64,000 nt of DNA. It comes from Antedon mediterranea. Taxonomy: Eukaryota; Echinodermata; Crinoidea; Comatulida; Antedonidae. This document shows positions 1 to 64,000 of the stretch, one piece after another. How positions within the stretch are numbered: position 1 is the stretch's first letter; each line of letters opens with the position of its first letter. Under the pieces are notes generated by a model, which did not search any database, was not told the DNA's origin, and saw only the letters and a list, made by a program, of their open reading frames with translations. The DNA lies in NCBI RefSeq assembly GCF_964355755.1, contig NC_092673.1, forward strand, positions 3,291,001 through 3,355,000, written 5' to 3'. A program made the position numbers and the translations under genes.

Positions 1-140
1 TAAGGTAAAAAAACAACTTTGCGTGGATTAAACGCTGCAATATTGGAATATTTTTTCCATACGTGTTTGATCAAAACATGACCAGTGTAATAAAGCTGAT
101 AAAAACAAATATTTATATTATTATTATAAATTATTATCAG
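1..140 (+). repeat. 3' part of a tRNA-derived SINE (truncated by window edge)
   Basis: The stretch containing CCATACGTGTTTGATCA followed by an ATT-rich tail matches the 3' portion of the complete SINE at about 27.85-28.17 kb, which has the same CCATACGTGTTTGATCA and an ATT tail. The tRNA-like head is outside the window or missing. Confidence 0.7.
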
Positions 141-210
141 TTGTTTAAATAACTACTCATGTAACTTTTTTTTTCTACAATTATTTTCTTTCCTGGATTG
201 TGAAACTTAC

Positions 211-584
211 TCATCTTTGATTTTCTTGCCCTCATTGAGGTCATACATAAACGAGTCAAAGAGTGGGTTTAAAAATGGCCAATTGTTCTCTACTTGTCTT
301 CTAAATTCCGGATTACTTTTCGCATACAGAACAGTTCCAGTGACAGCACCACAACCAATCAACACAGAGCCACTGATGATCTTCACCAAGGTTCTACCGC
401 CAGACCTGAAAAACATCAAACAAATTGATAAATACATTTTTATTATTGTGTTAAAACAATAAAGAAATATGCAACAATAAGGTAAATTCACTTACTTCCT
501 TGGTGGCAAAGGAACTTCTGGTTTTGTGCACATCAAACATTTTTCTAACTTTAGAGCACTGCTTTTAGAAATTTGGCTAGCTCC
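211..584 (-). CDS. IMMT: Mitofilin/MIC60 homologue, 5' exons (partial)
   Basis: MIC60 is the core subunit of the MICOS complex; it sits in the mitochondrial inner membrane and shapes crista junctions. Two exons are visible: 496-584 and 211-405, joined in phase with GT-AG borders. The second ends at a GTAAGT donor, so the gene continues beyond the left edge. The frame reads a short basic leader, then a Gly-rich hydrophobic segment (KIISGSVLIGCGAVTGTVLY), then NPEFRRQVENNWPF. This matches the mitofilin pattern of an N-terminal transmembrane helix followed by a YAK...FR..VE...P motif. The first Met in frame is at 531-533; exon sequence upstream of it (534-584) is open but has no Met. A likely noncoding first exon with a GTATGT donor lies near 785-830. 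Only about 77 residues are visible, so the family call rests on this N-terminal signature. Confidence 0.75.
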
Positions 585-2106
585 CTAAAATAATTAAAGA
601 TTATGTAAATAAAATTTTAATTGGTCACTTAAATAAAAGTATTCATTAATAATAATTAGGCCTACTAAATAAATGTGGATACGTATTGCAAAAGGTACTA
701 CTTGTTTAAATAATGGAGTAATTTCAAGTAATATTAATGCCTTGCAATACACCACCAGGATCGAAATGACCAGATAATACGGACATACGTTCAAGCGAGG
801 CAGGTGCCGATGAAAGTGCCGGTGTCTCTCTACTCTACCGCCTATCTACTCTAGCAAGAAGTAGGCCTAGGCCTAGCCTACTAGGCATAGTACATCATTA
901 TTAGCGTATACATAACCAAATGGGGTCTAATAAAAATGTAGATATGTATATAAGATCATATAATTATTTAATGAGGCTAATTAATCTTTAAACTAATAAG
1001 AAATATGTAAATACCCGAATATTTCTCGATACTTTTCCCGAGGTACGCCACATTTTTAATTCTGCACGTCGTACACATGAAATAGAAACGAAGAACGCCA
1101 CCTATAATTGATATCGACGATGACTTTCTACAACTTTTACAAATTAGTCTCTATGTTTTCTGCTTTGCGTATCGGATTTTTATTATTAAAAGCATACATT
1201 GCAGTGTATTGGCCTATTACAATTAATGAATTGACCAATACCTACATTACTTACATAATTACTAATTTAAAAAAAATTAAATAAACATCTTACATTTTAT
1301 AAACATTTAATTTACATACACTGTATTTACACACTCTGAATACCCAACATACTATTATACATTTCACACTCTTTTATTTTTTAACATACTATAACTATTA
1401 TATAAGTACTTTTTTCTTTGGCACACACTTAGGTTTAAAACAAATTATCATTGCGATATTAGGTTTAAAAACCATGTAAAGTATAAAAATACAGATTGTT
1501 CAAAATAGCTTATAAAATATTGGTTGTGTCTAAAATTTGACATAATATTAATTATGAACATGATACTATCTCTCTCTCTCTCTCTAGGTGCCATATCTAC
1601 AAACATAGGCGATCATGGTCTGCCACAATTTTCTGCATCTTGCTTTCTATATATGCATGTATAAAACCTAAAGTTTCTTCTTTTACAGTGTTTTAATTTT
1701 TTTACTGCATGTTTTAAAGTCAATAAAGAGGAAAGTATTAATTAATAGTCAACAACTTTATATTCTATTAACAGGATAGATATATATTTATAGATTTGTT
1801 TTATTAACTTATTAAAAAATATGATTTTCTTATTAGTATCTTACAGTATATTTTGCAATATATAAATACATACTCTCCCTGTGCATAAATAATACACATT
1901 TACGTTGATATTGTAAATGAGCAATATAAAAATAATTTTATGTTTTGGTCGCTTAAGGTTTTTTTTGACAAAATCATCATGAGCTAGGTTGTTAGGTCAA
2001 CCATCACTTCAGATCATAGTCTCTAGGAAAAAGTGTGTTCATTCCCTGGCTACAGGTTTGCTTTGGTTAGCATATAAACAGGTCCACACAAACACAGGTA
2101 AAGCTG
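585..2106. other. Intergenic/5' flank of MIC60 and 3' flank of Roco gene
   Basis: No protein gene is supported here. The part near 780-900 probably holds the noncoding first exon and promoter of the mitofilin gene, plus a short AGGCCTA cluster. A (TC)n microsatellite lies near 1568-1586. The rest is AT-rich sequence without recognisable structure and probably includes the 3' UTR of the Roco gene. Confidence 0.5.
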
Positions 2107-5100
2107 TCATACATTATTAACATAATGGCAGCACCCTACAACAAGTAGGTATATGGCTATAACGATTGCACATATTGCTACAACTACTGCTGGGGCATGA
2201 GTGCGCAAGGGGCATCTTTGCCGCCAAATGCAGAGGTTAACTTGACTATCCATAATCAGTGTGTTGTTATCACCTGTCACACTAACTGTTGTGCCATTTA
2301 CACGAGTCTTGGCTGGTGGAAGTCCATTGCTAGCAGTTTCCAAATCACTTGGTGTTATTTCACTGATTAGGACCTTTGACCAAATAAAACAAAAATGATG
2401 ATGCTCTACTTGTAAATTAGTCATTTAGATTAAACCTGATGATAGAGAAATGTATAAAATATGACTCTATGCATTTCAGTAGGCCAAACTTTTTATTCTA
2501 TAAAAACCGAGTGTTGGCCTATGAAAGCATACTACATCAATCAGTGATGATGAGATTACATTTTAGACAGTACTTACAGACTGGTATGGTTCATTCACAT
2601 TGTCGTTGTTAGTCTCTGGAACTACTGTGGATAACATAAAACAATTACTGTACAGTTTATAAGTATTCATATTTATGAGGTAAGTATTTTCATTTTAAGA
2701 TGTTCGGGAAAAGGCCTCCGTGATTAATATCTATTTGACATTGTCGTTTGCGACAGATGTCTGCCATAGTAGGTATAAGCACTAAAAACACAAACGTGAG
2801 TGTAAAATATAAATCATTTTGTGAGCTGAAAAACTGCGACACAAACAGCCTTAGAAGCATGCCTTAGGATTATGTATTTAATGAATGACTGCAATTACCT
2901 GGCAATGTTGATGACGGTGTTAGGTGAGTAGCTGTAACAGATGGATTCAATTCCTTATAATAAAATAATAATAATATAAAATTAATTCACAAAGTTCACA
3001 TATTAAAATATAATTTGTAGTGTAGCATTATTATATATATTATGGAATGAAATACATACTATTTTTTTAAATAATTAACCCTGTGTTAATGAATAAAATA
3101 TAATTACTGTATTCTTTAAGCATTTCAATGGATGACAGACATCTGCAAGAAACAGAAAAAAAAGTACAATAATTGAAGTGGTTATTCAAATGTGCAATGA
3201 ATATCTAACCAGGCAATGGTTTGATTAATGTTTAAAATTTATTCAACCAGCCGATGGTTGGACAATATTACAAAAGTTATTAACTGGTTGATGGTTGGAT
3301 TAACATAAGGTTATTCAACCGGACAACAGTTTTATTTTGAGAGATTCTTTATCTCTCGCCAATTAAAACAGTTTAGCAAACAATTATATATAAATCATAC
3401 ATTGAGTATTGAAACAGTGCGAATATTCGGAACATGATCTTATAATCGCGTCGAGCATAGCTCATCGGCGGAAGTTCCGTATTTTTAGTTGTATGAAAAA
3501 ATGTCTCTAGCGGGATTCGAACCTGCGACCTCTCGCTTACAGGGCGAGTATCATACCACTAGACCACAGAGTCATATATGGTATTTTCACCCATTAGATA
3601 CATTCTCTCATACAACAAAAGCCCCCACAATAGATATCCTCGTCGTACTGTAATCGATTTCAAATTTCACAACAAATCATGTTTTAGGCCTACCCCAAGT
3701 TGCGTCAGTACTGCTAAACAGGTTTTGCCAAAACGTTGTCTTGCATCGTGATTTATTGCAGCCTATCTTTCCTTTTTCCAAACAGTGGGAAAGGTTGTGA
3801 TGATGGTCATCATAGTTCATGCACATGTAGCAAGGTATACACAGGTCGAGTGTGATGTTCTTCATCCACATTGTCCTCAAGTCATTCAAACTGTTCTCAA
3901 TAAACACCAATACCTAAAATAATTCAACAATGAAATTAGAATTAAATGTATTATTGGGTGTTTAATAGTTAGAAAGTAAGTAAAATTTAGCCATATATAT
4001 GGTACATAAAATATAAGAATAAATTTAACTTTATCGGACTGGGTAATTGAAGAAAACAAATATTGTTTTGATATATTTAAGCAAATTGCAAATTCCCTAT
4101 CCTTCTTAAAGGTGGCAATCTTGTTCACAAGACAAACATATACACAAGATGCACTTTGGGAGTGGAGTTGTAATTTGTCATTAGAAAAAATCCTGACAAA
4201 TGACATGACTCCAGGACCCTTGGATTGGTAGCCAAGCATCATAACCACTAAGCCACAACTCCACTCAAATGTAAATTTTTACAAAACATTTAATACCTCT
4301 TTACACATGGAAGCTGTGGGAATGCTACTGTCATCATCCTCAAGGGGTGGGAAGTATATAACAACCTAAAATAAAAAAAATAAACATGTTGATTAATTGT
4401 TAACAGAAGAATTGATGAAAAGGCACACTTTTAGCGATGTAAAGCTCTGTCTGATATGCCCATAATGAACATGATGATGTCATATAACTACCATATTTTG
4501 GCACAAACTAGTTTGATAATGTAGACAGAGCTTTATGTATTTATCAACCACTCTCAATCTATGAAACTTTCTGAAGGATGATTATTTGCAAGAATTGAAA
4601 ATGTTTTTACAAACGTAGACCCACTTTACCTTTATCATCCTTTTCCCATTTTTGGTCACATGCATTTTCAAGATGAGCTCATGATCTTCGTCAAGGTATA
4701 GTTCAGTTTGTCTGTAGTAAAACCGTGGCGGTTTTGATTGGTATCCATCTTTCTGCTGTGTCCAACTTGCTGCCTTAACGGACAAACGATGAAATAAGCC
4801 CTCTGAAATTTATAATTCGTAATTTTATTATTTGTGTGTGTTTCTTCAACAACATCATTTTTTATCCGTAGTATATTCTTTTATTTCCATGACATACCTG
4901 GAAGGAATCCATTCTTGGAATTGATATTAATGACAACAGCATTAGGTTCCGATTCCCACACTCTTCCCTTGTCTCCTTCATTAGGTATCAATTGACATGG
5001 AACAAAGAACTGCCGTTGGTATTGGTTGTCCCCAGTGCCTAGGGCATCAGACTCATCTCTCTGAAACAATTTATTCAAAAGTCGGTTAAGGTTAAATTGG

Positions 5101-8100
5101 TTAAGGATTGTACAGCAATAATCAATGGCTCTACAAAGACAGTGACACACTTGATCATACATTCAAACATTATTTAATGATATGAATCCTTTCATGCAAC
5201 ATATAAAGTAAGCTTACTCAACCGGTAGATCATTCAACATGATGCATGTAAGAAGTTACAAGAGTTCATTTGTATTTTTGTTCATTTCATTTCATTTATT
5301 TAAAATATCGTCATCGCAGCCAAAGCTGAATTACAAGGATATTTACATATTCTAAATATTATTATTAATATTATCATTTAGAAGCGATATAAGATATGAG
5401 ACTGCACTTTTTCTATATCTTTCAACTCTGCATTTGGGTTGTTGATACTTTACACGTCTTAGAGTCATGTTATTCTTCACTGGAAACCATTTTCAATTCA
5501 GAGCAAACTTATAGAATTACCTGAACTTTATTTTCACATAGCAAATCAAATCTTTCCATTATTTGCAGCAATGACTCTCTGCATTCTTCTGGGAAGTCTT
5601 TCCACACGTGATGGATCAGTACTTCTTCTAATATCCCTTTTTCTTCTAGAATCCTCCAACAACATTTGAACTCTGTCCACTAAAAATAAACCATCAAGAC
5701 ATCTGTATATTTAAGCTCTGTCTACACTATCAAACTAGTTTGACAAAAAAAGTGTGATGTGCCCAAATATGGTAGTTATATGTCCAAATATGGTAGTAAT
5801 ATGACATCATCATGGGCACATCACATTTTTTGTCGCATAAAGTTTGATAGTGTAGACAGAGCTGTAGAGTTATTCTGGTTTGTTAGTTCCCACTCTTGGT
5901 TAGTTGTTCATTGTGGACAGACAAATGAGTGACACTTGTTGGTGGAAACTGTACAGACTGTATGGACCATTAGGGGAGATGAATGCTAATATATGAAAAA
6001 GTACCTTCTCTTCTCGTTTGGTGATAGTGATGACTTTAGTAAAGATGTCTAGCAACCACTGCGGATTAAGCACCACCATATCAGCTAACGCATCGTTGTT
6101 CCTATCATAGTCACCATAGAATGCTATTATCCCAACATTATGCAACAAATGCAACATATCAAATAGCTCTTTCTCATCCTGTATCCCTAACTGCTTTGCC
6201 TCATCCCTTGCCTGTGTACAACGAAACACAGTAAAGATTAATAATTAATTGTTTTATAATTAAGTCACAAATAAATTTAGTTTTTTTTATAATTTTTTTT
6301 TCAATCACAGCAACACATGAAGATATTACATTACTGTACAACTGTTTTACAACTGTTTTTACTATACATAGTACAACATTTCTTTAAAGTGATCTGTTAA
6401 AAATTTGAGGGAGGTGCTTATTGGAGGGAGGCATTTATTGTAACATATATAATCAAATAAACCCTCCCTAGATATGAAAAAATACAACACATTTAATACA
6501 AAGTAAAAAATCAAAATGCTTGGTAAATTTTAGATTATTCAAGGGGGGCGTTTATTCAAAATGATGTTCTATAGGGAGTGTTTATTCGAGGGAGCCATAT
6601 ATTTGAATAAATACGGTAATACAGAATTTTTTGCCATATGCCATAATACCTGTTGTAAACTGATATAGTTAATATCACTTTTTCGAAGTTCCATCACAAG
6701 ATGTTCAAATCTAAACCAAGATATAGGGATACTCTCATTCATGTATGGTTGTTTACGCATTATTTCCTCCACATCTTCTTTGAACTTTGTCATATTTTCA
6801 CCCAAAGGTCGGAGAGTGTTGTCTACAAAGTAGATTTCAGGAACAACATGTTTTACGTATGGTTTATCCTTAAGATAACTCTTAATAGTTGATTTTATTT
6901 TGTCGAGCTAGAAAAAAAAAAAATATATTAATCTTTAGGAAAGTTTTGAAAATGTAACAAGACCATTAATGAAAACCGAACTTTGTATTGGAAAAAATAA
7001 GTTAATTGAAAATAATTGAAACACATAGATTACCTTTTCTTTCTTCTCTTCTTTTGTTCCTGAGATTTGATCAAGGTGAGTGCCGACAATAAAGACAGGC
7101 GGACTAAGAGGGCAGTCAACGCCATCTTTCTGTGGGTTTTCTGATACATGCGTAAATATCGAATTTAACCAGAAGTCCAAAAACTCTAGATTTGTCATCT
7201 CATGATCGGTTGGAAATTCTTGATGAATCCCCTAAGAAAAAAAAGATTGTTTTCCATTGTTGTAATACAGTTTCTATTTAAAAAAATAACTTTTGGGTCA
7301 TCCTGTCTCATTGATTTACTATTGTACTGTATTTGAAATTTGACGAAATACTGTAAATGAAATGATATAATATATATGATATGATATACCTATTTATGAG
7401 ACAACTCTATTCAAGGGACATTCATTAAGGGAACACATTGTTGGGTGTCCTCTTATTAGAAGTTATTATATCAATAAGAAATGTAACTTTATTTATTTTT
7501 TTAAAATTTGTAATGTAACCGAGTGATGTAATTTATATTGTTTTATGAAATAAAATACAGAAAATAAATAAAATTAAAAACAAAAGAAATGTTCAACACA
7601 AATGACATGACAACCATGAAAACTTGGGACCTCATACTGTAGCATACAATATGGGTTAAATTATTATTTTCATTATCCATGATTTATTGGATGAGGATTT
7701 CAAATACTATTTAAAATTGATTAGTGACAGGGCCATAGCCACCAGTACGGTTTTGGTAAAGTTTCAAACTGACCGCTTTTTGGTCTTTGATAAACCCATG
7801 GCCTGCACAGGGGATTATTACGGGTGTCTAGAAAACTCAGATCTAGAAAACTCAGATCTCAGATATATCTGAGTTTTCTAGATCTAGAAAACTCAAATAT
7901 CTGAGTTTTCTAGATCTAGAAAACTCAGATATCTGACTTTTCTAGATCTAGAAAACTCAGATATCAATATCTGACTTTTCTAGTTCCAAAATGGAACTAG
8001 AAAACTCAGATCATCATTTGATTGGTTGGTAGGTCATTTGGATCGTTCCATTATTAATCAGCAGGTAGGTCATTTGAAATACTAGAGTATTATTAAAACT

Positions 8101-11100
8101 GATTACTGTGTACGTTTTCTTAATAATATTGTAACATGTAGAAGCGGCCTATGGCTTAAATCATAAAGAAAATACAGTGCATGTTACCGTTAAAATTTAA
8201 AAATGAGGCATGCACGAGTTGGTGTGGGTACGAGTTGTTGAAGTATGAGTTAGCCAAGTTGGGAATAGGTACGAGTTATTTTGGGTACGAGTTGACCACT
8301 TCTAGTCTAGTACTGTAGGACCAGGCCTACTCTTCGCGATACATCGCGATAGCGCCCACACGTTGAGCTTTGAATTGAGTTTGCTTAGCTAGGCCTAAAT
8401 GCTAAGCCTACATTTAAAAAGGTGTATGCTGTATTTCTTTATGATTTAAGTCGTAGGCTGCTACTACAAGTTACAATAATTATTATTATTAGTAAGAAAA
8501 CGTAATAATACTGTGTAGTATTTCAAATATGCTACCCTCTAATAATAATGGAATGGTCCATTTGATGATCTGGGTTTTCTAGTTCCATTTTGGAACTAGA
8601 AAAGTCAGATATTGATATCTGAGTTTTCTAGATCTAGGAAAGTCAGATATCTGAGTTTTCTAGATCTAAAAAAGTCAGATATCTGAGTTTTCTAGATCTA
8701 GAAAACTCAGATATATCTGAGATCTGAGTTTTCTAGATCTGAGTTTTCTAGACACCCGATTATTACTTCTCAGTGTTGCGGGAACCGCACAACTTTAATT
8801 CTCGTGGCTACGGCACTGAATGATGAACTGAAATATCAATTTCTATACCTGGTATAAATTTACAGGCATGAAATCCATATCTGCTAAACTATTCAGATCT
8901 TTACTAGCATCAAATACAACACAGTATATTGAACGTGGTGACAAAAACACCTGGTGCATGGTGTAATAGAGATGATGTCCGGCAAAATCCCAAATACTAA
9001 AAAGCAGCTTGGTCTTTTCTTCAAGACTTTCATCCTCTGACCATTTCATGTTAGTTTTCACCAAACGAGTGACGTCTTTCGGCATAGGATCATTCTCTAA
9101 TAAAGATAAGCAATTAGAAATAAAGGTTAAAAGAGTTTTTATTATTTATGAAGACCAGTTTGGGGTATCAAAATTTAATGAATACTTAAAGCTCTGTCTA
9201 CACTATCAAAAAGTGTGATGTGCCCAAATATGGTAGTGATATGCCCAAATATGGTAGTAATATGACATCATCATGTCCATATATGAGCACATTACATTTT
9301 TCTATCACATAAAGTTTGACAGTGTAGACAGAGCCAAGATTTGGAAGGGTACACATTATTTTGTCACTATTAAGCAGAGACACTACAATTACTATTGTAA
9401 AAGCTAATCAGCAGTTATTTCAACCGTGATTCTCAATGGTAGAATCTATGAACTAAATATACATACTGTAAATAATGTATGATAATATGGGTCAAAATCA
9501 AAATAACATAAAACTGTTGTTTGTAACTCTATTGTTAAATTGGTGTCAATAGACCCATTGTTATAATAAATATTGGTACATTTGTTTTCGATGACCAAAT
9601 GTAAAACTAGACTCAAGGAAATGAAAATCGTATTATACCACAGTCAATTGTTAGTTAAATTTAAGGTCCGTGTACACCATGTAATTCCTTATAAGGAACT
9701 AAGGAATTTCATTGTGTATCATCATCATGCACATATTTAAACAATATTCGATTTCAATTTATTCAGAAATTATGCTTGCTATAAGCTTCATGCACTGTTT
9801 GTCAATTACTAATTTAAACCAATTTTAACCATTCTAGGTGGAATTGATCTAGACACAGTACATGTTATATCATGTTATCTACCTACAGATCTTTGGGAGG
9901 TTAAGAAATTCAAAATTTTTGTTTTGAATATAGAATAAAATGATATCTCATTTAGGCCATAATGTAAAATATAGTTCAATAATATTCATAATCATTTTCA
10001 GAATTTTAACAGAATAACTACACAAACCATCATTATCATTTTTAGGCTCATCTACGACCAAGTCAGGTGTTTCTGGTGGTGATTCTGTTGATAATGACGG
10101 CACAATTTTCTTCAACTCGTCGGTTGTTTTCTTTGCTATGATTTGGGATAAATTATACCCTAAAAGTAATAAAATAAAAATGGTGTCAGTTTGTGAAGTG
10201 AAATATTGATGATGCGTTTTATAATTCAGTTTAATAATGGCTTGGTTTTCAACTATTGCATTGTGTGTCCACACATATAGTACTCTACAATTTATGTTTT
10301 CTCTACTTTATTTTCCACACTTATCACCCATTCTCTGGTTATAATTACCAGGTATACAAAAAGTATATCAAAAATATAAAAAACATTTTATATTTTTTAC
10401 GAGCACAAACTTTTATTCAAATTTTGAAAATGAATAAGAATATTATAAACCTTACCTGAGTCACTTACAACCTTTTCCCAATTGTCAATTTTGTCAATAT
10501 CAATGCGACATGTTGTTGGTGACGCTATTCCATCTGTCTTTTCCTCATTACTGTTAAAACTGAAGAGTAGAAATGTTGATGAATTTAAGTTAGAAGGAAA
10601 GAACAAGAGAGAGTAGTGGAATTGTAGCTTGCTGGTTAACATGCTTGCCTTCTAATCCAGGGTTCAATGTAGAGCTACAGTAGTGAGAGGGTTGTAACTC
10701 ATGACTCTTTTAACTCTACTCCCTAAGCCTCAAATGAAACTAGGCACAATAAATTATCAAATAGTTTATCTATACTGTAATTGCCGAGTTTTTGCTTGCT
10801 GTTGGATGCGTATGAAATAAAAAAAAAAAATTATAATAAAAGTACACTGTACAAACAAATTTTGAACATGAAAAAAGTTGCATGTTAGAATGAAATACTA
10901 AATATCAAAGTACTACTGTACTTACTCATGGCCAAGCAGAGCATTTTTTAAACTGGTTTTCCCCACTCTCTCTGGTCCAACCAGTATGAAACGTAGATGG
11001 CTAGTAGCTTTCTGCCATCCCTAATAGAAGCTTTGTATGCAGCTAATAGAGTGCTACGATTCTGTAACTCAAACGGTGCCTGGACTGAAAGTTTAAAAAA

Positions 11101-14100
11101 AACAGTTATTTTATGTTGTTACTGTTCTTGTAGCCGTCTTCTACTGAAGTCACATGGCCGATATTGAGGGATCCATATAGTGTTAGTTGACTTCACTGCT
11201 GGTATAAGGTTTTATTGCAAATAGCCTGATTTCGCAAGGAATGTCATTGCACAATGCATGATGGGAAGAGTTTGGGTGCAAACATCACGACGCGTATGTA
11301 CAAACAACAAATCACAGACGTACACGTTTGCTCCCAAACCCTTCCCACCATGCATTGTGCATGCTATTTGCGATAAACCTTATACTACGTTATACCATGT
11401 TATACAATTTTATTTTAATAATATTTTTTTTTTTTTTTTCACTTATTGAATTGTTTATGTACTGTGCGGAAAATATATTTATGTAAAATTGTATTTAAAT
11501 ATTATAAATAATGAAAACAAGTGTATTGACCATCAAAAGAGGAGTACCATATTATTAACGGGTAAATACTTCATTTTCATGTTTAAAATTGTCAAGACTA
11601 AAACAATAAGAAACAAAAAGATACAGCATGTTGATTGGGTCTTACCATTTATCCACGATTCAATTATTTCAATCACTGTGTCCAACTCCGGATTGTTATC
11701 GCTCTCTCGTCGTATTTTTATATACTCCAGTGGCGTACTGTTTTCCCACTAAAGTATAATAAAATAACAAAATTGTAAATATCAAACATTAATTCAGAAC
11801 ATTTTTATCTATATATAGACAGCGACAATATCAAGGTAATATTAATGACAGCAATGGTTACAGATAATGATGAGATGGTCGCTCTGTCTACACTTGTACA
11901 CAAAATGTGATGTGCCCATGTCATGATGATGTTAGCACTACAATATTTGGGCAGTTCACATTTTTTTTGGTCAAAACTTGCAATATAAACCAATCATACG
12001 AATATGACATTTATCTATTACTTTATGGCTATTCACCTTATCAGTAACATCAGTCTCAGCTCCAGCTTGAAGTAATAATTCTGCAACTTCGGGTTTTAAT
12101 ACAAAATAAAGCGGTGTTCTTCCACCCTATAGAAATATATACATAACTTTGTAAACATGTATCGTGATGTTAACAATTGGTTGTGTTTTTTGCTTTACTT
12201 TGAGTGATTGTACTGAAAATTAACAGCGGCGGATCCAGAGAACAAACATTAGAATATAGTGGGGGGGGGGGGGGGGGGGGGCTAAATGAAATTTAAGGGA
12301 GAGAGGGGTGGGGGAGGGGTGTGACACACCTTTTAATCTGTCACTGGAAAACTCATTTACAATACAGTGGAAAGAAGCAGCATGTACTGTATGTACCAAA
12401 GCAGCAGAGGCACTTCTATAGTTAAATCTGATAATAATCATGACAACAATAAGTGTGGATACATATAAGATAGTGATCATAATGGCATTTCTGATTATGA
12501 GTGGACCTGGTTGGAACAAGGAAATTTAGATTGCCTTGGTTGGACTAGGAGCATAATTCTATGATTTAAGCTACTTACTTTATTTCGTAGGTTTGGGTCA
12601 GCGCCTTGTAAAAGAAGTATCTTGCAGATCTCGACCGCATTTCCACGTACAGCCTTATGGAGGGCGGTTTCATTAATCTGCGAATAAATAAAATGTTTAT
12701 TGCTTATTTAAAATATTTTTGAAAAACATATTATTTTTTTTTCTATCAACATTATGGCAAGATGACAGGGGAGCGGAGTCACTCTGCTGGTGCTGACGTA
12801 CTATCAAACTTTATGGTGCCCAGCACACTCTATATGGACATGATGATGTCATATCACTACCATATTTGGGTATATCACTACAATATTTGGGCACATCACA
12901 CTTTTTTTGTCAAACTAGCAATGAACAATAATTCGAAACCACCCGGTGATAGACTGAAATTTAATTAATTCATTTGAAACGATCTGTGAGAATGAGAAAA
13001 ATTCGCCCCAACCGAGACTTGATGTCCTAACCATTAGACCACTGGGGCTTTCATGGTATTGTTCAAACTCGATTATACACATCAAAATAGTTAGTTTCTA
13101 AATAAATGTTCATTCACAAAATCTCCCTTCTAGAGAATTGTATACTGTACTGTCAAATATATAATTAATGTACGGTACCACAAATCAAATGGAAATTGTC
13201 TAACCAATAATAAAAAAAAAACATAATAAATAAAAATTACAATACCGGTGTTCTGTCATCAACACCACACAGAACCTCGTGGAGAATTTTTTTTACTTCT
13301 TTCACATCACCATCCCTTGCTGCACAATGCAATTTATTCCTGTCAGAAGAAGTAATAATATAATTATAATATTTTATATTTTACCAGAATCATATTTGTT
13401 GTTTTTTAATTATTGTAATTGTCTTTTTCTTCCATCTTTTTATTTTATTGTCGATGCATGTCATGTTTTTTTTTTTTTCTATGTAAAACAATCAAAATAA
13501 TGTGTTATGATTGATTATGAACAAATGAATAATTATGGGCTAACCATTGGCCATTGGTCAGCTAGGTGTCTCATCCTACTCTGACCAGTGACCTGTACAT
13601 GACAACACAGCGGGCACTATTGAACCAACATGATGTAAAGTTCTACTTTATTTAATATTAGTACTAATTATCATGACTATTAATCATGATAACAATAATG
13701 AAAGTTAACAAGTTGATAATGATATTTGTACATACGTAAATACGACCTACCGGAACAATAGAGGTGTTTAAATATAGTAGACAGGAAAAGCTTTTATAAT
13801 TGTTGGAACCCTTCCAAAAAATAACAAATACTGTACAGGCTTGTGAAATAAATAACACTGTTACTAGTCACGCTTGATTGGATGTTTTATTAATGTTCTT
13901 GTCACTAGTCTTTGTTATTGCATTTAGCTTCAATGCTCCATCTTTCCAACTTTCATAATTCTCTTAAGCCCTGTCTACACCATCAAACTTTATGTGACAA
14001 AAAAATGTGATGTGCCAATATATGGACATGATGATGTCATATCACTATCATATTTGGGCACAAAATTTGTCAAACTAGTTTGATCATGTAAACAGAGCTA

Positions 14101-14776
14101 GTCATGCTTTATCTTACTCTCCTTCAATTATTTCCTTAAAAACCATCTCTCTTAAACTGACATTTAATTTTGATCAAATTTTAATTTGAAACCCAAAGAT
14201 TGTATTGTTTGTTAATACAAATTGTATTGTTCTGATAGACCCTATGATCAGCTTCGGCTGGATGGAACACCCTTGTAAAATATGGTTGAAATAAATAATA
14301 TACATAATATATTTGATCTGAACAATTTTTGAGGGTGGGATCCTAATACATAAAAACATAGTCACAAAATACATGATAGGCCTATACAATATATCACAAT
14401 AATTATAAAACATGGTATAACTCACTTACAATTAATTTCAATATCTTGTAAACTATATAAATTTTGGTACAGATTGGGTAAATTTTATATCACATCAGAC
14501 AATTCATCGGTATCATGACTGATGGAAACTGAATGCATGCGACCTACTTGTGATTGATCCCTGTACTTATGATCAATTAAGTAGTATGCAAACAAATTGT
14601 TAAATGTTGTCTCATTTTATTTCAGTAGTCAAATATTTAACATAAGTGCAGCCTAAATGTAGGGCCTATATGATTCTATAATTTTCATTCTAAATAATAA
14701 TAATAAAACATAGCTAGGCCTACACTTACCAGTCATGACGACGAACTTCTGCTTTGTTAGCACGCATACAATCCAT
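2107..14776 (-). CDS. Ankyrin-Roc-COR (Roco family) GTPase with C-terminal transmembrane-like helix
   Basis: 21 coding exons can be joined in phase: 14730-14776, 13246-13339, 12579-12677, 12037-12126, 11646-11748, 10926-11084, 10456-10550, 10028-10159, 8849-9096, 7034-7231, 6650-6907, 6005-6211, 5521-5679, 4898-5060, 4630-4802, 4297-4365, 3694-3913, 3108-3142, 2899-2953, 2578-2624, 2107-2373 (about 970 residues). Residues ~16-145 are ankyrin repeats (NKLHCAARDGD, ETALHKAVRGN, GRTPLYFV, STPLEYI). Residues ~170-430 are a Roc Ras-like GTPase: P-loop GPERVGKTS, G3 DFAGHH, G4-like GTHLD. A COR-like region follows to ~residue 700 (MVVLNPQWLLDIFTKVI). The tail has a Cys/His-rich stretch, a Ser/Thr/Pro-rich segment and a terminal hydrophobic helix (APAVVVAICAIVIAIYLLVV). 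No kinase domain or LRRs are seen. Exon 10926-11084 is out of frame by one base (mod 3) just before the P-loop. An alternative end reads straight through the 3694 donor to a TGA at 3677, giving a form without the membrane helix. Roco proteins are signalling GTPases; the ligand and pathway here are unknown. Confidence 0.85.
3503..3573 (-). tRNA. tRNA, anticodon TGT (Thr), with proline-like body
   Basis: On the minus strand there is a 71-nt cloverleaf: acceptor GACTCTG pairing with TAGAGAC with one mismatch, D-arm/box A TGGTCTAGTGGT, anticodon arm CTCGC-CCTGTAA-GCGAG with anticodon TGT, and T-arm/box B GGTTCGAATCC. The D-arm and anticodon stem (GTATGATACTCGC...GCGAGAGGTC) resemble metazoan tRNA-Pro more than typical tRNA-Thr. 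It lies in an intron of the Roco gene, on the same strand. Confidence 0.75.
4165..4266 (-). repeat. tRNA-derived SINE head/fragment
   Basis: On the minus strand GTGGAGTTGTGGCTTAGTGG resembles a tRNA 5' half with a box A. The remainder diverges and no proper T-arm is seen, so it is treated as a SINE or tRNA-like fragment. Confidence 0.4.
4440..4535. mobile_element. MITE family A, internally deleted copy
   Basis: Ends AAAGCTCTGTCT / GTAGACAGAGCTTT are inverted repeats shared by about 20 copies in the window. The core is shortened but keeps CATGATGATGTCATAT. Confidence 0.75.
5713..5865. mobile_element. MITE family A, near full-length copy
   Basis: Terminal inverted repeats AAGCTCTGTCTACACTATC and GATAGTGTAGACAGAGCT flank the typical core with two CCAAATATGGTAGT blocks and ATGACATCATCATG. 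No coding capacity. It lies in a Roco gene intron. Confidence 0.9.
7822..8757. mobile_element. Foldback DNA transposon with 9-bp target duplication (Mutator-like)
   Basis: A 936-bp element begins GGGTGTCTAGAAAACTCAG and ends with the exact inverse CTGAGTTTTCTAGACACCC. It is flanked on both sides by the 9-bp direct repeat GATTATTAC (7813-7821 and 8758-8766). The arms, about 190-200 bp each, consist of repeated palindromic TCTAGATCTAGAAAACTCAG-type units. The core of about 500 bp has no long ORF. A 9-bp duplication is the hallmark of Mutator-like elements, so a non-autonomous MULE is the best guess. It sits in the intron between Roco exons 7034-7231 and 8849-9096. Confidence 0.85.
9187..9334. 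mobile_element. MITE family A copy
   Basis: Inverted ends AAAGCTCTGTCTACACTATC / AGTGTAGACAGAGC around the conserved GATGTGCCCAAATATGGTAG core; in a Roco intron. Confidence 0.9.
10609..10760 (+). repeat. tRNA-like SINE fragment
   Basis: GTAGCTTGCTGGTTAACATG followed by a GGTTCAATG box-B-like block resembles a degraded tRNA head, then a non-coding body. It lies in a Roco intron. Confidence 0.4.
10926..11084 (-). pseudogene. Frame-disrupted exon of the Roco gene (P-loop exon)
   Basis: The upstream exon enters in phase and reads APFELQNRSTLLAAYKASIR then DG. The conserved P-loop stretch ILVGPERVGKTSLKNALLGH lies one frame over, and it is the P-loop frame that fits the next exon. The exon is 159 bases where 1 mod 3 more is needed. 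The break falls at about 11015-11022, in GGGATGGCAG. Loss of one copy of a GATG-type tandem repeat (4 bp), or of one base, would explain it. It may be a polymorphism, an assembly error or gene inactivation; all other exons are intact, which favours one of the first two. Confidence 0.6.
11201..11391. mobile_element. Inverted-repeat (MITE-like) element
   Basis: The left arm TATAAGGTTTTATTGCAAATAG and inner GATGGGAAGAGTTTGGG are mirrored by GTTTGCTCCCAAACCC, ACCATGCATTGTGCATG and GCTATTTGCGATAAACC on the right. Arms are about 80 bp with an ~30-bp loop. No ORF. Confidence 0.65.
11879..11980. mobile_element. MITE family A, degraded copy
   Basis: Begins CGCTCTGTCTACACTTG and retains ATGTGATGTGCCCATGTCAT and a TTTTTGGTCAAA end; the right terminus is lost. 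Confidence 0.65.
12258..12282. repeat. Poly-G tract
   Basis: An uninterrupted run of more than 20 G within a Roco intron, followed by G-rich GGGGTGGGGGAGGGG. The length is likely unstable or uncertain in assembly. Confidence 0.8.
12797..12920. mobile_element. MITE family A, 5'-truncated copy
   Basis: CTATCAAACTTTATGG through CACATCACACTTTTTTTGTC with the ATGGACATGATGATGTCATA core. Terminal CTCTGTCTACA blocks are missing. Confidence 0.75.
12996..13049 (-). pseudogene. tRNA-like 5' half fragment
   Basis: On the minus strand AGCCCCAGTGGTCTAATGG with TTAGGACATCAAGTCTCGG resembles the acceptor, D-arm and part of the anticodon arm of a tRNA. No T-arm box B follows, so it is a fragment or SINE head. 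Confidence 0.4.
13963..14100. mobile_element. MITE family A copy
   Basis: Ends AAGCCCTGTCTACACCATC / GATCATGTAAACAGAGCT flank the usual core; upstream of the second Roco exon. Confidence 0.85.
14230..14303 (+). repeat. Interspersed repeat 3' end (copy 1)
   Basis: ATGATCAGCTTCGGCTGG with GATGGAACACCC and a GAAATAAATAA tail matches about 60 bases near 57.54-57.60 kb. The A-rich AATAAA tail suggests the 3' end of a LINE or SINE. Confidence 0.55.
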
Positions 14777-15560
14777 GGTCAGACATCGTCCAGCCCCTTC
14801 GAAGAAATGAAGACGTTAATATAAAAATACCATAAGATTACTCACTCTCCGGGATTCCCCTTTTCAACGATGCGTGACGATTAATAAAACTGTCATTATC
14901 TTTATTGTGTACTGTGACTACGTTGCAGACTTTTGTTTTTATGATTGACTACTTGGCTAAGAAGGAATATTTTAACTATTTAAGGCTTTCAACTATCCAT
15001 ATAGAATAAAGTATTTTTATTTAGGATAAATAAGAGCGGCTGTTTATCCGTCATTCGGGGACAGTTTTCAAATATAAGTGTAGTTGAAAACCTTCTGTTT
15101 GATATCCTATAATATGCGTGTAAAAAAGTATTTCTAAAAATTTGTAACGAACAACAGAACTATTTTTGGATAGACCATAGAGTATAGTTCACTTATCTCT
15201 ATGAACGACACAGTACAATTAATTTTCATCGCATGACATGGCACATAAAGAAGATTTAGGCGTGTCAGTGGCTAATGTATTCAATGGGAATCATGACTCA
15301 CTTTTTGTAAATGACGTTTAAATTGAGACATAATTTAATTACATAGTAGGGACAATAATATATTCATATGGGTCCGACGTTACACCACCCTTTTAAATAG
15401 AGTGGTTAACAATTGAGGAAGTGTGGTATAAAGCTGTTGTACCGTGGGCGTATCCAATTCAATATCTCAGTGTAAAAGATAATAAAATTTGTATAACAAA
15501 GTTTCCGCTAATAATAGGGACTCAGGCTACAGTTCTTGCATAATGTCCTGTTCCGAACAT
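14777..15560. other. Intergenic region 5' of the Roco gene
   Basis: Contains the presumed Roco promoter and 5' UTR. Nothing else recognisable; a short tandem duplication of CCTGTTCCGAACATACCGTC occurs near 15547-15587. Confidence 0.4.
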
Positions 15561-15756
15561 ACCGTCCTGTTCCGAACATACCGTCTTTTGTGAGAAATGA
15601 GAAAATAACTGACAGCGAATTGTAAACAAATTAATTGCCTGATGATGAATATGTTTGTGACGTCATTGGAATATTGTATCACTAAAGTGTTTGATTATCA
15701 TAGAGGCACTATAATATCTATATGATTAAATAGGACCACTGTTCAAATGTACAGTG

Positions 15757-15820
15757 TTTGGCTGATGGCTACGCGTGTGGCTTCATGTCATAACATCTGG
15801 TATTAGGCTTGCTGACTCTT
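15757..15820 (+). pseudogene. Vault RNA-like gene, 3'-truncated copy (V1)
   Basis: TTGGCTGATGGCTACGCGTG followed by TGGCTTCATG and GGTATTAGGC matches the 5' half of the copy at 16102. Box B and the GCCGTCCAGTC 3' end are missing. Its upstream flank, including TGACGTCA at 15659-15666, is duplicated from or to the flank of the next copy. It probably does not yield a vault RNA. Confidence 0.6.
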
Positions 15821-16101
15821 TTTAAATTGTATTAATTATACTATTTTTAAGGGTTAATGATACGGAGCGTGTCATTTTATGGATATTTTAGTTTTATGAA
15901 TGTACAGTAGGCCTTAAAAAGGAGTCATATTTCCTTTTATGTTTTGCAATCACCAGATTCATTTGAAAGAAATGAGAAAACAACTACTAACAGTGAACTG
16001 TAACAAAAACAAATTAATTTCCTGATGAATATGTATGTGACGTCAGTCAGGATTGCATCATTAAAGTGCTTGTTTAAATATTGTTCAAATTTGTAGTGTT
16101 T

Positions 16102-16205
16102 GTCTGGCTATGTTGTGTGGCGTCATCGTGATATATTGGTATTAGGCGGGCACAGTTGGTTCGATCCCAACCGAAATGATCGACCACTGACGCTGTCCAG
16201 TTTTT
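16102..16205 (+). ncRNA. vtRNA: Vault RNA-like gene (V2)
   Basis: Vault RNAs are Pol III transcripts that bind the vault ribonucleoprotein particle. This copy starts GTCTGGCTATG, has a box A-like TATGTTGTGTGGCGTCATCG, a box B GGTTCGATCCC, and ends CGCTGTCCAG followed by a T5 terminator. The 5' and 3' ends pair, as in vertebrate vault RNAs (5' GGCTGGC..., 3' ...CCAGTC-TTTT). TGACGTCAG, a CRE-like element, lies about 60 bp upstream. Confidence 0.75.
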
Positions 16206-16644
16206 CGTCTTTGCCATTTTATACAGAACCGTTAACGAAGATTTTTTTATATTCAAATGTTCTATAAACACCTCAAAGTTATTTCATAGAGTTCTGAAAT
16301 GGCATGAATTATTATACACATTTATTTAGCTTTTTAGCTCCGATGGCTTTATTACCAGTAAAAACATTAAGCATTAAAATCATTAACTTATTGTCCCCTA
16401 TGAACAAATATTTTTGTTGAATAATATAATATCATATTATATATAGTCAATTTAACCTAAAAATAGATCGAACAAAAATTATTACATGGAAAAACTGTAT
16501 AAAGCAAAATTACTCAAATAAACATTATTTTGTTTAGTTTTTTTATCTACGAAAGTGATTAACTGATTTCGGCATTTCCTGTTAAAAGTAATTTTTTAAA
16601 AGTAACATGATTCCACCGATATTATGATATTATTATATATTATA

Positions 16645-18035
16645 CTAGCAGTTATACCCGCCCCAGGGCGGGTTTCAAAATTAGTTTACAGCCTTCTCAG
16701 TACATAACACCCGACGCCAGTATATGCCTATACTCACCAACCTCCACCCTCTTTTCAATACCACCCCATACTCTTTCTTAAAAACAAATTCTTCCCAGTG
16801 ATGGACAAATTCAATTCAACCTAAGCTTCAACTTGAGAGGAGTATACCATAGCTATGATGGGTCTAATAATGGTTGAAGTACGTTGTAAATTGTGTAAAT
16901 GAATAGGTGTCATATTGGCTGATAATTAAAATATCTAATTTAGATACTGCGGCCCCCATAGTATAGCTATGATGGGTCTAATAATGATTGAAGTACGTTG
17001 TAAATTGTGTAAATGAATAGGTGTCATATTGGCTGATAATTAAAATATCTAATTTAGATACTGCGGCCCCATAGTATAGCTATGATGGGTCTAATAATGA
17101 TTGAAGTACGTTGTAAATTGTGTAAATGAATAGGTGTCATAATGGCTGATCATTAAAACCCATAATCCCTCAGTGGCAGTTGTCAAATGTAGTTTAAAAC
17201 ATTCGAAATACAGTTTCGGTCATGGTGATAGGCCTAAATCCCCACCCCAAAGTCCCATCTGCTTCCCATGGATGATTAAATACTTTAACATTTTCCAACC
17301 ACAATTCTGGTGTAAGCAAAATCCCCTGAACCCAAACCCTATCTCCCAACCCCACTCTCCCACAATTGACGTTTTTTCTTGGAGGATTGGTGATGTAGTT
17401 GAACACAGTAACAGTAAACATCATGTGTATGTTCACACAGGTATGGATGTCTGTAATGAGACAATCCAAGAGAACGATACATAGCTGGATATGGTTAAAG
17501 TACTTTGCTAAATGTGTAAATGAATAGGTGTCATATTGGTTAATGAATAAAATATGTAAATCGATATACGCCTTGCTGAGGATAATTAAAATACTGTCAA
17601 ACTTTTGTAGTATAATTTTACAATTCGATAGCCTACAACCCCGAGCCCTAGCAAAAAATGACATCACAAACCACCACTCCACCCCCCGCCCCCACCCCTC
17701 CCACAAAAACCCCAGGAGTCGGGGGAATTTTTTTAAATGTAGTTTAAAACCTTCCGGGTACAATTGCCATCATTTTGATACCCCATACGTATGGTTACGT
17801 GCAGACACAGAATTTTTTATAACGAACAAACATCGAAAGTGGGGGTTTTGACCACATTTTGGTCCCTAACTTGGATTCTAGGTGGCGGATGATGTTGAAA
17901 TATAGCTTAGAACATTCCCGGTACAATTGCGGTCATTTTGATACCCCATATGTAAGATTATGTGCAGTAACAAAATTTTGTATAACGAACAAACAGACAA
18001 ACAGACAAACTCTCTCACTTATAATATAGATAACA
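16645..18035 (+). repeat. Interspersed element with internal ~115-bp tandem repeats
   Basis: Starts near ACTAGCAGTTATACCCGCC and ends with ACAAACAGACAAAC repeats and CTCTCACTTATAATATAG, terminal features typical of a widespread class of non-autonomous non-LTR or related elements. Inside, about 16845-17160, three tandem copies of a ~115-bp unit contain GCTATGATGGGTCTAATAAT and GTAAATGAATAGGTGTCATA. Two later segments repeat the TTGATACCCCATA theme. The 189-codon open frame on the minus strand in it shows no recognisable domain. Confidence 0.55.
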
Positions 18036-18169
18036 CCTATATAAATTCCTGTCATTTGATTGGACGAATGTGGGTCACATGGCGTGCAATAGTACGCACT
18101 ATTCAACGATCGTTAAATAGTACTTTTTGAAACATTTTTGTTTGTTATTTAGATGTTATATAAAACAAA

Positions 18170-18325
18170 TAATGAATGTTTTGTATTCGTGTAATGGTAC
18201 AAATAATGGCACTTGGTGAATGATGAAAGGTTATATCAACTCGGCTTTGCCTCGTTGATATAACCTTTCATCATTCACCTCGTGCCATTATTTGTACCAT
18301 TGCACTCATAAACATTCATTATTTG
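18170..18325. repeat. Long near-perfect palindrome (hairpin)
   Basis: GAATGATGAAAGGTTATATC and its inverse GATATAACCTTTCATCATTC are separated by only about 20 bases around GGCTTTGCC. The arms extend outwards through GCACTTGGTG / CACCTCGTGC and AATGGTACAAATAATGGC / GCCATTATTTGTACCATT, about 70 bp each. No coding content. It lies between vault RNA copies V2 and V3. Confidence 0.85.
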
Positions 18326-18424
18326 TATAATATTCAACTTACTCAGCAGTCGTTGTTGTGTGACCTTACTATGGCATTGCGTCAGTATGTTGTCGTTTAA
18401 ATACAGTTTAAACGTACATTGTTT

Positions 18425-18540
18425 GGCTGGCTATGCCGTGTGGCTACATCGTGATATAATGGTAAATATGTTTGTTTAAGGCACAAAAAGTGTTGGTTCG
18501 ATCCCAACCGAAATGGCCACTGGCGCCGTCCAGTCATTTT
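18425..18540 (+). ncRNA. vtRNA: Vault RNA-like gene (V3)
   Basis: 5' end GGCTGGCTATGCCGTGTGGC, box B GGTTCGATCCCAACC, 3' end GGCGCCGTCCAGTC followed by ATTTT. 5' GGCTGG pairs with 3' CCAGTC. GCGTCAG occurs upstream. Same orientation as all other copies. Confidence 0.85.
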
Positions 18541-18856
18541 ATAGGATTTCCAGTGTACTTTTGCATTTTTATATTTTTAATACAATATTATAACATTTAA
18601 TTTTTGTCAAAATATTTTTTTAAGACTTTTATTGAAGTCTCTGTATCATTTGTTTTAGGAAAACGGTAAACACTTTACTGTTTATTATGGGTGTGTGTTA
18701 ATCTCGAAGCATTCATTGTGCTAGTTTTAGCTAAATACAGATAAGCAGTCAATACAAAATGTTTTTATTGTATTGCATGAAGTGGTATTTATTAATAAAT
18801 AAATAAACAAGAAATATTTCTTACAAAAAACGCTGATCGCTTATTGACGTAACAGT

Positions 18857-19140
18857 TTTAAAGATATATTGTCCCTCTAGAAAATATTTTTTATTTCCAA
18901 TTTGTTTTTGAATGTGTCATTTTATTGTCACATAATAGTTATTTTAGGCCTACCTGAAAAAATGTAATTTAAAGCAAAAAATACTTAAATTTTCTGTCAG
19001 ACAATGGTTGTTGGGTTATAATTAAACGTTTCTTTTCTCTTTTATACGTGAATAAATATTATTTTTTTGTTACAGAAGTGAATAACTTTGATATGAAACT
19101 CAATTTCTGTCACTTTAGTTTATTTTATTGCTAAGTCGAG
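18857..19140. mobile_element. MITE family B copy 1
   Basis: Begins TTAAAGATATATTGTCCCTC and shares GTCACATAATAGTTATT, a CTGTCAGACAATGG block and a GAAGTGAATAAC block with copies near 28.5 and 49.3 kb. The right end is eroded. Confidence 0.65.
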
Positions 19141-19368
19141 TTTCCATTTTAGCAAAAACGTCAGTGTCTATTACTATAACTAACTGCTGCTTGCTTTCAT
19201 CTAAAAAATGAGTCATCTCATGTGACGTAGCGGGCTAGAGCAGCAGCGTTATAAAAAGATAAAACATTTGGCGTGTCATACTTTGGGAGAGTCATAAATA
19301 TATCGACGTCATACAACGATTTCATCATCGTGTTATACCTTTATAACCGTGTTTAATGCGTTCTTATC

Positions 19369-19485
19369 GGCTGGCTTAGCTATGTGGCTACATCGTTATA
19401 CAATAGGTAGTATGTTTGAATCGTAATCAAAAAGTTGTTGGTTCAAGTCCAACCGAAACAGCCACTGGCGCCGTCCAGTCATTTT
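19369..19485 (+). ncRNA. vtRNA: Vault RNA-like gene (V4)
   Basis: 5' GGCTGGCTTAGCTATGTGGC, very close to the vertebrate vault RNA 5' end; box B GGTTCAAGTCCAACC; 3' CTGGCGCCGTCCAGTC then ATTTTATTTT. A TATA-like CTTTATAACC lies about 30 bp upstream, as expected for vault RNA genes that combine internal boxes with external elements. Confidence 0.88.
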
Positions 19486-20225
19486 ATTTTTTTTTACAAA
19501 TACATTTTGGTATGTTTATCTATCTTATCTTTATACACATAAACATTATTCTTCCAGATATTTTTAAAAGAATTTTATATAACTTTCGTTCGGCCTACAT
19601 TTTAAAATTAACATCAATGTATTTAGGACTAATTTATTCAAAGCTACCATTGCCTTGACTTAATATAAGTTAACCCTGGTCAAGTTTGCAAGTCTTTAGT
19701 TTTAGGTAGGGCCTACAAACGGATCACGGGATTACCTCCAAGATCGAACCAGTTCTTCCTAATCGAACCATGCTTGTGTAAATCAAAAAGAAAATCAATA
19801 AAGATATTTCTCTTTTTTTTTTAAATTATGTGAGGCCACGAGATTGTGTGATATGCGACTTTATATTGTTTTTATGAAATAAAAGATTGCTAACTAAATG
19901 TCATTAATAATTTTATTTTCTTAATTTATAAGTTGATCTGTTTTGCTTATTTTGTTCTTGCTAAGTCACTCATAACTCATGAAAAAATATCATTCATTTT
20001 TGTATGCAAATACTACAATTCAGCGCGTTTATGCTGCAATTTTTATGGATATGCTTATATGTCATACAAATATTGTTAAAAATCGTGTATATAACATCTT
20101 GTACTATAAGGTACCGTACTGTATACATTTCACACTTGATTGAGCCTATTGGATTTCCAGTTGACAATTCATGGTATTGCGTCATTGTGTGGTGTATTCA
20201 AAAGCGATTATAACAACGAAATACT

Positions 20226-20341
20226 GGCTGGCTTAGCTATGTGGCTGCATCGTAATACAATGGTAGTATATTTGACTTCAGATCGAAATGTTGTTGGTTC
20301 AAATCCAGCCGAATTAGCCACTTGCGCCGTCCAGTCTTTTT
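20226..20341 (+). ncRNA. vtRNA: Vault RNA-like gene (V5)
   Basis: 5' GGCTGGCTTAGCTATGTGGC identical to V4; box B GGTTCAAATCCAGCC; 3' GCGCCGTCCAGTC directly followed by a T5 run. Upstream: GCGTCATTG (CRE-like) and GATTATAAC (TATA-like). Confidence 0.88.
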
Positions 20342-20479
20342 AAGTAATTTTGGTTTTTTTACACTTTATTTGTACATTGTTCATATATTTAAAACATTCT
20401 GAATGTTTATTAGCGCCATTTTATTATTTTAAAACATTTTTGTTGTAGCAGCAATAAATGGAAAAGGCCTACCTGTTAT

Positions 20480-20600
20480 CGGTCAATGAAAATGTTTATA
20501 TAGGCCTTCGCCAGCAGTCTGTGATCAATGGAAATAGGCCTACCTGTTATCGGTCAATGGAAATGTTTATATAGGCCTTCACCCGCAGACTGTGCTTAAT
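20480..20600. repeat. Short tandem duplication (~65-bp unit)
   Basis: TAGGCCTACCTGTTATCGG, followed by TCAATG(A/G)AAATGTTTATA and AGGCCTTC, occurs twice in a row. Confidence 0.7.
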
Positions 20601-20810
20601 GAACAACCATTGGTAGGCCATGTTAATTTAAGCATATTGATTAATCGTGCATAACGAATTAGCAGGTGAACCAGCTGCATAAATATAACCGGCAAAATGA
20701 AATATAATTGTAAAAATTCATTTGGCCACGAAGGCTTGAAAAAATACCCCAAATTGCAGTGGAGTGTCAACAAGTAGGCCTATTTGGATAATTATAGGCC
20801 TACAGGATAC

Positions 20811-20882
20811 ATATCCGACGGGACTCGAACCCGTAATCCACGACTTAGGAGGCCGATGCCTTATCCATTGGGCCACGGAGGC
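20811..20882 (-). pseudogene. Degenerate tRNA-Arg(CCT) copy (array unit 1)
   Basis: Aligned to the array consensus it keeps anticodon CCT and box B. Its 3' acceptor strand reads CGGATAT instead of CGGAGGT, and the 3' anticodon stem is altered (GTCGT for GCCGG). Both weaken pairing, so it is probably non-functional. It is the left-most, outermost copy. Confidence 0.7.
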
Positions 20883-20972
20883 TCTTTGTAAAACATTAAA
20901 TAGAAAACAGACCAAAATTTAAGTATAGATTGTCCCAACCAAGAATTTGGGTAAAAATAAACAAAAAGTTAC

Positions 20973-21044
20973 ACCTCCGACGGGACTCGAACCCGCAATC
21001 CCCGGCTTAGGAGGCCGATGCCTTATCCATTGGGCCACGGAGGC
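20973..21044 (-). tRNA. tRNA-Arg(CCT), array unit 2
   Basis: 72-nt cloverleaf on the minus strand: acceptor GCCTCCG/CGGAGGT, D-arm GTGGCCCAATGGATAAGGC, anticodon arm TCGGC-CTCCTAA-GCCGG (anticodon CCT, reading AGG), T-arm with GGTTCGAGTCC. A T5 run follows. It matches metazoan tRNA-Arg(CCT) throughout. Confidence 0.95.
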
Positions 21045-21134
21045 TCTTTGTAAAACATTAAATAGAAAACAGACCAAAATTTAAGTATAGATTGTCCCAA
21101 CCAAGAATTTGGGTAAAAATAAACAAAAAGTTAC

Positions 21135-21206
21135 ACCTCCGACGGGACTCGAACCCGCAATCCCCGGCTTAGGAGGCCGATGCCTTATCCATTGGGCCAC
21201 GGAGGC
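21135..21206 (-). tRNA. tRNA-Arg(CCT), array unit 3
   Basis: Identical gene body to unit 2. The spacer between units 2 and 3 is nearly identical to that between 1 and 2, giving a 162-bp tandem period. Confidence 0.95.
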
Positions 21207-21287
21207 TTGCTGTGAAATATTAAATAGAAAACAGGCTAAAATTTAAGTTAAAATTGTGCCAACCAAGAACTTGGATAAATAAGCTAC

Positions 21288-21358
21288 ACCTTCGACGGAC
21301 TCGAACCCGCAATCCCCGGCTTTGGAGGCCGATGCCTTATCCATTGGGCCACGATGGC
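21288..21358 (-). pseudogene. Altered tRNA-Arg copy, anticodon CCA (array unit 4)
   Basis: 71 nt. The loop reads CTCCAAA, so the anticodon would be CCA (Trp) on an arginine body. One base is missing beside the T-arm, and the acceptor has an A-A mismatch. Probably a decayed copy. Confidence 0.75.
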
Positions 21359-21450
21359 TCGTTCTGAAAACTTAAACATAAAACAGACCAAAATTGAAGT
21401 ATATAGATTGTGCCAACCAAGAATTTGGGTAAAAATAAACAAGAAATTAC

Positions 21451-21522
21451 ACCTCCGACGGGACTCGAACCCGCAATCCCCGGCTTAGGAGGCCGATGCC
21501 TTATCCATTGGGCCACGGAGGC
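21451..21522 (-). tRNA. tRNA-Arg(CCT), array unit 5
   Basis: Consensus cloverleaf and anticodon CCT, followed by T-rich sequence. Confidence 0.95.
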
Positions 21523-21606
21523 TCGTTGTACAATATTAAATAGAAAACAGACTAAAATTTAAGTTAAAATTGTGCCAACCAAGAATTTGGATAAAAATAA
21601 ACGTGC

Positions 21607-21678
21607 ACCTCCGACGGGACTCGAACCCGCAATCCCCGGCTTAGGAGGCCGATGCCTTATCCATTAGGCCACGGAGGC
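21607..21678 (-). tRNA. tRNA-Arg(CCT), array unit 6
   Basis: Consensus except D-arm GTGGCCTAATGG (CCTAAT instead of CCCAAT), a change shared by all units to the right and by vertebrate tRNA-Arg(CCT). Anticodon CCT; T5 run downstream. Confidence 0.95.
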
Positions 21679-21757
21679 TTGTTAAGAAATTAAAATAAAC
21701 CCAAATTGGAGTCGAGAGTGGGTCAACCAAGTATTTAGATAAAAATACATCAGTTAC

Positions 21758-21851
21758 ACCTCCGACGGGACACGAACCCGTAATCCCCGGCTTACGAACA
21801 CGTAATCCCCGGCTTAGGAGGCCGATGCCTTATCCATTAGGCCACGGAGGC
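21758..21851 (-). pseudogene. tRNA-Arg(CCT) copy with 22-bp internal duplication (array unit 7)
   Basis: 94 nt instead of 72. The segment from the T-loop through the 3' anticodon stem is repeated, with one copy reading CGAACCCG and the other CGAACACG. This breaks the cloverleaf. The flanking spacer is near identical to that of unit 9, so a ~314-bp block was duplicated before the insertion. Confidence 0.85.
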
Positions 21852-21920
21852 TTGTTGAAAGTAAACGAAAATTGCTGTCGAGATTGTGCCAACCAATTAG
21901 ATAAAAATAAGTGATACTAT

Positions 21921-21992
21921 ACCTCCGACGGGATTCGAACCCGCAATCCCCGGCTTAGGAGGCCGATGCCTTATCCATTAGGCCACGGAGGC
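21921..21992 (-). tRNA. tRNA-Arg(CCT), array unit 8
   Basis: Consensus body with T-loop GGTTCGAATCC; anticodon CCT. Confidence 0.95.
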
Positions 21993-22071
21993 TTGTTAAG
22001 AAATTAAAATAAACCCAAATTGGAGTCGAGAGTGGGTCAACCAAGTATTTAGATAAAAATACATCAGTTAC

Positions 22072-22143
22072 ACCTCCGACGGGACACGAACCCGTAATCC
22101 CCGGCTTAGGAGGCCGATGCCTTATCCATTAGGCCACGGAGGC
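22072..22143 (-). tRNA. tRNA-Arg(CCT), array unit 9
   Basis: Anticodon CCT and intact acceptor. The T-loop reads GGTTCGTGTCC, one change in box B. Probably functional but slightly suspect. Confidence 0.8.
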
Positions 22144-22212
22144 TTGTTGAAAGTAAACGAAAATTGCTGTCGAGATTGTGCCAACCAATTAGATAAAAAT
22201 AAGTGACAATAT

Positions 22213-22284
22213 ACCTCCGACGGAATTCGAACCCGTAATCCCCGGCTTAGAAGGCCGATGCCTTATCCATTAGGCCACGGAGGC
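22213..22284 (-). tRNA. tRNA-Arg with TCT anticodon (array unit 10)
   Basis: The body is that of the CCT array, but the loop reads CTTCTAA, giving anticodon TCT, which still decodes arginine (AGA). The T-stem has one change (GGTTCGAATTCC). This is an isoacceptor switch inside a tandem array. Confidence 0.75.
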
Positions 22285-22367
22285 TAGTTGACAAAAACAA
22301 AACAAAAACCCAATTTGGAGTCGATATTGGTGCTAACCAAGTATTTAGATAAAATAAGTGATAATAC

Positions 22368-22439
22368 ACCTCCGACGGGATTCGAACCCGCAATCTCCGG
22401 CTTAGGAGGCCGATGCCTTATCCATTAGGCCACGGAGGC
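22368..22439 (-). tRNA. tRNA-Arg(CCT), array unit 11
   Basis: Anticodon CCT, consensus acceptor and T-arm; one change in the 3' anticodon-stem flank. Confidence 0.93.
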
Positions 22440-22494
22440 TTGTTGACAAATTGAAAATAAACCCAAATTGGAGTCAAGATTATGCCAACCAAGT

Positions 22495-22524
22495 ATTCGA
22501 ACCCGCAATTCCCGGCTTAGGAGA
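22495..22524 (-). pseudogene. 3' half of a tRNA-Arg(CCT) copy split by a foldback element (unit 12a)
   Basis: CGAACCCGCAATTCCCGGC (plus strand) and TTAGGAG are the T-arm to anticodon part of the consensus. The acceptor 3' strand is missing because of a deletion fusing spacer to T-loop. The other half lies at 23458-23490 beyond the inserted element. Confidence 0.85.
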
Positions 22525-22527
22525 CCT

Positions 22528-23456
22528 GTTGAACCCACAAATGTGAAAACGCCCACAAATGTGAAAACAACCACAAATGTGAAAACGTATCACCCACAAA
22601 TGTGAAAACAACCACAAATGTGAAAACGCATCACCCACAAATGTGAAAACAACCATAATTGTAAAAAACGCATCACCCACAAATGTGAAAACAGCGCCCA
22701 CAAATGTGAAAAAAAGAGAGATCTTGTCGCCCACAAATGTAAAAAAGAATCCAAATCAAATTTAGTGCTAGACCCAAACAATTTTGATCGAGTTAATGTT
22801 AATGTATATACATTGTATTGAGTTGTTTCAATAATTGTGTGTTCACGATACGTCTGTTAGGGTCGTCGTTAACGCGTTGGATTATTACAATTTACTGCTC
22901 GTGCGCGCGATATTTGCATGTTAACTCGTTGGTGGTTTAATGTACGTATAGTTCAAGACGATATTTGCTGCGCGCATGCACGATACTTCCTTCCAGATCA
23001 AGGCCATGTTATATCATTGTTGCTTGTAGTTGTGTAGTTGTTAACTGGTTGACTTACTATTATGTACGTATAGTTCCAAGTCGATGCAAAAAACATCGAA
23101 CATGGTAATATTCCAACGCGTTAATGACGACCCTAACAGACGTATCGTGAACACACAATTATTGAAACAACTCAATACACATGATATAATGTATTAACTT
23201 GATCAAACTTGTTTGGGTCTAGCACAAAATTTGATTTGATTTTTTTTTACATTTTGTGGGCGATGGTCGTTTTCACATTTTGTGGGCGCTGTTTTATTAC
23301 ATTTGTGGGTGATGCGTTTTCACATTTGTGGTTGTTTTCACATTTGTGGGTGATGCGTTTTCACATTTGTGGTTGTTTTCACATTTGTGGGTGATGCGTT
23401 TTCACATTTGTGGTTGTTTTCACATTTGTGGGCGTTTTCACATTTGTGGGTTCAAC
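22528..23456. mobile_element. Foldback transposon (TU-like) inserted in a tRNA gene
   Basis: 929 bp with inverted arms of about 350 bp around a ~215-bp centre. The outer part of each arm is a ladder of about ten CACAAATGTGAAAAC units, some as CCCACAAATGTG and some as ACCACAAATGTG with GCATCA spacers. The inner part is unique and matched (GTGTGTTCACGATACGTCTG on the left, inverse on the right). Termini are GTTGAACCCACAAATGTG. This two-domain arm, tandem repeats outside and unique sequence inside, is the architecture described for sea urchin TU foldback elements. No ORF of transposase size. No clear target duplication. Confidence 0.85.
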
Positions 23457-23457
23457 A

Positions 23458-23490
23458 AGGCCGATGCCTTATCCATTAGGCCACGGAGGC
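23458..23490 (-). pseudogene. 5' half of the split tRNA-Arg(CCT) copy (unit 12b)
   Basis: Plus-strand GGCCGATGCCTTATCC and ATTAGGCCACGGAGGC are the acceptor, D-arm and 5' anticodon stem of the array consensus, immediately after the foldback element. Confidence 0.85.
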
Positions 23491-23579
23491 TTGTTGACAA
23501 ATTAAATAAACCCAAATTGGATTCGATATTGTGCTAACCAAGTATTTAGATAAAATAAACAAGACACACCTCCGACGTA

Positions 23580-23737
23580 TTATTATTGCACGCGAGTCAC
23601 GCGCGAGTCAAATGATAAAGCATTTCTGATGAGAAGAATATTGTGAATGTAACAGTCTCCCTCTTCTAACCATCATTCTCAAGGTTTATTGCGTCATAAA
23701 TTGGTAGTTTATAAGCATGAAATAACGCGAGCTTACA
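23580..23737 (+). promoter_or_regulatory. Conserved vault RNA upstream block (copy 1)
   Basis: Nearly the same 150 bases precede V6 and V8: CACGCGAGTC, ATGATAAAGCATTTCTGATG, CTCCCTCTTCTAACCA, ATTGCGTCATAAATTGG and GTTTATAAGCATGAAATAAC. The CRE-like and TATA-like parts sit at positions fitting a Pol III external promoter. The conservation may simply reflect recent duplication. Confidence 0.5.
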
Positions 23738-23867
23738 ACTGGCTATGCCAAGTGGCTACTTCGGTTCTCGGAAATAAATGGAAGTATATTTGACTTTGCT
23801 TCAAAGGCGTTGGTTCGAATCCAGCTCTGAGGTAGCTTTTAAGCCACTAGCGCCGTCCAGTCTTTTT
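23738..23867 (+). ncRNA. vtRNA: Vault RNA-like gene (V6)
   Basis: 5' ACTGGCTATGCCAAGTGGCT with CTACTTCGG following, as in vertebrate vault RNA; box B GGTTCGAATCCAGC; 3' GCGCCGTCCAGTC then T5. Upstream TTGCGTCATAAA and a TATA-like GTTTATAAGC about 35 bp before the start. An internal T4 may cause some early termination. It forms a duplicated block with V8. Confidence 0.85.
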
Positions 23868-23999
23868 ACCTCAAAATACAATTGTTTAAATTTTAAAGAA
23901 CAATTTAATTATTTGTCAATATGCTATAACGACATCATTTAATATTGAAGCACAAATTACAGAATTAACTTTTACTAACCATCTAAAAATCCTCAGACT

Positions 24000-24090
24000 C
24001 CTGGCTGCCTAGCTTTGGGTTCATCGTGGTACAATGTACGTGTTACAAACGGGTTCAAAGGTTTTGGTTCGAATCAAAACGACATTCTAC
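24000..24090 (+). pseudogene. Vault RNA-like gene, degenerate (V7)
   Basis: CCTGGCTGCCTAGC, TTCATCGTGGTACAATG and box B TTTGGTTCGAATC are recognisable, but the CACTGGCGCCGTCCAGTC 3' end is absent. Confidence 0.6.
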
Positions 24091-24232
24091 ACCTTCCTTA
24101 GGACCTACCTTCAATGTTTATTATGAATATTTGAGAATAATTTTCTTTTAAAGATAGGATACTAAAACAAACGCAGTGACTGGGCAAATGTACAGCAGCA
24201 TTGTCCTAACTAAAAATAAAAGGGATCAGTAT

Positions 24233-24263
24233 GGGACTCGAACCCGTTAGGCCACGGAGGCTC
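24233..24263 (-). pseudogene. Internally deleted tRNA-Arg copy
   Basis: GGGACTCGAACCCG is joined directly to TTAGGCCACGGAGGC, so everything between the T-loop and the D-arm is gone. Confidence 0.8.
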
Positions 24264-24335
24264 ATTGGAAAATTCAACGTAAACCCAGCAGTCGATATTG
24301 TGCCAACCAAGTATTTAGATAAAAATAAGTCCGAC

Positions 24336-24407
24336 ACCTCCGACGGGACCCGAACCCGCAATCCCCGGCTTAGGAGGTCGATGACTTATCCATTAGGCCA
24401 CGGAGGC
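24336..24407 (-). tRNA. tRNA-Arg(CCT), outlying copy
   Basis: Anticodon CCT and acceptor intact; D-arm reads GATAAGTCATCGACC, with two changes from consensus (GGC to GTC; GGCC to GACC). Possibly functional; lies between vault copies V7 and V8. Confidence 0.75.
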
Positions 24408-24493
24408 TTGTTCAATAACTTTAAAAAACCAAATTGAAGTGGGGATTGTGTGCCAACCAAATATTTGGATAAAAATAAACAAGATAGGCCTAC

Positions 24494-24565
24494 ACCTTCG
24501 ACGGGACTCGAACCCGCAATCATCGGTTTTAGAGGCCGGTGCCTTATCCATTAGGCCACGGAGGA
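24494..24565 (-). pseudogene. tRNA-Arg-like copy with CTA (amber) anticodon
   Basis: The loop reads CTCTAAA, giving anticodon CTA, which would read UAG stop codons. The anticodon stem is weakened (CCGGC against ACCGA) and the acceptor starts TCCTCCG. Probably a pseudogene, but the amber-suppressor anticodon deserves checking. Confidence 0.65.
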
Positions 24566-24609
24566 CATGTAGATTGCTAAATATAAATCAAATATTAGAA
24601 GAAAAAATA

Positions 24610-24766
24610 TTATTTCACGCGTGTCACACGCGAGTCAAATGATAAAGCATTTCTGATGAGAAGGATATTGTGAATGTCTCCCTCTTCTAACCAACCTGGC
24701 ATTCTCAAGGTTAATTATTGCGTCATAAATTGGTAGTTTATAAGCATGAAATAACGCGAGCTTCCA
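24610..24766 (+). promoter_or_regulatory. Conserved vault RNA upstream block (copy 2)
   Basis: Second copy of the block before V6, with the same ATTGCGTCATAAATTGG and GTTTATAAGC elements just before V8. Evidence is conservation and position only. Confidence 0.5.
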
Positions 24767-24894
24767 ACTGGCTAAGCCAAGTGACTGCTTCGGTTCTCGA
24801 AATAGATGGAAGTATGTTTGACTTTGCCTCAAACGCGTTGGTTCGAATCCAACTCTGAGATAGCTTTTAAGTCACTGGCGCCGCCCAGTCTTTT
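24767..24894 (+). ncRNA. vtRNA: Vault RNA-like gene (V8)
   Basis: 5' ACTGGCTAAGCCAAGTGACT, box B GGTTCGAATCCAAC, 3' GGCGCCGCCCAGTC then T4. It differs from V6 at scattered positions, mostly outside the boxes. Confidence 0.85.
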
Positions 24895-25262
24895 ACAACT
24901 GTAAATTCGATGTAGTTTTTATGTTACATCATTGCAGCCTATTAGTTTGGACAACATTAGGCCTATCACATTTTATCATAAATAAAAAGGAAAATTACAG
25001 AAATAACAATGCTGAATCCGTGCAATAAATTACTGTATTTATTCAAATAAACGCCCCTGGGGTGTAATTTGGTAGCATATATTCTATATATTTATTCCAA
25101 AAATTATGTTCTATTTATTCAAAGTCAAATAATCGAACAACTACGGTATATCATAGATTATCAAAAATAGGCTATAGTATACAGCATGACCGTCGTCATC
25201 CAGTTGCACAAAATTGCATCATCGATGTCATCTTTAAAACCACCGAAAACTATCAGACTATC

Positions 25263-25378
25263 GGCTGGTTTAGCTTTGTGGCTTCATCGTGGTACAATGG
25301 AAGTATTTTTGAAATGGATTCAAAAGTTGTTGGTTCGATTCCAACCGATATTCTGCCACTGGCGCTGTCCAGTTTTTT
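25263..25378 (+). ncRNA. vtRNA: Vault RNA-like gene (V9)
   Basis: 5' GGCTGGTTTAGCTTTGTGGC, TTCATCG, box B GGTTCGATTCCAACC, 3' CACTGGCGCTGTCCAG then T6. GATGTCATC and a TTTAAAA block lie 25-45 bp upstream. Confidence 0.85.
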
Positions 25379-25565
25379 CCGCTTCAAAAATGTAATTTAT
25401 ACATTCACTCTTTCTTTTATTAATTATTAAGCTTTGATTTTTTTAGTGTGTATTTATTATATTTATTATTAATAAGTAATTATAGCCTATATAAATTCAA
25501 TCATAGATAGAAAATGCGGTGTTTGAATCTCTTGATAAAATGTACTTTCATACTAGACATTTAGA

Positions 25566-25760
25566 AGCCTTGTCTACACTATCAAACTTTATGTGACAAC
25601 AAAATGGTGCCCAGTGATGTGACATCATTATGTCCATATGGGCCCCATATATCGACATGATGATGTTATATCACTACCATAATTTGGACAACTCACTACC
25701 ATATTTGGGCACATCATACTTTTTTTTGTTAAACTAGTTTGATAGTGTAGACAGAGCTTT
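25566..25760. mobile_element. MITE family A copy
   Basis: Ends AAGCCTTGTCTACACTATC / GATAGTGTAGACAGAGCTTT. The core is longer than usual, with an extra GGGCCCCATATATCGACATG segment. Confidence 0.9.
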
Positions 25761-25921
25761 AGACATCAAAACAAAAAATCTTGTTTTATTTCCCGACATT
25801 CCTTTGCTTTTTCGAATATACTAATATACTGGTCTATATGCGGGAAATATGACATGAATCATTATTATTTCACAATCACGACAGTGCACTGTTCATGAGC
25901 TTATTAACGAATCGCTATCTC

Positions 25922-26023
25922 GACTGGCTAAGCTAAGTAGCTACTTCGTTACAAAGTTGTATGGACGACGACAAGTCGAGAGTTCGAATCTCTGTATTAC
26001 CTACTGGCGCCATCCGGTCTTTT
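25922..26023 (+). ncRNA. vtRNA: Vault RNA-like gene (V10)
   Basis: 5' GACTGGCTAAGCTAAGTAGC followed by TACTTCGTTAC, the block most like vertebrate vault RNAs; box B GTTCGAATCTC; 3' ACTGGCGCCATCCGGTC then T4. The terminal stem GACTGG/CCGGTC shows a compensatory change from CCAGTC. Confidence 0.85.
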
Positions 26024-26408
26024 ATAGCATTCCATTTTTTTTTTATTATGTATATTTTTTTTTCGCTATCATCAAAATGAGTACAAACGTTAGAATATGA
26101 TATTCTTAATTTGAATAAAATTAGTATGAAAGTCGATCAGGTGTTACATCTTTACCTGATATGTTTTTATGTAATGCTTTCCTGTATAAATATGTTTTTT
26201 AATAAATAAATAAAAACAGCATAAATAAACACACGGGCTTTGAACGCCACATAGAAATGTTACTAGTATTTTCTAATTCATGAATATTAATTAATTAGTG
26301 GCAACCATTATGACACCTGTTGCTAAAAATACTTTATATTTTAATCGAAAAACATTGCTTTGTCCAAAAGCAAAACATCATAAGGTACCTAAGAATATAT
26401 AATTGGTA

Positions 26409-26622
26409 AGGCAATCTAACAACAGGACACTGAGCTCTCCTTACCAGGATAGGAACTTGTAACGGTGCTTTGATCTTATGTCTGGCTGCGACAAATACCA
26501 ACAGTAGTACTGTACTCTGTACACTATTCTCTGCACGCGGCGCGTTAAAACTGATCGTGTCGCAGCAAAAGATAAACCCTTTGATCTCCGGAGATCAGCA
26601 ACCTGTTGTTAGATTGCCTTGG
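26409..26622. mobile_element. Inverted-repeat (MITE-like) element
   Basis: GGCAATCTAACAACAGG at the left is exactly inverted as CCTGTTGTTAGATTGCC at the right, about 210 bp in all; both flanks carry TTGGTA. TTTAGATTGCCTTGGT also occurs near 12.52 and 60.98 kb as solo ends. Confidence 0.75.
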
Positions 26623-27178
26623 TAATACCATGCATAAAAATACTAGAAAAGCCTTTGGTAATCTTGTTATTAAGTAGATTTCGCCGTAAAACGCCTAAAG
26701 ACGTTTGTTTGATGGTTAATTGTAATTTCCATCGATTATTTTTCTTCATATACTTAAAATGCACATAGTGCTATTACCGACATATTAAAGTTAAAATATA
26801 ATTGTTTAATATTAAATTTTAAGTTTTAATACTTCGTTTTTGTGACCGAGCATACACATCATGAAACGCCAAATAATTCGTACATTAAACTAATTAGGTT
26901 AGGTCTACTAAAAAGACATCGAACACACAGAAAATTCAACCATTTAATACAATATTTTTTCATGAAAAAATAAATATTCTAAATAAAATATAGTATATGT
27001 GTATAATTCTATAAATCTAAAAATATACAGTTTTATTAAAGAAATATTTTTTTGTCTAAATTTATTGTATTGTAAACTGTTAAACAGTCATAATTTACTG
27101 TCCATTTCTTGAACATTGTTATAATCATTACATACTTTCAACATACCATATCAAAATTTAAATAAAATAAGTATTGTC

Positions 27179-27398
27179 GTGAGGTAATTTCCCGATTGAT
27201 CGTAATCAAAACGGTACTGGGTTTGGTCTACTAGCGTTCCTGCTCCCAACCAGTACATCCATTCATAGAAGCTTTAATGAAGTAAGCCTACCTGGTGGTG
27301 GCCATAGAACGGTCCCGAGATAACGACTATACTTCGGCTTTAGTCGATAGAAGATTGAAAACATTTTTTGATTACGATCAATCAGGAAATTACCTCAC
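27179..27398. mobile_element. MITE family C, full copy
   Basis: GTGAGGTAATTTCCCGATTG at the left is inverted at the right as CAATCAGGAAATTACCTCAC; about 220 bp. A partial copy is at 46.49-46.65 kb. Confidence 0.8.
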
Positions 27399-27511
27399 GG
27401 CATGATGACATAAAACGATAAAGAACAATAGATATAATAATTACTATACATAAAACTACAAATAAGTATTTGGTCTTGATACCATTTGGTCATTTATTTC
27501 TCCTTTGGCTT

Positions 27512-30500
27512 CTAAACTGTATACAAAGATATACCACTTCTGGCGTCTTTGATCCAACTAAGTCTCTTCCCATGGAGTGTGAACTTTGACCAGAGTATAA
27601 TTTGAAGGAACGCACACAGCAGAGGGATGTATACTAAACAGTTAAAACAGCCAAGACGCAACATATCCATATTTCCAGATTCTATGTTTTTCATCTTTAA
27701 AATGCCCCCGCTGTCTGACGCAAAAATATCATATCCTGTTGAGAAAACAGTGTCACATTATAGGGTAAGGAATATCTAATTTCATAATATTATGTTAATT
27801 TAATATTCAGGTGAAATTAGTTACTTGCCCACTCATTTAATACTATAAGGGCGTGTGGCGGAGTGAGTTGGACGTTTCAACTACTGATCGTGAGATCGAT
27901 TTTCGAATTCAACTCTTGCCGCATTGCTTGCTTGTATCCTTAGGCAAGATACTTTACTTACATTTGCCTCTCTCCACCCAGGTGTATAAATGGGAACCTG
28001 GTTAGATCAAGACACAACTTTGTGCTGATTACTAGCTGCATTATGGGAGTATGTTTCCATACGTGTTTGATCAGGAAAAATGACTGGGGTAAAAATGTTC
28101 AGCACTCAGAGGTTTCACAGTATTAGGCGCTAATAAATCCAGGATATTATATTATTATTATATATTTATTTCACTTTTATTTCAAATATCAAAAATCAAA
28201 TTGCGTGTAAAAAAATTAATTTATTAAATAAACATTACCTGTTTCAAATGCAAGAAATGACACTCCAAAAAGAGGCGCCAATGTCTGTCCTGGTTTTGAC
28301 AACAGTGCCGCTGTTCCAAATACTAATGCAGACACGGCTTGTTTGCGCCCATGAATTACGCAATCCTCGTCAACAAGGTCACTTATCACAAGATTTAAGA
28401 GTTTACACGTGCCTTCCGTGAAGATACGATTGCTGATAAGCAAAAAGGGAAACACATTTTTATGATCAATTAAAATGGTTACAAATTGCCTATAAAAAAT
28501 ACTGTATATGTCCCCCTACATTTTTTTTCTTCACATTTTTGTTGAATATGTCATTTCACCTAAAAAAATGCAATTTAAGGCAAAAAATATCTAAATTGTC
28601 TGTCAGACAATATTTTTTGGTTAAAATTAACCGTTTGGTTTGTCTTTTTACAAGTCGAATAATTAAAGAAAATTTTTTTTACAGATGTGATTAACGTTAT
28701 TAGAACTGCAAAATGGGCTATTTAATTAATTTATTTTTTTCATGTTTTTGGGGGACATTATATCTTTAAATTAAAAAATATTATACAAAATGTTTAAATG
28801 TCATATTGGGCTGAAGTGTTTATAACAGCCAACACCTTTATATAACTTGGATCTCTGGGTCACCCGATTCACAGTGCTGTATCTCCACATACTATCTACT
28901 TCTGAAGTATCATACGAATATTTGGTAATACGGTACAGCATCTCAATTATTTGACATGTGGTGCCTGTATCATGTAGGTTAGGTTACAGGATAAGGATAC
29001 ATGTGAAACACATGGCATGGTGTATTACCAAATATTCTTATGATACTTTGGAAATAGATACAGTACCGAGAATCGGCTGCTTTTGTTGCCATTGTTACTT
29101 TAGTTTCGGGTTTCTTTTTTTGATAATTTTGGGAGAGGACCAATCTGCTATTTTCCATTTCAAACTCACCTCGCAATGAACAAACACAGAATGACAACAT
29201 GATTTGGTCCAATAAAAAACATGAAAAGACTAAGAGCAAACTTGATGTAGAACAGATATTGTATAACGGTATACACGCTATATTTACGACAAAGCGAGAG
29301 GAAGTAGAGATTGTTGATATGAGGAGCCATGAATGAAGCTCCCAGAAGCAACGATGCGGTTGAGGATGATAGCTGATCACCAAGAAGAAGTTCCAAGAAC
29401 AACGGGAAGAAATTACTGTTAAAATGACAATGGAAAACCTACAAAATTGACAAAATTGAAAACACACCAGTAACTAAATCAACATCATAATAAATATGCA
29501 TATTTATTATATTGTTATCAATTAACTAAGCTATATGTTTGAAAATGGAATTGCCAATTATAAAAGTTAATTTAAGGAGGATAATGTATTTATTAAATGC
29601 TTTGTTGAATAAAAAAAATAAATAACAAATATGCATATTTATTAAGCATCGCCATACAGCCATCAGATCAAAGCTACTCCCTTGGACTACTATACTAATT
29701 TAATTGTCCACTTTTTTTAATGTAAATTGGATGAGGCAATGCAAGTAGATGGCTTATCAAAGATATGACCACATAACTTAAAACATTTAGAATTAATGAA
29801 CATTGCTTTATTTGTATTGGCTTTTGACAATAACTCTCAACATTGAGTTTCCAATCATTTTTGTCTGTGATAGAATGGTTTGCTTTAAGGCCAATTTACA
29901 CAGACGAGAGCGGTAACAGTAAGCAGAAAACCGCATAGCTTGTCCCACGTAGAATTAGAAGAATCTGTATGGAAACCGCCAGTCAGCTCCATGCTTTGTG
30001 TAAATGGTCATACTATGATATGGAATCTATATTTTTATTACCGTTACCACTCGTCTGTGTAAATAGTCAAAAAAGTCAAATGATACCCCTCTCTGATTGG
30101 TCAATTATTTACCTGTATAAGATTCATTGCAGCAAACCAATGGAAGTTGGAATGTTTCCTCAACTGTTTCACAAACACTTTAAAAGACACTTCTGTTGGC
30201 TCATCAGCATAGCTATTTAAGTCTAAACTTGGACTGGTAAAAAGGATATGATGGTTATAAAACGAATCTGAATAACAGTGAAACAGTATGGCATACAAAT
30301 AAATACAATTTAAAATCACTGTATTCACATGATCAAATATAATCCCCACTCAATTTGTGCTAACCTCAAACACATTATCTTTCCCCTATCATAACCCCAT
30401 GGTAAACTGATACTCCTTGTCCTTGGGTTCAGGATAAAATAATTAATTTGTAAAATTATTCCCGGTATTAGAATTTTTTCCCACACCCAATACCATTCTC

Positions 30501-33464
30501 TATTAAATTTTGAAGACAACCCATATATAAGTGGCACATTCAGGATTTTAAAGAAGGGAGGCTAAAGCTCTGTCTACACTACCAAACTACAAAACCACTG
30601 TGCCCATATATGGACATGATATAATATCACTACCATATTTGGGCACATCACTACCATATTTGAGCACATCACACTTTTGTTGTCAAACTAGTTTGATAGT
30701 GTAGACAGAGCTTAAGAGTATAATGATTGTATAATATAGTGCTTAATCTAGTGTTATATCTTTTACATTGTATTTTTTCAAATTGGATCCGGTTAAAGTT
30801 CAATTATGACAGTACATGTGAAAATCACTAACCTCTGAAAGTAGTCATCTTTCTTGTGTATATCATTGAAGATTTTTAAAAGATATCTTGAAGACATGAC
30901 AAATCCACAGAAGGAAAATACAGTCAGAATTAAACAAAACATTCGGAAGTTATCAAGGTCTGACTTATCCCATATGGCATAGGAGAAAAACACGGAAAGA
31001 GCACCAATGGCGCCAAATATTGAGCTGTACGAATTTAACTTTGTTCTGTGGAAGACAAAAATAAATGATAATTTTTAAAGGTTCAAATTTAATAAAATAA
31101 AAAAAAATTATTTCAATTCTTGAGAAAATAAAATTCAGATGCGTTTCCTCAATCTATTCATTGACATAGTTTTGAATTCTATGTGTAGATCCTAAAGCAC
31201 TATCAAACTAGTTTGACAATAAAAGTGTGATGTGCCCAAATATAGTAGTGATGTGCTTAAATATGGTAGTGATATGACATCATCATGTCCATATATGGGC
31301 ACATCACATTTTTGTCACATAAGGTTTGATAGTGTAGACATAGCTTTAGTTGTTGCAAATCAAAAGCTCCTCCTTAAAGACTCCATGAATTATGTGTATG
31401 AAAGGCATTAAGGAACAAACATAGTTTCCAGATTTCAAAACTGTACAATACAAACAGAAGGCAAAAAAATATGTCTAATTTGAAAGCATTTAGTTTTTGC
31501 GTACTGAACATTACATTACTTCAAGTTGATTGGTTAATGCTTATGATTGACAGACAGATTAATATAAAACGTTCATGGTCAAATATTATGCCCTAGTGTA
31601 TAGTGATTTGAAGTCCAGATAGGTCATGCCGACTGTCAAACAGCTTAATATCTAATCTGAAAAGTAGTACATTATCAACTTTTAACTGTCAATCACTGGA
31701 TGAATTCTACCGGTAAAATATACATTATATTAAGCCATCATATTGGTCAGAAATAACAGCTATTGATTTTTACATTTCTTTTATACTTTATAGAGGAAGT
31801 GGATTCTGTGAACGAATGAAGGGGATTGGTATTTTTTGTTTATTTTGTAAATTGTTAGTGATTCATCACCATATACAATCATCCATCATAACTTGGTGGC
31901 AGTTTATATTTTGTTGGACATGTACAAGAGTCTACGGCCTTGTCTACACTATCAAACTTTATGTGAAAAAAAATATGATGTGCCCATATATGGACATGAT
32001 GATGTCACATCACTACCATATTTAAGCATATCACTACCATATTTAAGCATATCATGATCATATTTGGGCACATCACACTTTTTTTGTCAAACTAGTTTGA
32101 TAGTGTAGAGAGACCCTTACCTATCATTGGCAGTTAAGGCAAGGTCTGCCAGTAGGGCACTGTGGTGAAGATCTACCATGGTGAGAAATCCATCATACAG
32201 ACACAGACAAACAGCAAATTGAAGGCCAGGATATGTCCACAAGAACCAGAAGCTCATAAACGATAATGTGAACAATGGACCATGCACTGACAGCGCCCTC
32301 AATCGTTGCTGTATAACCTGTGTTGTGGTAACATCTTTGGAACTATTTTGGTATTGAAGTGAAGAATTTTGTTAGAGTTAGTTAACAAAGCATATTCAAA
32401 TCTAATAAAATATAATATATTTAATCAAATTGCAGTAATAGTATAAGCTTTCAATTTTCAACAACCTAGATCGTGTTAAATTTATTGTGCACATATAGAG
32501 ACATTGAGATAATGTGCGTCCGCACTCGTTATGGTGGATTCCATGTCTAGGTGGTGCCCAACTACACACTATACAGTCAATCAAATTTTGGATGAAATTC
32601 TTAACCAACTATACAGCTCACAATCAATTCTTATTTTCCCCTCCTCCAATATTTTTCATTTAAAATAAATAACATATTATTATTATTATACTGTTTATAT
32701 GTTTTAAAATGTGAAAAAATCGTTCCTTGATTGCTAATAAAGCATATTTAATCAATAAATAACTTGGTTTCAGTTTTTCTGTATGTTTACTGATAGATGT
32801 TCAAATAACAGCTGAAGCTCTTTTGTAAACAAGCACTATTGAATCAATGGAACAAAATTCAGGCAATGAAACATTATTCAATACATGCTATTATAAGTAC
32901 AACCTGCACTCGATGAATATTATAGGACAATTTGGGAAGGTTCCAAAGGAGTGAGAATGGGATGGTAAATAAATTACAGTTACACAAGATTATCTATTTC
33001 TGAGCTCATATGAATGAAATAATATATAATTTTTATTATTATGACACAATAATGTAATTTAGTATATACGAATTGTTAATGCAATATACCTGTTTATTGA
33101 AAGAAACTTTTTGTCACTCATCCACCCAAATATAGGATCATTAAATGAATTCCATAATAAAAATATAGTCTGCAAAAAAAGACAAAATAAGAAATTATAC
33201 AAAAATCAGATAAATTGCTAAAAGAAAATATTTAAATAATTAAATTACAAAGGTTGTTTATAATAAAAAAGAACACTACTTAAAATCAAATAAAAGGTAA
33301 ACAATTGTACTTACTTCTCCAATCCAAAACGATTGTTTATCGATTTTGTAGACGGACACAAATACATCAACATAGTATAATAGAAAAACGTTATGCAGGA
33401 TCGAAAGAAACAACGCCATTGCCCCATAGGCAAGGCCCACACGTCGTGCAACGGCTGTCGTCAT
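27512..33464 (-). CDS. MFSD13A: MFSD13A/TMEM180-like multi-pass membrane transporter homologue
   Basis: Eight exons join in phase to a 490-residue protein: 33315-33464, 33090-33169, 32121-32342, 30833-31045, 30113-30233, 29170-29438, 28239-28432, 27512-27735. It starts [20 protein letters not shown]. It contains the major-facilitator-type motif [11 protein letters not shown] after helix 2, several hydrophobic helices ([35 protein letters not shown]), and the blocks [50 protein letters not shown] and [19 protein letters not shown], which I recognise from vertebrate TMEM180/MFSD13A. The length is close to that of vertebrate orthologues. The transport substrate of this family is not established. 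It is divergently arranged with DBNL, with 834 bp between start codons. Introns hold several MITE copies. Confidence 0.9.
27849..28172 (+). repeat. tRNA-derived SINE, complete
   Basis: A tRNA-like head (GCGTGTGGCGGAGTGAG and GATCGATTTTCGAATTC), then a conserved body TTAGGCAAGATACTTTACTT with CTCTCCACCCAGGTGTATAA and ATGGGAACCTGG, then an ATT-rich tail. The body is the type I associate with echinoderm SINEs. It lies in an intron of the MFSD13A-like gene, and the window start holds another copy. Confidence 0.8.
28503..28770. mobile_element. MITE family B copy 2
   Basis: Left end TATATGTCCCCCTAC, right end GGGGGACATTATATCTTTAA. It shares the CTGTCAGACAATATTTTTTGG block and the GAACTGCAAAATGGGC block with the copy at 49.25 kb. 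Confidence 0.7.
29890..30065. mobile_element. Inverted-repeat (MITE-like) element
   Basis: TTTACACAGACGAGAGCGGT and AACAGTAA at the left are mirrored by TTACCGTTACCACTCGTC and TGTGTAAA at the right; about 175 bp, no ORF. Confidence 0.75.
30563..30714. mobile_element. MITE family A copy
   Basis: Ends AAAGCTCTGTCTACACTACC / GATAGTGTAGACAGAGCTTA; between MFSD13A exons 4 and 5. Confidence 0.9.
31194..31350. mobile_element. MITE family A copy
   Basis: The left end is shortened (TAAAGCACTATCAAAC); the right end is GATAGTGTAGACATAGCTTT. Core typical. Confidence 0.88.
31933..32117. mobile_element. MITE family A copy with tripled core block
   Basis: GGCCTTGTCTACACTATC / GATAGTGTAGAGAGACC ends. The ATCACTACCATATTTAAGC block appears in series, making it longer than other copies. 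It directly abuts exon 3 of the MFSD13A-like gene. Confidence 0.88.
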
Positions 33465-34298
33465 TACAACAATACTTATAAAATAAATAACAAAACAATT
33501 TTATTATATATTATAATTTTTTAATATAAAAAAATAAATACAGTATTCACTATTCTTGTGTTTCACTGAATTTAGTATGTTTTAATGTCCTTTGATTCTA
33601 TCACCATGCCATGTAAAAATAAAAGCTTTGGTTGGGAGGTAACTACTCTGGGTATTGAAAATCTAGGCCTTGGCTTAAAAAAAAAATCCTAGGCCTATAT
33701 GTCTATTTAGGGCTAGTTGCGCACCCTGATGATGCAGCAAACAAGAAACTCAACCAGCAGAGACTTGGGGCCTAGCTATGCCTAGGCCTAGTTTGTAGTA
33801 TTAAAGTTAGCCTGCATGTTATTGAATTTTACATGGCATTTTGATTTACATAGGCTTATAAGCTCATAATCTCAAGATACAAACACATGGAACTCTTACT
33901 TTAATCATTTTGTTGGTACATTTTCAATAAAGTTTACTTCTTTGCTGGTGTCAGTGTGATTGATGGATGGATGATGACAAAGATGACAAAGTTTGTCTTC
34001 TATGTGTGAGTCACTCAAGCGTGCGATCGGCATGGGAATTTAAACAAAATCCAAACGTAAAGGGCGCAATTTAATGTGAGCGTTTATTACTTTGGTAGTA
34101 TGCCAGACAAACGCAAAAATGTTCTCAAAAATCAAAAATATTTTAAAATTTAACAAATTATTACTTAATAAGATATTAAACATATTTTGTGAATTTAACT
34201 TTTTAATAAGTAAGTTGACCCTCCAGACGTAAGTGACGTCCTACGTCATGAGTGTTACGTTTGTCAAAACGCGGAAGTAATATCAACAACAATCAACC
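33465..34298. promoter_or_regulatory. Shared bidirectional promoter region of MFSD13A and DBNL
   Basis: The two start codons face away from each other across 834 bp. Near 34232-34252, GTGACGTCCTACGTCATGAG holds two CRE-like half-sites (TGACGTC and ACGTCA) about 50 bp before the DBNL start. Some of the rest is an AGGCCTA-containing tract. Confidence 0.55.
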
Positions 34299-37200
34299 AT
34301 GGCGGTCAGCTTCCTAAAACACAGGGATGCACTTGTAGATGCCTGGAAAAAGGTTTTAGACACCGAAAGTGACACATTATGGTATGTGCACTTTGCCTAG
34401 TATTAAATACTTTATATGCATACGTAAGCTTAATAATTAAAATCTAGATCTGCATATTATAAATACATACTTTGCTAGGCCTCTGCTTGCGCATAACCAC
34501 ACCCCTGGCCCTGACCAGGAAGATATATCGCCTTATCGGGTGCCTCGATTAGGCGGAAGTAAGGATAATTTAGGGCTGCAAGTTGGGCCTAGCCTAAAAA
34601 GCAAACAATATTTGGTAGTGTATAGGGCTGAAACCAATCAGTAAACACGTTTCTATCAATGATCTATCATCCTATTATATTAATTTCCTATAATTTAACA
34701 AACATTTTTTAGGGCTGTTTTCGGCTACGAAGGGAAGTCATTTGAGTTAAAAGTTGTAGAAACAGGAGGTAAGTTCACCCAAGACTTGGTAGGTATAATA
34801 ATAGATGCGGTTCTTGCTGGTTACAAGGAAAATCACAAAAATTGTCTATACACCATGACACAAATAAATATATATATACAAATAATATAGCCCTCCTGAT
34901 GAAGGGCTAGTGTTGCCCGAAAGCTCTGCTAACTTTTCTGGCTGTTTTACTTATCGTTTTGATTTAGCTTTTCGCTTTTTTTTTTCTGTATCTCCATTGA
35001 GATCCAGCCACTGATACCCACAGCATTGTCGTTTTTTCAGTAATTTGCCTTTGGATTTATACAAATAATTTATAAATAATGTATTGAGAATGACTAGCAC
35101 AGTACTGTATATATATTTTTTGGTCAGATTTATTCTATGTATGAAGACTTCATATCATCATACTACCCTCACCCTAATAAGCCCTTGTATCTCTTCTTCT
35201 TCGTCTTTCTACTTTTTTCTTTCTCACCACCTTCAAATACTAACATTGTTTTTCTTGTTAAGATGACTTGGATGAGATGGTAGATGAATTGAGTGGGAGT
35301 AAGATAATGTATGCATTTGTCAGCATTAAAGATCCAAATACATCGCTACAAAAATATGTTTTCATCAATTGGGTAAAGATTAATTTATGCTTATTTCATT
35401 CAGTGTTTATTTATTTTAATCATGGCTTATACAATAGCAGACTTTTCTTCTCTGTGCTGAGAAAAATTACATGCATGCATTCTGTTTCTATAATTGCACT
35501 TTTTTTATATCTAAGCAAGGTGAGGGTGCACCAACCACGCAGAAAGGAACGTGCGCAAGACATGTCAGTGATGTTGCTAAATTATTTAGGGTAAGTTTGG
35601 AGTGTTGAAATACTTCAATTGGTTATAAATTCAGTTGAACTTCTTTTTTATTGTTTGTTGTATAAAATCTCTCCATTTATTAGCTATTTTCAGTTTAATG
35701 CAAATAACACACAGAGTTGTTGTGTTTAGGGTGCTCATGTAACAATAAATGCAAGAACAGAAGACGATGTAGAGATTGATGAACTGGTACAGAAAGTAGC
35801 CAAAGCTTCAGGTGCAAACTACAGTTTCCACAAAGAGACCTCTAAACCACAACCAGCAATCGGACCAGTGGGGGCAGTGTATAAGAAGACTAGAGCTGAT
35901 ATTGAAATTCGTCAAAATAGGAGTGATGACTTTTGGCAAAAAACTGAGGTATTTCTTTTATTTATTAGATAAACTTGAATGGTTTAGGAAAGGTAAAGTT
36001 ACTAAATTGATCGTTTTTGAGGGAACTATTTTAAAAATAATGACCGGTATAGCTACAGTATACTAATTGCGTGTTATGTCCTTGCATCTTACAGGAGGAG
36101 GAACGACTACGAGTTGCACAAGAGAAACAGAGTAAAATTAAAGAAAAACAAAGTATTGAACAAGAACGAAAATCAAGAGAAATAGAGGAAGCAAAACGGA
36201 GGGAAAACCAATCACGCGAGAAATCACGAATCATTGATGAAGCCAAGTATGGTTTCCTTCTATTAAGCGCTGTCTACACTATGAAACTAGTTTGACAAAA
36301 AAAGTGTGATGTGCCCAAATATGGTAGTGATATGCTTAAATATGGTAGTGATATGACATCACCATGTCCATAAATGGGCACATCACATTATTTTGTCACA
36401 AAGTTTGATAGAGTAGAAAGAGCTTAAGTTTCTTTATTTTGAATGATAAAAAAACAAAGTACTTGGCTAAAATACACACACATCTCAAACTATGTATATT
36501 TGTCTAATTCTCAAATTTTACCCTTTAAATCATCAGATCCAAAGAAAAAGCAGCATTAGAAAAAAGTAGAGATGACGAACAGAAAAGATGGGTAAGATAA
36601 AAAAGAATTTGGTAGACATAAACAGTCCCGATAAAAACATTTTAAATTGATGTATATTGCACCTATTGGTCACTTTGCAGGTGATTGGCCCCATGGAACA
36701 CTACCAGTTACAACATCCCATTTCCAAAGTGATAAATTGAATGAACTTTTATTTCCAATTAGGAGGCGAAACAAGCAACAAATACCAGTCCTTCAAAACC
36801 ACCTCCAGTGGCAAGTAGAAAAAAGGTATTGTATGGTATTCAAAGATTCAATTTAGATGAAGAAATTCTGGAAATTACTGTTTTATTCTGGCAACATTTT
36901 TAATATCTAGTAACATGCACACATTGTCAGGCAGGCTTGATGCATCATCACAGTTTAGTATTTGCTGTTTTTGTTTCATTAGGAAGCGGCTGAAATGGTC
37001 GCAGCACGTACAAATAACCCAAAAGCGTTCTTTGAAAAGAAAGCAAGTGCCCCTCCACCAAGGCCACCAGCCAAAGAACCTATCCGTCTACCAAAGAATG
37101 ACTTTGTCCAGGGAGAAGTGGTGGAAGCAGAACCAGAGGTATTTCACAAATATTGTTGCAAAAAAATCATGTATATTTCAATGCGTCTTTAGCATTTCCT

Positions 37201-38755
37201 TTAACTAATTATAAACGCTCTAAAATCACTACAAATACAGTCTGAATGTAAACAAACATCTAAAGAAAATAGTGAAGAACTAAGTATTTATTTTGAATTA
37301 GTGAATAATCCATGACAACATAAACAAAATTGTTATTGAAATTAGCCTGAGACAGTACAGGAGCCTGAGCCAAGCTATGAGCCAGTACAGGAGCCTGAGC
37401 CGACTTATGAGAGTAAGCCAAGCTATGAACCTGAACCGATATATGAGACTGAGCCAGCTGATGAGCCTCCTGCCTTACCTCCTCCAAGAGAAGATGCTAA
37501 AGCAGCAATGCCATTACCTACCACTCCTTATCAACCAGAATCGGATGAGGAACCACCACAAGATGATGATGATTGGGAAGGTAAGCAATAGCTAACTATA
37601 AGATATGATTGTTATTATCACGTAGTTGTGGAATTAGAATGAAAACAAAACTATATATATATATATATAAATATTAACTTAAATTTAATGTACTTTAAAC
37701 TGTATTATATTTTTTCATATTGTGCACTATGGCAATAGATTTGTTCAGAGATTTTTACTCTGATAATCAGAATTATGCGTAACGTTCAAATCTTTTTTTG
37801 GTTTACTGTTGACGAGTTCATATTATAGCATATTTCTGATAATGAGGAATAATTATCTTGTTGATGTTAATATTAATAAATTGAGTAAATTACTAATTAA
37901 GAATTTGCTCTTTCAAAAGAACCTGCCAATCAACAAGTACCAGAAGACAATTATGAACCAGACGCAACATATGGCAACATAGACGAGACGGTTCCAGAGT
38001 CGGCATACTCAGATCTGAACACACAGGATGAGTATGAACCACAGAGCTCTGGAGTAAACATCAGGGCTAAAGTCGTTTATGATTATCAGGCTGGTAAGAT
38101 ATTTAAACTTGAATGTGAATAATTGAATGCTTTATCAGTGGGGTAACTACGGACCTGTTCAGACTTACATTGCTTTATCAGTTGGGTAACTAGGAACCGT
38201 TCAGACCTACAGTTATGCTTTAGTAGTACATGACTCCATAGATCTGAACCAGGAAGTGATTAGTGAATTATAATGTGAATGCATTTTAATGCATTGTTAT
38301 AATGATAACACACAAATGGGGCGACTCTCGTACTCGTAAATCGTGCAGCGTCAAGCGCTATCGGTAATCTGCCTTTTTGCTGCACACTTTTTGCACTCCA
38401 GTGCATGATAGCGAAAAAATAAAGAGCGCACACATGACTCATTTCAGCGCATCTGATTGGCTACATCCTTCAACCCATGTTATAAACAGCCTTATTTTCC
38501 TTATTAAAATGAGCAATAATATACACAAAGGTATTTAAAAAATTAATATGGAACAAGAAATATAGATTAAATTTGAACACTGCCAGCATTTACCTTTCTT
38601 TCCCTTTATTATTAATAGGCGATGATTCCGAGATAACCTTTGATGTTGATGATATAATTGAGAATATTGACAAGATAGATGATGGTTGGTGGATGGGAAC
38701 TGGACCAGATGGACGATATGGAATGTTTCCTGCTAATTATGTCGAAGAAATTTAA
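34299..38755 (+). CDS. DBNL: Drebrin-like actin-binding protein (ABP1)
   Basis: Twelve exons join in phase to 504 residues: 34299-34381, 34713-34768, 35263-35372, 35516-35590, 35730-35948, 36095-36246, 36537-36591, 36763-36825, 36983-37138, 37346-37580, 37920-38093, 38619-38755. Residues 1-~135 are an ADF-homology domain ([52 protein letters not shown]). Next come a Glu/Arg/Lys-rich helical segment ([20 protein letters not shown]), a Pro-rich region with repeated EPEPSYEP-type motifs, and a C-terminal SH3 domain ([19 protein letters not shown]...[20 protein letters not shown]). This is the DBNL layout; the protein links actin filaments to endocytosis and membrane trafficking through SH3 partners. 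The SH3 is split by an intron after YDYQAG. A polyadenylation signal AATAAA lies at 38812-38817. Intron 6 carries a MITE. Confidence 0.96.
34890..34965 (+). repeat. Interspersed repeat (shared with 52.87 kb)
   Basis: CTGATGAAGGGCTAGTGTTGC followed by CCGAAAGCTCTGCTAACTTT recurs at 52872-52945. Probably the 3' end of a LINE or SINE. Confidence 0.6.
36264..36428. mobile_element. MITE family A copy
   Basis: TAAGCGCTGTCTACACTATG / GATAGAGTAGAAAGAGCTTA ends; in DBNL intron 6, 17 bases after the donor. Confidence 0.88.
37374..37450 (+). repeat. In-frame coding repeat in DBNL Pro/Glu region
   Basis: Units of the form GAGCCAGTACAGGAGCCTGA and GCCAAGCTATGA encode EPEPSYEP-like repeats of 8-10 residues, each with a Tyr. 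Tandem expansion of a Tyr-containing motif. Confidence 0.6.
38130..38225. repeat. Short tandem duplication in DBNL intron
   Basis: GCTTTATCAGT(G/T)GGGTAACTA followed by CCGTTCAGAC occurs twice in tandem. Confidence 0.6.
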
Positions 38756-39467
38756 ACAAACATTTATTTTTATTAACAAATGAATTAAAATTTAGGAAAA
38801 AATATTAATTGAATAAAGATGTTTTAATGGTAAAATCAAAACAATATGATTATGATAATTTGTGAAAATTAATTTCAATGGACAAGATAGGCCTACTGAT
38901 GAAGATTCTTTTACCATTAAGTTATGTTCTTGATTTGACAAACTGGACTGGATATAATAGCACATTTATGGTAAAGAGATTTAGAACAGTACTATAATTA
39001 CATTGTGCGGGAGAACTTTATTCTGTTGTGATTGGACGTTTTAAATTGTTTCAGGCTAAAATGAATTCCATCTACAGTAACCTAATACTTTAAAAGATAT
39101 ATTTCAGAAATGGAGATACACACCATTATTTTGGGTTTTTTTTCTAATTAATAGAATATTAGTTATTAGTTGCTAGAACTTAATGTAAAGAGCCTTCCAT
39201 TTGATCTTTCTATGCCTTTCTTAATATTTTATTAACGTTTTGTATAGATTTAGGTATCTTATTTAATATACATTAACATTTTACAAGTATATATAAAATG
39301 TATGCTAAAAATGAAGAAACAATTACGATTAATATGCAGCAGATATTTCTATAATGTTAGCATTAATTATAAAGATATTTTTTATGGACCAAGTAAATTA
39401 AAAGTTTAAAAACATGAAAAGTAGTTTGTAATTGATTAATAATAATAAGACTTATACAGCGCACATA
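38756..39467 (+). other. DBNL 3' UTR and downstream flank
   Basis: AT-rich sequence after the stop codon, with AATAAA at 38812-38817 as the nearest polyadenylation signal. No further feature recognised. Confidence 0.5.
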
Positions 39468-39650
39468 CCGTATCCACAAAAGAAACATATTAACCTTTAA
39501 AACCTAAATACTTTGATAAATTTGACCGTATCCACAAAAGAAACATATTATTATTAACCTTTAAAACCTAAATATTTGATAAATTTGACCGTATCCACAA
39601 AAGAAACATATTAACCTTTAAAACCTAAATACTTTGATAAATTTGACAAA
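39468..39650. repeat. Tandem repeat, three ~58-64-bp units
   Basis: CCGTATCCACAAAAGAAACA with TTAACCTTTAAAACCTAAAT and TTTGATAAATTTGA is repeated three times; the second unit has a TTATTA insertion. Confidence 0.9.
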
Positions 39651-40189
39651 AACCGAAATAAAGACCAATCGAACCCACATCACTGCTTCCATTTACCAGC
39701 AATTTATGGTGCCTTTAGACCAGCCAGTACATAACTCACAGGTGTTAGCTAAACAAATGATTTATAGTACCAACATTTTGTATTAGTTTAGATCCCTTTT
39801 TCGCAGGTATAAATAAGAAACCCGGATAAACTAACAGATATAAAAAAAAAAAAGTTGTTCATATTTGTTATCACGCTCCCACTAAACACTAGTAACATAA
39901 TAAAGATGTCGCAAGCAACAAGCATGAGTTACTTACCTTCAATACAGAATAACTTGAGGCTAATAACCATGAATGGTACTCCCAGTACTTCTCTGGTCAG
40001 TGTGATTCAATAAAATCTAATTTGAGAGTTGTTCTTGCTTTTCCTAATTATATACTTCACTTCTTGCTCCAGAATTGGACATGAATAATGTCAATTTCCG
40101 CTTGCACGGTGAACCTATCCGCGATTATTTTGGGTCTACACTGTTTCTGCAATGTATTCCGTTGCCAAAATATTCCTTTCATCATTAGG

Positions 40190-40345
40190 CTACTAGTACG
40201 TAGTAGGCCTAGTCTAGAGTAGACCTACCGGCTAGCTGGGTGACTACTGTCTGTAAACACTACAGTACAGACAGTACTGTTTAGTTCTAGCCTAGGGCCA
40301 GGCCAGGCTGCAGTTACCCACTAGGCTAGGCCTATTTGAGTTTTT
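40190..40345. repeat. AGGCCTA-rich tract
   Basis: Clustered TAGGCCTA/CTAGGCC motifs, the same low-complexity theme as at 51.85-52.26 kb. A TG/CG dinucleotide run follows near 40529-40555. Confidence 0.5.
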
Positions 40346-41203
40346 CTTGACTTTAAAAATGACTGTTTATAACCATAATTATGACGAATTAAACTAATGT
40401 TTTTCAACCTATTTAGGCTAGGAGCTAATTTTTATTTACAAACTCGCTTCGGAGGCCTATTTCAAACTTACCGCTCTCACTGTCGTCGTCTACTACTGAC
40501 ACTTGATATATATTCTTTGCTGACACCACGTGTGTGTGTGTGTGTGTGCGCGCGCAAGTGGCCCTAGAAGTGACCACCTAGCTTCATAAAAAAAGATCAG
40601 TAGAAGAAAATTTTAACAATTTTTACTTTTCTATTACAGTTCATTCATTTATTGTGCAACAATAGAAAATTCATCTATAATTTTTGGATTACTGTATCAA
40701 ACCTATTGGACTTCCATGCTCATATTTCAAGTTTTTTACTATATAACTATAACTTTACTTATCTTTGGTGGTGCAGATATCTTCATGTACAGTATTCAAT
40801 CCAACTAATATAACACATAGACAATCTTTTACATTTACAATAATATAAAAATACAAGCAGTACTTTCTAATATAAAATATTGAGTAGGCTTATATATATA
40901 TACACAATATTTTGCCTTTATATAAAATGATAAATATATAAACTATATAGTCCAAATATTATTATTAATAAACTATCTGATGTTCATTTCAGTACCGTAA
41001 ATAAATTACAATACCTCGTCATAAATAGTGATAATATTTACATTCAAAATAAGTATTTGTATTCCAGAAACTACAGTGAGTGGTAGTATCAGCAGTGTCT
41101 GATCATAGTCGTTTAATTCATAATTTCCTCCTCATTGTCTTAATTGAATAAAAGGCTTACTCATGATCATCTTTACTAACCTTGGCCTTGAGGGATGTTT
41201 GTC

Positions 41204-41367
41204 CAAAGCTACACTATCAAACAAGTTTTACAAAAAAAAGTGTGATGTGCCCAAATATGGAAGTGATATACCCAAATATGGTAGTGATATGACATCACCA
41301 TGTCCATATATGGGCACATCACATTTTTTTGGTTCCATTAAGTTTGATAGTGTAGACAGAGCTTAAA
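41204..41367. mobile_element. MITE family A copy
   Basis: AAAGCTACACTATCAAACAAG / GATAGTGTAGACAGAGCTTA; about 230 bp downstream of the CCDC78 stop codon. Confidence 0.85.
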
Positions 41368-41595
41368 GTAGAGTTGCCAAAATTAATGCCATCTGATAAT
41401 TTATGCAACTATGAAAATTGCAGGCTCGTTCCTGACATACTTACATATTCCATAGTATTATTCACAATCAACTAAACTCAAACTATATTTGTGCTTAATA
41501 AAATCTAGAAATTATCAATATTTCACCTAATTTGTACATAAAATATCTCATAAAATTGACTTTAATTGCACAAGTTTCAAGGTTCTTAGATTCTT

Positions 41596-44500
41596 TTATA
41601 TCTTGGGTAAAGTGTGAGACCGGAATGGAATGTTACTTCTTTTGCCATAATCTCTTCTAGGTCTGTAGTCGTCTATAAACATATCTGGACTATGTCGTCC
41701 AACAGGCTCTGCTGGGCCATGCTTCCTCAAATACTTTATCTCCTGTTTGTACCTAAAAATAGAAAATGAAAAAAAAAGAAATGGAATCAATGTACAGTAT
41801 TGAATTTGCTCAAGCTGATGATATTTATCAAATTAATGATTAATAATAATACCTAGCTATTCTAACCAAGTCTTTTAGGTGCATTGGTGTCAGAATCAGA
41901 ATAGCCACTAGTAAAGGTAGATTTGCAGTACACCATGGTGCAAACACCTTTCCGGCACGATTCCAGTCCACAACCGGCAAATCAAATGTCAATATTTCGT
42001 TTTCACATGGCTACATGCATATTGATTGGTGCATAGCAGCGTAGAGTGTCATGAAAACTTTGACGTTCTATTTGATTTGCTGGTGCCGGACTGAAACCGT
42101 TGTGATCTTTTACTAGTGTTTAACAATATTGAATTTTAATAAAATATAAAAAAACCCATTTGCTAACCTGGCAACCTCTGTATTAATGTAATCTTGGCAT
42201 TCTGCCAGTTGCTCTTCTAACATTGCATTCTGGGATAGCAGTGTTGCTCTTTCAAGTTCAAGCTCCTCCTGCAATGAATTAATGTAATAAAAAAAATGTA
42301 TATATGGACATGATGCTGTCATTTCACTACCATATTTGGGTATATCACTTCCATATTTGGGCACATCATATTTTTTTTTGTAAAACTTGTTTGATAGTGT
42401 AGACTTAGCTTAAAACCATGCCTTTACCTGTGTGTTCAATGTGAATTCTCTAAGCTGTTTTCTAAGATGGTCCCAACTTGTTTTTTCACCAGACAACCTT
42501 AAACACAACACAATATTACATAATGCTTAGAGTTCAACCATAAATGTCACTTTTAAATACTGAAAACTGCCTTTTTTGTGCTAAAAAACAACTTGAAATT
42601 GGTCATAAAATACATTAAAGTAAATAATGTTAATATACATACCCTTCAGCCATATGTCCTTTTTGAACCAGTTCTAATTTAATCTTCTGTTCATTCACAA
42701 GTTTCTGAAGTCTGGTGACCTCCTGTCGATTGGCAGAATCTACATCTTTTTCCGAGAGACTCAGATCCAGTTCTTCTGGTCCTGCATCGATTTGCTCATC
42801 TTCTGGCATCTCCAGACCTTGAATCTGCTCTTTTAGCCATCTAAGAAAAAGAAATCAACAGTATTTACTATACAACACTATCTTGATGGAAATTGGTGGG
42901 TTGATTCCCTTGCAGCTATCAGAACAGTGGCGTAACGGCTATGAGGTTCACTGGCTAAATCCAGGGGCCTCTGAGCAGTCCATGTGCAACTCCCCAGCGT
43001 TGGAAGGCCCTTAAGAGTGCTAAACCAGGGGCCTTTGCCCTGTGCATTACGCCACTACATCAGAGTCAAAATGTGCAGAAACATATAGTATATACAATTG
43101 AAAGGAGAACTGATGAAAACAAGGGTGCACTAAAAACTGGTCTTGATTTAAAAAAGACAATGTTGCTTCATTGCTCCAGCTGAAACCAGTGGCATAACGC
43201 AAGGGAAAAAGGCCCCTGGTTTAGCACTCATAAGGGGCCCTCCAACACTGGGTAATTGCATTGGGCTGCTCATGCTCTGGGGCCCCATTAGCTCTGGGGC
43301 TTCTGGGTTCAACCAGTGAATGTAATAGCTGTTACGCCACTGACTGAAACCAAATAATGAAAACAAATAAATGGTATACACTATACCTATAAGCAACAAG
43401 AAGCTCCTCATGTTTCTTAGCAATTCTTAGTGATTGGTTCCGGTACGTACGTGCTGCGTTACTCAACTGTTCCTCGCGTTTCTTAAACGCATCTTTCAGA
43501 TCCTTGGACATAGTGTGCACATAGTTTTGAAGATTTCTAACTGAAGACTTTGAATCACTGTCCACAAAGTCCTTGAGAGATACAAAACAAAATAAAGAGA
43601 TTATACTTAGGAGAGATTAGATTATATAATAAAATAATAATGAAATATAACCAGTGGCGTAACACACAGGGCAAAGGCCCCTGGTTTACACTCATAAGGT
43701 GCCCTCCAACACTGGGTAGTTTGGACTGCTCATGCCCTGGGGCTCCTTGAGCTTATGGGCTCCTGGGTTTAGCCAGTGAGCGCTCATAGCCGCTACGCCA
43801 CTGAATAACAAACATTTACTGTATAAGATGCACAATAGGTGTAGAAGGACTCATTGGACGAAAATTGGCTTCAAAATATAAGGATTATATAAATAGGAAT
43901 AACAATTAGAGTAGAACTCATTATTTATTATTCAGGAAACTTCACGTTGTCAAATCTTAAAGGAATTCGACTCTCTGTCTGCACTATGAAACTTGATGAT
44001 GTCATATCACTACCATATTTGGGCAAAACACACTTTTTTGAGGTTTAGATAAAAAATATAAAAAAACAAATTTGGTTTCACTTACAGCTATATCCTCAAC
44101 ATATTTCAGAAGACGTGCTCTGTATTCACCATTTAACTCTCTCACTTGCAGCTGTAACTTACTTGTTGCCATCTCCAACTCCTTGCATTTGTTGCCTGAA
44201 ACCAGTAACTCCTAACAAATGAAATGTAACACATTTAAGCTCTGTCTACACAATCAAACTTGATGTGACAAAAAATGTGATGTGTTCATATATGGACATG
44301 ATGATATCATATCACTACCATATTTGGGCATATCACTACCATATTTGGGCATATCACTAACACATTTGGGCACATCACACATTTTTGTCCAACTAGTGTG
44401 ATAGTGTAGAAAGAGCTGTACAAGTTAAATAATTAAATTATATTGCATTTTTAGTACGGTACACCAACCACTGCTTCATATAAAGAAGTTCATAAGATAC

Positions 44501-47500
44501 TTTAAAAATGATTGAAAATTAAATGTTTTTTATGCCTACCGTTGTTTTTTCTGAAAGTTTCCGTTGCAATTCACGAGAATGCTTTCTTGATGATTGTATC
44601 TCTTTTGCTAAAGACATCCTGAATAAGATTTATATGATGAAACAATTTAAGACAATTAAATCATTTTTGTAACTACTATGCATTTTGGGTAAAGTAAAAG
44701 ATCATAGAGTCCTGCTTTCTGGAAGGTCCGATTTTCAATATGCATTTCAAATAAAGTAATATGAAAGAATATGAAATGTTGTTTAATCTTTAGTGTGATA
44801 ACCAAAATAACAGCAATGGTAGGGACATACTGCTTATTCAGAAATTCTACTTATTTTGTTGACATGCAGAATTTTTGTATTTACATTTTGTTTTCTAGTT
44901 GATCTTGTTGCGTATCATACTCGTTTCTCAGCTTTTCAATTTCTTGTCGGAATTGCTTGTGATTTCCAAACAACTACAAAGAAAATAATTAAAATAGATA
45001 ATGTTTATACTATGAGGTGTGAATGATATATTAAGGAACAGAATCTCTTAATTTAAACTCATCATTTTTGTTGAATTTTGTTGATAAACACAAAATGATA
45101 AAAATGTTAAACTACTTACATTTCTTTCCATTTCTATTCTCTCCTTTTGTGAGGCAAGTAGTTGTGTTGTCTGAAACGATACAGTCATGTATGTTAAGAG
45201 TATTTTTCACGTGTTAAGTTCTGTCTACACTATTAAACTTTTTGTGACCAAAAATGAGGACATGATGATATCATATCACTACCATTTTTAAGCATCACTA
45301 CCATAATTTGGTAACATCACACATTTTTTTTTGTAAAACTAGTTTGATAGTGTAAACAGAGCCTATAAGAATTTCTTGAAATCAAATGGAAAATCTCTAA
45401 GTTGCTATTAAAAAAACAGCTTTAAAAAAATAAACTACAAGTTTCAAATGAGTAATCAATACCTACCCTCTGTTTGTTTGAGTTTAATCCAGTGACTATA
45501 CCACGAATCCTTTCAAGATCACTTCCTCTATTACCGTCTAAGCTGTCAGCTTTCACTAAGTTGTCTGTCTGTTTCAATAGTGTAGCTCGCGCATTCACAA
45601 GATTCAGCAATTCAAGGCCTAACTCCTCATTACGAGCGACCTGTACAAACGATAATGCTAATTCTTAAGTGTACACAATGGTAAGCGTTCAAATATCCTG
45701 AAAACAGTAGCTGTATTCACCAATCCACTTGTTTTAAAGCAAGATTTTCCCTTAAATACTTTTTTTAACTCAGTTTTTCACTTAAATTCGTAAATATTTT
45801 GGTGTTCACGTACAGTAAACAGTAAATTTTCCTTAGTGTTTTCCTTAGCCTAAGTGTGAATGTTGAATAAGACCACAGGTAGATTAGCAACACTAGGGGT
45901 TTGCAAAGATTTTTGTGATAGTATGCCTATTATGTCTAAAGTGCTGGTGCATAGGGATGCAGTACTGCAGTTGCCTATTATGTCTAAAGTGCTGGTGCAT
46001 AGGGATGCAGTACTGCAGTTGCCTATTATGTCTAAAGTGCTGGTGCATAGGGATGCAGTACTGCAGTTGCCTATTATGTCCAAAGTGCTGGTGCATAGGG
46101 ATGCAGTACTACAGTACAAGTATTGTATAGAAAATCAGCCTACCTCCTTGTCATGTTCTTTCATCAGCGTAACATGGTCAGCCTTGAGGGCGACATATCG
46201 ATCAGCTAGCTCCTTACGCTGTATCTCCATCTCATTCAACTGTGACCTGTAATAATCCTGTTCTTTGTTGGACTTGTCAAACTGCCATTTCATAGTCACC
46301 AACTCATGCTCAAGAGCTAGTACCTTGGGGAATAAATATGAAATGAATAAATTAGTGTAGTACGTTATAACACCTAATCAATGACATGGTTACCATAGTA
46401 CAGATTGCTTTACTGATCGAAAAGCAATTCACATATCAATAGGATATTAACAATAGAACCTAACAAAGTGTCCCTGGGATAGGGGTGTTCCCGAATAAGT
46501 ATAAGTCGTTATCTCTGAACCGTCCTATAGCCACCACCAGGTAGGCTTACTTCATTAAGGCTTCTATGAATGGATGTACTTGTTGGGGTCAGGGACGCTA
46601 GTAGACCATACCCAGTACCGTTTTGATTACGATCAATCGGGAAATTACCTCACGTCGTACACCATATTTTCATTCATTTTTTTTACAGGAAAGTATCCCC
46701 TTAATAGGGGTGTCCCAAAGTAGAGGCTCTACTGAATATTCATTATGTTTAAATTATATTTTTCTAATTTAATACCTTATTTGTCAGTTCATATTTGTCT
46801 TGTTCAACTCTTTCTTTCATTCTACTATTTTCCACTCTATACTCAACCAGCATTTTCGAAGCCTGTGTACACAAAAATACAAATAAAAGTAAATACACTT
46901 TAAAGCTCTGTCTACACTATTAAACAAGTTTAACAAAAAAAAGTGTGATTTGCTCAAATATGGTAGTGATATCCTCAAATATTGTAGTGATATGACATCA
47001 TCATGTCCATATATGGGACATCACATTTTTTTGCCACATATTTGATAGTGTAGACAGTGCTTTGTGTGTTGCCAGTAAATCCATTAAAATATATTTTTTT
47101 TAAATAAATGTACACTGACCTTTAACCTATCTTCATCAGAGTTAATAAGTTTACTTGTTAGATCAGATTTAGCCGATGCCAAATCATGCAGCCTGCCCTC
47201 TATCTGCTTTAGCTTCACTTTCAGTTTTTCATTTTCTGATTTAAGATCAAGCTGACAAAACAAAAATTATTTTCACTTGGAATATTATATTACACATAAG
47301 TTAAAAACATTTTCCAGAAAACAATTGAAAGGCTGGGAGTATTTTCAAATTTCCTGATCTCTGATTGGTTATGCAGTGTTCGTATTGTAAAAAGTACATG
47401 GAAATATAAATATGTATGCATATAAAAATGCTTTTGATTTGCTTAAATGAATTTGCTTAGTGGAAAATGGGGGATCCCCAACATTACAATCATTCCTCCA

Positions 47501-50500
47501 TGGTACAGTTAGTGGTTAAAACAGTGGAACCGTAATCGGCAAGGGCTTCAGCCTTACTCGCTCCATGGTTCTGGTGGTAGAATGAGTCTTTTCGGATAAG
47601 GCCTATAAACTGTAGGTCCAGTGTACACATCTGGCTGATGTGCACTTTAAAGATTAAGAACCTAGTACATCTTTCAAGACGAGTAGGGCGGTTACCCTGG
47701 TGTACTAGTATACACACAGCCACTGTCACACACAGCCACTGTCACACACAGACACTTAATTCATCAAGAGGCCCAACCCTCTATGAAAAAGGTGAAATAA
47801 AAAAAATAACATGTACATACTTGACTTTATCAAACGTTTATTAATTTGAAAGAAATATTTACATTATCAGTAGTGAGACTTCTGTGCTTCATCAGCAGCT
47901 CATCACTAGTCAATGAGGAAGCGGTAGCCATAGCAACACCTTTTGTTGTTCCATTCAAGATCTTGGTACGGTATTGTGTCAGTAAATCCTACAATGCATA
48001 ATATCATAAATATATAATAATCATCATGAAAAACAAATCAAAGATACTGAACATGATTGAAGAACATAAGAGAAAAGCGGAGCCGGAGAAAAAAAGAGAG
48101 AGTAACACAAGATATAAGAAGTATCTAAACAAGTGGAAGAAGAAAATGAAAGTAGTAAAGGATGATGGAGAAAAAAAGAAAAACGAAGATAAAACAAGAA
48201 ATGAGGATGAAATATGGAGATAAAGTAGGAAAGGAAAAAACAATTAAAAAGCAATTGTAATAATTGGTAACAGAAGCGCAAACAAATATTTGAAGAAACT
48301 AAAATGATAATAAATCTCACCAATGCTTGTCTGGTGTTTATGATTGGGAAGTTCCTGACTCGTGAGAACTTGGCAGCCATTTTGAGTACTTCTGTCAGAG
48401 TTGTTTGTGGTTGAGAGCACGATTTTAAATTAACCATCACCTTAGTCAGACAATTCCCTCCTAAGATGTCTTCCATCAATGAGGTCACAATTGAATCACT
48501 GTAACAAACAAACATAAATATACAACCCATTATTTTTTAAATATTTTTTTTATGTCCAATAGTAAATTAACCACTGTCCTATTAGATAGGTGGTAATCCC
48601 CCTGACACAGGGGCTATTTTGTGAACCAGTTCACCAGTTCACCCCCTACTCGTCTCGAATGATGAACTCGGTTCTTTGAAGTACACATGGACAAACTGTT
48701 TACACTGGACCTAGGGTTTATTGTCCTTATACGAGACGACTTGTTCCACCACCAAAACTAGGAGCGAGTCGGTCTCGAACCTTCGACGATAATGTTGGCT
48801 CTCTAGGTAAAGTAAGCGGCGCCCTTGCCTTAACCACTCGACCATACGACTCGCTTTGTTTACAATGGTTTTGACTGTATACAACAGATCTTGTACAAAT
48901 TATCAATAAAAATTAATAAAAGCTTTATTGCTTTCGTGAAATCCTACTTGCAATTTAGCAATGCTTTCTGAAATTCCAACAATTAATAAATATAAACAAT
49001 ATAATATAATTTTTTACCTGTAGGTAATAATCCTGTTTGCCGTTTGTTGTTCTGCAAGTGACGTGACCAGATTAGCTAGGGCGTAGATTGATTTGTTGGT
49101 ATTAGTGCCCTCTCTAATCTTCACCTGCTGTGAATCCTGGGATAGCTTGTCAGCTGAAGGTAAATCTACAAATGTGAAAGATGATTGGCAATCTCCAATC
49201 TGAAAAGAAATTTAAACTTTTTAATACGGAGCTTTCAATTTGCGCCAACTTAAAGATATATTGTCCCCCTAAAAATTTTTTTTTAAATATGCCATTTTAA
49301 TGTCACATAATAGTTATTCACGTTGACCCACCAGGATCGAAAAAAAAACAAATTATTTTCCTGAAAAAAAATGTAATTTAAAGCTAAAAATACCTAAATT
49401 GCCTGTCAGGAGAAGTGAATAACTTGATTAAAACTGCAAAATGGCCCATTTAAAGTCTGATTTTATTAATCTTCATTTTTCATGTTTTTGGGGGACAATA
49501 CATTTTTAAATAAAAAATGTATGTCAGCTATAAGAATTCCCAGCCTATATTTAAATAGCAAAAGCAATCATAATCATGATTTAATTAGTAAGTTTGTAAC
49601 AGCATTTTAAATAATTTCGTAAATATTTACTAACCCCAGAAATATGTAATTTTGTGATGATTGTCGCTTTACGATGCGTTTGCCCAAAATCTGTCTCTGC
49701 CCTGATTCGTCGTTCAGAGGCTTTCTTTAGAACGCTCTCTGCTTCTTTTGATGACTGAAGTGGAACTGAATTGAGACCCTAAAAATAGAAACAGCTAGGA
49801 CTTTTAATGTTTTAAATTCATTTTTATTCATTTGACCAGCATAAAATCAATACAATATTTTTTTAAAATTAGTCACCTATCCCTCATATAATTTTTTTTA
49901 AATTTTCTAAATATATGTTTTCTTTTAAATATTCAGATACAATTAAATGCATTCCTTGAAGGTTTATTGTCTTTGATAGTCATTTCCACTTTTATATAAT
50001 TACATTTAAATTTAAATAAACTAATTTTACACTGCGTTTATAATCACTTAATTTATAAAGGGCAAAAACTTGAGTATCAAAATATTTTTGTATATTTTTT
50101 CATCACACACACGTAATGTGCGATGTCGTTTTAGAAATTCCTTTGTGCCAAACTCATTCATATTTTTAACACTGGTGTCTCTAGAATGTAATTTACGTAC
50201 GTTTTAAACCTTTTTAATTGACTGTTTTATACTTTTACATTTGTTTTCATTCGTTCTTCCGTTTTATATATGTATCTTTTAATCGGATTTGCTGACAACC
50301 GACATTTCTTTGTTTTTTACGATGACAAATAAAGTTTCTTACGTCTGCTTACATCATATTTGTAACTTTTTTTCATAGATTACATCATGTTAAGAGTGAC
50401 AATAAAGTATTTACACAGATGCTGCGGTTTGTTTTTTACTTACAGACACATGATAGCCATATTCTGGTGTGTACTTAATGCTGACATCAATCAATTGGTG

Positions 50501-51822
50501 TGATTGTTGGCTATGATGTAACAGATCATTCACGTTCTCATTAACCACTTCAAACATCTCAATATTCAAACGCATTTGAGAATAATCTAAAAAAATGAAA
50601 ATGTTTAAATTAAATGTTTTTTGACAATGTTATACTTGTTGCATATTGTAAAATGCTGCAGAATATAAACTTCCTACAAAAAATATAATATATTATTACA
50701 ATACGAAAATAAATATCTGTTTATATTACTTATTGTGTATATTACATATTGTGTATACTGTTTACGGAAACCATTTTGTTTTTGATGATGGTTGAAATTA
50801 TAATAATGAATAATATTATTATAATAATGGATGATGCAGATGAGAGATTATGCCATGACAATGGTTATAAAAAAGAGGATAATGAAGTAGATGATGAAGA
50901 CAATAAAAATTATGATAAGAATAAATAACATATGAACATTTTTTCTAATCACAATTTACAACTCCATTCCAAAACATTTGTAATAAGACTTTGTTTATGT
51001 AGAGCATCTTGTGTACATGTTTGTCTTGTCAATGGGATTGCCACCTTTAGGAAGGTTAGTGAATGAATTCGCTTGTGGTTATCCTTGGCAATTTGCCTAA
51101 ATATATACATTAAATTAAAATAATATAGGCTGTAAATTAGATGATGAGATGTGAATTGACAGATGATTTAAAAAAACTATCTTACCAATCCGAGAAGTCT
51201 CAAACACTTCCTCAATGAGGAGCTGAACGAGGCCAGGTGCTTGTCGGTCTTCACCGTATATTGTGTAGGTTTTACCAGATCTCCCTTCTCCAAAGCACAT
51301 GACAGCGCAGTTAAAACCAGCCATAAACAGCTCCATCATTGGTTTGATAGATCCACTAAACACTGCATGATTACTGATCTCTGGGTCATATGCAGCGTTA
51401 AACCTAAATTGTAAACAAATTGGTATCAAATAAATTAAGCACTTTTTTAGTCATGTTTAAAAACTAAAATATTATCAAATTTGCCACAATGTTTAGAAAG
51501 ATTTTTACTCCCTTTTTTTTGGCTTAGTTAGTTGCTAAGACTGTAGGTATTTGCAGAGAGCTGTGATACTTATGTTTTGCAGAGCGACCCTGGTGTAACT
51601 ACTTCTTGGCCAATTGGTTAGAAGTCGCAATAGAGGGCCTAGGCCTAGACTGTCCTATTTTTTTTAAATCTTGGAGTGGAGTAGGATTCATTCACAATCA
51701 CATGTTTACCTGTGGCTAAAATTGTTGGTGTCAGAAAATGTGAATCCATCTCGCCTTTGAAGATTATCAACTCCTTCTCCTCTTAATTTTGGTCGTATTC
51801 TAGCAATTACTTCAACATCCAT
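41596..51822 (-). CDS. CCDC78: CCDC78 orthologue with kinesin-like motor domain and long coiled coil
   Basis: Twenty coding exons join in phase to about 910 residues: 51710-51822, 51186-51403, 50444-50586, 49635-49778, 49018-49199, 48321-48498, 47863-47988, 47120-47251, 46776-46862, 46144-46323, 45467-45640, 45120-45170, 44885-44973, 44540-44618, 44086-44211, 43387-43571, 42643-42840, 42428-42497, 42168-42268, 41596-41752. Residues 1-~325 follow a kinesin motor: MDVEVIARIRPK, FNAAYDP, P-loop FGEGRSGKTYT, a neck-proximal LMEDILGGNCLTKVMVNL. Switch motifs are unlike active kinesins: GQTHRK where SSRSH is expected and DLPSAD for DLAGSE. The rest is coiled coil. The blocks NAARTYRNQSLRIAKKHEEL-LVAYR and RYKQEIKYLRKHG match vertebrate CCDC78. 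CCDC78 acts in deuterosome-dependent centriole amplification in ciliated cells. The start is placed at the first Met; an acceptor directly before it indicates a noncoding first exon. Confidence 0.88.
41851..41892 (-). other. Possible alternative CCDC78 first exon near the 3' end
   Basis: ATGCACCTAAAAGACTTGG opens a short frame (MHLKDLVRIA) that ends in AG at a GTATTA donor in the same phase as the last CCDC78 exon. It could start a short transcript. It does not fit in phase between the previous exon and the last one. Weak evidence. Confidence 0.2.
41907..42118. mobile_element. Inverted-repeat (MITE-like) element
   Basis: CACTAGTAAAGGTAGATTTG at the left against CTTTTACTAGTG at the right; inner GGCACGATTCCAGTCC pairs loosely with GGTGCCGGACTG. 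About 210 bp, in a CCDC78 intron. Confidence 0.55.
42294..42413. mobile_element. MITE family A, half copy
   Basis: Only the right part remains, from ATATATGGACATGATG to GATAGTGTAGACTTAGCTTA. Confidence 0.8.
42923..43052. mobile_element. hAT-type MITE, copy A
   Basis: CAGTGGCGTAACGGC at the left, GCATTACGCCACT at the right. CAGTGGCGTA ends are typical of hAT-superfamily elements. Inner GC-rich blocks CCAGGGGCCT recur in the next two copies. Confidence 0.8.
43187..43344. mobile_element. hAT-type MITE, copy B
   Basis: CAGTGGCATAACGC / GTTACGCCACTG ends, with inner AAGGCCCCTGGTTTAGCAC and GCTCATGCTCTGGGGCCCC. Confidence 0.85.
43652..43802. mobile_element. hAT-type MITE, copy C
   Basis: CAGTGGCGTAACACAC / GCTACGCCACTG ends; inner GGCAAAGGCCCCTGG and CTGCTCATGCCCTGGGGC. 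Three copies lie within 0.9 kb on either side of one CCDC78 exon. Confidence 0.85.
43972..44048. mobile_element. MITE family A, truncated copy
   Basis: CTCTCTGTCTGCACTATGAAAC then ATGATGTCATATCACTACC; right terminus missing. Confidence 0.7.
44235..44417. mobile_element. MITE family A copy
   Basis: TAAGCTCTGTCTACACAATC / GATAGTGTAGAAAGAGCT; three CATATTTGGGCA-type blocks. Confidence 0.9.
45216..45365. mobile_element. MITE family A copy
   Basis: TAAGTTCTGTCTACACTATT / GATAGTGTAAACAGAGCC; CCDC78 intron. Confidence 0.88.
45924..46115. repeat. 48-bp tandem repeat, four units
   Basis: GCCTATTATGTCTAAAGTGC, TGGTGCATAGGGATGCAG and TACTGCAGTT recur four times with very few differences; the last unit has TCCAAAG and TACAG changes. 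It is 48 bp, divisible by three, so it is open in several frames, but it lies in a CCDC78 intron and no splice sites fit. Confidence 0.95.
46487..46653. mobile_element. MITE family C, partial copy
   Basis: Right end CAATCGGGAAATTACCTCAC and body GGTAGGCTTACTTCATTAAG / AGTACCGTTTTGATTACG match the complete element at 27.18 kb in inverse orientation; left end lost. Confidence 0.75.
46900..47064. mobile_element. MITE family A copy
   Basis: TAAAGCTCTGTCTACACTAT / GATAGTGTAGACAGTGCTTT; CCDC78 intron. Confidence 0.9.
47490..47790 (+). repeat. tRNA-derived SINE
   Basis: A tRNA-like head (CATGGTACAGTTAGTGGTTA), a body with GTAGGTCCAGTGTACACATC and AAGACGAGTAGGGCGGTTAC, and a CACACAGCCACTGT tail repeat. 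The body blocks recur inversely at 48.59-48.85 kb. Confidence 0.65.
48590..48855 (-). repeat. tRNA-Ser-like SINE
   Basis: On the minus strand GCGAGTCGTATGGTCGAGTG, GTTAAGGC and GAAGGTTCGAGACC form a tRNA-Ser-like head whose acceptor ends (GCGAGTC / GACTCGC) pair perfectly, but the anticodon arm does not fold well. The body then has CCTAGGTCCAGTGTA and GAGACGAGTAGGGGG, as in the + strand copy at 47.5 kb. Confidence 0.7.
49250..49509. mobile_element. MITE family B copy 3
   Basis: TTAAAGATATATTGTCCCCC at the left and GGGGGACAATACATTTTTAA at the right are inverted; a second GTCACATAATAGTTATTCA block matches copy 1. In a CCDC78 intron. Confidence 0.85.
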
Positions 51823-51844
51823 TTTCTGTAATCAAATACAAAAA

Positions 51845-52290
51845 TTATTCCAGCACCCGGACCTAGGCCTAGGCCTAGTCAAATCTACTTCTACTACCAG
51901 GCCTAGGCCTCCTAGGCCTATATGTATAGGCCTATATAGGCCTAGCTCGAACTATACTACTAGGCCTCTACTACTAGGAGGCCGCCACCTGCAAGCAGGC
52001 TAGACTAGCTAGGCTAGGGTAGGGAGGGTCCCGGAGGCCTCCTACTTATTACTAGGCCTAGGCCTAGCTAGGCCTGGCCCTAGTAGGTAGCCTTTTTATT
52101 GTAAAATATAAGAAAAGGCCTAGCCTAGCTCTATATAGGCCTGGGACCTAGCCTAGCCTAGAGGGCCTAGCCTATAGGCTAGTAGGATAGCTAGCAGGCC
52201 TAGCTAGGCTAGGCCTAGGCCCTAGGCTAGGCCTAGCTAGGCCTACTAGCTACTAGCCTAGGAGTAGGCTATAAAATAATCGGCCTCAGC
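51845..52290. repeat. AGGCCTA/CTAGGC low-complexity tract upstream of CCDC78
   Basis: About 440 bases dominated by TAGGCCTAGGCCTAG-type words and CTAGCTAGGCC variants, palindromic at every scale. It starts about 20 bases upstream of the CCDC78 coding start and is probably part of its first intron or 5' UTR. Confidence 0.8.
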
Positions 52291-53200
52291 TAGCCTATAA
52301 TATTAATGTCACTCTGAGCAACTAAATACACAAAATAAATAAAAACCTACAATTGAAAGAGATATCCGGGCATATCAAACAGATTAAGCTAGGCCTACTG
52401 TAGTCTGTAATCTAATTAAAAACAGCAGAGGAGCATCTGGTTGTCAACGTCGGAGAGAGAGGAGGATCGGATCGGATTATTGATGATGGAGCTGAGAAAA
52501 TTAAAGCAAACTATAGAGGGCTTGTCATTCAGTTTTCTATCTATCTGTCTGTCTTTTTGTGAAAGTTCGAACTCACACTCACCTCAAATCATTATTCGTC
52601 AACAATTTCAAGAACACAATAAGTTGATCCCTACAGAATATGATTGCTAATACCTATGCCTACCGTAAGACCAACAAAGCCATGTTTACATTTGATCAAG
52701 CACTGAAATCAACGCTGGTAATTTATTATCACAACTTTTACTTGTTGTAGGTCAATGTAACATTTTTTTAAAGTGACATTAACATTAACAAAAAATACTT
52801 TAAAATACAACACTCTTTTATTTACAAAATTCATACTGTAGCCTTAGGCCTACATTAATATCATTTATACTGATGAAGGGCTAGTGTTGCCCAAAAGCTC
52901 TGCTAACTTTTCTCTGGTTATTTTACTTTATCGTTTTGATACATCCTGCATACATTTTGTATACGTTTAAAATCGGAAATACTAAGGCCTACCAAAAATG
53001 TTTAAAACGTGTACATATATAGTTATTATATAACGTAAGAAATTCTACAGAATTTTACAAAAGGAATACAACGGTCTAAATTAGATCAATCTTATCTTAT
53101 TGTAATAAAATTTCAGTGTCAATCTGAGATTTGTAAATTCAACAGAAATGAGAACTTGAAGTGAATAGGCGCGTGATTGCGTTCCCCTCAACTCTCCCTT
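52291..53200. other. Region between CCDC78 and the first 3CxxC gene
   Basis: Probably includes the CCDC78 promoter and noncoding first exon. The repeat CTGATGAAGGGCTAGTGTTG lies at 52872-52945 (second copy at 34.89 kb). No gene supported. Confidence 0.4.
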
Positions 53201-54407
53201 TTAAGGAATATGCGCCGGATATCTTCGAGTGCCGACCGTGACTGAAATAAAAAAGAAGTAGGCATTATTATTGTAAAAAATGAAGTTCTGACAACGCTTC
53301 GGGAAATATATATTCCCTCGAACTTAATATCATTCCCTCGGAGATGTCGACGTTCATTCATCGTCACCGTATCATGAAACACAAAATATTTTCTTTCTTT
53401 TAATTATATTCATATATGTCTTGTCTTGTCTAATGATTGTATCATTATTCTTTGTTTTTATAGGCAAGAGCCTGTAGATACAACTTACCTGGATGACAGG
53501 AGGGGTGGCTACATTTGTAGCATTTTTGAATAGTCTTTTTTGAATTGTTGGCCCATTCGTTACCACATTTTGGACATTTATATGCTTTTTTTTTCAGATT
53601 CACACAGTTACCACCAATTTCCTTACATTTACCACAACGAACCTGGTCATGTGCCTTTGAATTTGCTTTTTTCGTTCCCCGTTTCAGTTTCCACTAGAAA
53701 ACAAAACAGAAACAGTGTAACAAAATGCGATATTAATCGATTCTAGGGTTGTATTTGATACCGAACAACGTTATAATGACTATAAAGATAAGATGATTAG
53801 TGTTGATAGTGATGATGTATATTGAATCACCAAACAATGAATGATGAAAATAATGAGCAGAACAAAAATGTTCAAAGGGAGCCGCTTTGAATGAGATTCT
53901 ACGATGTGCAAAGTAGTAGGCTACGACCTGTGTAAATGTAATTTTCGGTTTCACTTACTTACCTGGTGTATAGGGTAGACTTCGGCTTCACATCCCTGAC
54001 AAGTTTGATGCGTATTAGCCCACGAGTGCCCACTAATCCATTCGTTACCACACTCGCAATGAAATTTACCCATCGCACGATGAGAACCCTGGTAGGGCGT
54101 AGTAGGCCCAGGGAGTTGTAACAACTCCCTGCTGGTAGACCTATCTTCCCCATCCTGTGAACACAAAAACCGCAAATGTATGTTCAGTTGATGCCTTTAA
54201 CCTCAATGTTCTGAGTTACTTAGCAAATTCCAAACAGCAGTAATTATTTGAAGGTTTGCATGGCGAAATCAAATGTTGATATAAAGTTTGCGGTACACCA
54301 CGCGTAGGCCTATATGTAGTTCTTCTTTTCAGAATATACGCGTGGTGGACCGCAAACTTTATATCAGCAGTTACTAAGTAAATGAAATAACTAACCTTAC
54401 GGACCAT
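53201..54407 (-). CDS. Divergent 3CxxC-type zinc-binding protein (ZAR1-like family)
   Basis: Four exons join in phase to 149 residues: 54396-54407 (MVRK), 53963-54154, 53489-53693, 53201-53241. Exon 2 carries TPYQGSHRAMGKFHCECGNE-W, SGHSWAN and CQGCEAEVYPIHQ; exon 3 carries CGKCKEIGGNC plus an extra CPKCGNEW/CYKCSHPSCHP cluster. This is the 3CxxC zinc-binding fold seen at the C-terminus of zygote arrest proteins, with one CxxC reduced to CxC and an added Cys pair module. ZAR1-type proteins bind maternal mRNA in oocytes, but that role here is only inferred. It is opposite in strand to the three related genes that follow. Exon 2 contains a perfect palindrome GGGAGTTGTTACAACTCCC. Confidence 0.75.
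54268..54367. repeat. Inverted repeat (hairpin) in a 3CxxC gene 5' flank or intron
   Basis: GATATAAAGTTTGCGG plus ACACCACGCGTA on the left is inverted as ACGCGTGGTGGACCGC and AAACTTTATATC on the right, arms about 32 bp, loop about 30. It lies in the first intron of the minus-strand 3CxxC gene. Confidence 0.85.
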
Positions 54408-54491
54408 GTTACCTAGGCCTATAGTTTGTTCTGCTCTTCAAATCCGAGTTAACAATTCTAATGTCGTCAATCTTCTCTGGCATAATAGTAT

Positions 54492-54525
54492 CGGAGTTGT
54501 TATTACTAATAACAACTCCCTGGTA
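54492..54525. repeat. Short palindrome related to the coding palindrome
   Basis: GAGTTGTTATTACTAATAACAACTC. The same GAGTTGTTA/TAACAACTC words form the palindrome inside exon 2 of the gene, about 400 bp away. Confidence 0.6.
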
Positions 54526-54887
54526 TAATAGTCTATTTTTATATTGATGATTTTCCTATAACAGTATTAATAGTAAGGGTTGTGCTTTGAAAATAATTGT
54601 ATTCAATTTAAACTTAATCATGCGGTAAACCAACGAGACGTTTTAATAGAACAACTCCAGGCATACATAATAATATATATAAACAACGGTATCAACATTG
54701 CTTATTGGTCTATAAGAGAATAAATGTGATCCTCCATCCATCCATCTAACAAACACGTTTACGGTTTTATTCATTTCGTTCCATGAATTTACTATTTCAC
54801 ACCGGAGATTGGCTGTAGTGACAGATGCTCAGAACATCAAAAATGACACGCGCAGTGTACGATGTAAACAATCACATGAAGTATGAG

Positions 54888-55036
54888 TACTTTTAAACTT
54901 TATGTGACAAAAAATGTGATGTGCCCATATATGGCCATGATCTCAACCATATCACTACCATATTTGGGAATATCACTACCATATTTGGGCACATCACAAT
55001 TCTTTTGTCAAATTACTTTGATAGATTAGACTTTTA
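54888..55036. mobile_element. MITE family A, terminus-less copy
   Basis: Core from AAACTTTATGTGACAAAAAA to TTTTGTCAAATTACTTTGAT is clear, but both CTCTGTCTACA ends are degraded. Confidence 0.8.
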
Positions 55037-55660
55037 TATTATGCATAATATTTAACTTGGGGATTTTTTAATTCATTGCGCAGCTATCAATCACCCTTTT
55101 CAAGGCTATGTTTACCGACTATTGATAAAGACGGGTTCATTTAAAAATCGTGTGGCGTTTTCTACACACAAGATTACTTATTAATAGCAACAACATGGAA
55201 AACCCCACAATATATAAAGTCAGGAAACAAAATATATTAACATAAACGTTGAAATTCAATCAAGACAGAAGTAGGAAACATAACAAACAGTAAGTTTATA
55301 GCCTACTATAAAAAATAAAGTCGTAGGCCTACTACTTTCGGAAACTGAGATATCTAATCTTATGATTTCTATCTATCATATAATCTCTTTCAAATGAAAT
55401 CGATTTTTTTAATGCTGAAGTTTTCAAATGAATATGGCATGGGGTTCTCTGCCTACTTAATTTCATATAAGAATCCCTTCCAAAAATGGCGAATCTGCGA
55501 AATTTCAACCTATCATGCATACGCCACATACATTTCCTCACATTGAGTTTTAATCCACAGAAGACGGTTTAGTAGACATCCAGTAAATTTAACACTGAAG
55601 TTCAATTACCTGTTTTTTACTTCCGGATTAAAAATTAATTTGTTTTAAACAATGTTTTAG

Positions 55661-56126
<466 letters not shown>

Positions 56127-57267
56127 CGTCCATGGCATTTTTACACGTTTATTATGGTGTAGGCCTATTACGAAGATATTTAGAAGACGGAAATTTTACT
56201 ATAAAGACGTTTAACTTACAAAACTAATGTATTTAGGCATTTTACTCATTGATATTATAGTCACAATGGTGGATAGTGTTTGGAAGCCGATTTGTTAAAA
56301 TCTGTTGAGAATATTACCGTAAATGGTAGAGAAGACGAATGGCATTTGTAAGATTTTTGGAACTTAAAAGGTTTTTTTTTAAATAAATAATAATTATAAG
56401 TAAAAACCATTACACGTTTATCATACCGATGCAGGAAACTTCTTCAATAACATTTTTAATTTAGATAATGTAATAGCTTCTTCCGGGCCAGGACCAATGT
56501 ATATAGTATAGAGGCCTATTATTAATGAATAAACTATGGCAAATTAACAACATGTTATGTGTTTTTATTCTGTATATCAGCATTCATTTTGTATAGGCCT
56601 AATACAAACAATAATGGCATGGGTAGTGTAGCAGCAACAACAACTGGATCTTATTTGTCAGATGACAGTTGGCGGTTTTGCTTGATTACAAGCGTTCTGT
56701 GTTTCTTTTCGAATACCTTATGAAACTCGTTGGTCTGGTTTCTTCTTTTTGATTGATATCTGCTTAAGACAACATTGAATCCCATGAGAAGAATTCAATT
56801 AGCTTAATTCTTTATTTATTTATTATGACTAATGTCGATTTGAAATGTGATTAATGACAATGTGCAACTTCAGAAAAACCCAAGCTGATGTGAAGTATTC
56901 ATGCGAAACGATTTACATAATGAGAAACAGAAACCCTTGATGATACTGAAATAAAGATTAACTGTATAAACATTCGTATCTAGCCTACATTAAATAATAT
57001 TCAATACAAAAAATCATAATCCTCACTAATTGAAAAAAATGATTGCTTGATTATGATATCAGAGGGAACTCAACTCGCCTTAAATCGACGATTGGTGTGA
57101 CGTTTCTTTTCAATCGTATTTGATCGGTGACATTCTGATTGCATATATATTTATATACAAAAATGGAAAAACCCCCAATATAATATATAAAGACAGACAG
57201 CAATTCAAACGTTCACACAGGCGTTGACAACAATATTCATCATACAGAAGAACGAAACCAGTAAGAC

Positions 57268-58151
<884 letters not shown>

Positions 58152-59588
58152 TGACTTATCTGTTTTGTTGTGACTAATTGTCTCTTTAAAGACGACTTGC
58201 GTTGCCTCCAACATATTTAAAAGTATATATTATGGTATAGAGAGTATTACGAGAATAATAGGCCTATGATAAGATGAATTCACTTAACTATTACAAATTT
58301 TACCCAGACAGTTAGAACCATGGTGGTGGTGTTTAGAAGTCAATTTGTTACAATCTGTTGAGAATATTACTGTAAATGGTACAGAAGACGAAAATGGTAT
58401 TTGTAAGATCTTTGGAAGAAAGACAATATGCCCTAAATAATAACATTAGCTACAATAGTACAAGTTTGTCATAACCGATGCAGCGAAGTGTCCTCAATAA
58501 TGTGTAGATATGTCATGTAGTTAATTCAAGCATCCAGCACATGCACCTACCTTGGGCCAGGACGGACCAACATGTATATACACAGTATGCTATATTAATT
58601 GAATAAAACTCTGGCAAAATATTACTATTTTTATAATATATTCTGTATAAAAAAAAATCGCGCGGGTAGATGTTTGTAACAACAGTCTGGATCTCAGTGT
58701 TTGTCAGATGACAGCTTTTGCTTTTATTAAGCGTTAGGCCTAGGGTGTTTCTTTTCGAATACCTTATGAAAGTCTTTGGTCTGGTTTCTTCTTTTTGATT
58801 GATATCTGCTTAAGACAATTTTGAATCCCAGAATTCAATTGAGTATTAGCTTATGACTAATGTCGATTTGAAATTTTATTAATGATAATTTGCAACTTGG
58901 GAAAAACCCAAGCTGATGTGAAGTATTCATGCGAAACGATTTACATAATGAGAAACAGAAACCCTATGACGATACTGAAAGAAAGATTATATCTGATTAA
59001 CTGTATAAACATTCGTATCTAGTCAACATCAAGTAATATTCAATACAAACAAAACAATCATAATCCTCACTGATGGAAATTAATGATGATTATTACAAAT
59101 AATTATTATTATAAGCCTGACAGAGACTGACGTCATAAATTTAAATAACGTACGATATCTTGATGATGAACATGTACTGACAGTGGTGTGAACAGGATTC
59201 CTCCATATAACGGTCCTTTACCTTCATAACAGAATGTTAATCAACCAGATTTTGTTTATTATTTTGTTGTAGGCCTATTTTATTTGTTTTAACCAGGGAA
59301 GTTTCAACCAATAATCTTTAAATAAACACTTTAATTGCTGCAAATATACCATGTTATCACGTAAACGAAAACAAAACATTATTTCATGCATCATTGGTTA
59401 ATATGAATCTTATCAGTCTCGTATCTATTCAGATTATTCTGGAAAATCCAACTTTATGTTATGACGTTAAAAGAATGCAGAGTAGTCGCTAGCTAGTATC
59501 ATAATATATTGAGAGCTCGGAGCTGATGAGTTCGAAGCTTTTATTGTCTAGACTTCATTTGAAATAGTAGACCCATACAGAATACAGA

Positions 59589-60348
<760 letters not shown>

Positions 60349-60421
60349 ACACGGACGGAAAGAGAGATGCCATGGCGTAAATTAAAATAATGACACGATC
60401 GTAGGAGGTTGGGCTGATGTC

Positions 60422-60588
60422 ATAAAGCTCTGTCTACACTATCAAACTAGTTTGAGAAAAAAAGTGTGACCTGCCCAAATATGGTAGTGATATGCCTAAT
60501 TATGGTAGTGATGACATCATCATTTCAATATGGGCACATCACATTTTTTTGTCACATAAAATTTGATAAGTGTAGACAAGGCTTAATA
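60422..60588. mobile_element. MITE family A copy
   Basis: TAAAGCTCTGTCTACACTATC / AGTGTAGACAAGGCTTA ends; 74 bases after the stop codon of 3CxxC copy 3. Confidence 0.9.
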
Positions 60589-60796
60589 CAATACATCAAT
60601 GTTTTTTTTGTCGTATTGCAATTTGCAATCAACCTTGTTTTTAATCTTACAGTAATTCAATAATATCACACATGTAGTAAAGGAGTCGATATTATGTCCT
60701 CTTCCCAGATTACACAATAACCCGGTATTTTGGTTGGCGCGAATGAATCGTAAATGAGTGGTACATTCTATGATGAAAAGACATTTTGTCATGTGT

Positions 60797-60947
60797 TAAG
60801 CTCTGTCTACACTATCAAACTTTATGTGACATAAAAATATGATGTGCCCGCATATATGGACATGATAATGTCATATCACTTACATATTTGGACACATCAC
60901 TTTTTTTTGTCAAACTAGTTTGATAGCTGTGTAGACAGAGCCTAAGA
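60797..60947. mobile_element. MITE family A copy
   Basis: TAAGCTCTGTCTACACTATC / AGACAGAGCCTA ends, with a 2-base insertion in the right terminus (GATAGCTGTGTAGACAG). The second copy within 400 bp. Confidence 0.9.
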
Positions 60948-61680
60948 ATGATGATTTAGGACTATGTATACTTAAGTTTAGATTGCCTTGGTAAAATTAT
61001 TCACGGCAAAAGTAAAAATGTAATAATAAGAATAATATAATATATGCATACAATTTATATTTTTTAAATAAATGACTCGACTGTATGATGCGCTATGTGC
61101 AATTTTGTGTGCCGTTTAATTAGTTTCTATCTGTACAAACATGATTGTATATAATATCAGTGAGTTGATTAAAGTTATGAAACTCGACAGACTTCCTTTT
61201 GTTAATTATGAACTTTGTTGTCGACAGGTTATCCATTGTTCAAATATTTGTTTTTATTTATTTATTTATTTATTTCTTCCCATTTTCAAATATATTATAC
61301 AACATGGTACCACACTAGCCCTACGTCCAATAGTGGCGGGTAGGAGAGGGACACACAGTTTATTAAAAACTGAATGTTCAATCTCAATGTTATAAACTAT
61401 TGAAATAGGACAATGTTCGCCGTTCGTGGTGAGGTAAGGCTCTATTCAACATTTTGAATGTCCAGTTACATATTAACATTTAGTGTAGGCCTACTGTTTG
61501 TTCGAAATCAGTACCATTAATAATAATATTAATAATAATGATCTTAGGCCAACAATGTTTTGCTGTAGGCCTAGGCCTAGTGTTATGGCGTTTGGCAATA
61601 TATTACAGAATTCCTAGTGGATAGCTAGACGCACCCTGGTAGGCCTACCTAGGCGACATGGTCACGTACGTATACAATAT
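60948..61680. other. Intergenic region
   Basis: No gene seen. A TTTA microsatellite at about 61252-61274 may be the tail of a minus-strand retroelement fragment; an AGGCCTA patch occurs near 61565. Confidence 0.35.
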
Positions 61681-64000
61681 TTATTTATTTATTTTTTATT
61701 TCATTTCAACACATACATAATACAAAATTAATATGTAAAGGTAACGTAACGTAACTATTAAAACGATATAATACTCTCTCAAAAATAAGAGAGTAATGAA
61801 ATTAAAGAAAAAAAAAATAATGTATCGCAAAAATACACTTTATAATAATCATTTTGTTAATAATTATGGTTTGGTTTCCTTGTATTTTTGGTAAATGTGA
61901 AATAAATGATTATAATTAAGTAATTGTTTTTTGATTTTGCAACTAAATATGTACCACTTTGTAATTAAAATTAAAATGTTTGCATCACTGTGTTTTTCCA
62001 AAACCAAAACATATACTTTCCTTGGTGCTAATTAAGTTATTGTTGATATTTCGATACATATATTGTTTTACATTTTCCCATATTTTCTTTACCAGATCAC
62101 ATTCAAAGAACATATGTAGCAGTGTTTCCTGCTTTTCCTGGCAAAAACTACACATTGGTGAATCGACCTTTGACATCTTAAAGAGCATTGTATTTGTATA
62201 AATTATACGAAGAATAAATTTAAATTGAACATTTTTGAGCTTAGTGTCATTTGTACAGCAGGCGTGTAAATTTGAGAAAAGGTTTTTCCAATTAAGTTCG
62301 TTGTCAAACTCCTTTTCCCATTTTGATTCAATTCCAATTGGCTCTTCACCATTTTTTAATATAATGTGTTTATAGATATAATGACAATTTCTCGTTTTCA
62401 CAGAAATGAATGTCTGTAATTTAGATTCAACTTCATTCGTTGTGTTTACACCTTGTTCAATTAATTTCTGTTTCCAGAGCTTTGGAATTGAATTTACAAT
62501 CTGGTGATATAATAAGAAGTCTGGTTTAAAATTATATTTTTGGTTAAATTCGTCTAGTTCTAATATTTTCCCTTCTTTGTTCACGATATCTTTTACATAG
62601 TTTACATTTTTAACCAACCAATTTTTTTCAACTTTAAATTCTCTTTTATCAAAACATGAGTTGTTCCATAAAGATTGATTTAAGATGTCCTCTATCGTAT
62701 ACGGTTCTACAAAATTGTATTCACTCCACGCAGAGAGTATATCTTTATGGAACCTTTCAAATTGTTTTAATATTTTTGAAGATTTAGAAAAGTTGGTTTC
62801 GAAAACAATATTTCCTCCAACCTCTTTAATCTTACTTTTTAAAAACACTTTCCACTTGGATTGATTTCCATCAAGATATCTTTTCACCCAACATGATTTG
62901 AGAGATGTACAGTAACTCTTAATATGGGGAATTTTTAACCCTCCTTCGTCAAAATTGTTAAGCATGACTTTTCTTTTGACTTTATCGGGCTTTCCGTTCC
63001 ATATAAATTTAAATATTTTACTTTGAATATCTTGAAGGAAACAATCGGATGGGTCTGGTAAATTTGAGAAAACATACGTGAATATAGGGAGAAACCGTGA
63101 CTTAATAATAGTTGCTTTTCCAAACAAAGTAAGTGAGCGTTGTTTCCACATATTTAATACATTTTTAGCTTTATCTGGAAAGTTGAGTCTGAAAATATCA
63201 TTAAAATTACAAGAAATATTAACACCCAAGTATTTTACTGGGCCTTTGGTCCATGAAATACTTTTCTCAGATGGCGTTTTATAGTCGCAGTTTCTTAACG
63301 ATCCTATTCTCATAATGTTACTTTTTTAATTCTGAGTCCAGAATATATAAAAAATTCATCCAGTATATCTATAATTGGTCTTTGAGAAAAAACACAGTGT
63401 CATCTGCAAATTGGCTAATTCTTATGTCTACATTATTGTACTCTACCTTTAAATGTGTCTGACGTACCATTACCTAGTGTTTTTGCACAAATTATAAAAA
63501 GATATGGGGATAAATAAAAAAATTGAAGAATTTTGAGGTTACCCCGTTATTTATAACACAACTAACAATGTCTTTATATAATATTTTTATCCAATTTATC
63601 ATATTTTTACCAAAGCCAAATCTCTTAAGAGACATATCAAGGAAGTCCCATTTCACCTTATCGAAAGCCTTTTCGAAATCTACAAAAAATAGTAAGTTTG
63701 GCTTGTTGTGCATTTCTGCATATTCTATTACATCATAACTAATCTTATGTTGTCTCCAATCTGCCTTTAAGAAAGCCCGTTTGATCAGGATTAATTACTT
63801 ATGGCAGCACACATTTTAAACGAGTCGCAATGGCTTTTGCTAAAATGTTATAATCCACATTTAAAAGCGAGATGGGACGCCAGTTTTTCAATAATAGCGG
63901 AGATTTATCTTTTTTCGGTATAAGTGATATCACCCCTCGTTTCTGGGAGATACTTAAAAACCCGGATTGGAAAGAATAATGGTAAGCGTTAATTAGCGTA
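61680..64000 (-). mobile_element. Decayed LINE (L1/Tx1-like), 3' half, running off the right edge
   Basis: On the minus strand, reading from the right edge: KRGVISLIPKKDKSPLLLK-NWRPISLLN (63.8-63.95 kb), DFEKAFDKVKWDFLD (63.6-63.7 kb) and QFADDTVFFL (63.38-63.42 kb) are reverse-transcriptase motifs. A 442-codon open frame (61985-63313) follows with the thumb/connection region and a zinc-knuckle-like CSFCQEKQETLLHMFFECDL near its C-terminus. The conserved RGVRQGCPLS motif that should precede PYLFIICAKTLG is missing, and stop codons and frameshifts separate the parts, so the copy is dead. The 3' end near 61680 has an AAAT-type tail. Confidence 0.85.
61985..63313 (-). pseudogene. LINE ORF2 C-terminal fragment
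   Basis: 442 residues. It contains the post-RT segment of L1/Tx1-type ORF2: GPVKYLGVNI near the start, RSLTLFGKATIIKSRFLP, IFKFIWNGKPDKVKRKVM, GGLKIPHIKSYCTSLKSCWV, and the CxxC-H-C zinc motif near the end. Its Met start is incidental because upstream RT sequence is in broken frames. Lack of internal stops suggests insertion was not ancient. Confidence 0.8.

Follow-up and report, generated by a model that had tools for sequence, protein, structure and literature searches.

Vault RNAs are conserved. A window of 64,000 nucleotides, the whole stretch of DNA analysed here, from the crinoid Antedon mediterranea (NC_092673.1) contains ten related short copies at positions 15757-26024, and this raises the question of whether they are vault RNA genes and, if so, of what kind. 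A sequence-only reading had taken them for ten + strand vault RNA genes of about 100-130 nt, eight of them full length.

A cluster of vault RNA genes

We searched the copies with the Rfam vault covariance model (RF00006), whose gathering score is 34 bits, and sought weaker matches at E up to 1. The ten copies all lie on the + strand where that reading had placed them, eight full length (104-132 nt by Rfam coordinates) and two truncated. Seven of the ten exceeded the vault threshold; v2 scored under it, and in v1 and v7 the vault model found nothing, even at E up to 1. The copies are listed below, with scores against RF00006 and the tRNA model (RF00005, cut-off 29 bits).

v1, 15757..15820, + strand: truncated, 5' part only, likely a pseudogene; 15740-15808 matches 16082-16147 at 77% (BLAST)
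v2, 16101..16207, + strand: full length, decayed; RF00006 22.7 bits; vault ends, T arm and box B (9/10) kept, anticodon-like arm absent (alignment A1)
v3, 18424..18540, + strand: tRNA-like core 18445-18516; RF00006 47.7, RF00005 45.4 bits
v4, 19368..19485, + strand: tRNA-like core 19389-19461; RF00006 48.3, RF00005 44.0 bits
v5, 20225..20341, + strand: tRNA-like core 20246-20317; RF00006 42.5, RF00005 49.8 bits
v6, 23736..23867, + strand: tRNA-like core about 23766-23833; RF00006 43.5, RF00005 23.2 bits (below cut-off)
v7, 24000..24110, + strand: truncated, 3' vault stem missing, likely a pseudogene; 23977-24088 matches 25238-25354 at 75% (BLAST); 25.2 bits over 24019-24090 with our own model R1
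v8, 24765..24895, + strand: tRNA-like core about 24795-24861; RF00006 38.6, RF00005 22.4 bits (below cut-off)
v9, 25262..25379, + strand: tRNA-like core 25286-25349; RF00006 48.6, RF00005 35.5 bits
v10, 25921..26024, + strand: shortest copy; RF00006 47.2 bits

In the 354-Mb genome, RF00006 exceeded its threshold at no fewer than ten places; the count is a lower bound from 49 candidates scored among 20099 at first look. Seven of these places lie in the cluster, and the other three form a trio at one further locus, on contig C5 (61.3, 58.0 and 49.5 bits). The terminal modules of the eight full-length copies share 62-86% identity with those of the trio. These results bear out the vault RNA identity, and of the two vault RNA loci identified in A. 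mediterranea the cluster is the larger. The trio outside the window, like the common upstream element and the tRNA-like central fold described below, had not featured in the sequence-only reading. When v4 was used as a DNA query against the whole genome, it matched four places, all within the cluster; this query misses v2, v6, v8 and v10 even there, so divergent copies elsewhere could escape it.

The genome also encodes the major vault protein (PF01505 repeat, four matches over cut-off, C3:7231488-7234047). In gnathostomes, vault RNAs are linked to the protocadherin cluster (PMC10491885). Pfam found no cadherin among ten frames of the window, and around the trio, where 89 kb were examined in segments of about 10 kb, the longest open frame was 380 aa; both are weak tests of such a linkage.

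Several tRNA genes are interspersed with the copies:

20810..22439, - strand: array of 11 tRNA matches, mostly tRNA-Arg(CCT) (RF00005 45.4-68.3 bits; ARAGORN)
24335-24407: tRNA match (RF00005 43.0 bits)
24493-24565: tRNA match (RF00005 51.2 bits)

The array lies antisense to the cluster, between v5 and v6, and represents genomic context separate from the vault RNAs. Model R1 also matched antisense tRNA genes over its full length at 22194-22299 (27.2 bits) and 24473-24579 (20.8 bits), and tRNA genes in part at 22371-22435 (29.7 bits) and 3501-3575 (27.8 bits); we rejected these matches as tRNA likeness with chance flanks.

Promoter elements and terminator

We then consider how such genes might be transcribed. 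The following CRE-like elements were found upstream of the copies:

16052..16060, + strand: element of v2, ATTGCATCA
18376..18384, + strand: element of v3, ATTGCGTCA; TATA-like TTTAAA near -27
19319..19327, + strand: element of v4, ATTTCATCA (one mismatch); TATA-like TTTATA at -28
20176..20184, + strand: element of v5, ATTGCGTCA; TATA-like string at -17 only
23688..23696, + strand: element of v6, ATTGCGTCA; TATA-like TTTATA at -28
24717..24725, + strand: element of v8, ATTGCGTCA; TATA-like TTTATA at -28
25213..25221, + strand: element of v9, ATTGCATCA; TATA-like TTTAAA at -29

An ATTGCRTCA-type element near -48 therefore precedes seven of the eight full-length copies, the match in v10 being weak, and six of the eight have a TATA-like box between -27 and -29. 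For a set of seven genes, from which v8 (a duplicate of v6) and the truncated v1 and v7 were left out, the upstream motif scored 100.0; 60 random sets gave 53.2 on average (sd 3.3) and 60.9 at most. The 64 kb contain seven exact ATTGCRTCA sites, six of them upstream of cluster genes. Neither a CRE-like nor a TATA-like element was found at the corresponding positions of v1 and v7, and the 90 nt upstream of v1 held no CRE-like string. A CRE-like element is reported to be conserved and to be absent from human pseudogenes (PMC7058938).

Within the genes, judged against consensus strings, box B matched at 10/10 positions in v4, v5, v6, v8 and v9, at 9/10 in v2 and v3, and at 8/10 in v10. Among the first 35 nt of the eight full-length copies, the highest box A match covers 6-7 of 8 positions; box A is thus imperfect throughout. 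The earlier description of a box A with a perfect box B consequently holds for box B in five of the eight, and its box A proved imperfect in every one. In the C5 trio, scored against the same strings, box A is complete (8/8) and no box B can be recognised, the best match reaching at most 6/10. A run of at least four T ends all eight full-length copies, as the sequence-only reading had described. Transcription of the cluster genes is predicted from these features: it would most likely start at the panhandle formed by the RNA ends, at a position set by the CRE-like element near -48 and the TATA-like element near -28, and box B, with a second box A in some copies, would act from inside the tRNA-like core together with these upstream elements.

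The upstream element also bears on the idea that the copies merely resemble vault RNAs and are in fact tRNA pseudogenes or members of a tRNA-derived retroposon (SINE) family. The matches to the tRNA model and the adjoining tRNA-Arg array would fit such an origin. A SINE is unlikely, however, because RF00006 finds at least ten places genome-wide (seven here and the C5 trio) and the v4 query finds four, all here. In addition, all copies lie on one strand within about 10 kb and end in T runs, and they have in common an element ahead of the start, which a retroposed copy would leave behind. We consider this identity highly improbable and discard it on the grounds of copy number and the common upstream element. 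The sequence-only reading had itself named the lack of a covariance match, or hundreds of SINE-tailed copies, as what would speak against vault RNAs; as far as searched, neither was found.

Duplication and divergence

The ten-copy cluster was probably produced by local duplication. The copy v8 is a recent duplicate of v6, with 88.8% identity over 294 nt that include the upstream flank (BLAST). In pairwise comparisons of v3, v4, v5 and v9, the gene bodies are 75-85% identical, whereas the 120-nt flanks are 49-59% identical and shuffled upstream flanks 46-48%. In the v6/v8 pair, 119 of 131 body positions are identical (2 gap columns), compared with 143 of 149 in the upstream flank (14 gap columns). 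Constraint is therefore not visible in this pair, since its body has more substitutions than its upstream flank; one P2 pair has changed on both sides (G23755-C23844 versus A24784-T24872).

These data allow us to weigh the possibility that the C5 trio supplies the working vault RNAs, with the cluster being a collection of defunct copies that were duplicated and in part rearranged. The higher scores and complete box A of the C5 genes, the truncation of v1 and v7, the decay of v2 and the substitutions in the v6/v8 body all agree with this. Against it, seven copies retain the upstream element and eight have both panhandle and T run, the bodies of v3, v4, v5 and v9 remain similar between flanks that are near the shuffled level, and paired changes are found in stems. 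We regard a decaying side cluster as quite unlikely.

A probable tRNA-like core within the vault panhandle

Each full-length RNA retains the terminal module of vault RNAs, with about 28 nt on the 5' side and 22 nt on the 3' side that pair into a panhandle, and ends with the T-run terminator. The paired ends noted earlier were confirmed: 45 of 48 cells are paired in P1 and 38 of 40 in P2 across the eight copies, and the pair probability of P1 and P2 is 0.79-1.0 in the six copies computed. The centre, which is hypervariable, appears in six of the eight to be a tRNA-like cloverleaf with D-like, anticodon-like (5 bp/7 nt) and T arms and not a loose loop. The tRNA model exceeded its cut-off in v3, v4, v5 and v9, and no RF00005 match to v2 or v10 was listed at E up to 1. 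In the hand alignment the six copies with the anticodon-like arm have a 5-bp stem and a loop of exactly 7 nt, with six different loop sequences, and the arm is absent from v2 and v10. The arms are paired in 30 of 30 cells (anticodon-like, six copies), 26 of 28 (D, seven copies) and 39 of 40 (T, eight copies); they were picked by hand, and these counts have no null. The core of v9 has an inner box A of 8/8.

The nested structure on alignment A1 has 87.7% of its cells paired, compared with 20.8-46.1% when slid, a control in which it is favoured because it came from v4. Seven pairs have changed on both sides, which 2 of 500 shuffles reach; 12 of 500 reach the percentage paired and 23 of 500 the covariation score, and further pair types were no better than in shuffled alignments (337 of 500 reach the count). 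Only v4 has the cloverleaf as its minimum-energy fold, with three arms inside the panhandle (z -2.79). In v3, v5, v8 and v9 the cloverleaf is 0.6-2.4 kcal/mol less stable than the minimum-energy fold, and in v6 5.6 kcal/mol; its arm probabilities are often low. In v10, box B lies inside a T-arm-like hairpin and the minimum-energy fold is three small hairpins (z -0.74). RNAalifold on all eight full-length copies predicted just the panhandle, a T arm and one stem of 2 bp, without the D and anticodon-like arms; on v3, v4, v5 and v9 it added the D and acceptor-like stems, and the anticodon-like arm was still not predicted. The acceptor stem has two to three mismatched pairs in v3, v4 and v5, is short in v9, and has 7 bp in v6 (RF00005 alignment). 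No paired 7-bp acceptor stem was found at the transcript ends, and the central domains are tRNA-like and not tRNAs because a panhandle encloses all of them.

Boxes A and B are common to vault RNA and tRNA genes. The copies could accordingly be ordinary vault RNA genes, whose centre is the known hypervariable region and whose tRNA likeness comes from these boxes alone. This would account for the short stem at box B, which already belongs to the Rfam vault model (RF00006 alignment), for the RNAalifold result on the anticodon-like arm, and for v2 and v10, which are without this arm. It accounts poorly for tRNA scores that reach 44.0-49.8 bits in three copies, for a stem and loop of fixed size in six of eight copies, and for the trio, around which, in 9 kb and at E up to 0.1, the sole tRNA match was a separate tRNA (L009:5676-5747) and which lacks a good box B. 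We therefore consider ordinary vault RNAs unlikely, and read the cluster RNAs as a new variant, vault RNAs with a tRNA-like centre, whose expression is predicted. The sequence-only reading was right in its family and incomplete in that the centre is tRNA-like in most copies.

Taken together, we favour a vault RNA locus of eight full-length Pol III genes and two truncated ones, with a tRNA-like core in six and predicted transcription, at a probability of about 0.78. The RNAs may be components of the vault particle or free riboregulators, and the core may derive from a tRNA. A bolder proposal is tentative and somewhat doubtful: a chimeric class in which a tRNA body replaced the vault centre or, alternatively, an ancestral form, with vault RNAs arising from tRNAs with an elongated acceptor stem. 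In the chimeric case, the internal promoter would have moved into the tRNA body (as box B, joined in v9 by a perfect inner box A). The anticodon-like loops would then have diversified among the copies within a fixed panhandle.

Given that plain and tRNA-cored vault RNAs occur in one crinoid genome, the locus bears on the origin of vault RNAs. Antedon makes testable both a shared ancestry of vault RNAs and tRNAs and whether the ends or the centre direct a vault RNA to the particle. It would show a Pol III gene family that shifts its internal promoter yet keeps upstream CRE-like and TATA elements. If the chimeric proposal is true, each copy could offer its own 7-nt loop to an interacting RNA or protein, and vault RNAs would gain partners among the proteins that process or bind tRNAs.

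Comparison with known systems

Local vault RNA clusters as such are already known. Canonical vault RNAs (RF00006; vertebrate vtRNA1/vtRNA2; the C5 trio) have in common with the cluster the panhandle with its 5' and 3' sequence modules, an internal Pol III box, upstream CRE-like and TATA-like elements and the T-run terminator. They also occur in small same-strand clusters, from which the Antedon cluster differs by its ten copies. This number exceeds the four vault RNAs of human and two of bullfrog (PMC7058938, PMC10491885) and the five of Fasciola (PMC8824774), in agreement with the earlier claim of an unusually large cluster. Four of the five in Fasciola hepatica are clustered, with a similar panhandle fold; these span 133 kb, compared with about 10 kb in Antedon, and the consulted part of that study does not mention a tRNA-like core. 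In another echinoderm, the sea urchin, vault particles have an RNase-sensitive band taken for vault RNA, described in the portion seen as one band of 26.5 kDa apparent mass with no sequence given (PMC550661).

Compared with the C5 trio, the centre of the cluster copies is longer (54-82 versus 44-47 nt) and tRNA-like in most; the cluster has a good box B and an imperfect box A, and the trio the reverse. The cores resemble tRNA genes (RF00005) in their D-, anticodon- and T-like arms and box B. They differ in a mismatched or short acceptor stem, in lacking a free 3' end within the vault panhandle, and in carrying six different anticodon-like loops in six copies.

A cluster of vault RNA genes

The sequence-only reading had described ten copies of a vault RNA-type gene on the + strand (here v1 to v10), eight of them full length and two truncated. 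All ten were found between 15757 and 26024, and the analysis confirmed the division, with only the 5' part left in v1 and the 3' stem missing from v7. That reading had also asked for a check with the Rfam vault covariance model; in our search with RF00006, in which the cut-off was 34 bits and weaker matches were listed up to an E-value of 1, seven of the ten copies scored more than 34 bits.

Copies with a match to RF00006 (start, strand, copy, score)
25262, + strand, v9, 48.6 bits
19368, + strand, v4, 48.3 bits
18424, + strand, v3, 47.7 bits
25921, + strand, v10, 47.2 bits
23736, + strand, v6, 43.5 bits
20225, + strand, v5, 42.5 bits
24765, + strand, v8, 38.6 bits
16101, + strand, v2, 22.7 bits (under the cut-off)

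For the truncated copies v1 (15757) and v7 (24000), the RF00006 search listed nothing with an E-value of 1 or below. A run of four or more T residues ends each of the eight full-length copies, whose 5' module is 28 nt long, as it is in all three canonical vault RNA genes that lie elsewhere in the genome, on contig C5. The 3' module, which we trimmed to 22 nt, is one base short in c5c, one of the C5 genes. Module identity between the window copies and the C5 genes was 64-86% for v3 to v10 and 62-74% for v2. In the full-length copies, the two panhandle stems were paired in 45 of 48 cells (P1) and 38 of 40 cells (P2). Judged by the features tested, we regard the vault RNA identity of the cluster as near certain (probability roughly 95%).

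Copy number and genomic context

Over all 18 contigs of the assembly (354 Mb), RF00006 exceeded the cut-off at a minimum of ten places, namely the seven window copies, on contig C4, and the three C5 genes, a count that rests on the 49 of 20099 first-look candidates that were scored. The C5 genes (C5:7177599-7178707; positions 3600-4708 of excerpt L009) scored 61.3, 58.0 and 49.5 bits and are 93-96 nt each, with a separate tRNA approximately 1 kb downstream on the opposite strand. A genome search with v4 as the DNA query returned four places (v4, v5, v9 and v3); this query misses v2, v6, v8 and v10, and is thus silent on copies that are equally divergent. Dispersal in hundreds of SINE copies, which according to the sequence-only reading would speak against vault RNA genes, is unsupported by either search. 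We also found four pieces of the major vault protein repeat (PF01505) at C3:7231488-7234047, and therefore the genome encodes the main protein of the vault particle.

Internal and upstream promoter elements

Internal promoter boxes were scored against consensus strings. The C5 genes carry a box A matching at 8/8 positions and no box B above 6/10. In the full-length window copies, the best box A in the first 35 nt reached only 6-7/8, and box B matched at 10/10 in five copies, 9/10 in two and 8/10 in v10. A second, inner box A at the position of the D arm of the tRNA-like core scored 7/8 in v3 and v5 and 8/8 in v9, each score being the best match over 46 nt; because the C5 genes reach 5-6/8 in the same search, an inner box A of 6-7/8 is weak evidence.

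A motif search of the 90-nt upstream regions of seven full-length genes, leaving out v8 (a duplicate of v6) as well as the truncated v1 and v7, identified ATTGCRTCAT at about -48. Its score at width 10 was 100.0, against a mean of 53.2 (sd 3.3, maximum 60.9) for 60 sets of random window places, all outside the cluster, and searches at widths 7 and 8 agreed. The element is clear in v2 to v6, v8 and v9 (with one mismatch in v4) and weak in v10. Exact ATTGCRTCA occurs at seven sites in the window, six of them upstream of cluster genes, and across the full window the motif shows no enrichment (32 sites with at most one mismatch, versus 42.8 expected). An additional GACGTCA is present in v2 at -62 and in v4 at -63, and six of the eight full-length copies have a TATA-like hexamer at -27 to -29, with those of v5 and v10 lying at -17 and -20, respectively. 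The reverse complement of the upstream element (TGATGCAAT or TGACGCAAT) appears similar to the C/EBP-ATF composite element. In the C5 trio, TGACG or its complement CGTCA can be read within about 45 nt upstream. According to one review, vault RNA genes of different species share a strongly conserved proximal CRE-like element, which in human is present in every transcribed paralogue and absent from the pseudogenes (PMC7058938). The CRE-like element is absent at this upstream position from the truncated v1 and v7, which fits the human pattern as described there.

A tRNA-like centre

The tRNA model RF00005 (cut-off 29 bits) matched inside v5 (49.8 bits), v3 (45.4), v4 (44.0) and v9 (35.5), and fell under the cut-off in v6 (23.2) and v8 (22.4). 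ARAGORN called tRNAs in five copies (v3, v4, v5, v6 and v9), no two of which share an anticodon. In an alignment made by hand, for which the arms were chosen visually and no null was used, six of the eight copies showed a 5-bp anticodon-like arm closing a 7-nt loop (30 of 30 cells paired, six different loops); the D arm was paired in 26 of 28 cells (seven copies) and the T arm in 39 of 40 (eight copies). On the machine alignment A1, 87.7% of the cells of the nested structure were paired, compared with 20.8-46.1% after a slide of one to three columns, a control biased in favour of the structure in that the structure was derived from v4. Seven pairs were changed on both sides, which was matched by 2 of 500 shuffles; the observed percentage paired and covariation score were reached by 12 and 23 of 500, respectively, and the number of further pair types gave no signal (337 of 500). 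Other results speak against the cloverleaf. RNAalifold, run on eight copies and on four, returned no anticodon-like arm. The cloverleaf is the minimum-energy fold in v4 only, lying 0 to 2.4 kcal/mol above that fold in five of six copies and 5.6 above it in v6, and single-fold z-scores of the eight copies ranged from -0.74 to -2.79. Six of the eight full-length copies have a tRNA-like centre, and the modelled nested cloverleaf is probably a real structure. The centre spans 54-82 nt in the window copies, whereas it spans 44-47 nt in the C5 genes.

Age and constraint

The gene bodies of v3, v4, v5 and v9 share 75-85% pairwise identity, and their 120-nt flanks 49-59% (shuffled upstream flanks, 46-48%). 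Upstream sequences of v1 and v2 are also related (15584-15697 versus 15959-16076, 76%). Copies v6 (23736-23867) and v8 (24765-24895) arose by a recent duplication that took in the upstream flank as well (88.8% identity over 294 nt), and one P2 pair differs on both sides between them. Their bodies are less similar (119 of 131 positions identical) than their upstream flanks (143 of 149) but contain fewer gap columns (2 versus 14), so there is no clear constraint in this pair. The excess of body substitutions perhaps reflects transcription-linked mutation.

Neighbouring features

Thirteen tRNA matches on the - strand (20810-22439, 24335-24407 and 24493-24565) form an antisense array interspersed among the vault RNA genes; ten have the anticodon CCT (Arg), and one each TCT, CCA and CTA. 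Pieces of a tRNA-Arg copy lie on both sides of a long inverted repeat at 22527-23457 (arms 22527-22891 and 23102-23457, 90%), which contains many CCCACAAATGTGAAAAC units and looks like a palindromic mobile element. A unit of about 114 bp is repeated in tandem at 16849-17158 (copies 96-98% identical), and a palindrome within the flanking sequence upstream of v3 (18194-18300) gave sub-threshold matches to microRNA models.

Protein-like features in the window
5900-9142, - strand, Roc/COR protein, exon-like frames
12495-12704, - strand, ankyrin-repeat protein, exon-like frame
35262-38752, + strand, drebrin-like protein, exon-like frames
51115-51447, - strand, kinesin, exon-like frame
61985-63322, - strand, LINE-type open frame, reverse-transcriptase zinc-binding domain

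A query joined from pieces of the drebrin-like gene was 100% identical, in its best local alignment (covering 53% of the query), to a drebrin-like protein of the feather star Antedon mediterranea (class Crinoidea), and the next-best match was in Anneissia japonica (66%). The LINE-type frame has 18 relatives, the best-scoring at 34% identity.

Comparison with known vault RNAs

A literature search that covered few subscription journals found nothing pairing vault RNA with a crinoid, and no title on vault RNA with a cloverleaf-type centre. Vault RNA gene clusters as such are already known: a few mammals are reported to carry local clusters of multiple copies (PMC10491885), and four of five vault RNA genes of Fasciola are clustered (PMC8824774). 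As in other vault RNAs, the window RNAs would be Pol III transcripts closed by a panhandle, and their variable centre would meet partners. In human vault RNA1-1, p62 is reported to bind the flexible loop that forms the centre (PMC9014876); the corresponding centre in six of the eight full-length window copies is tRNA-like.
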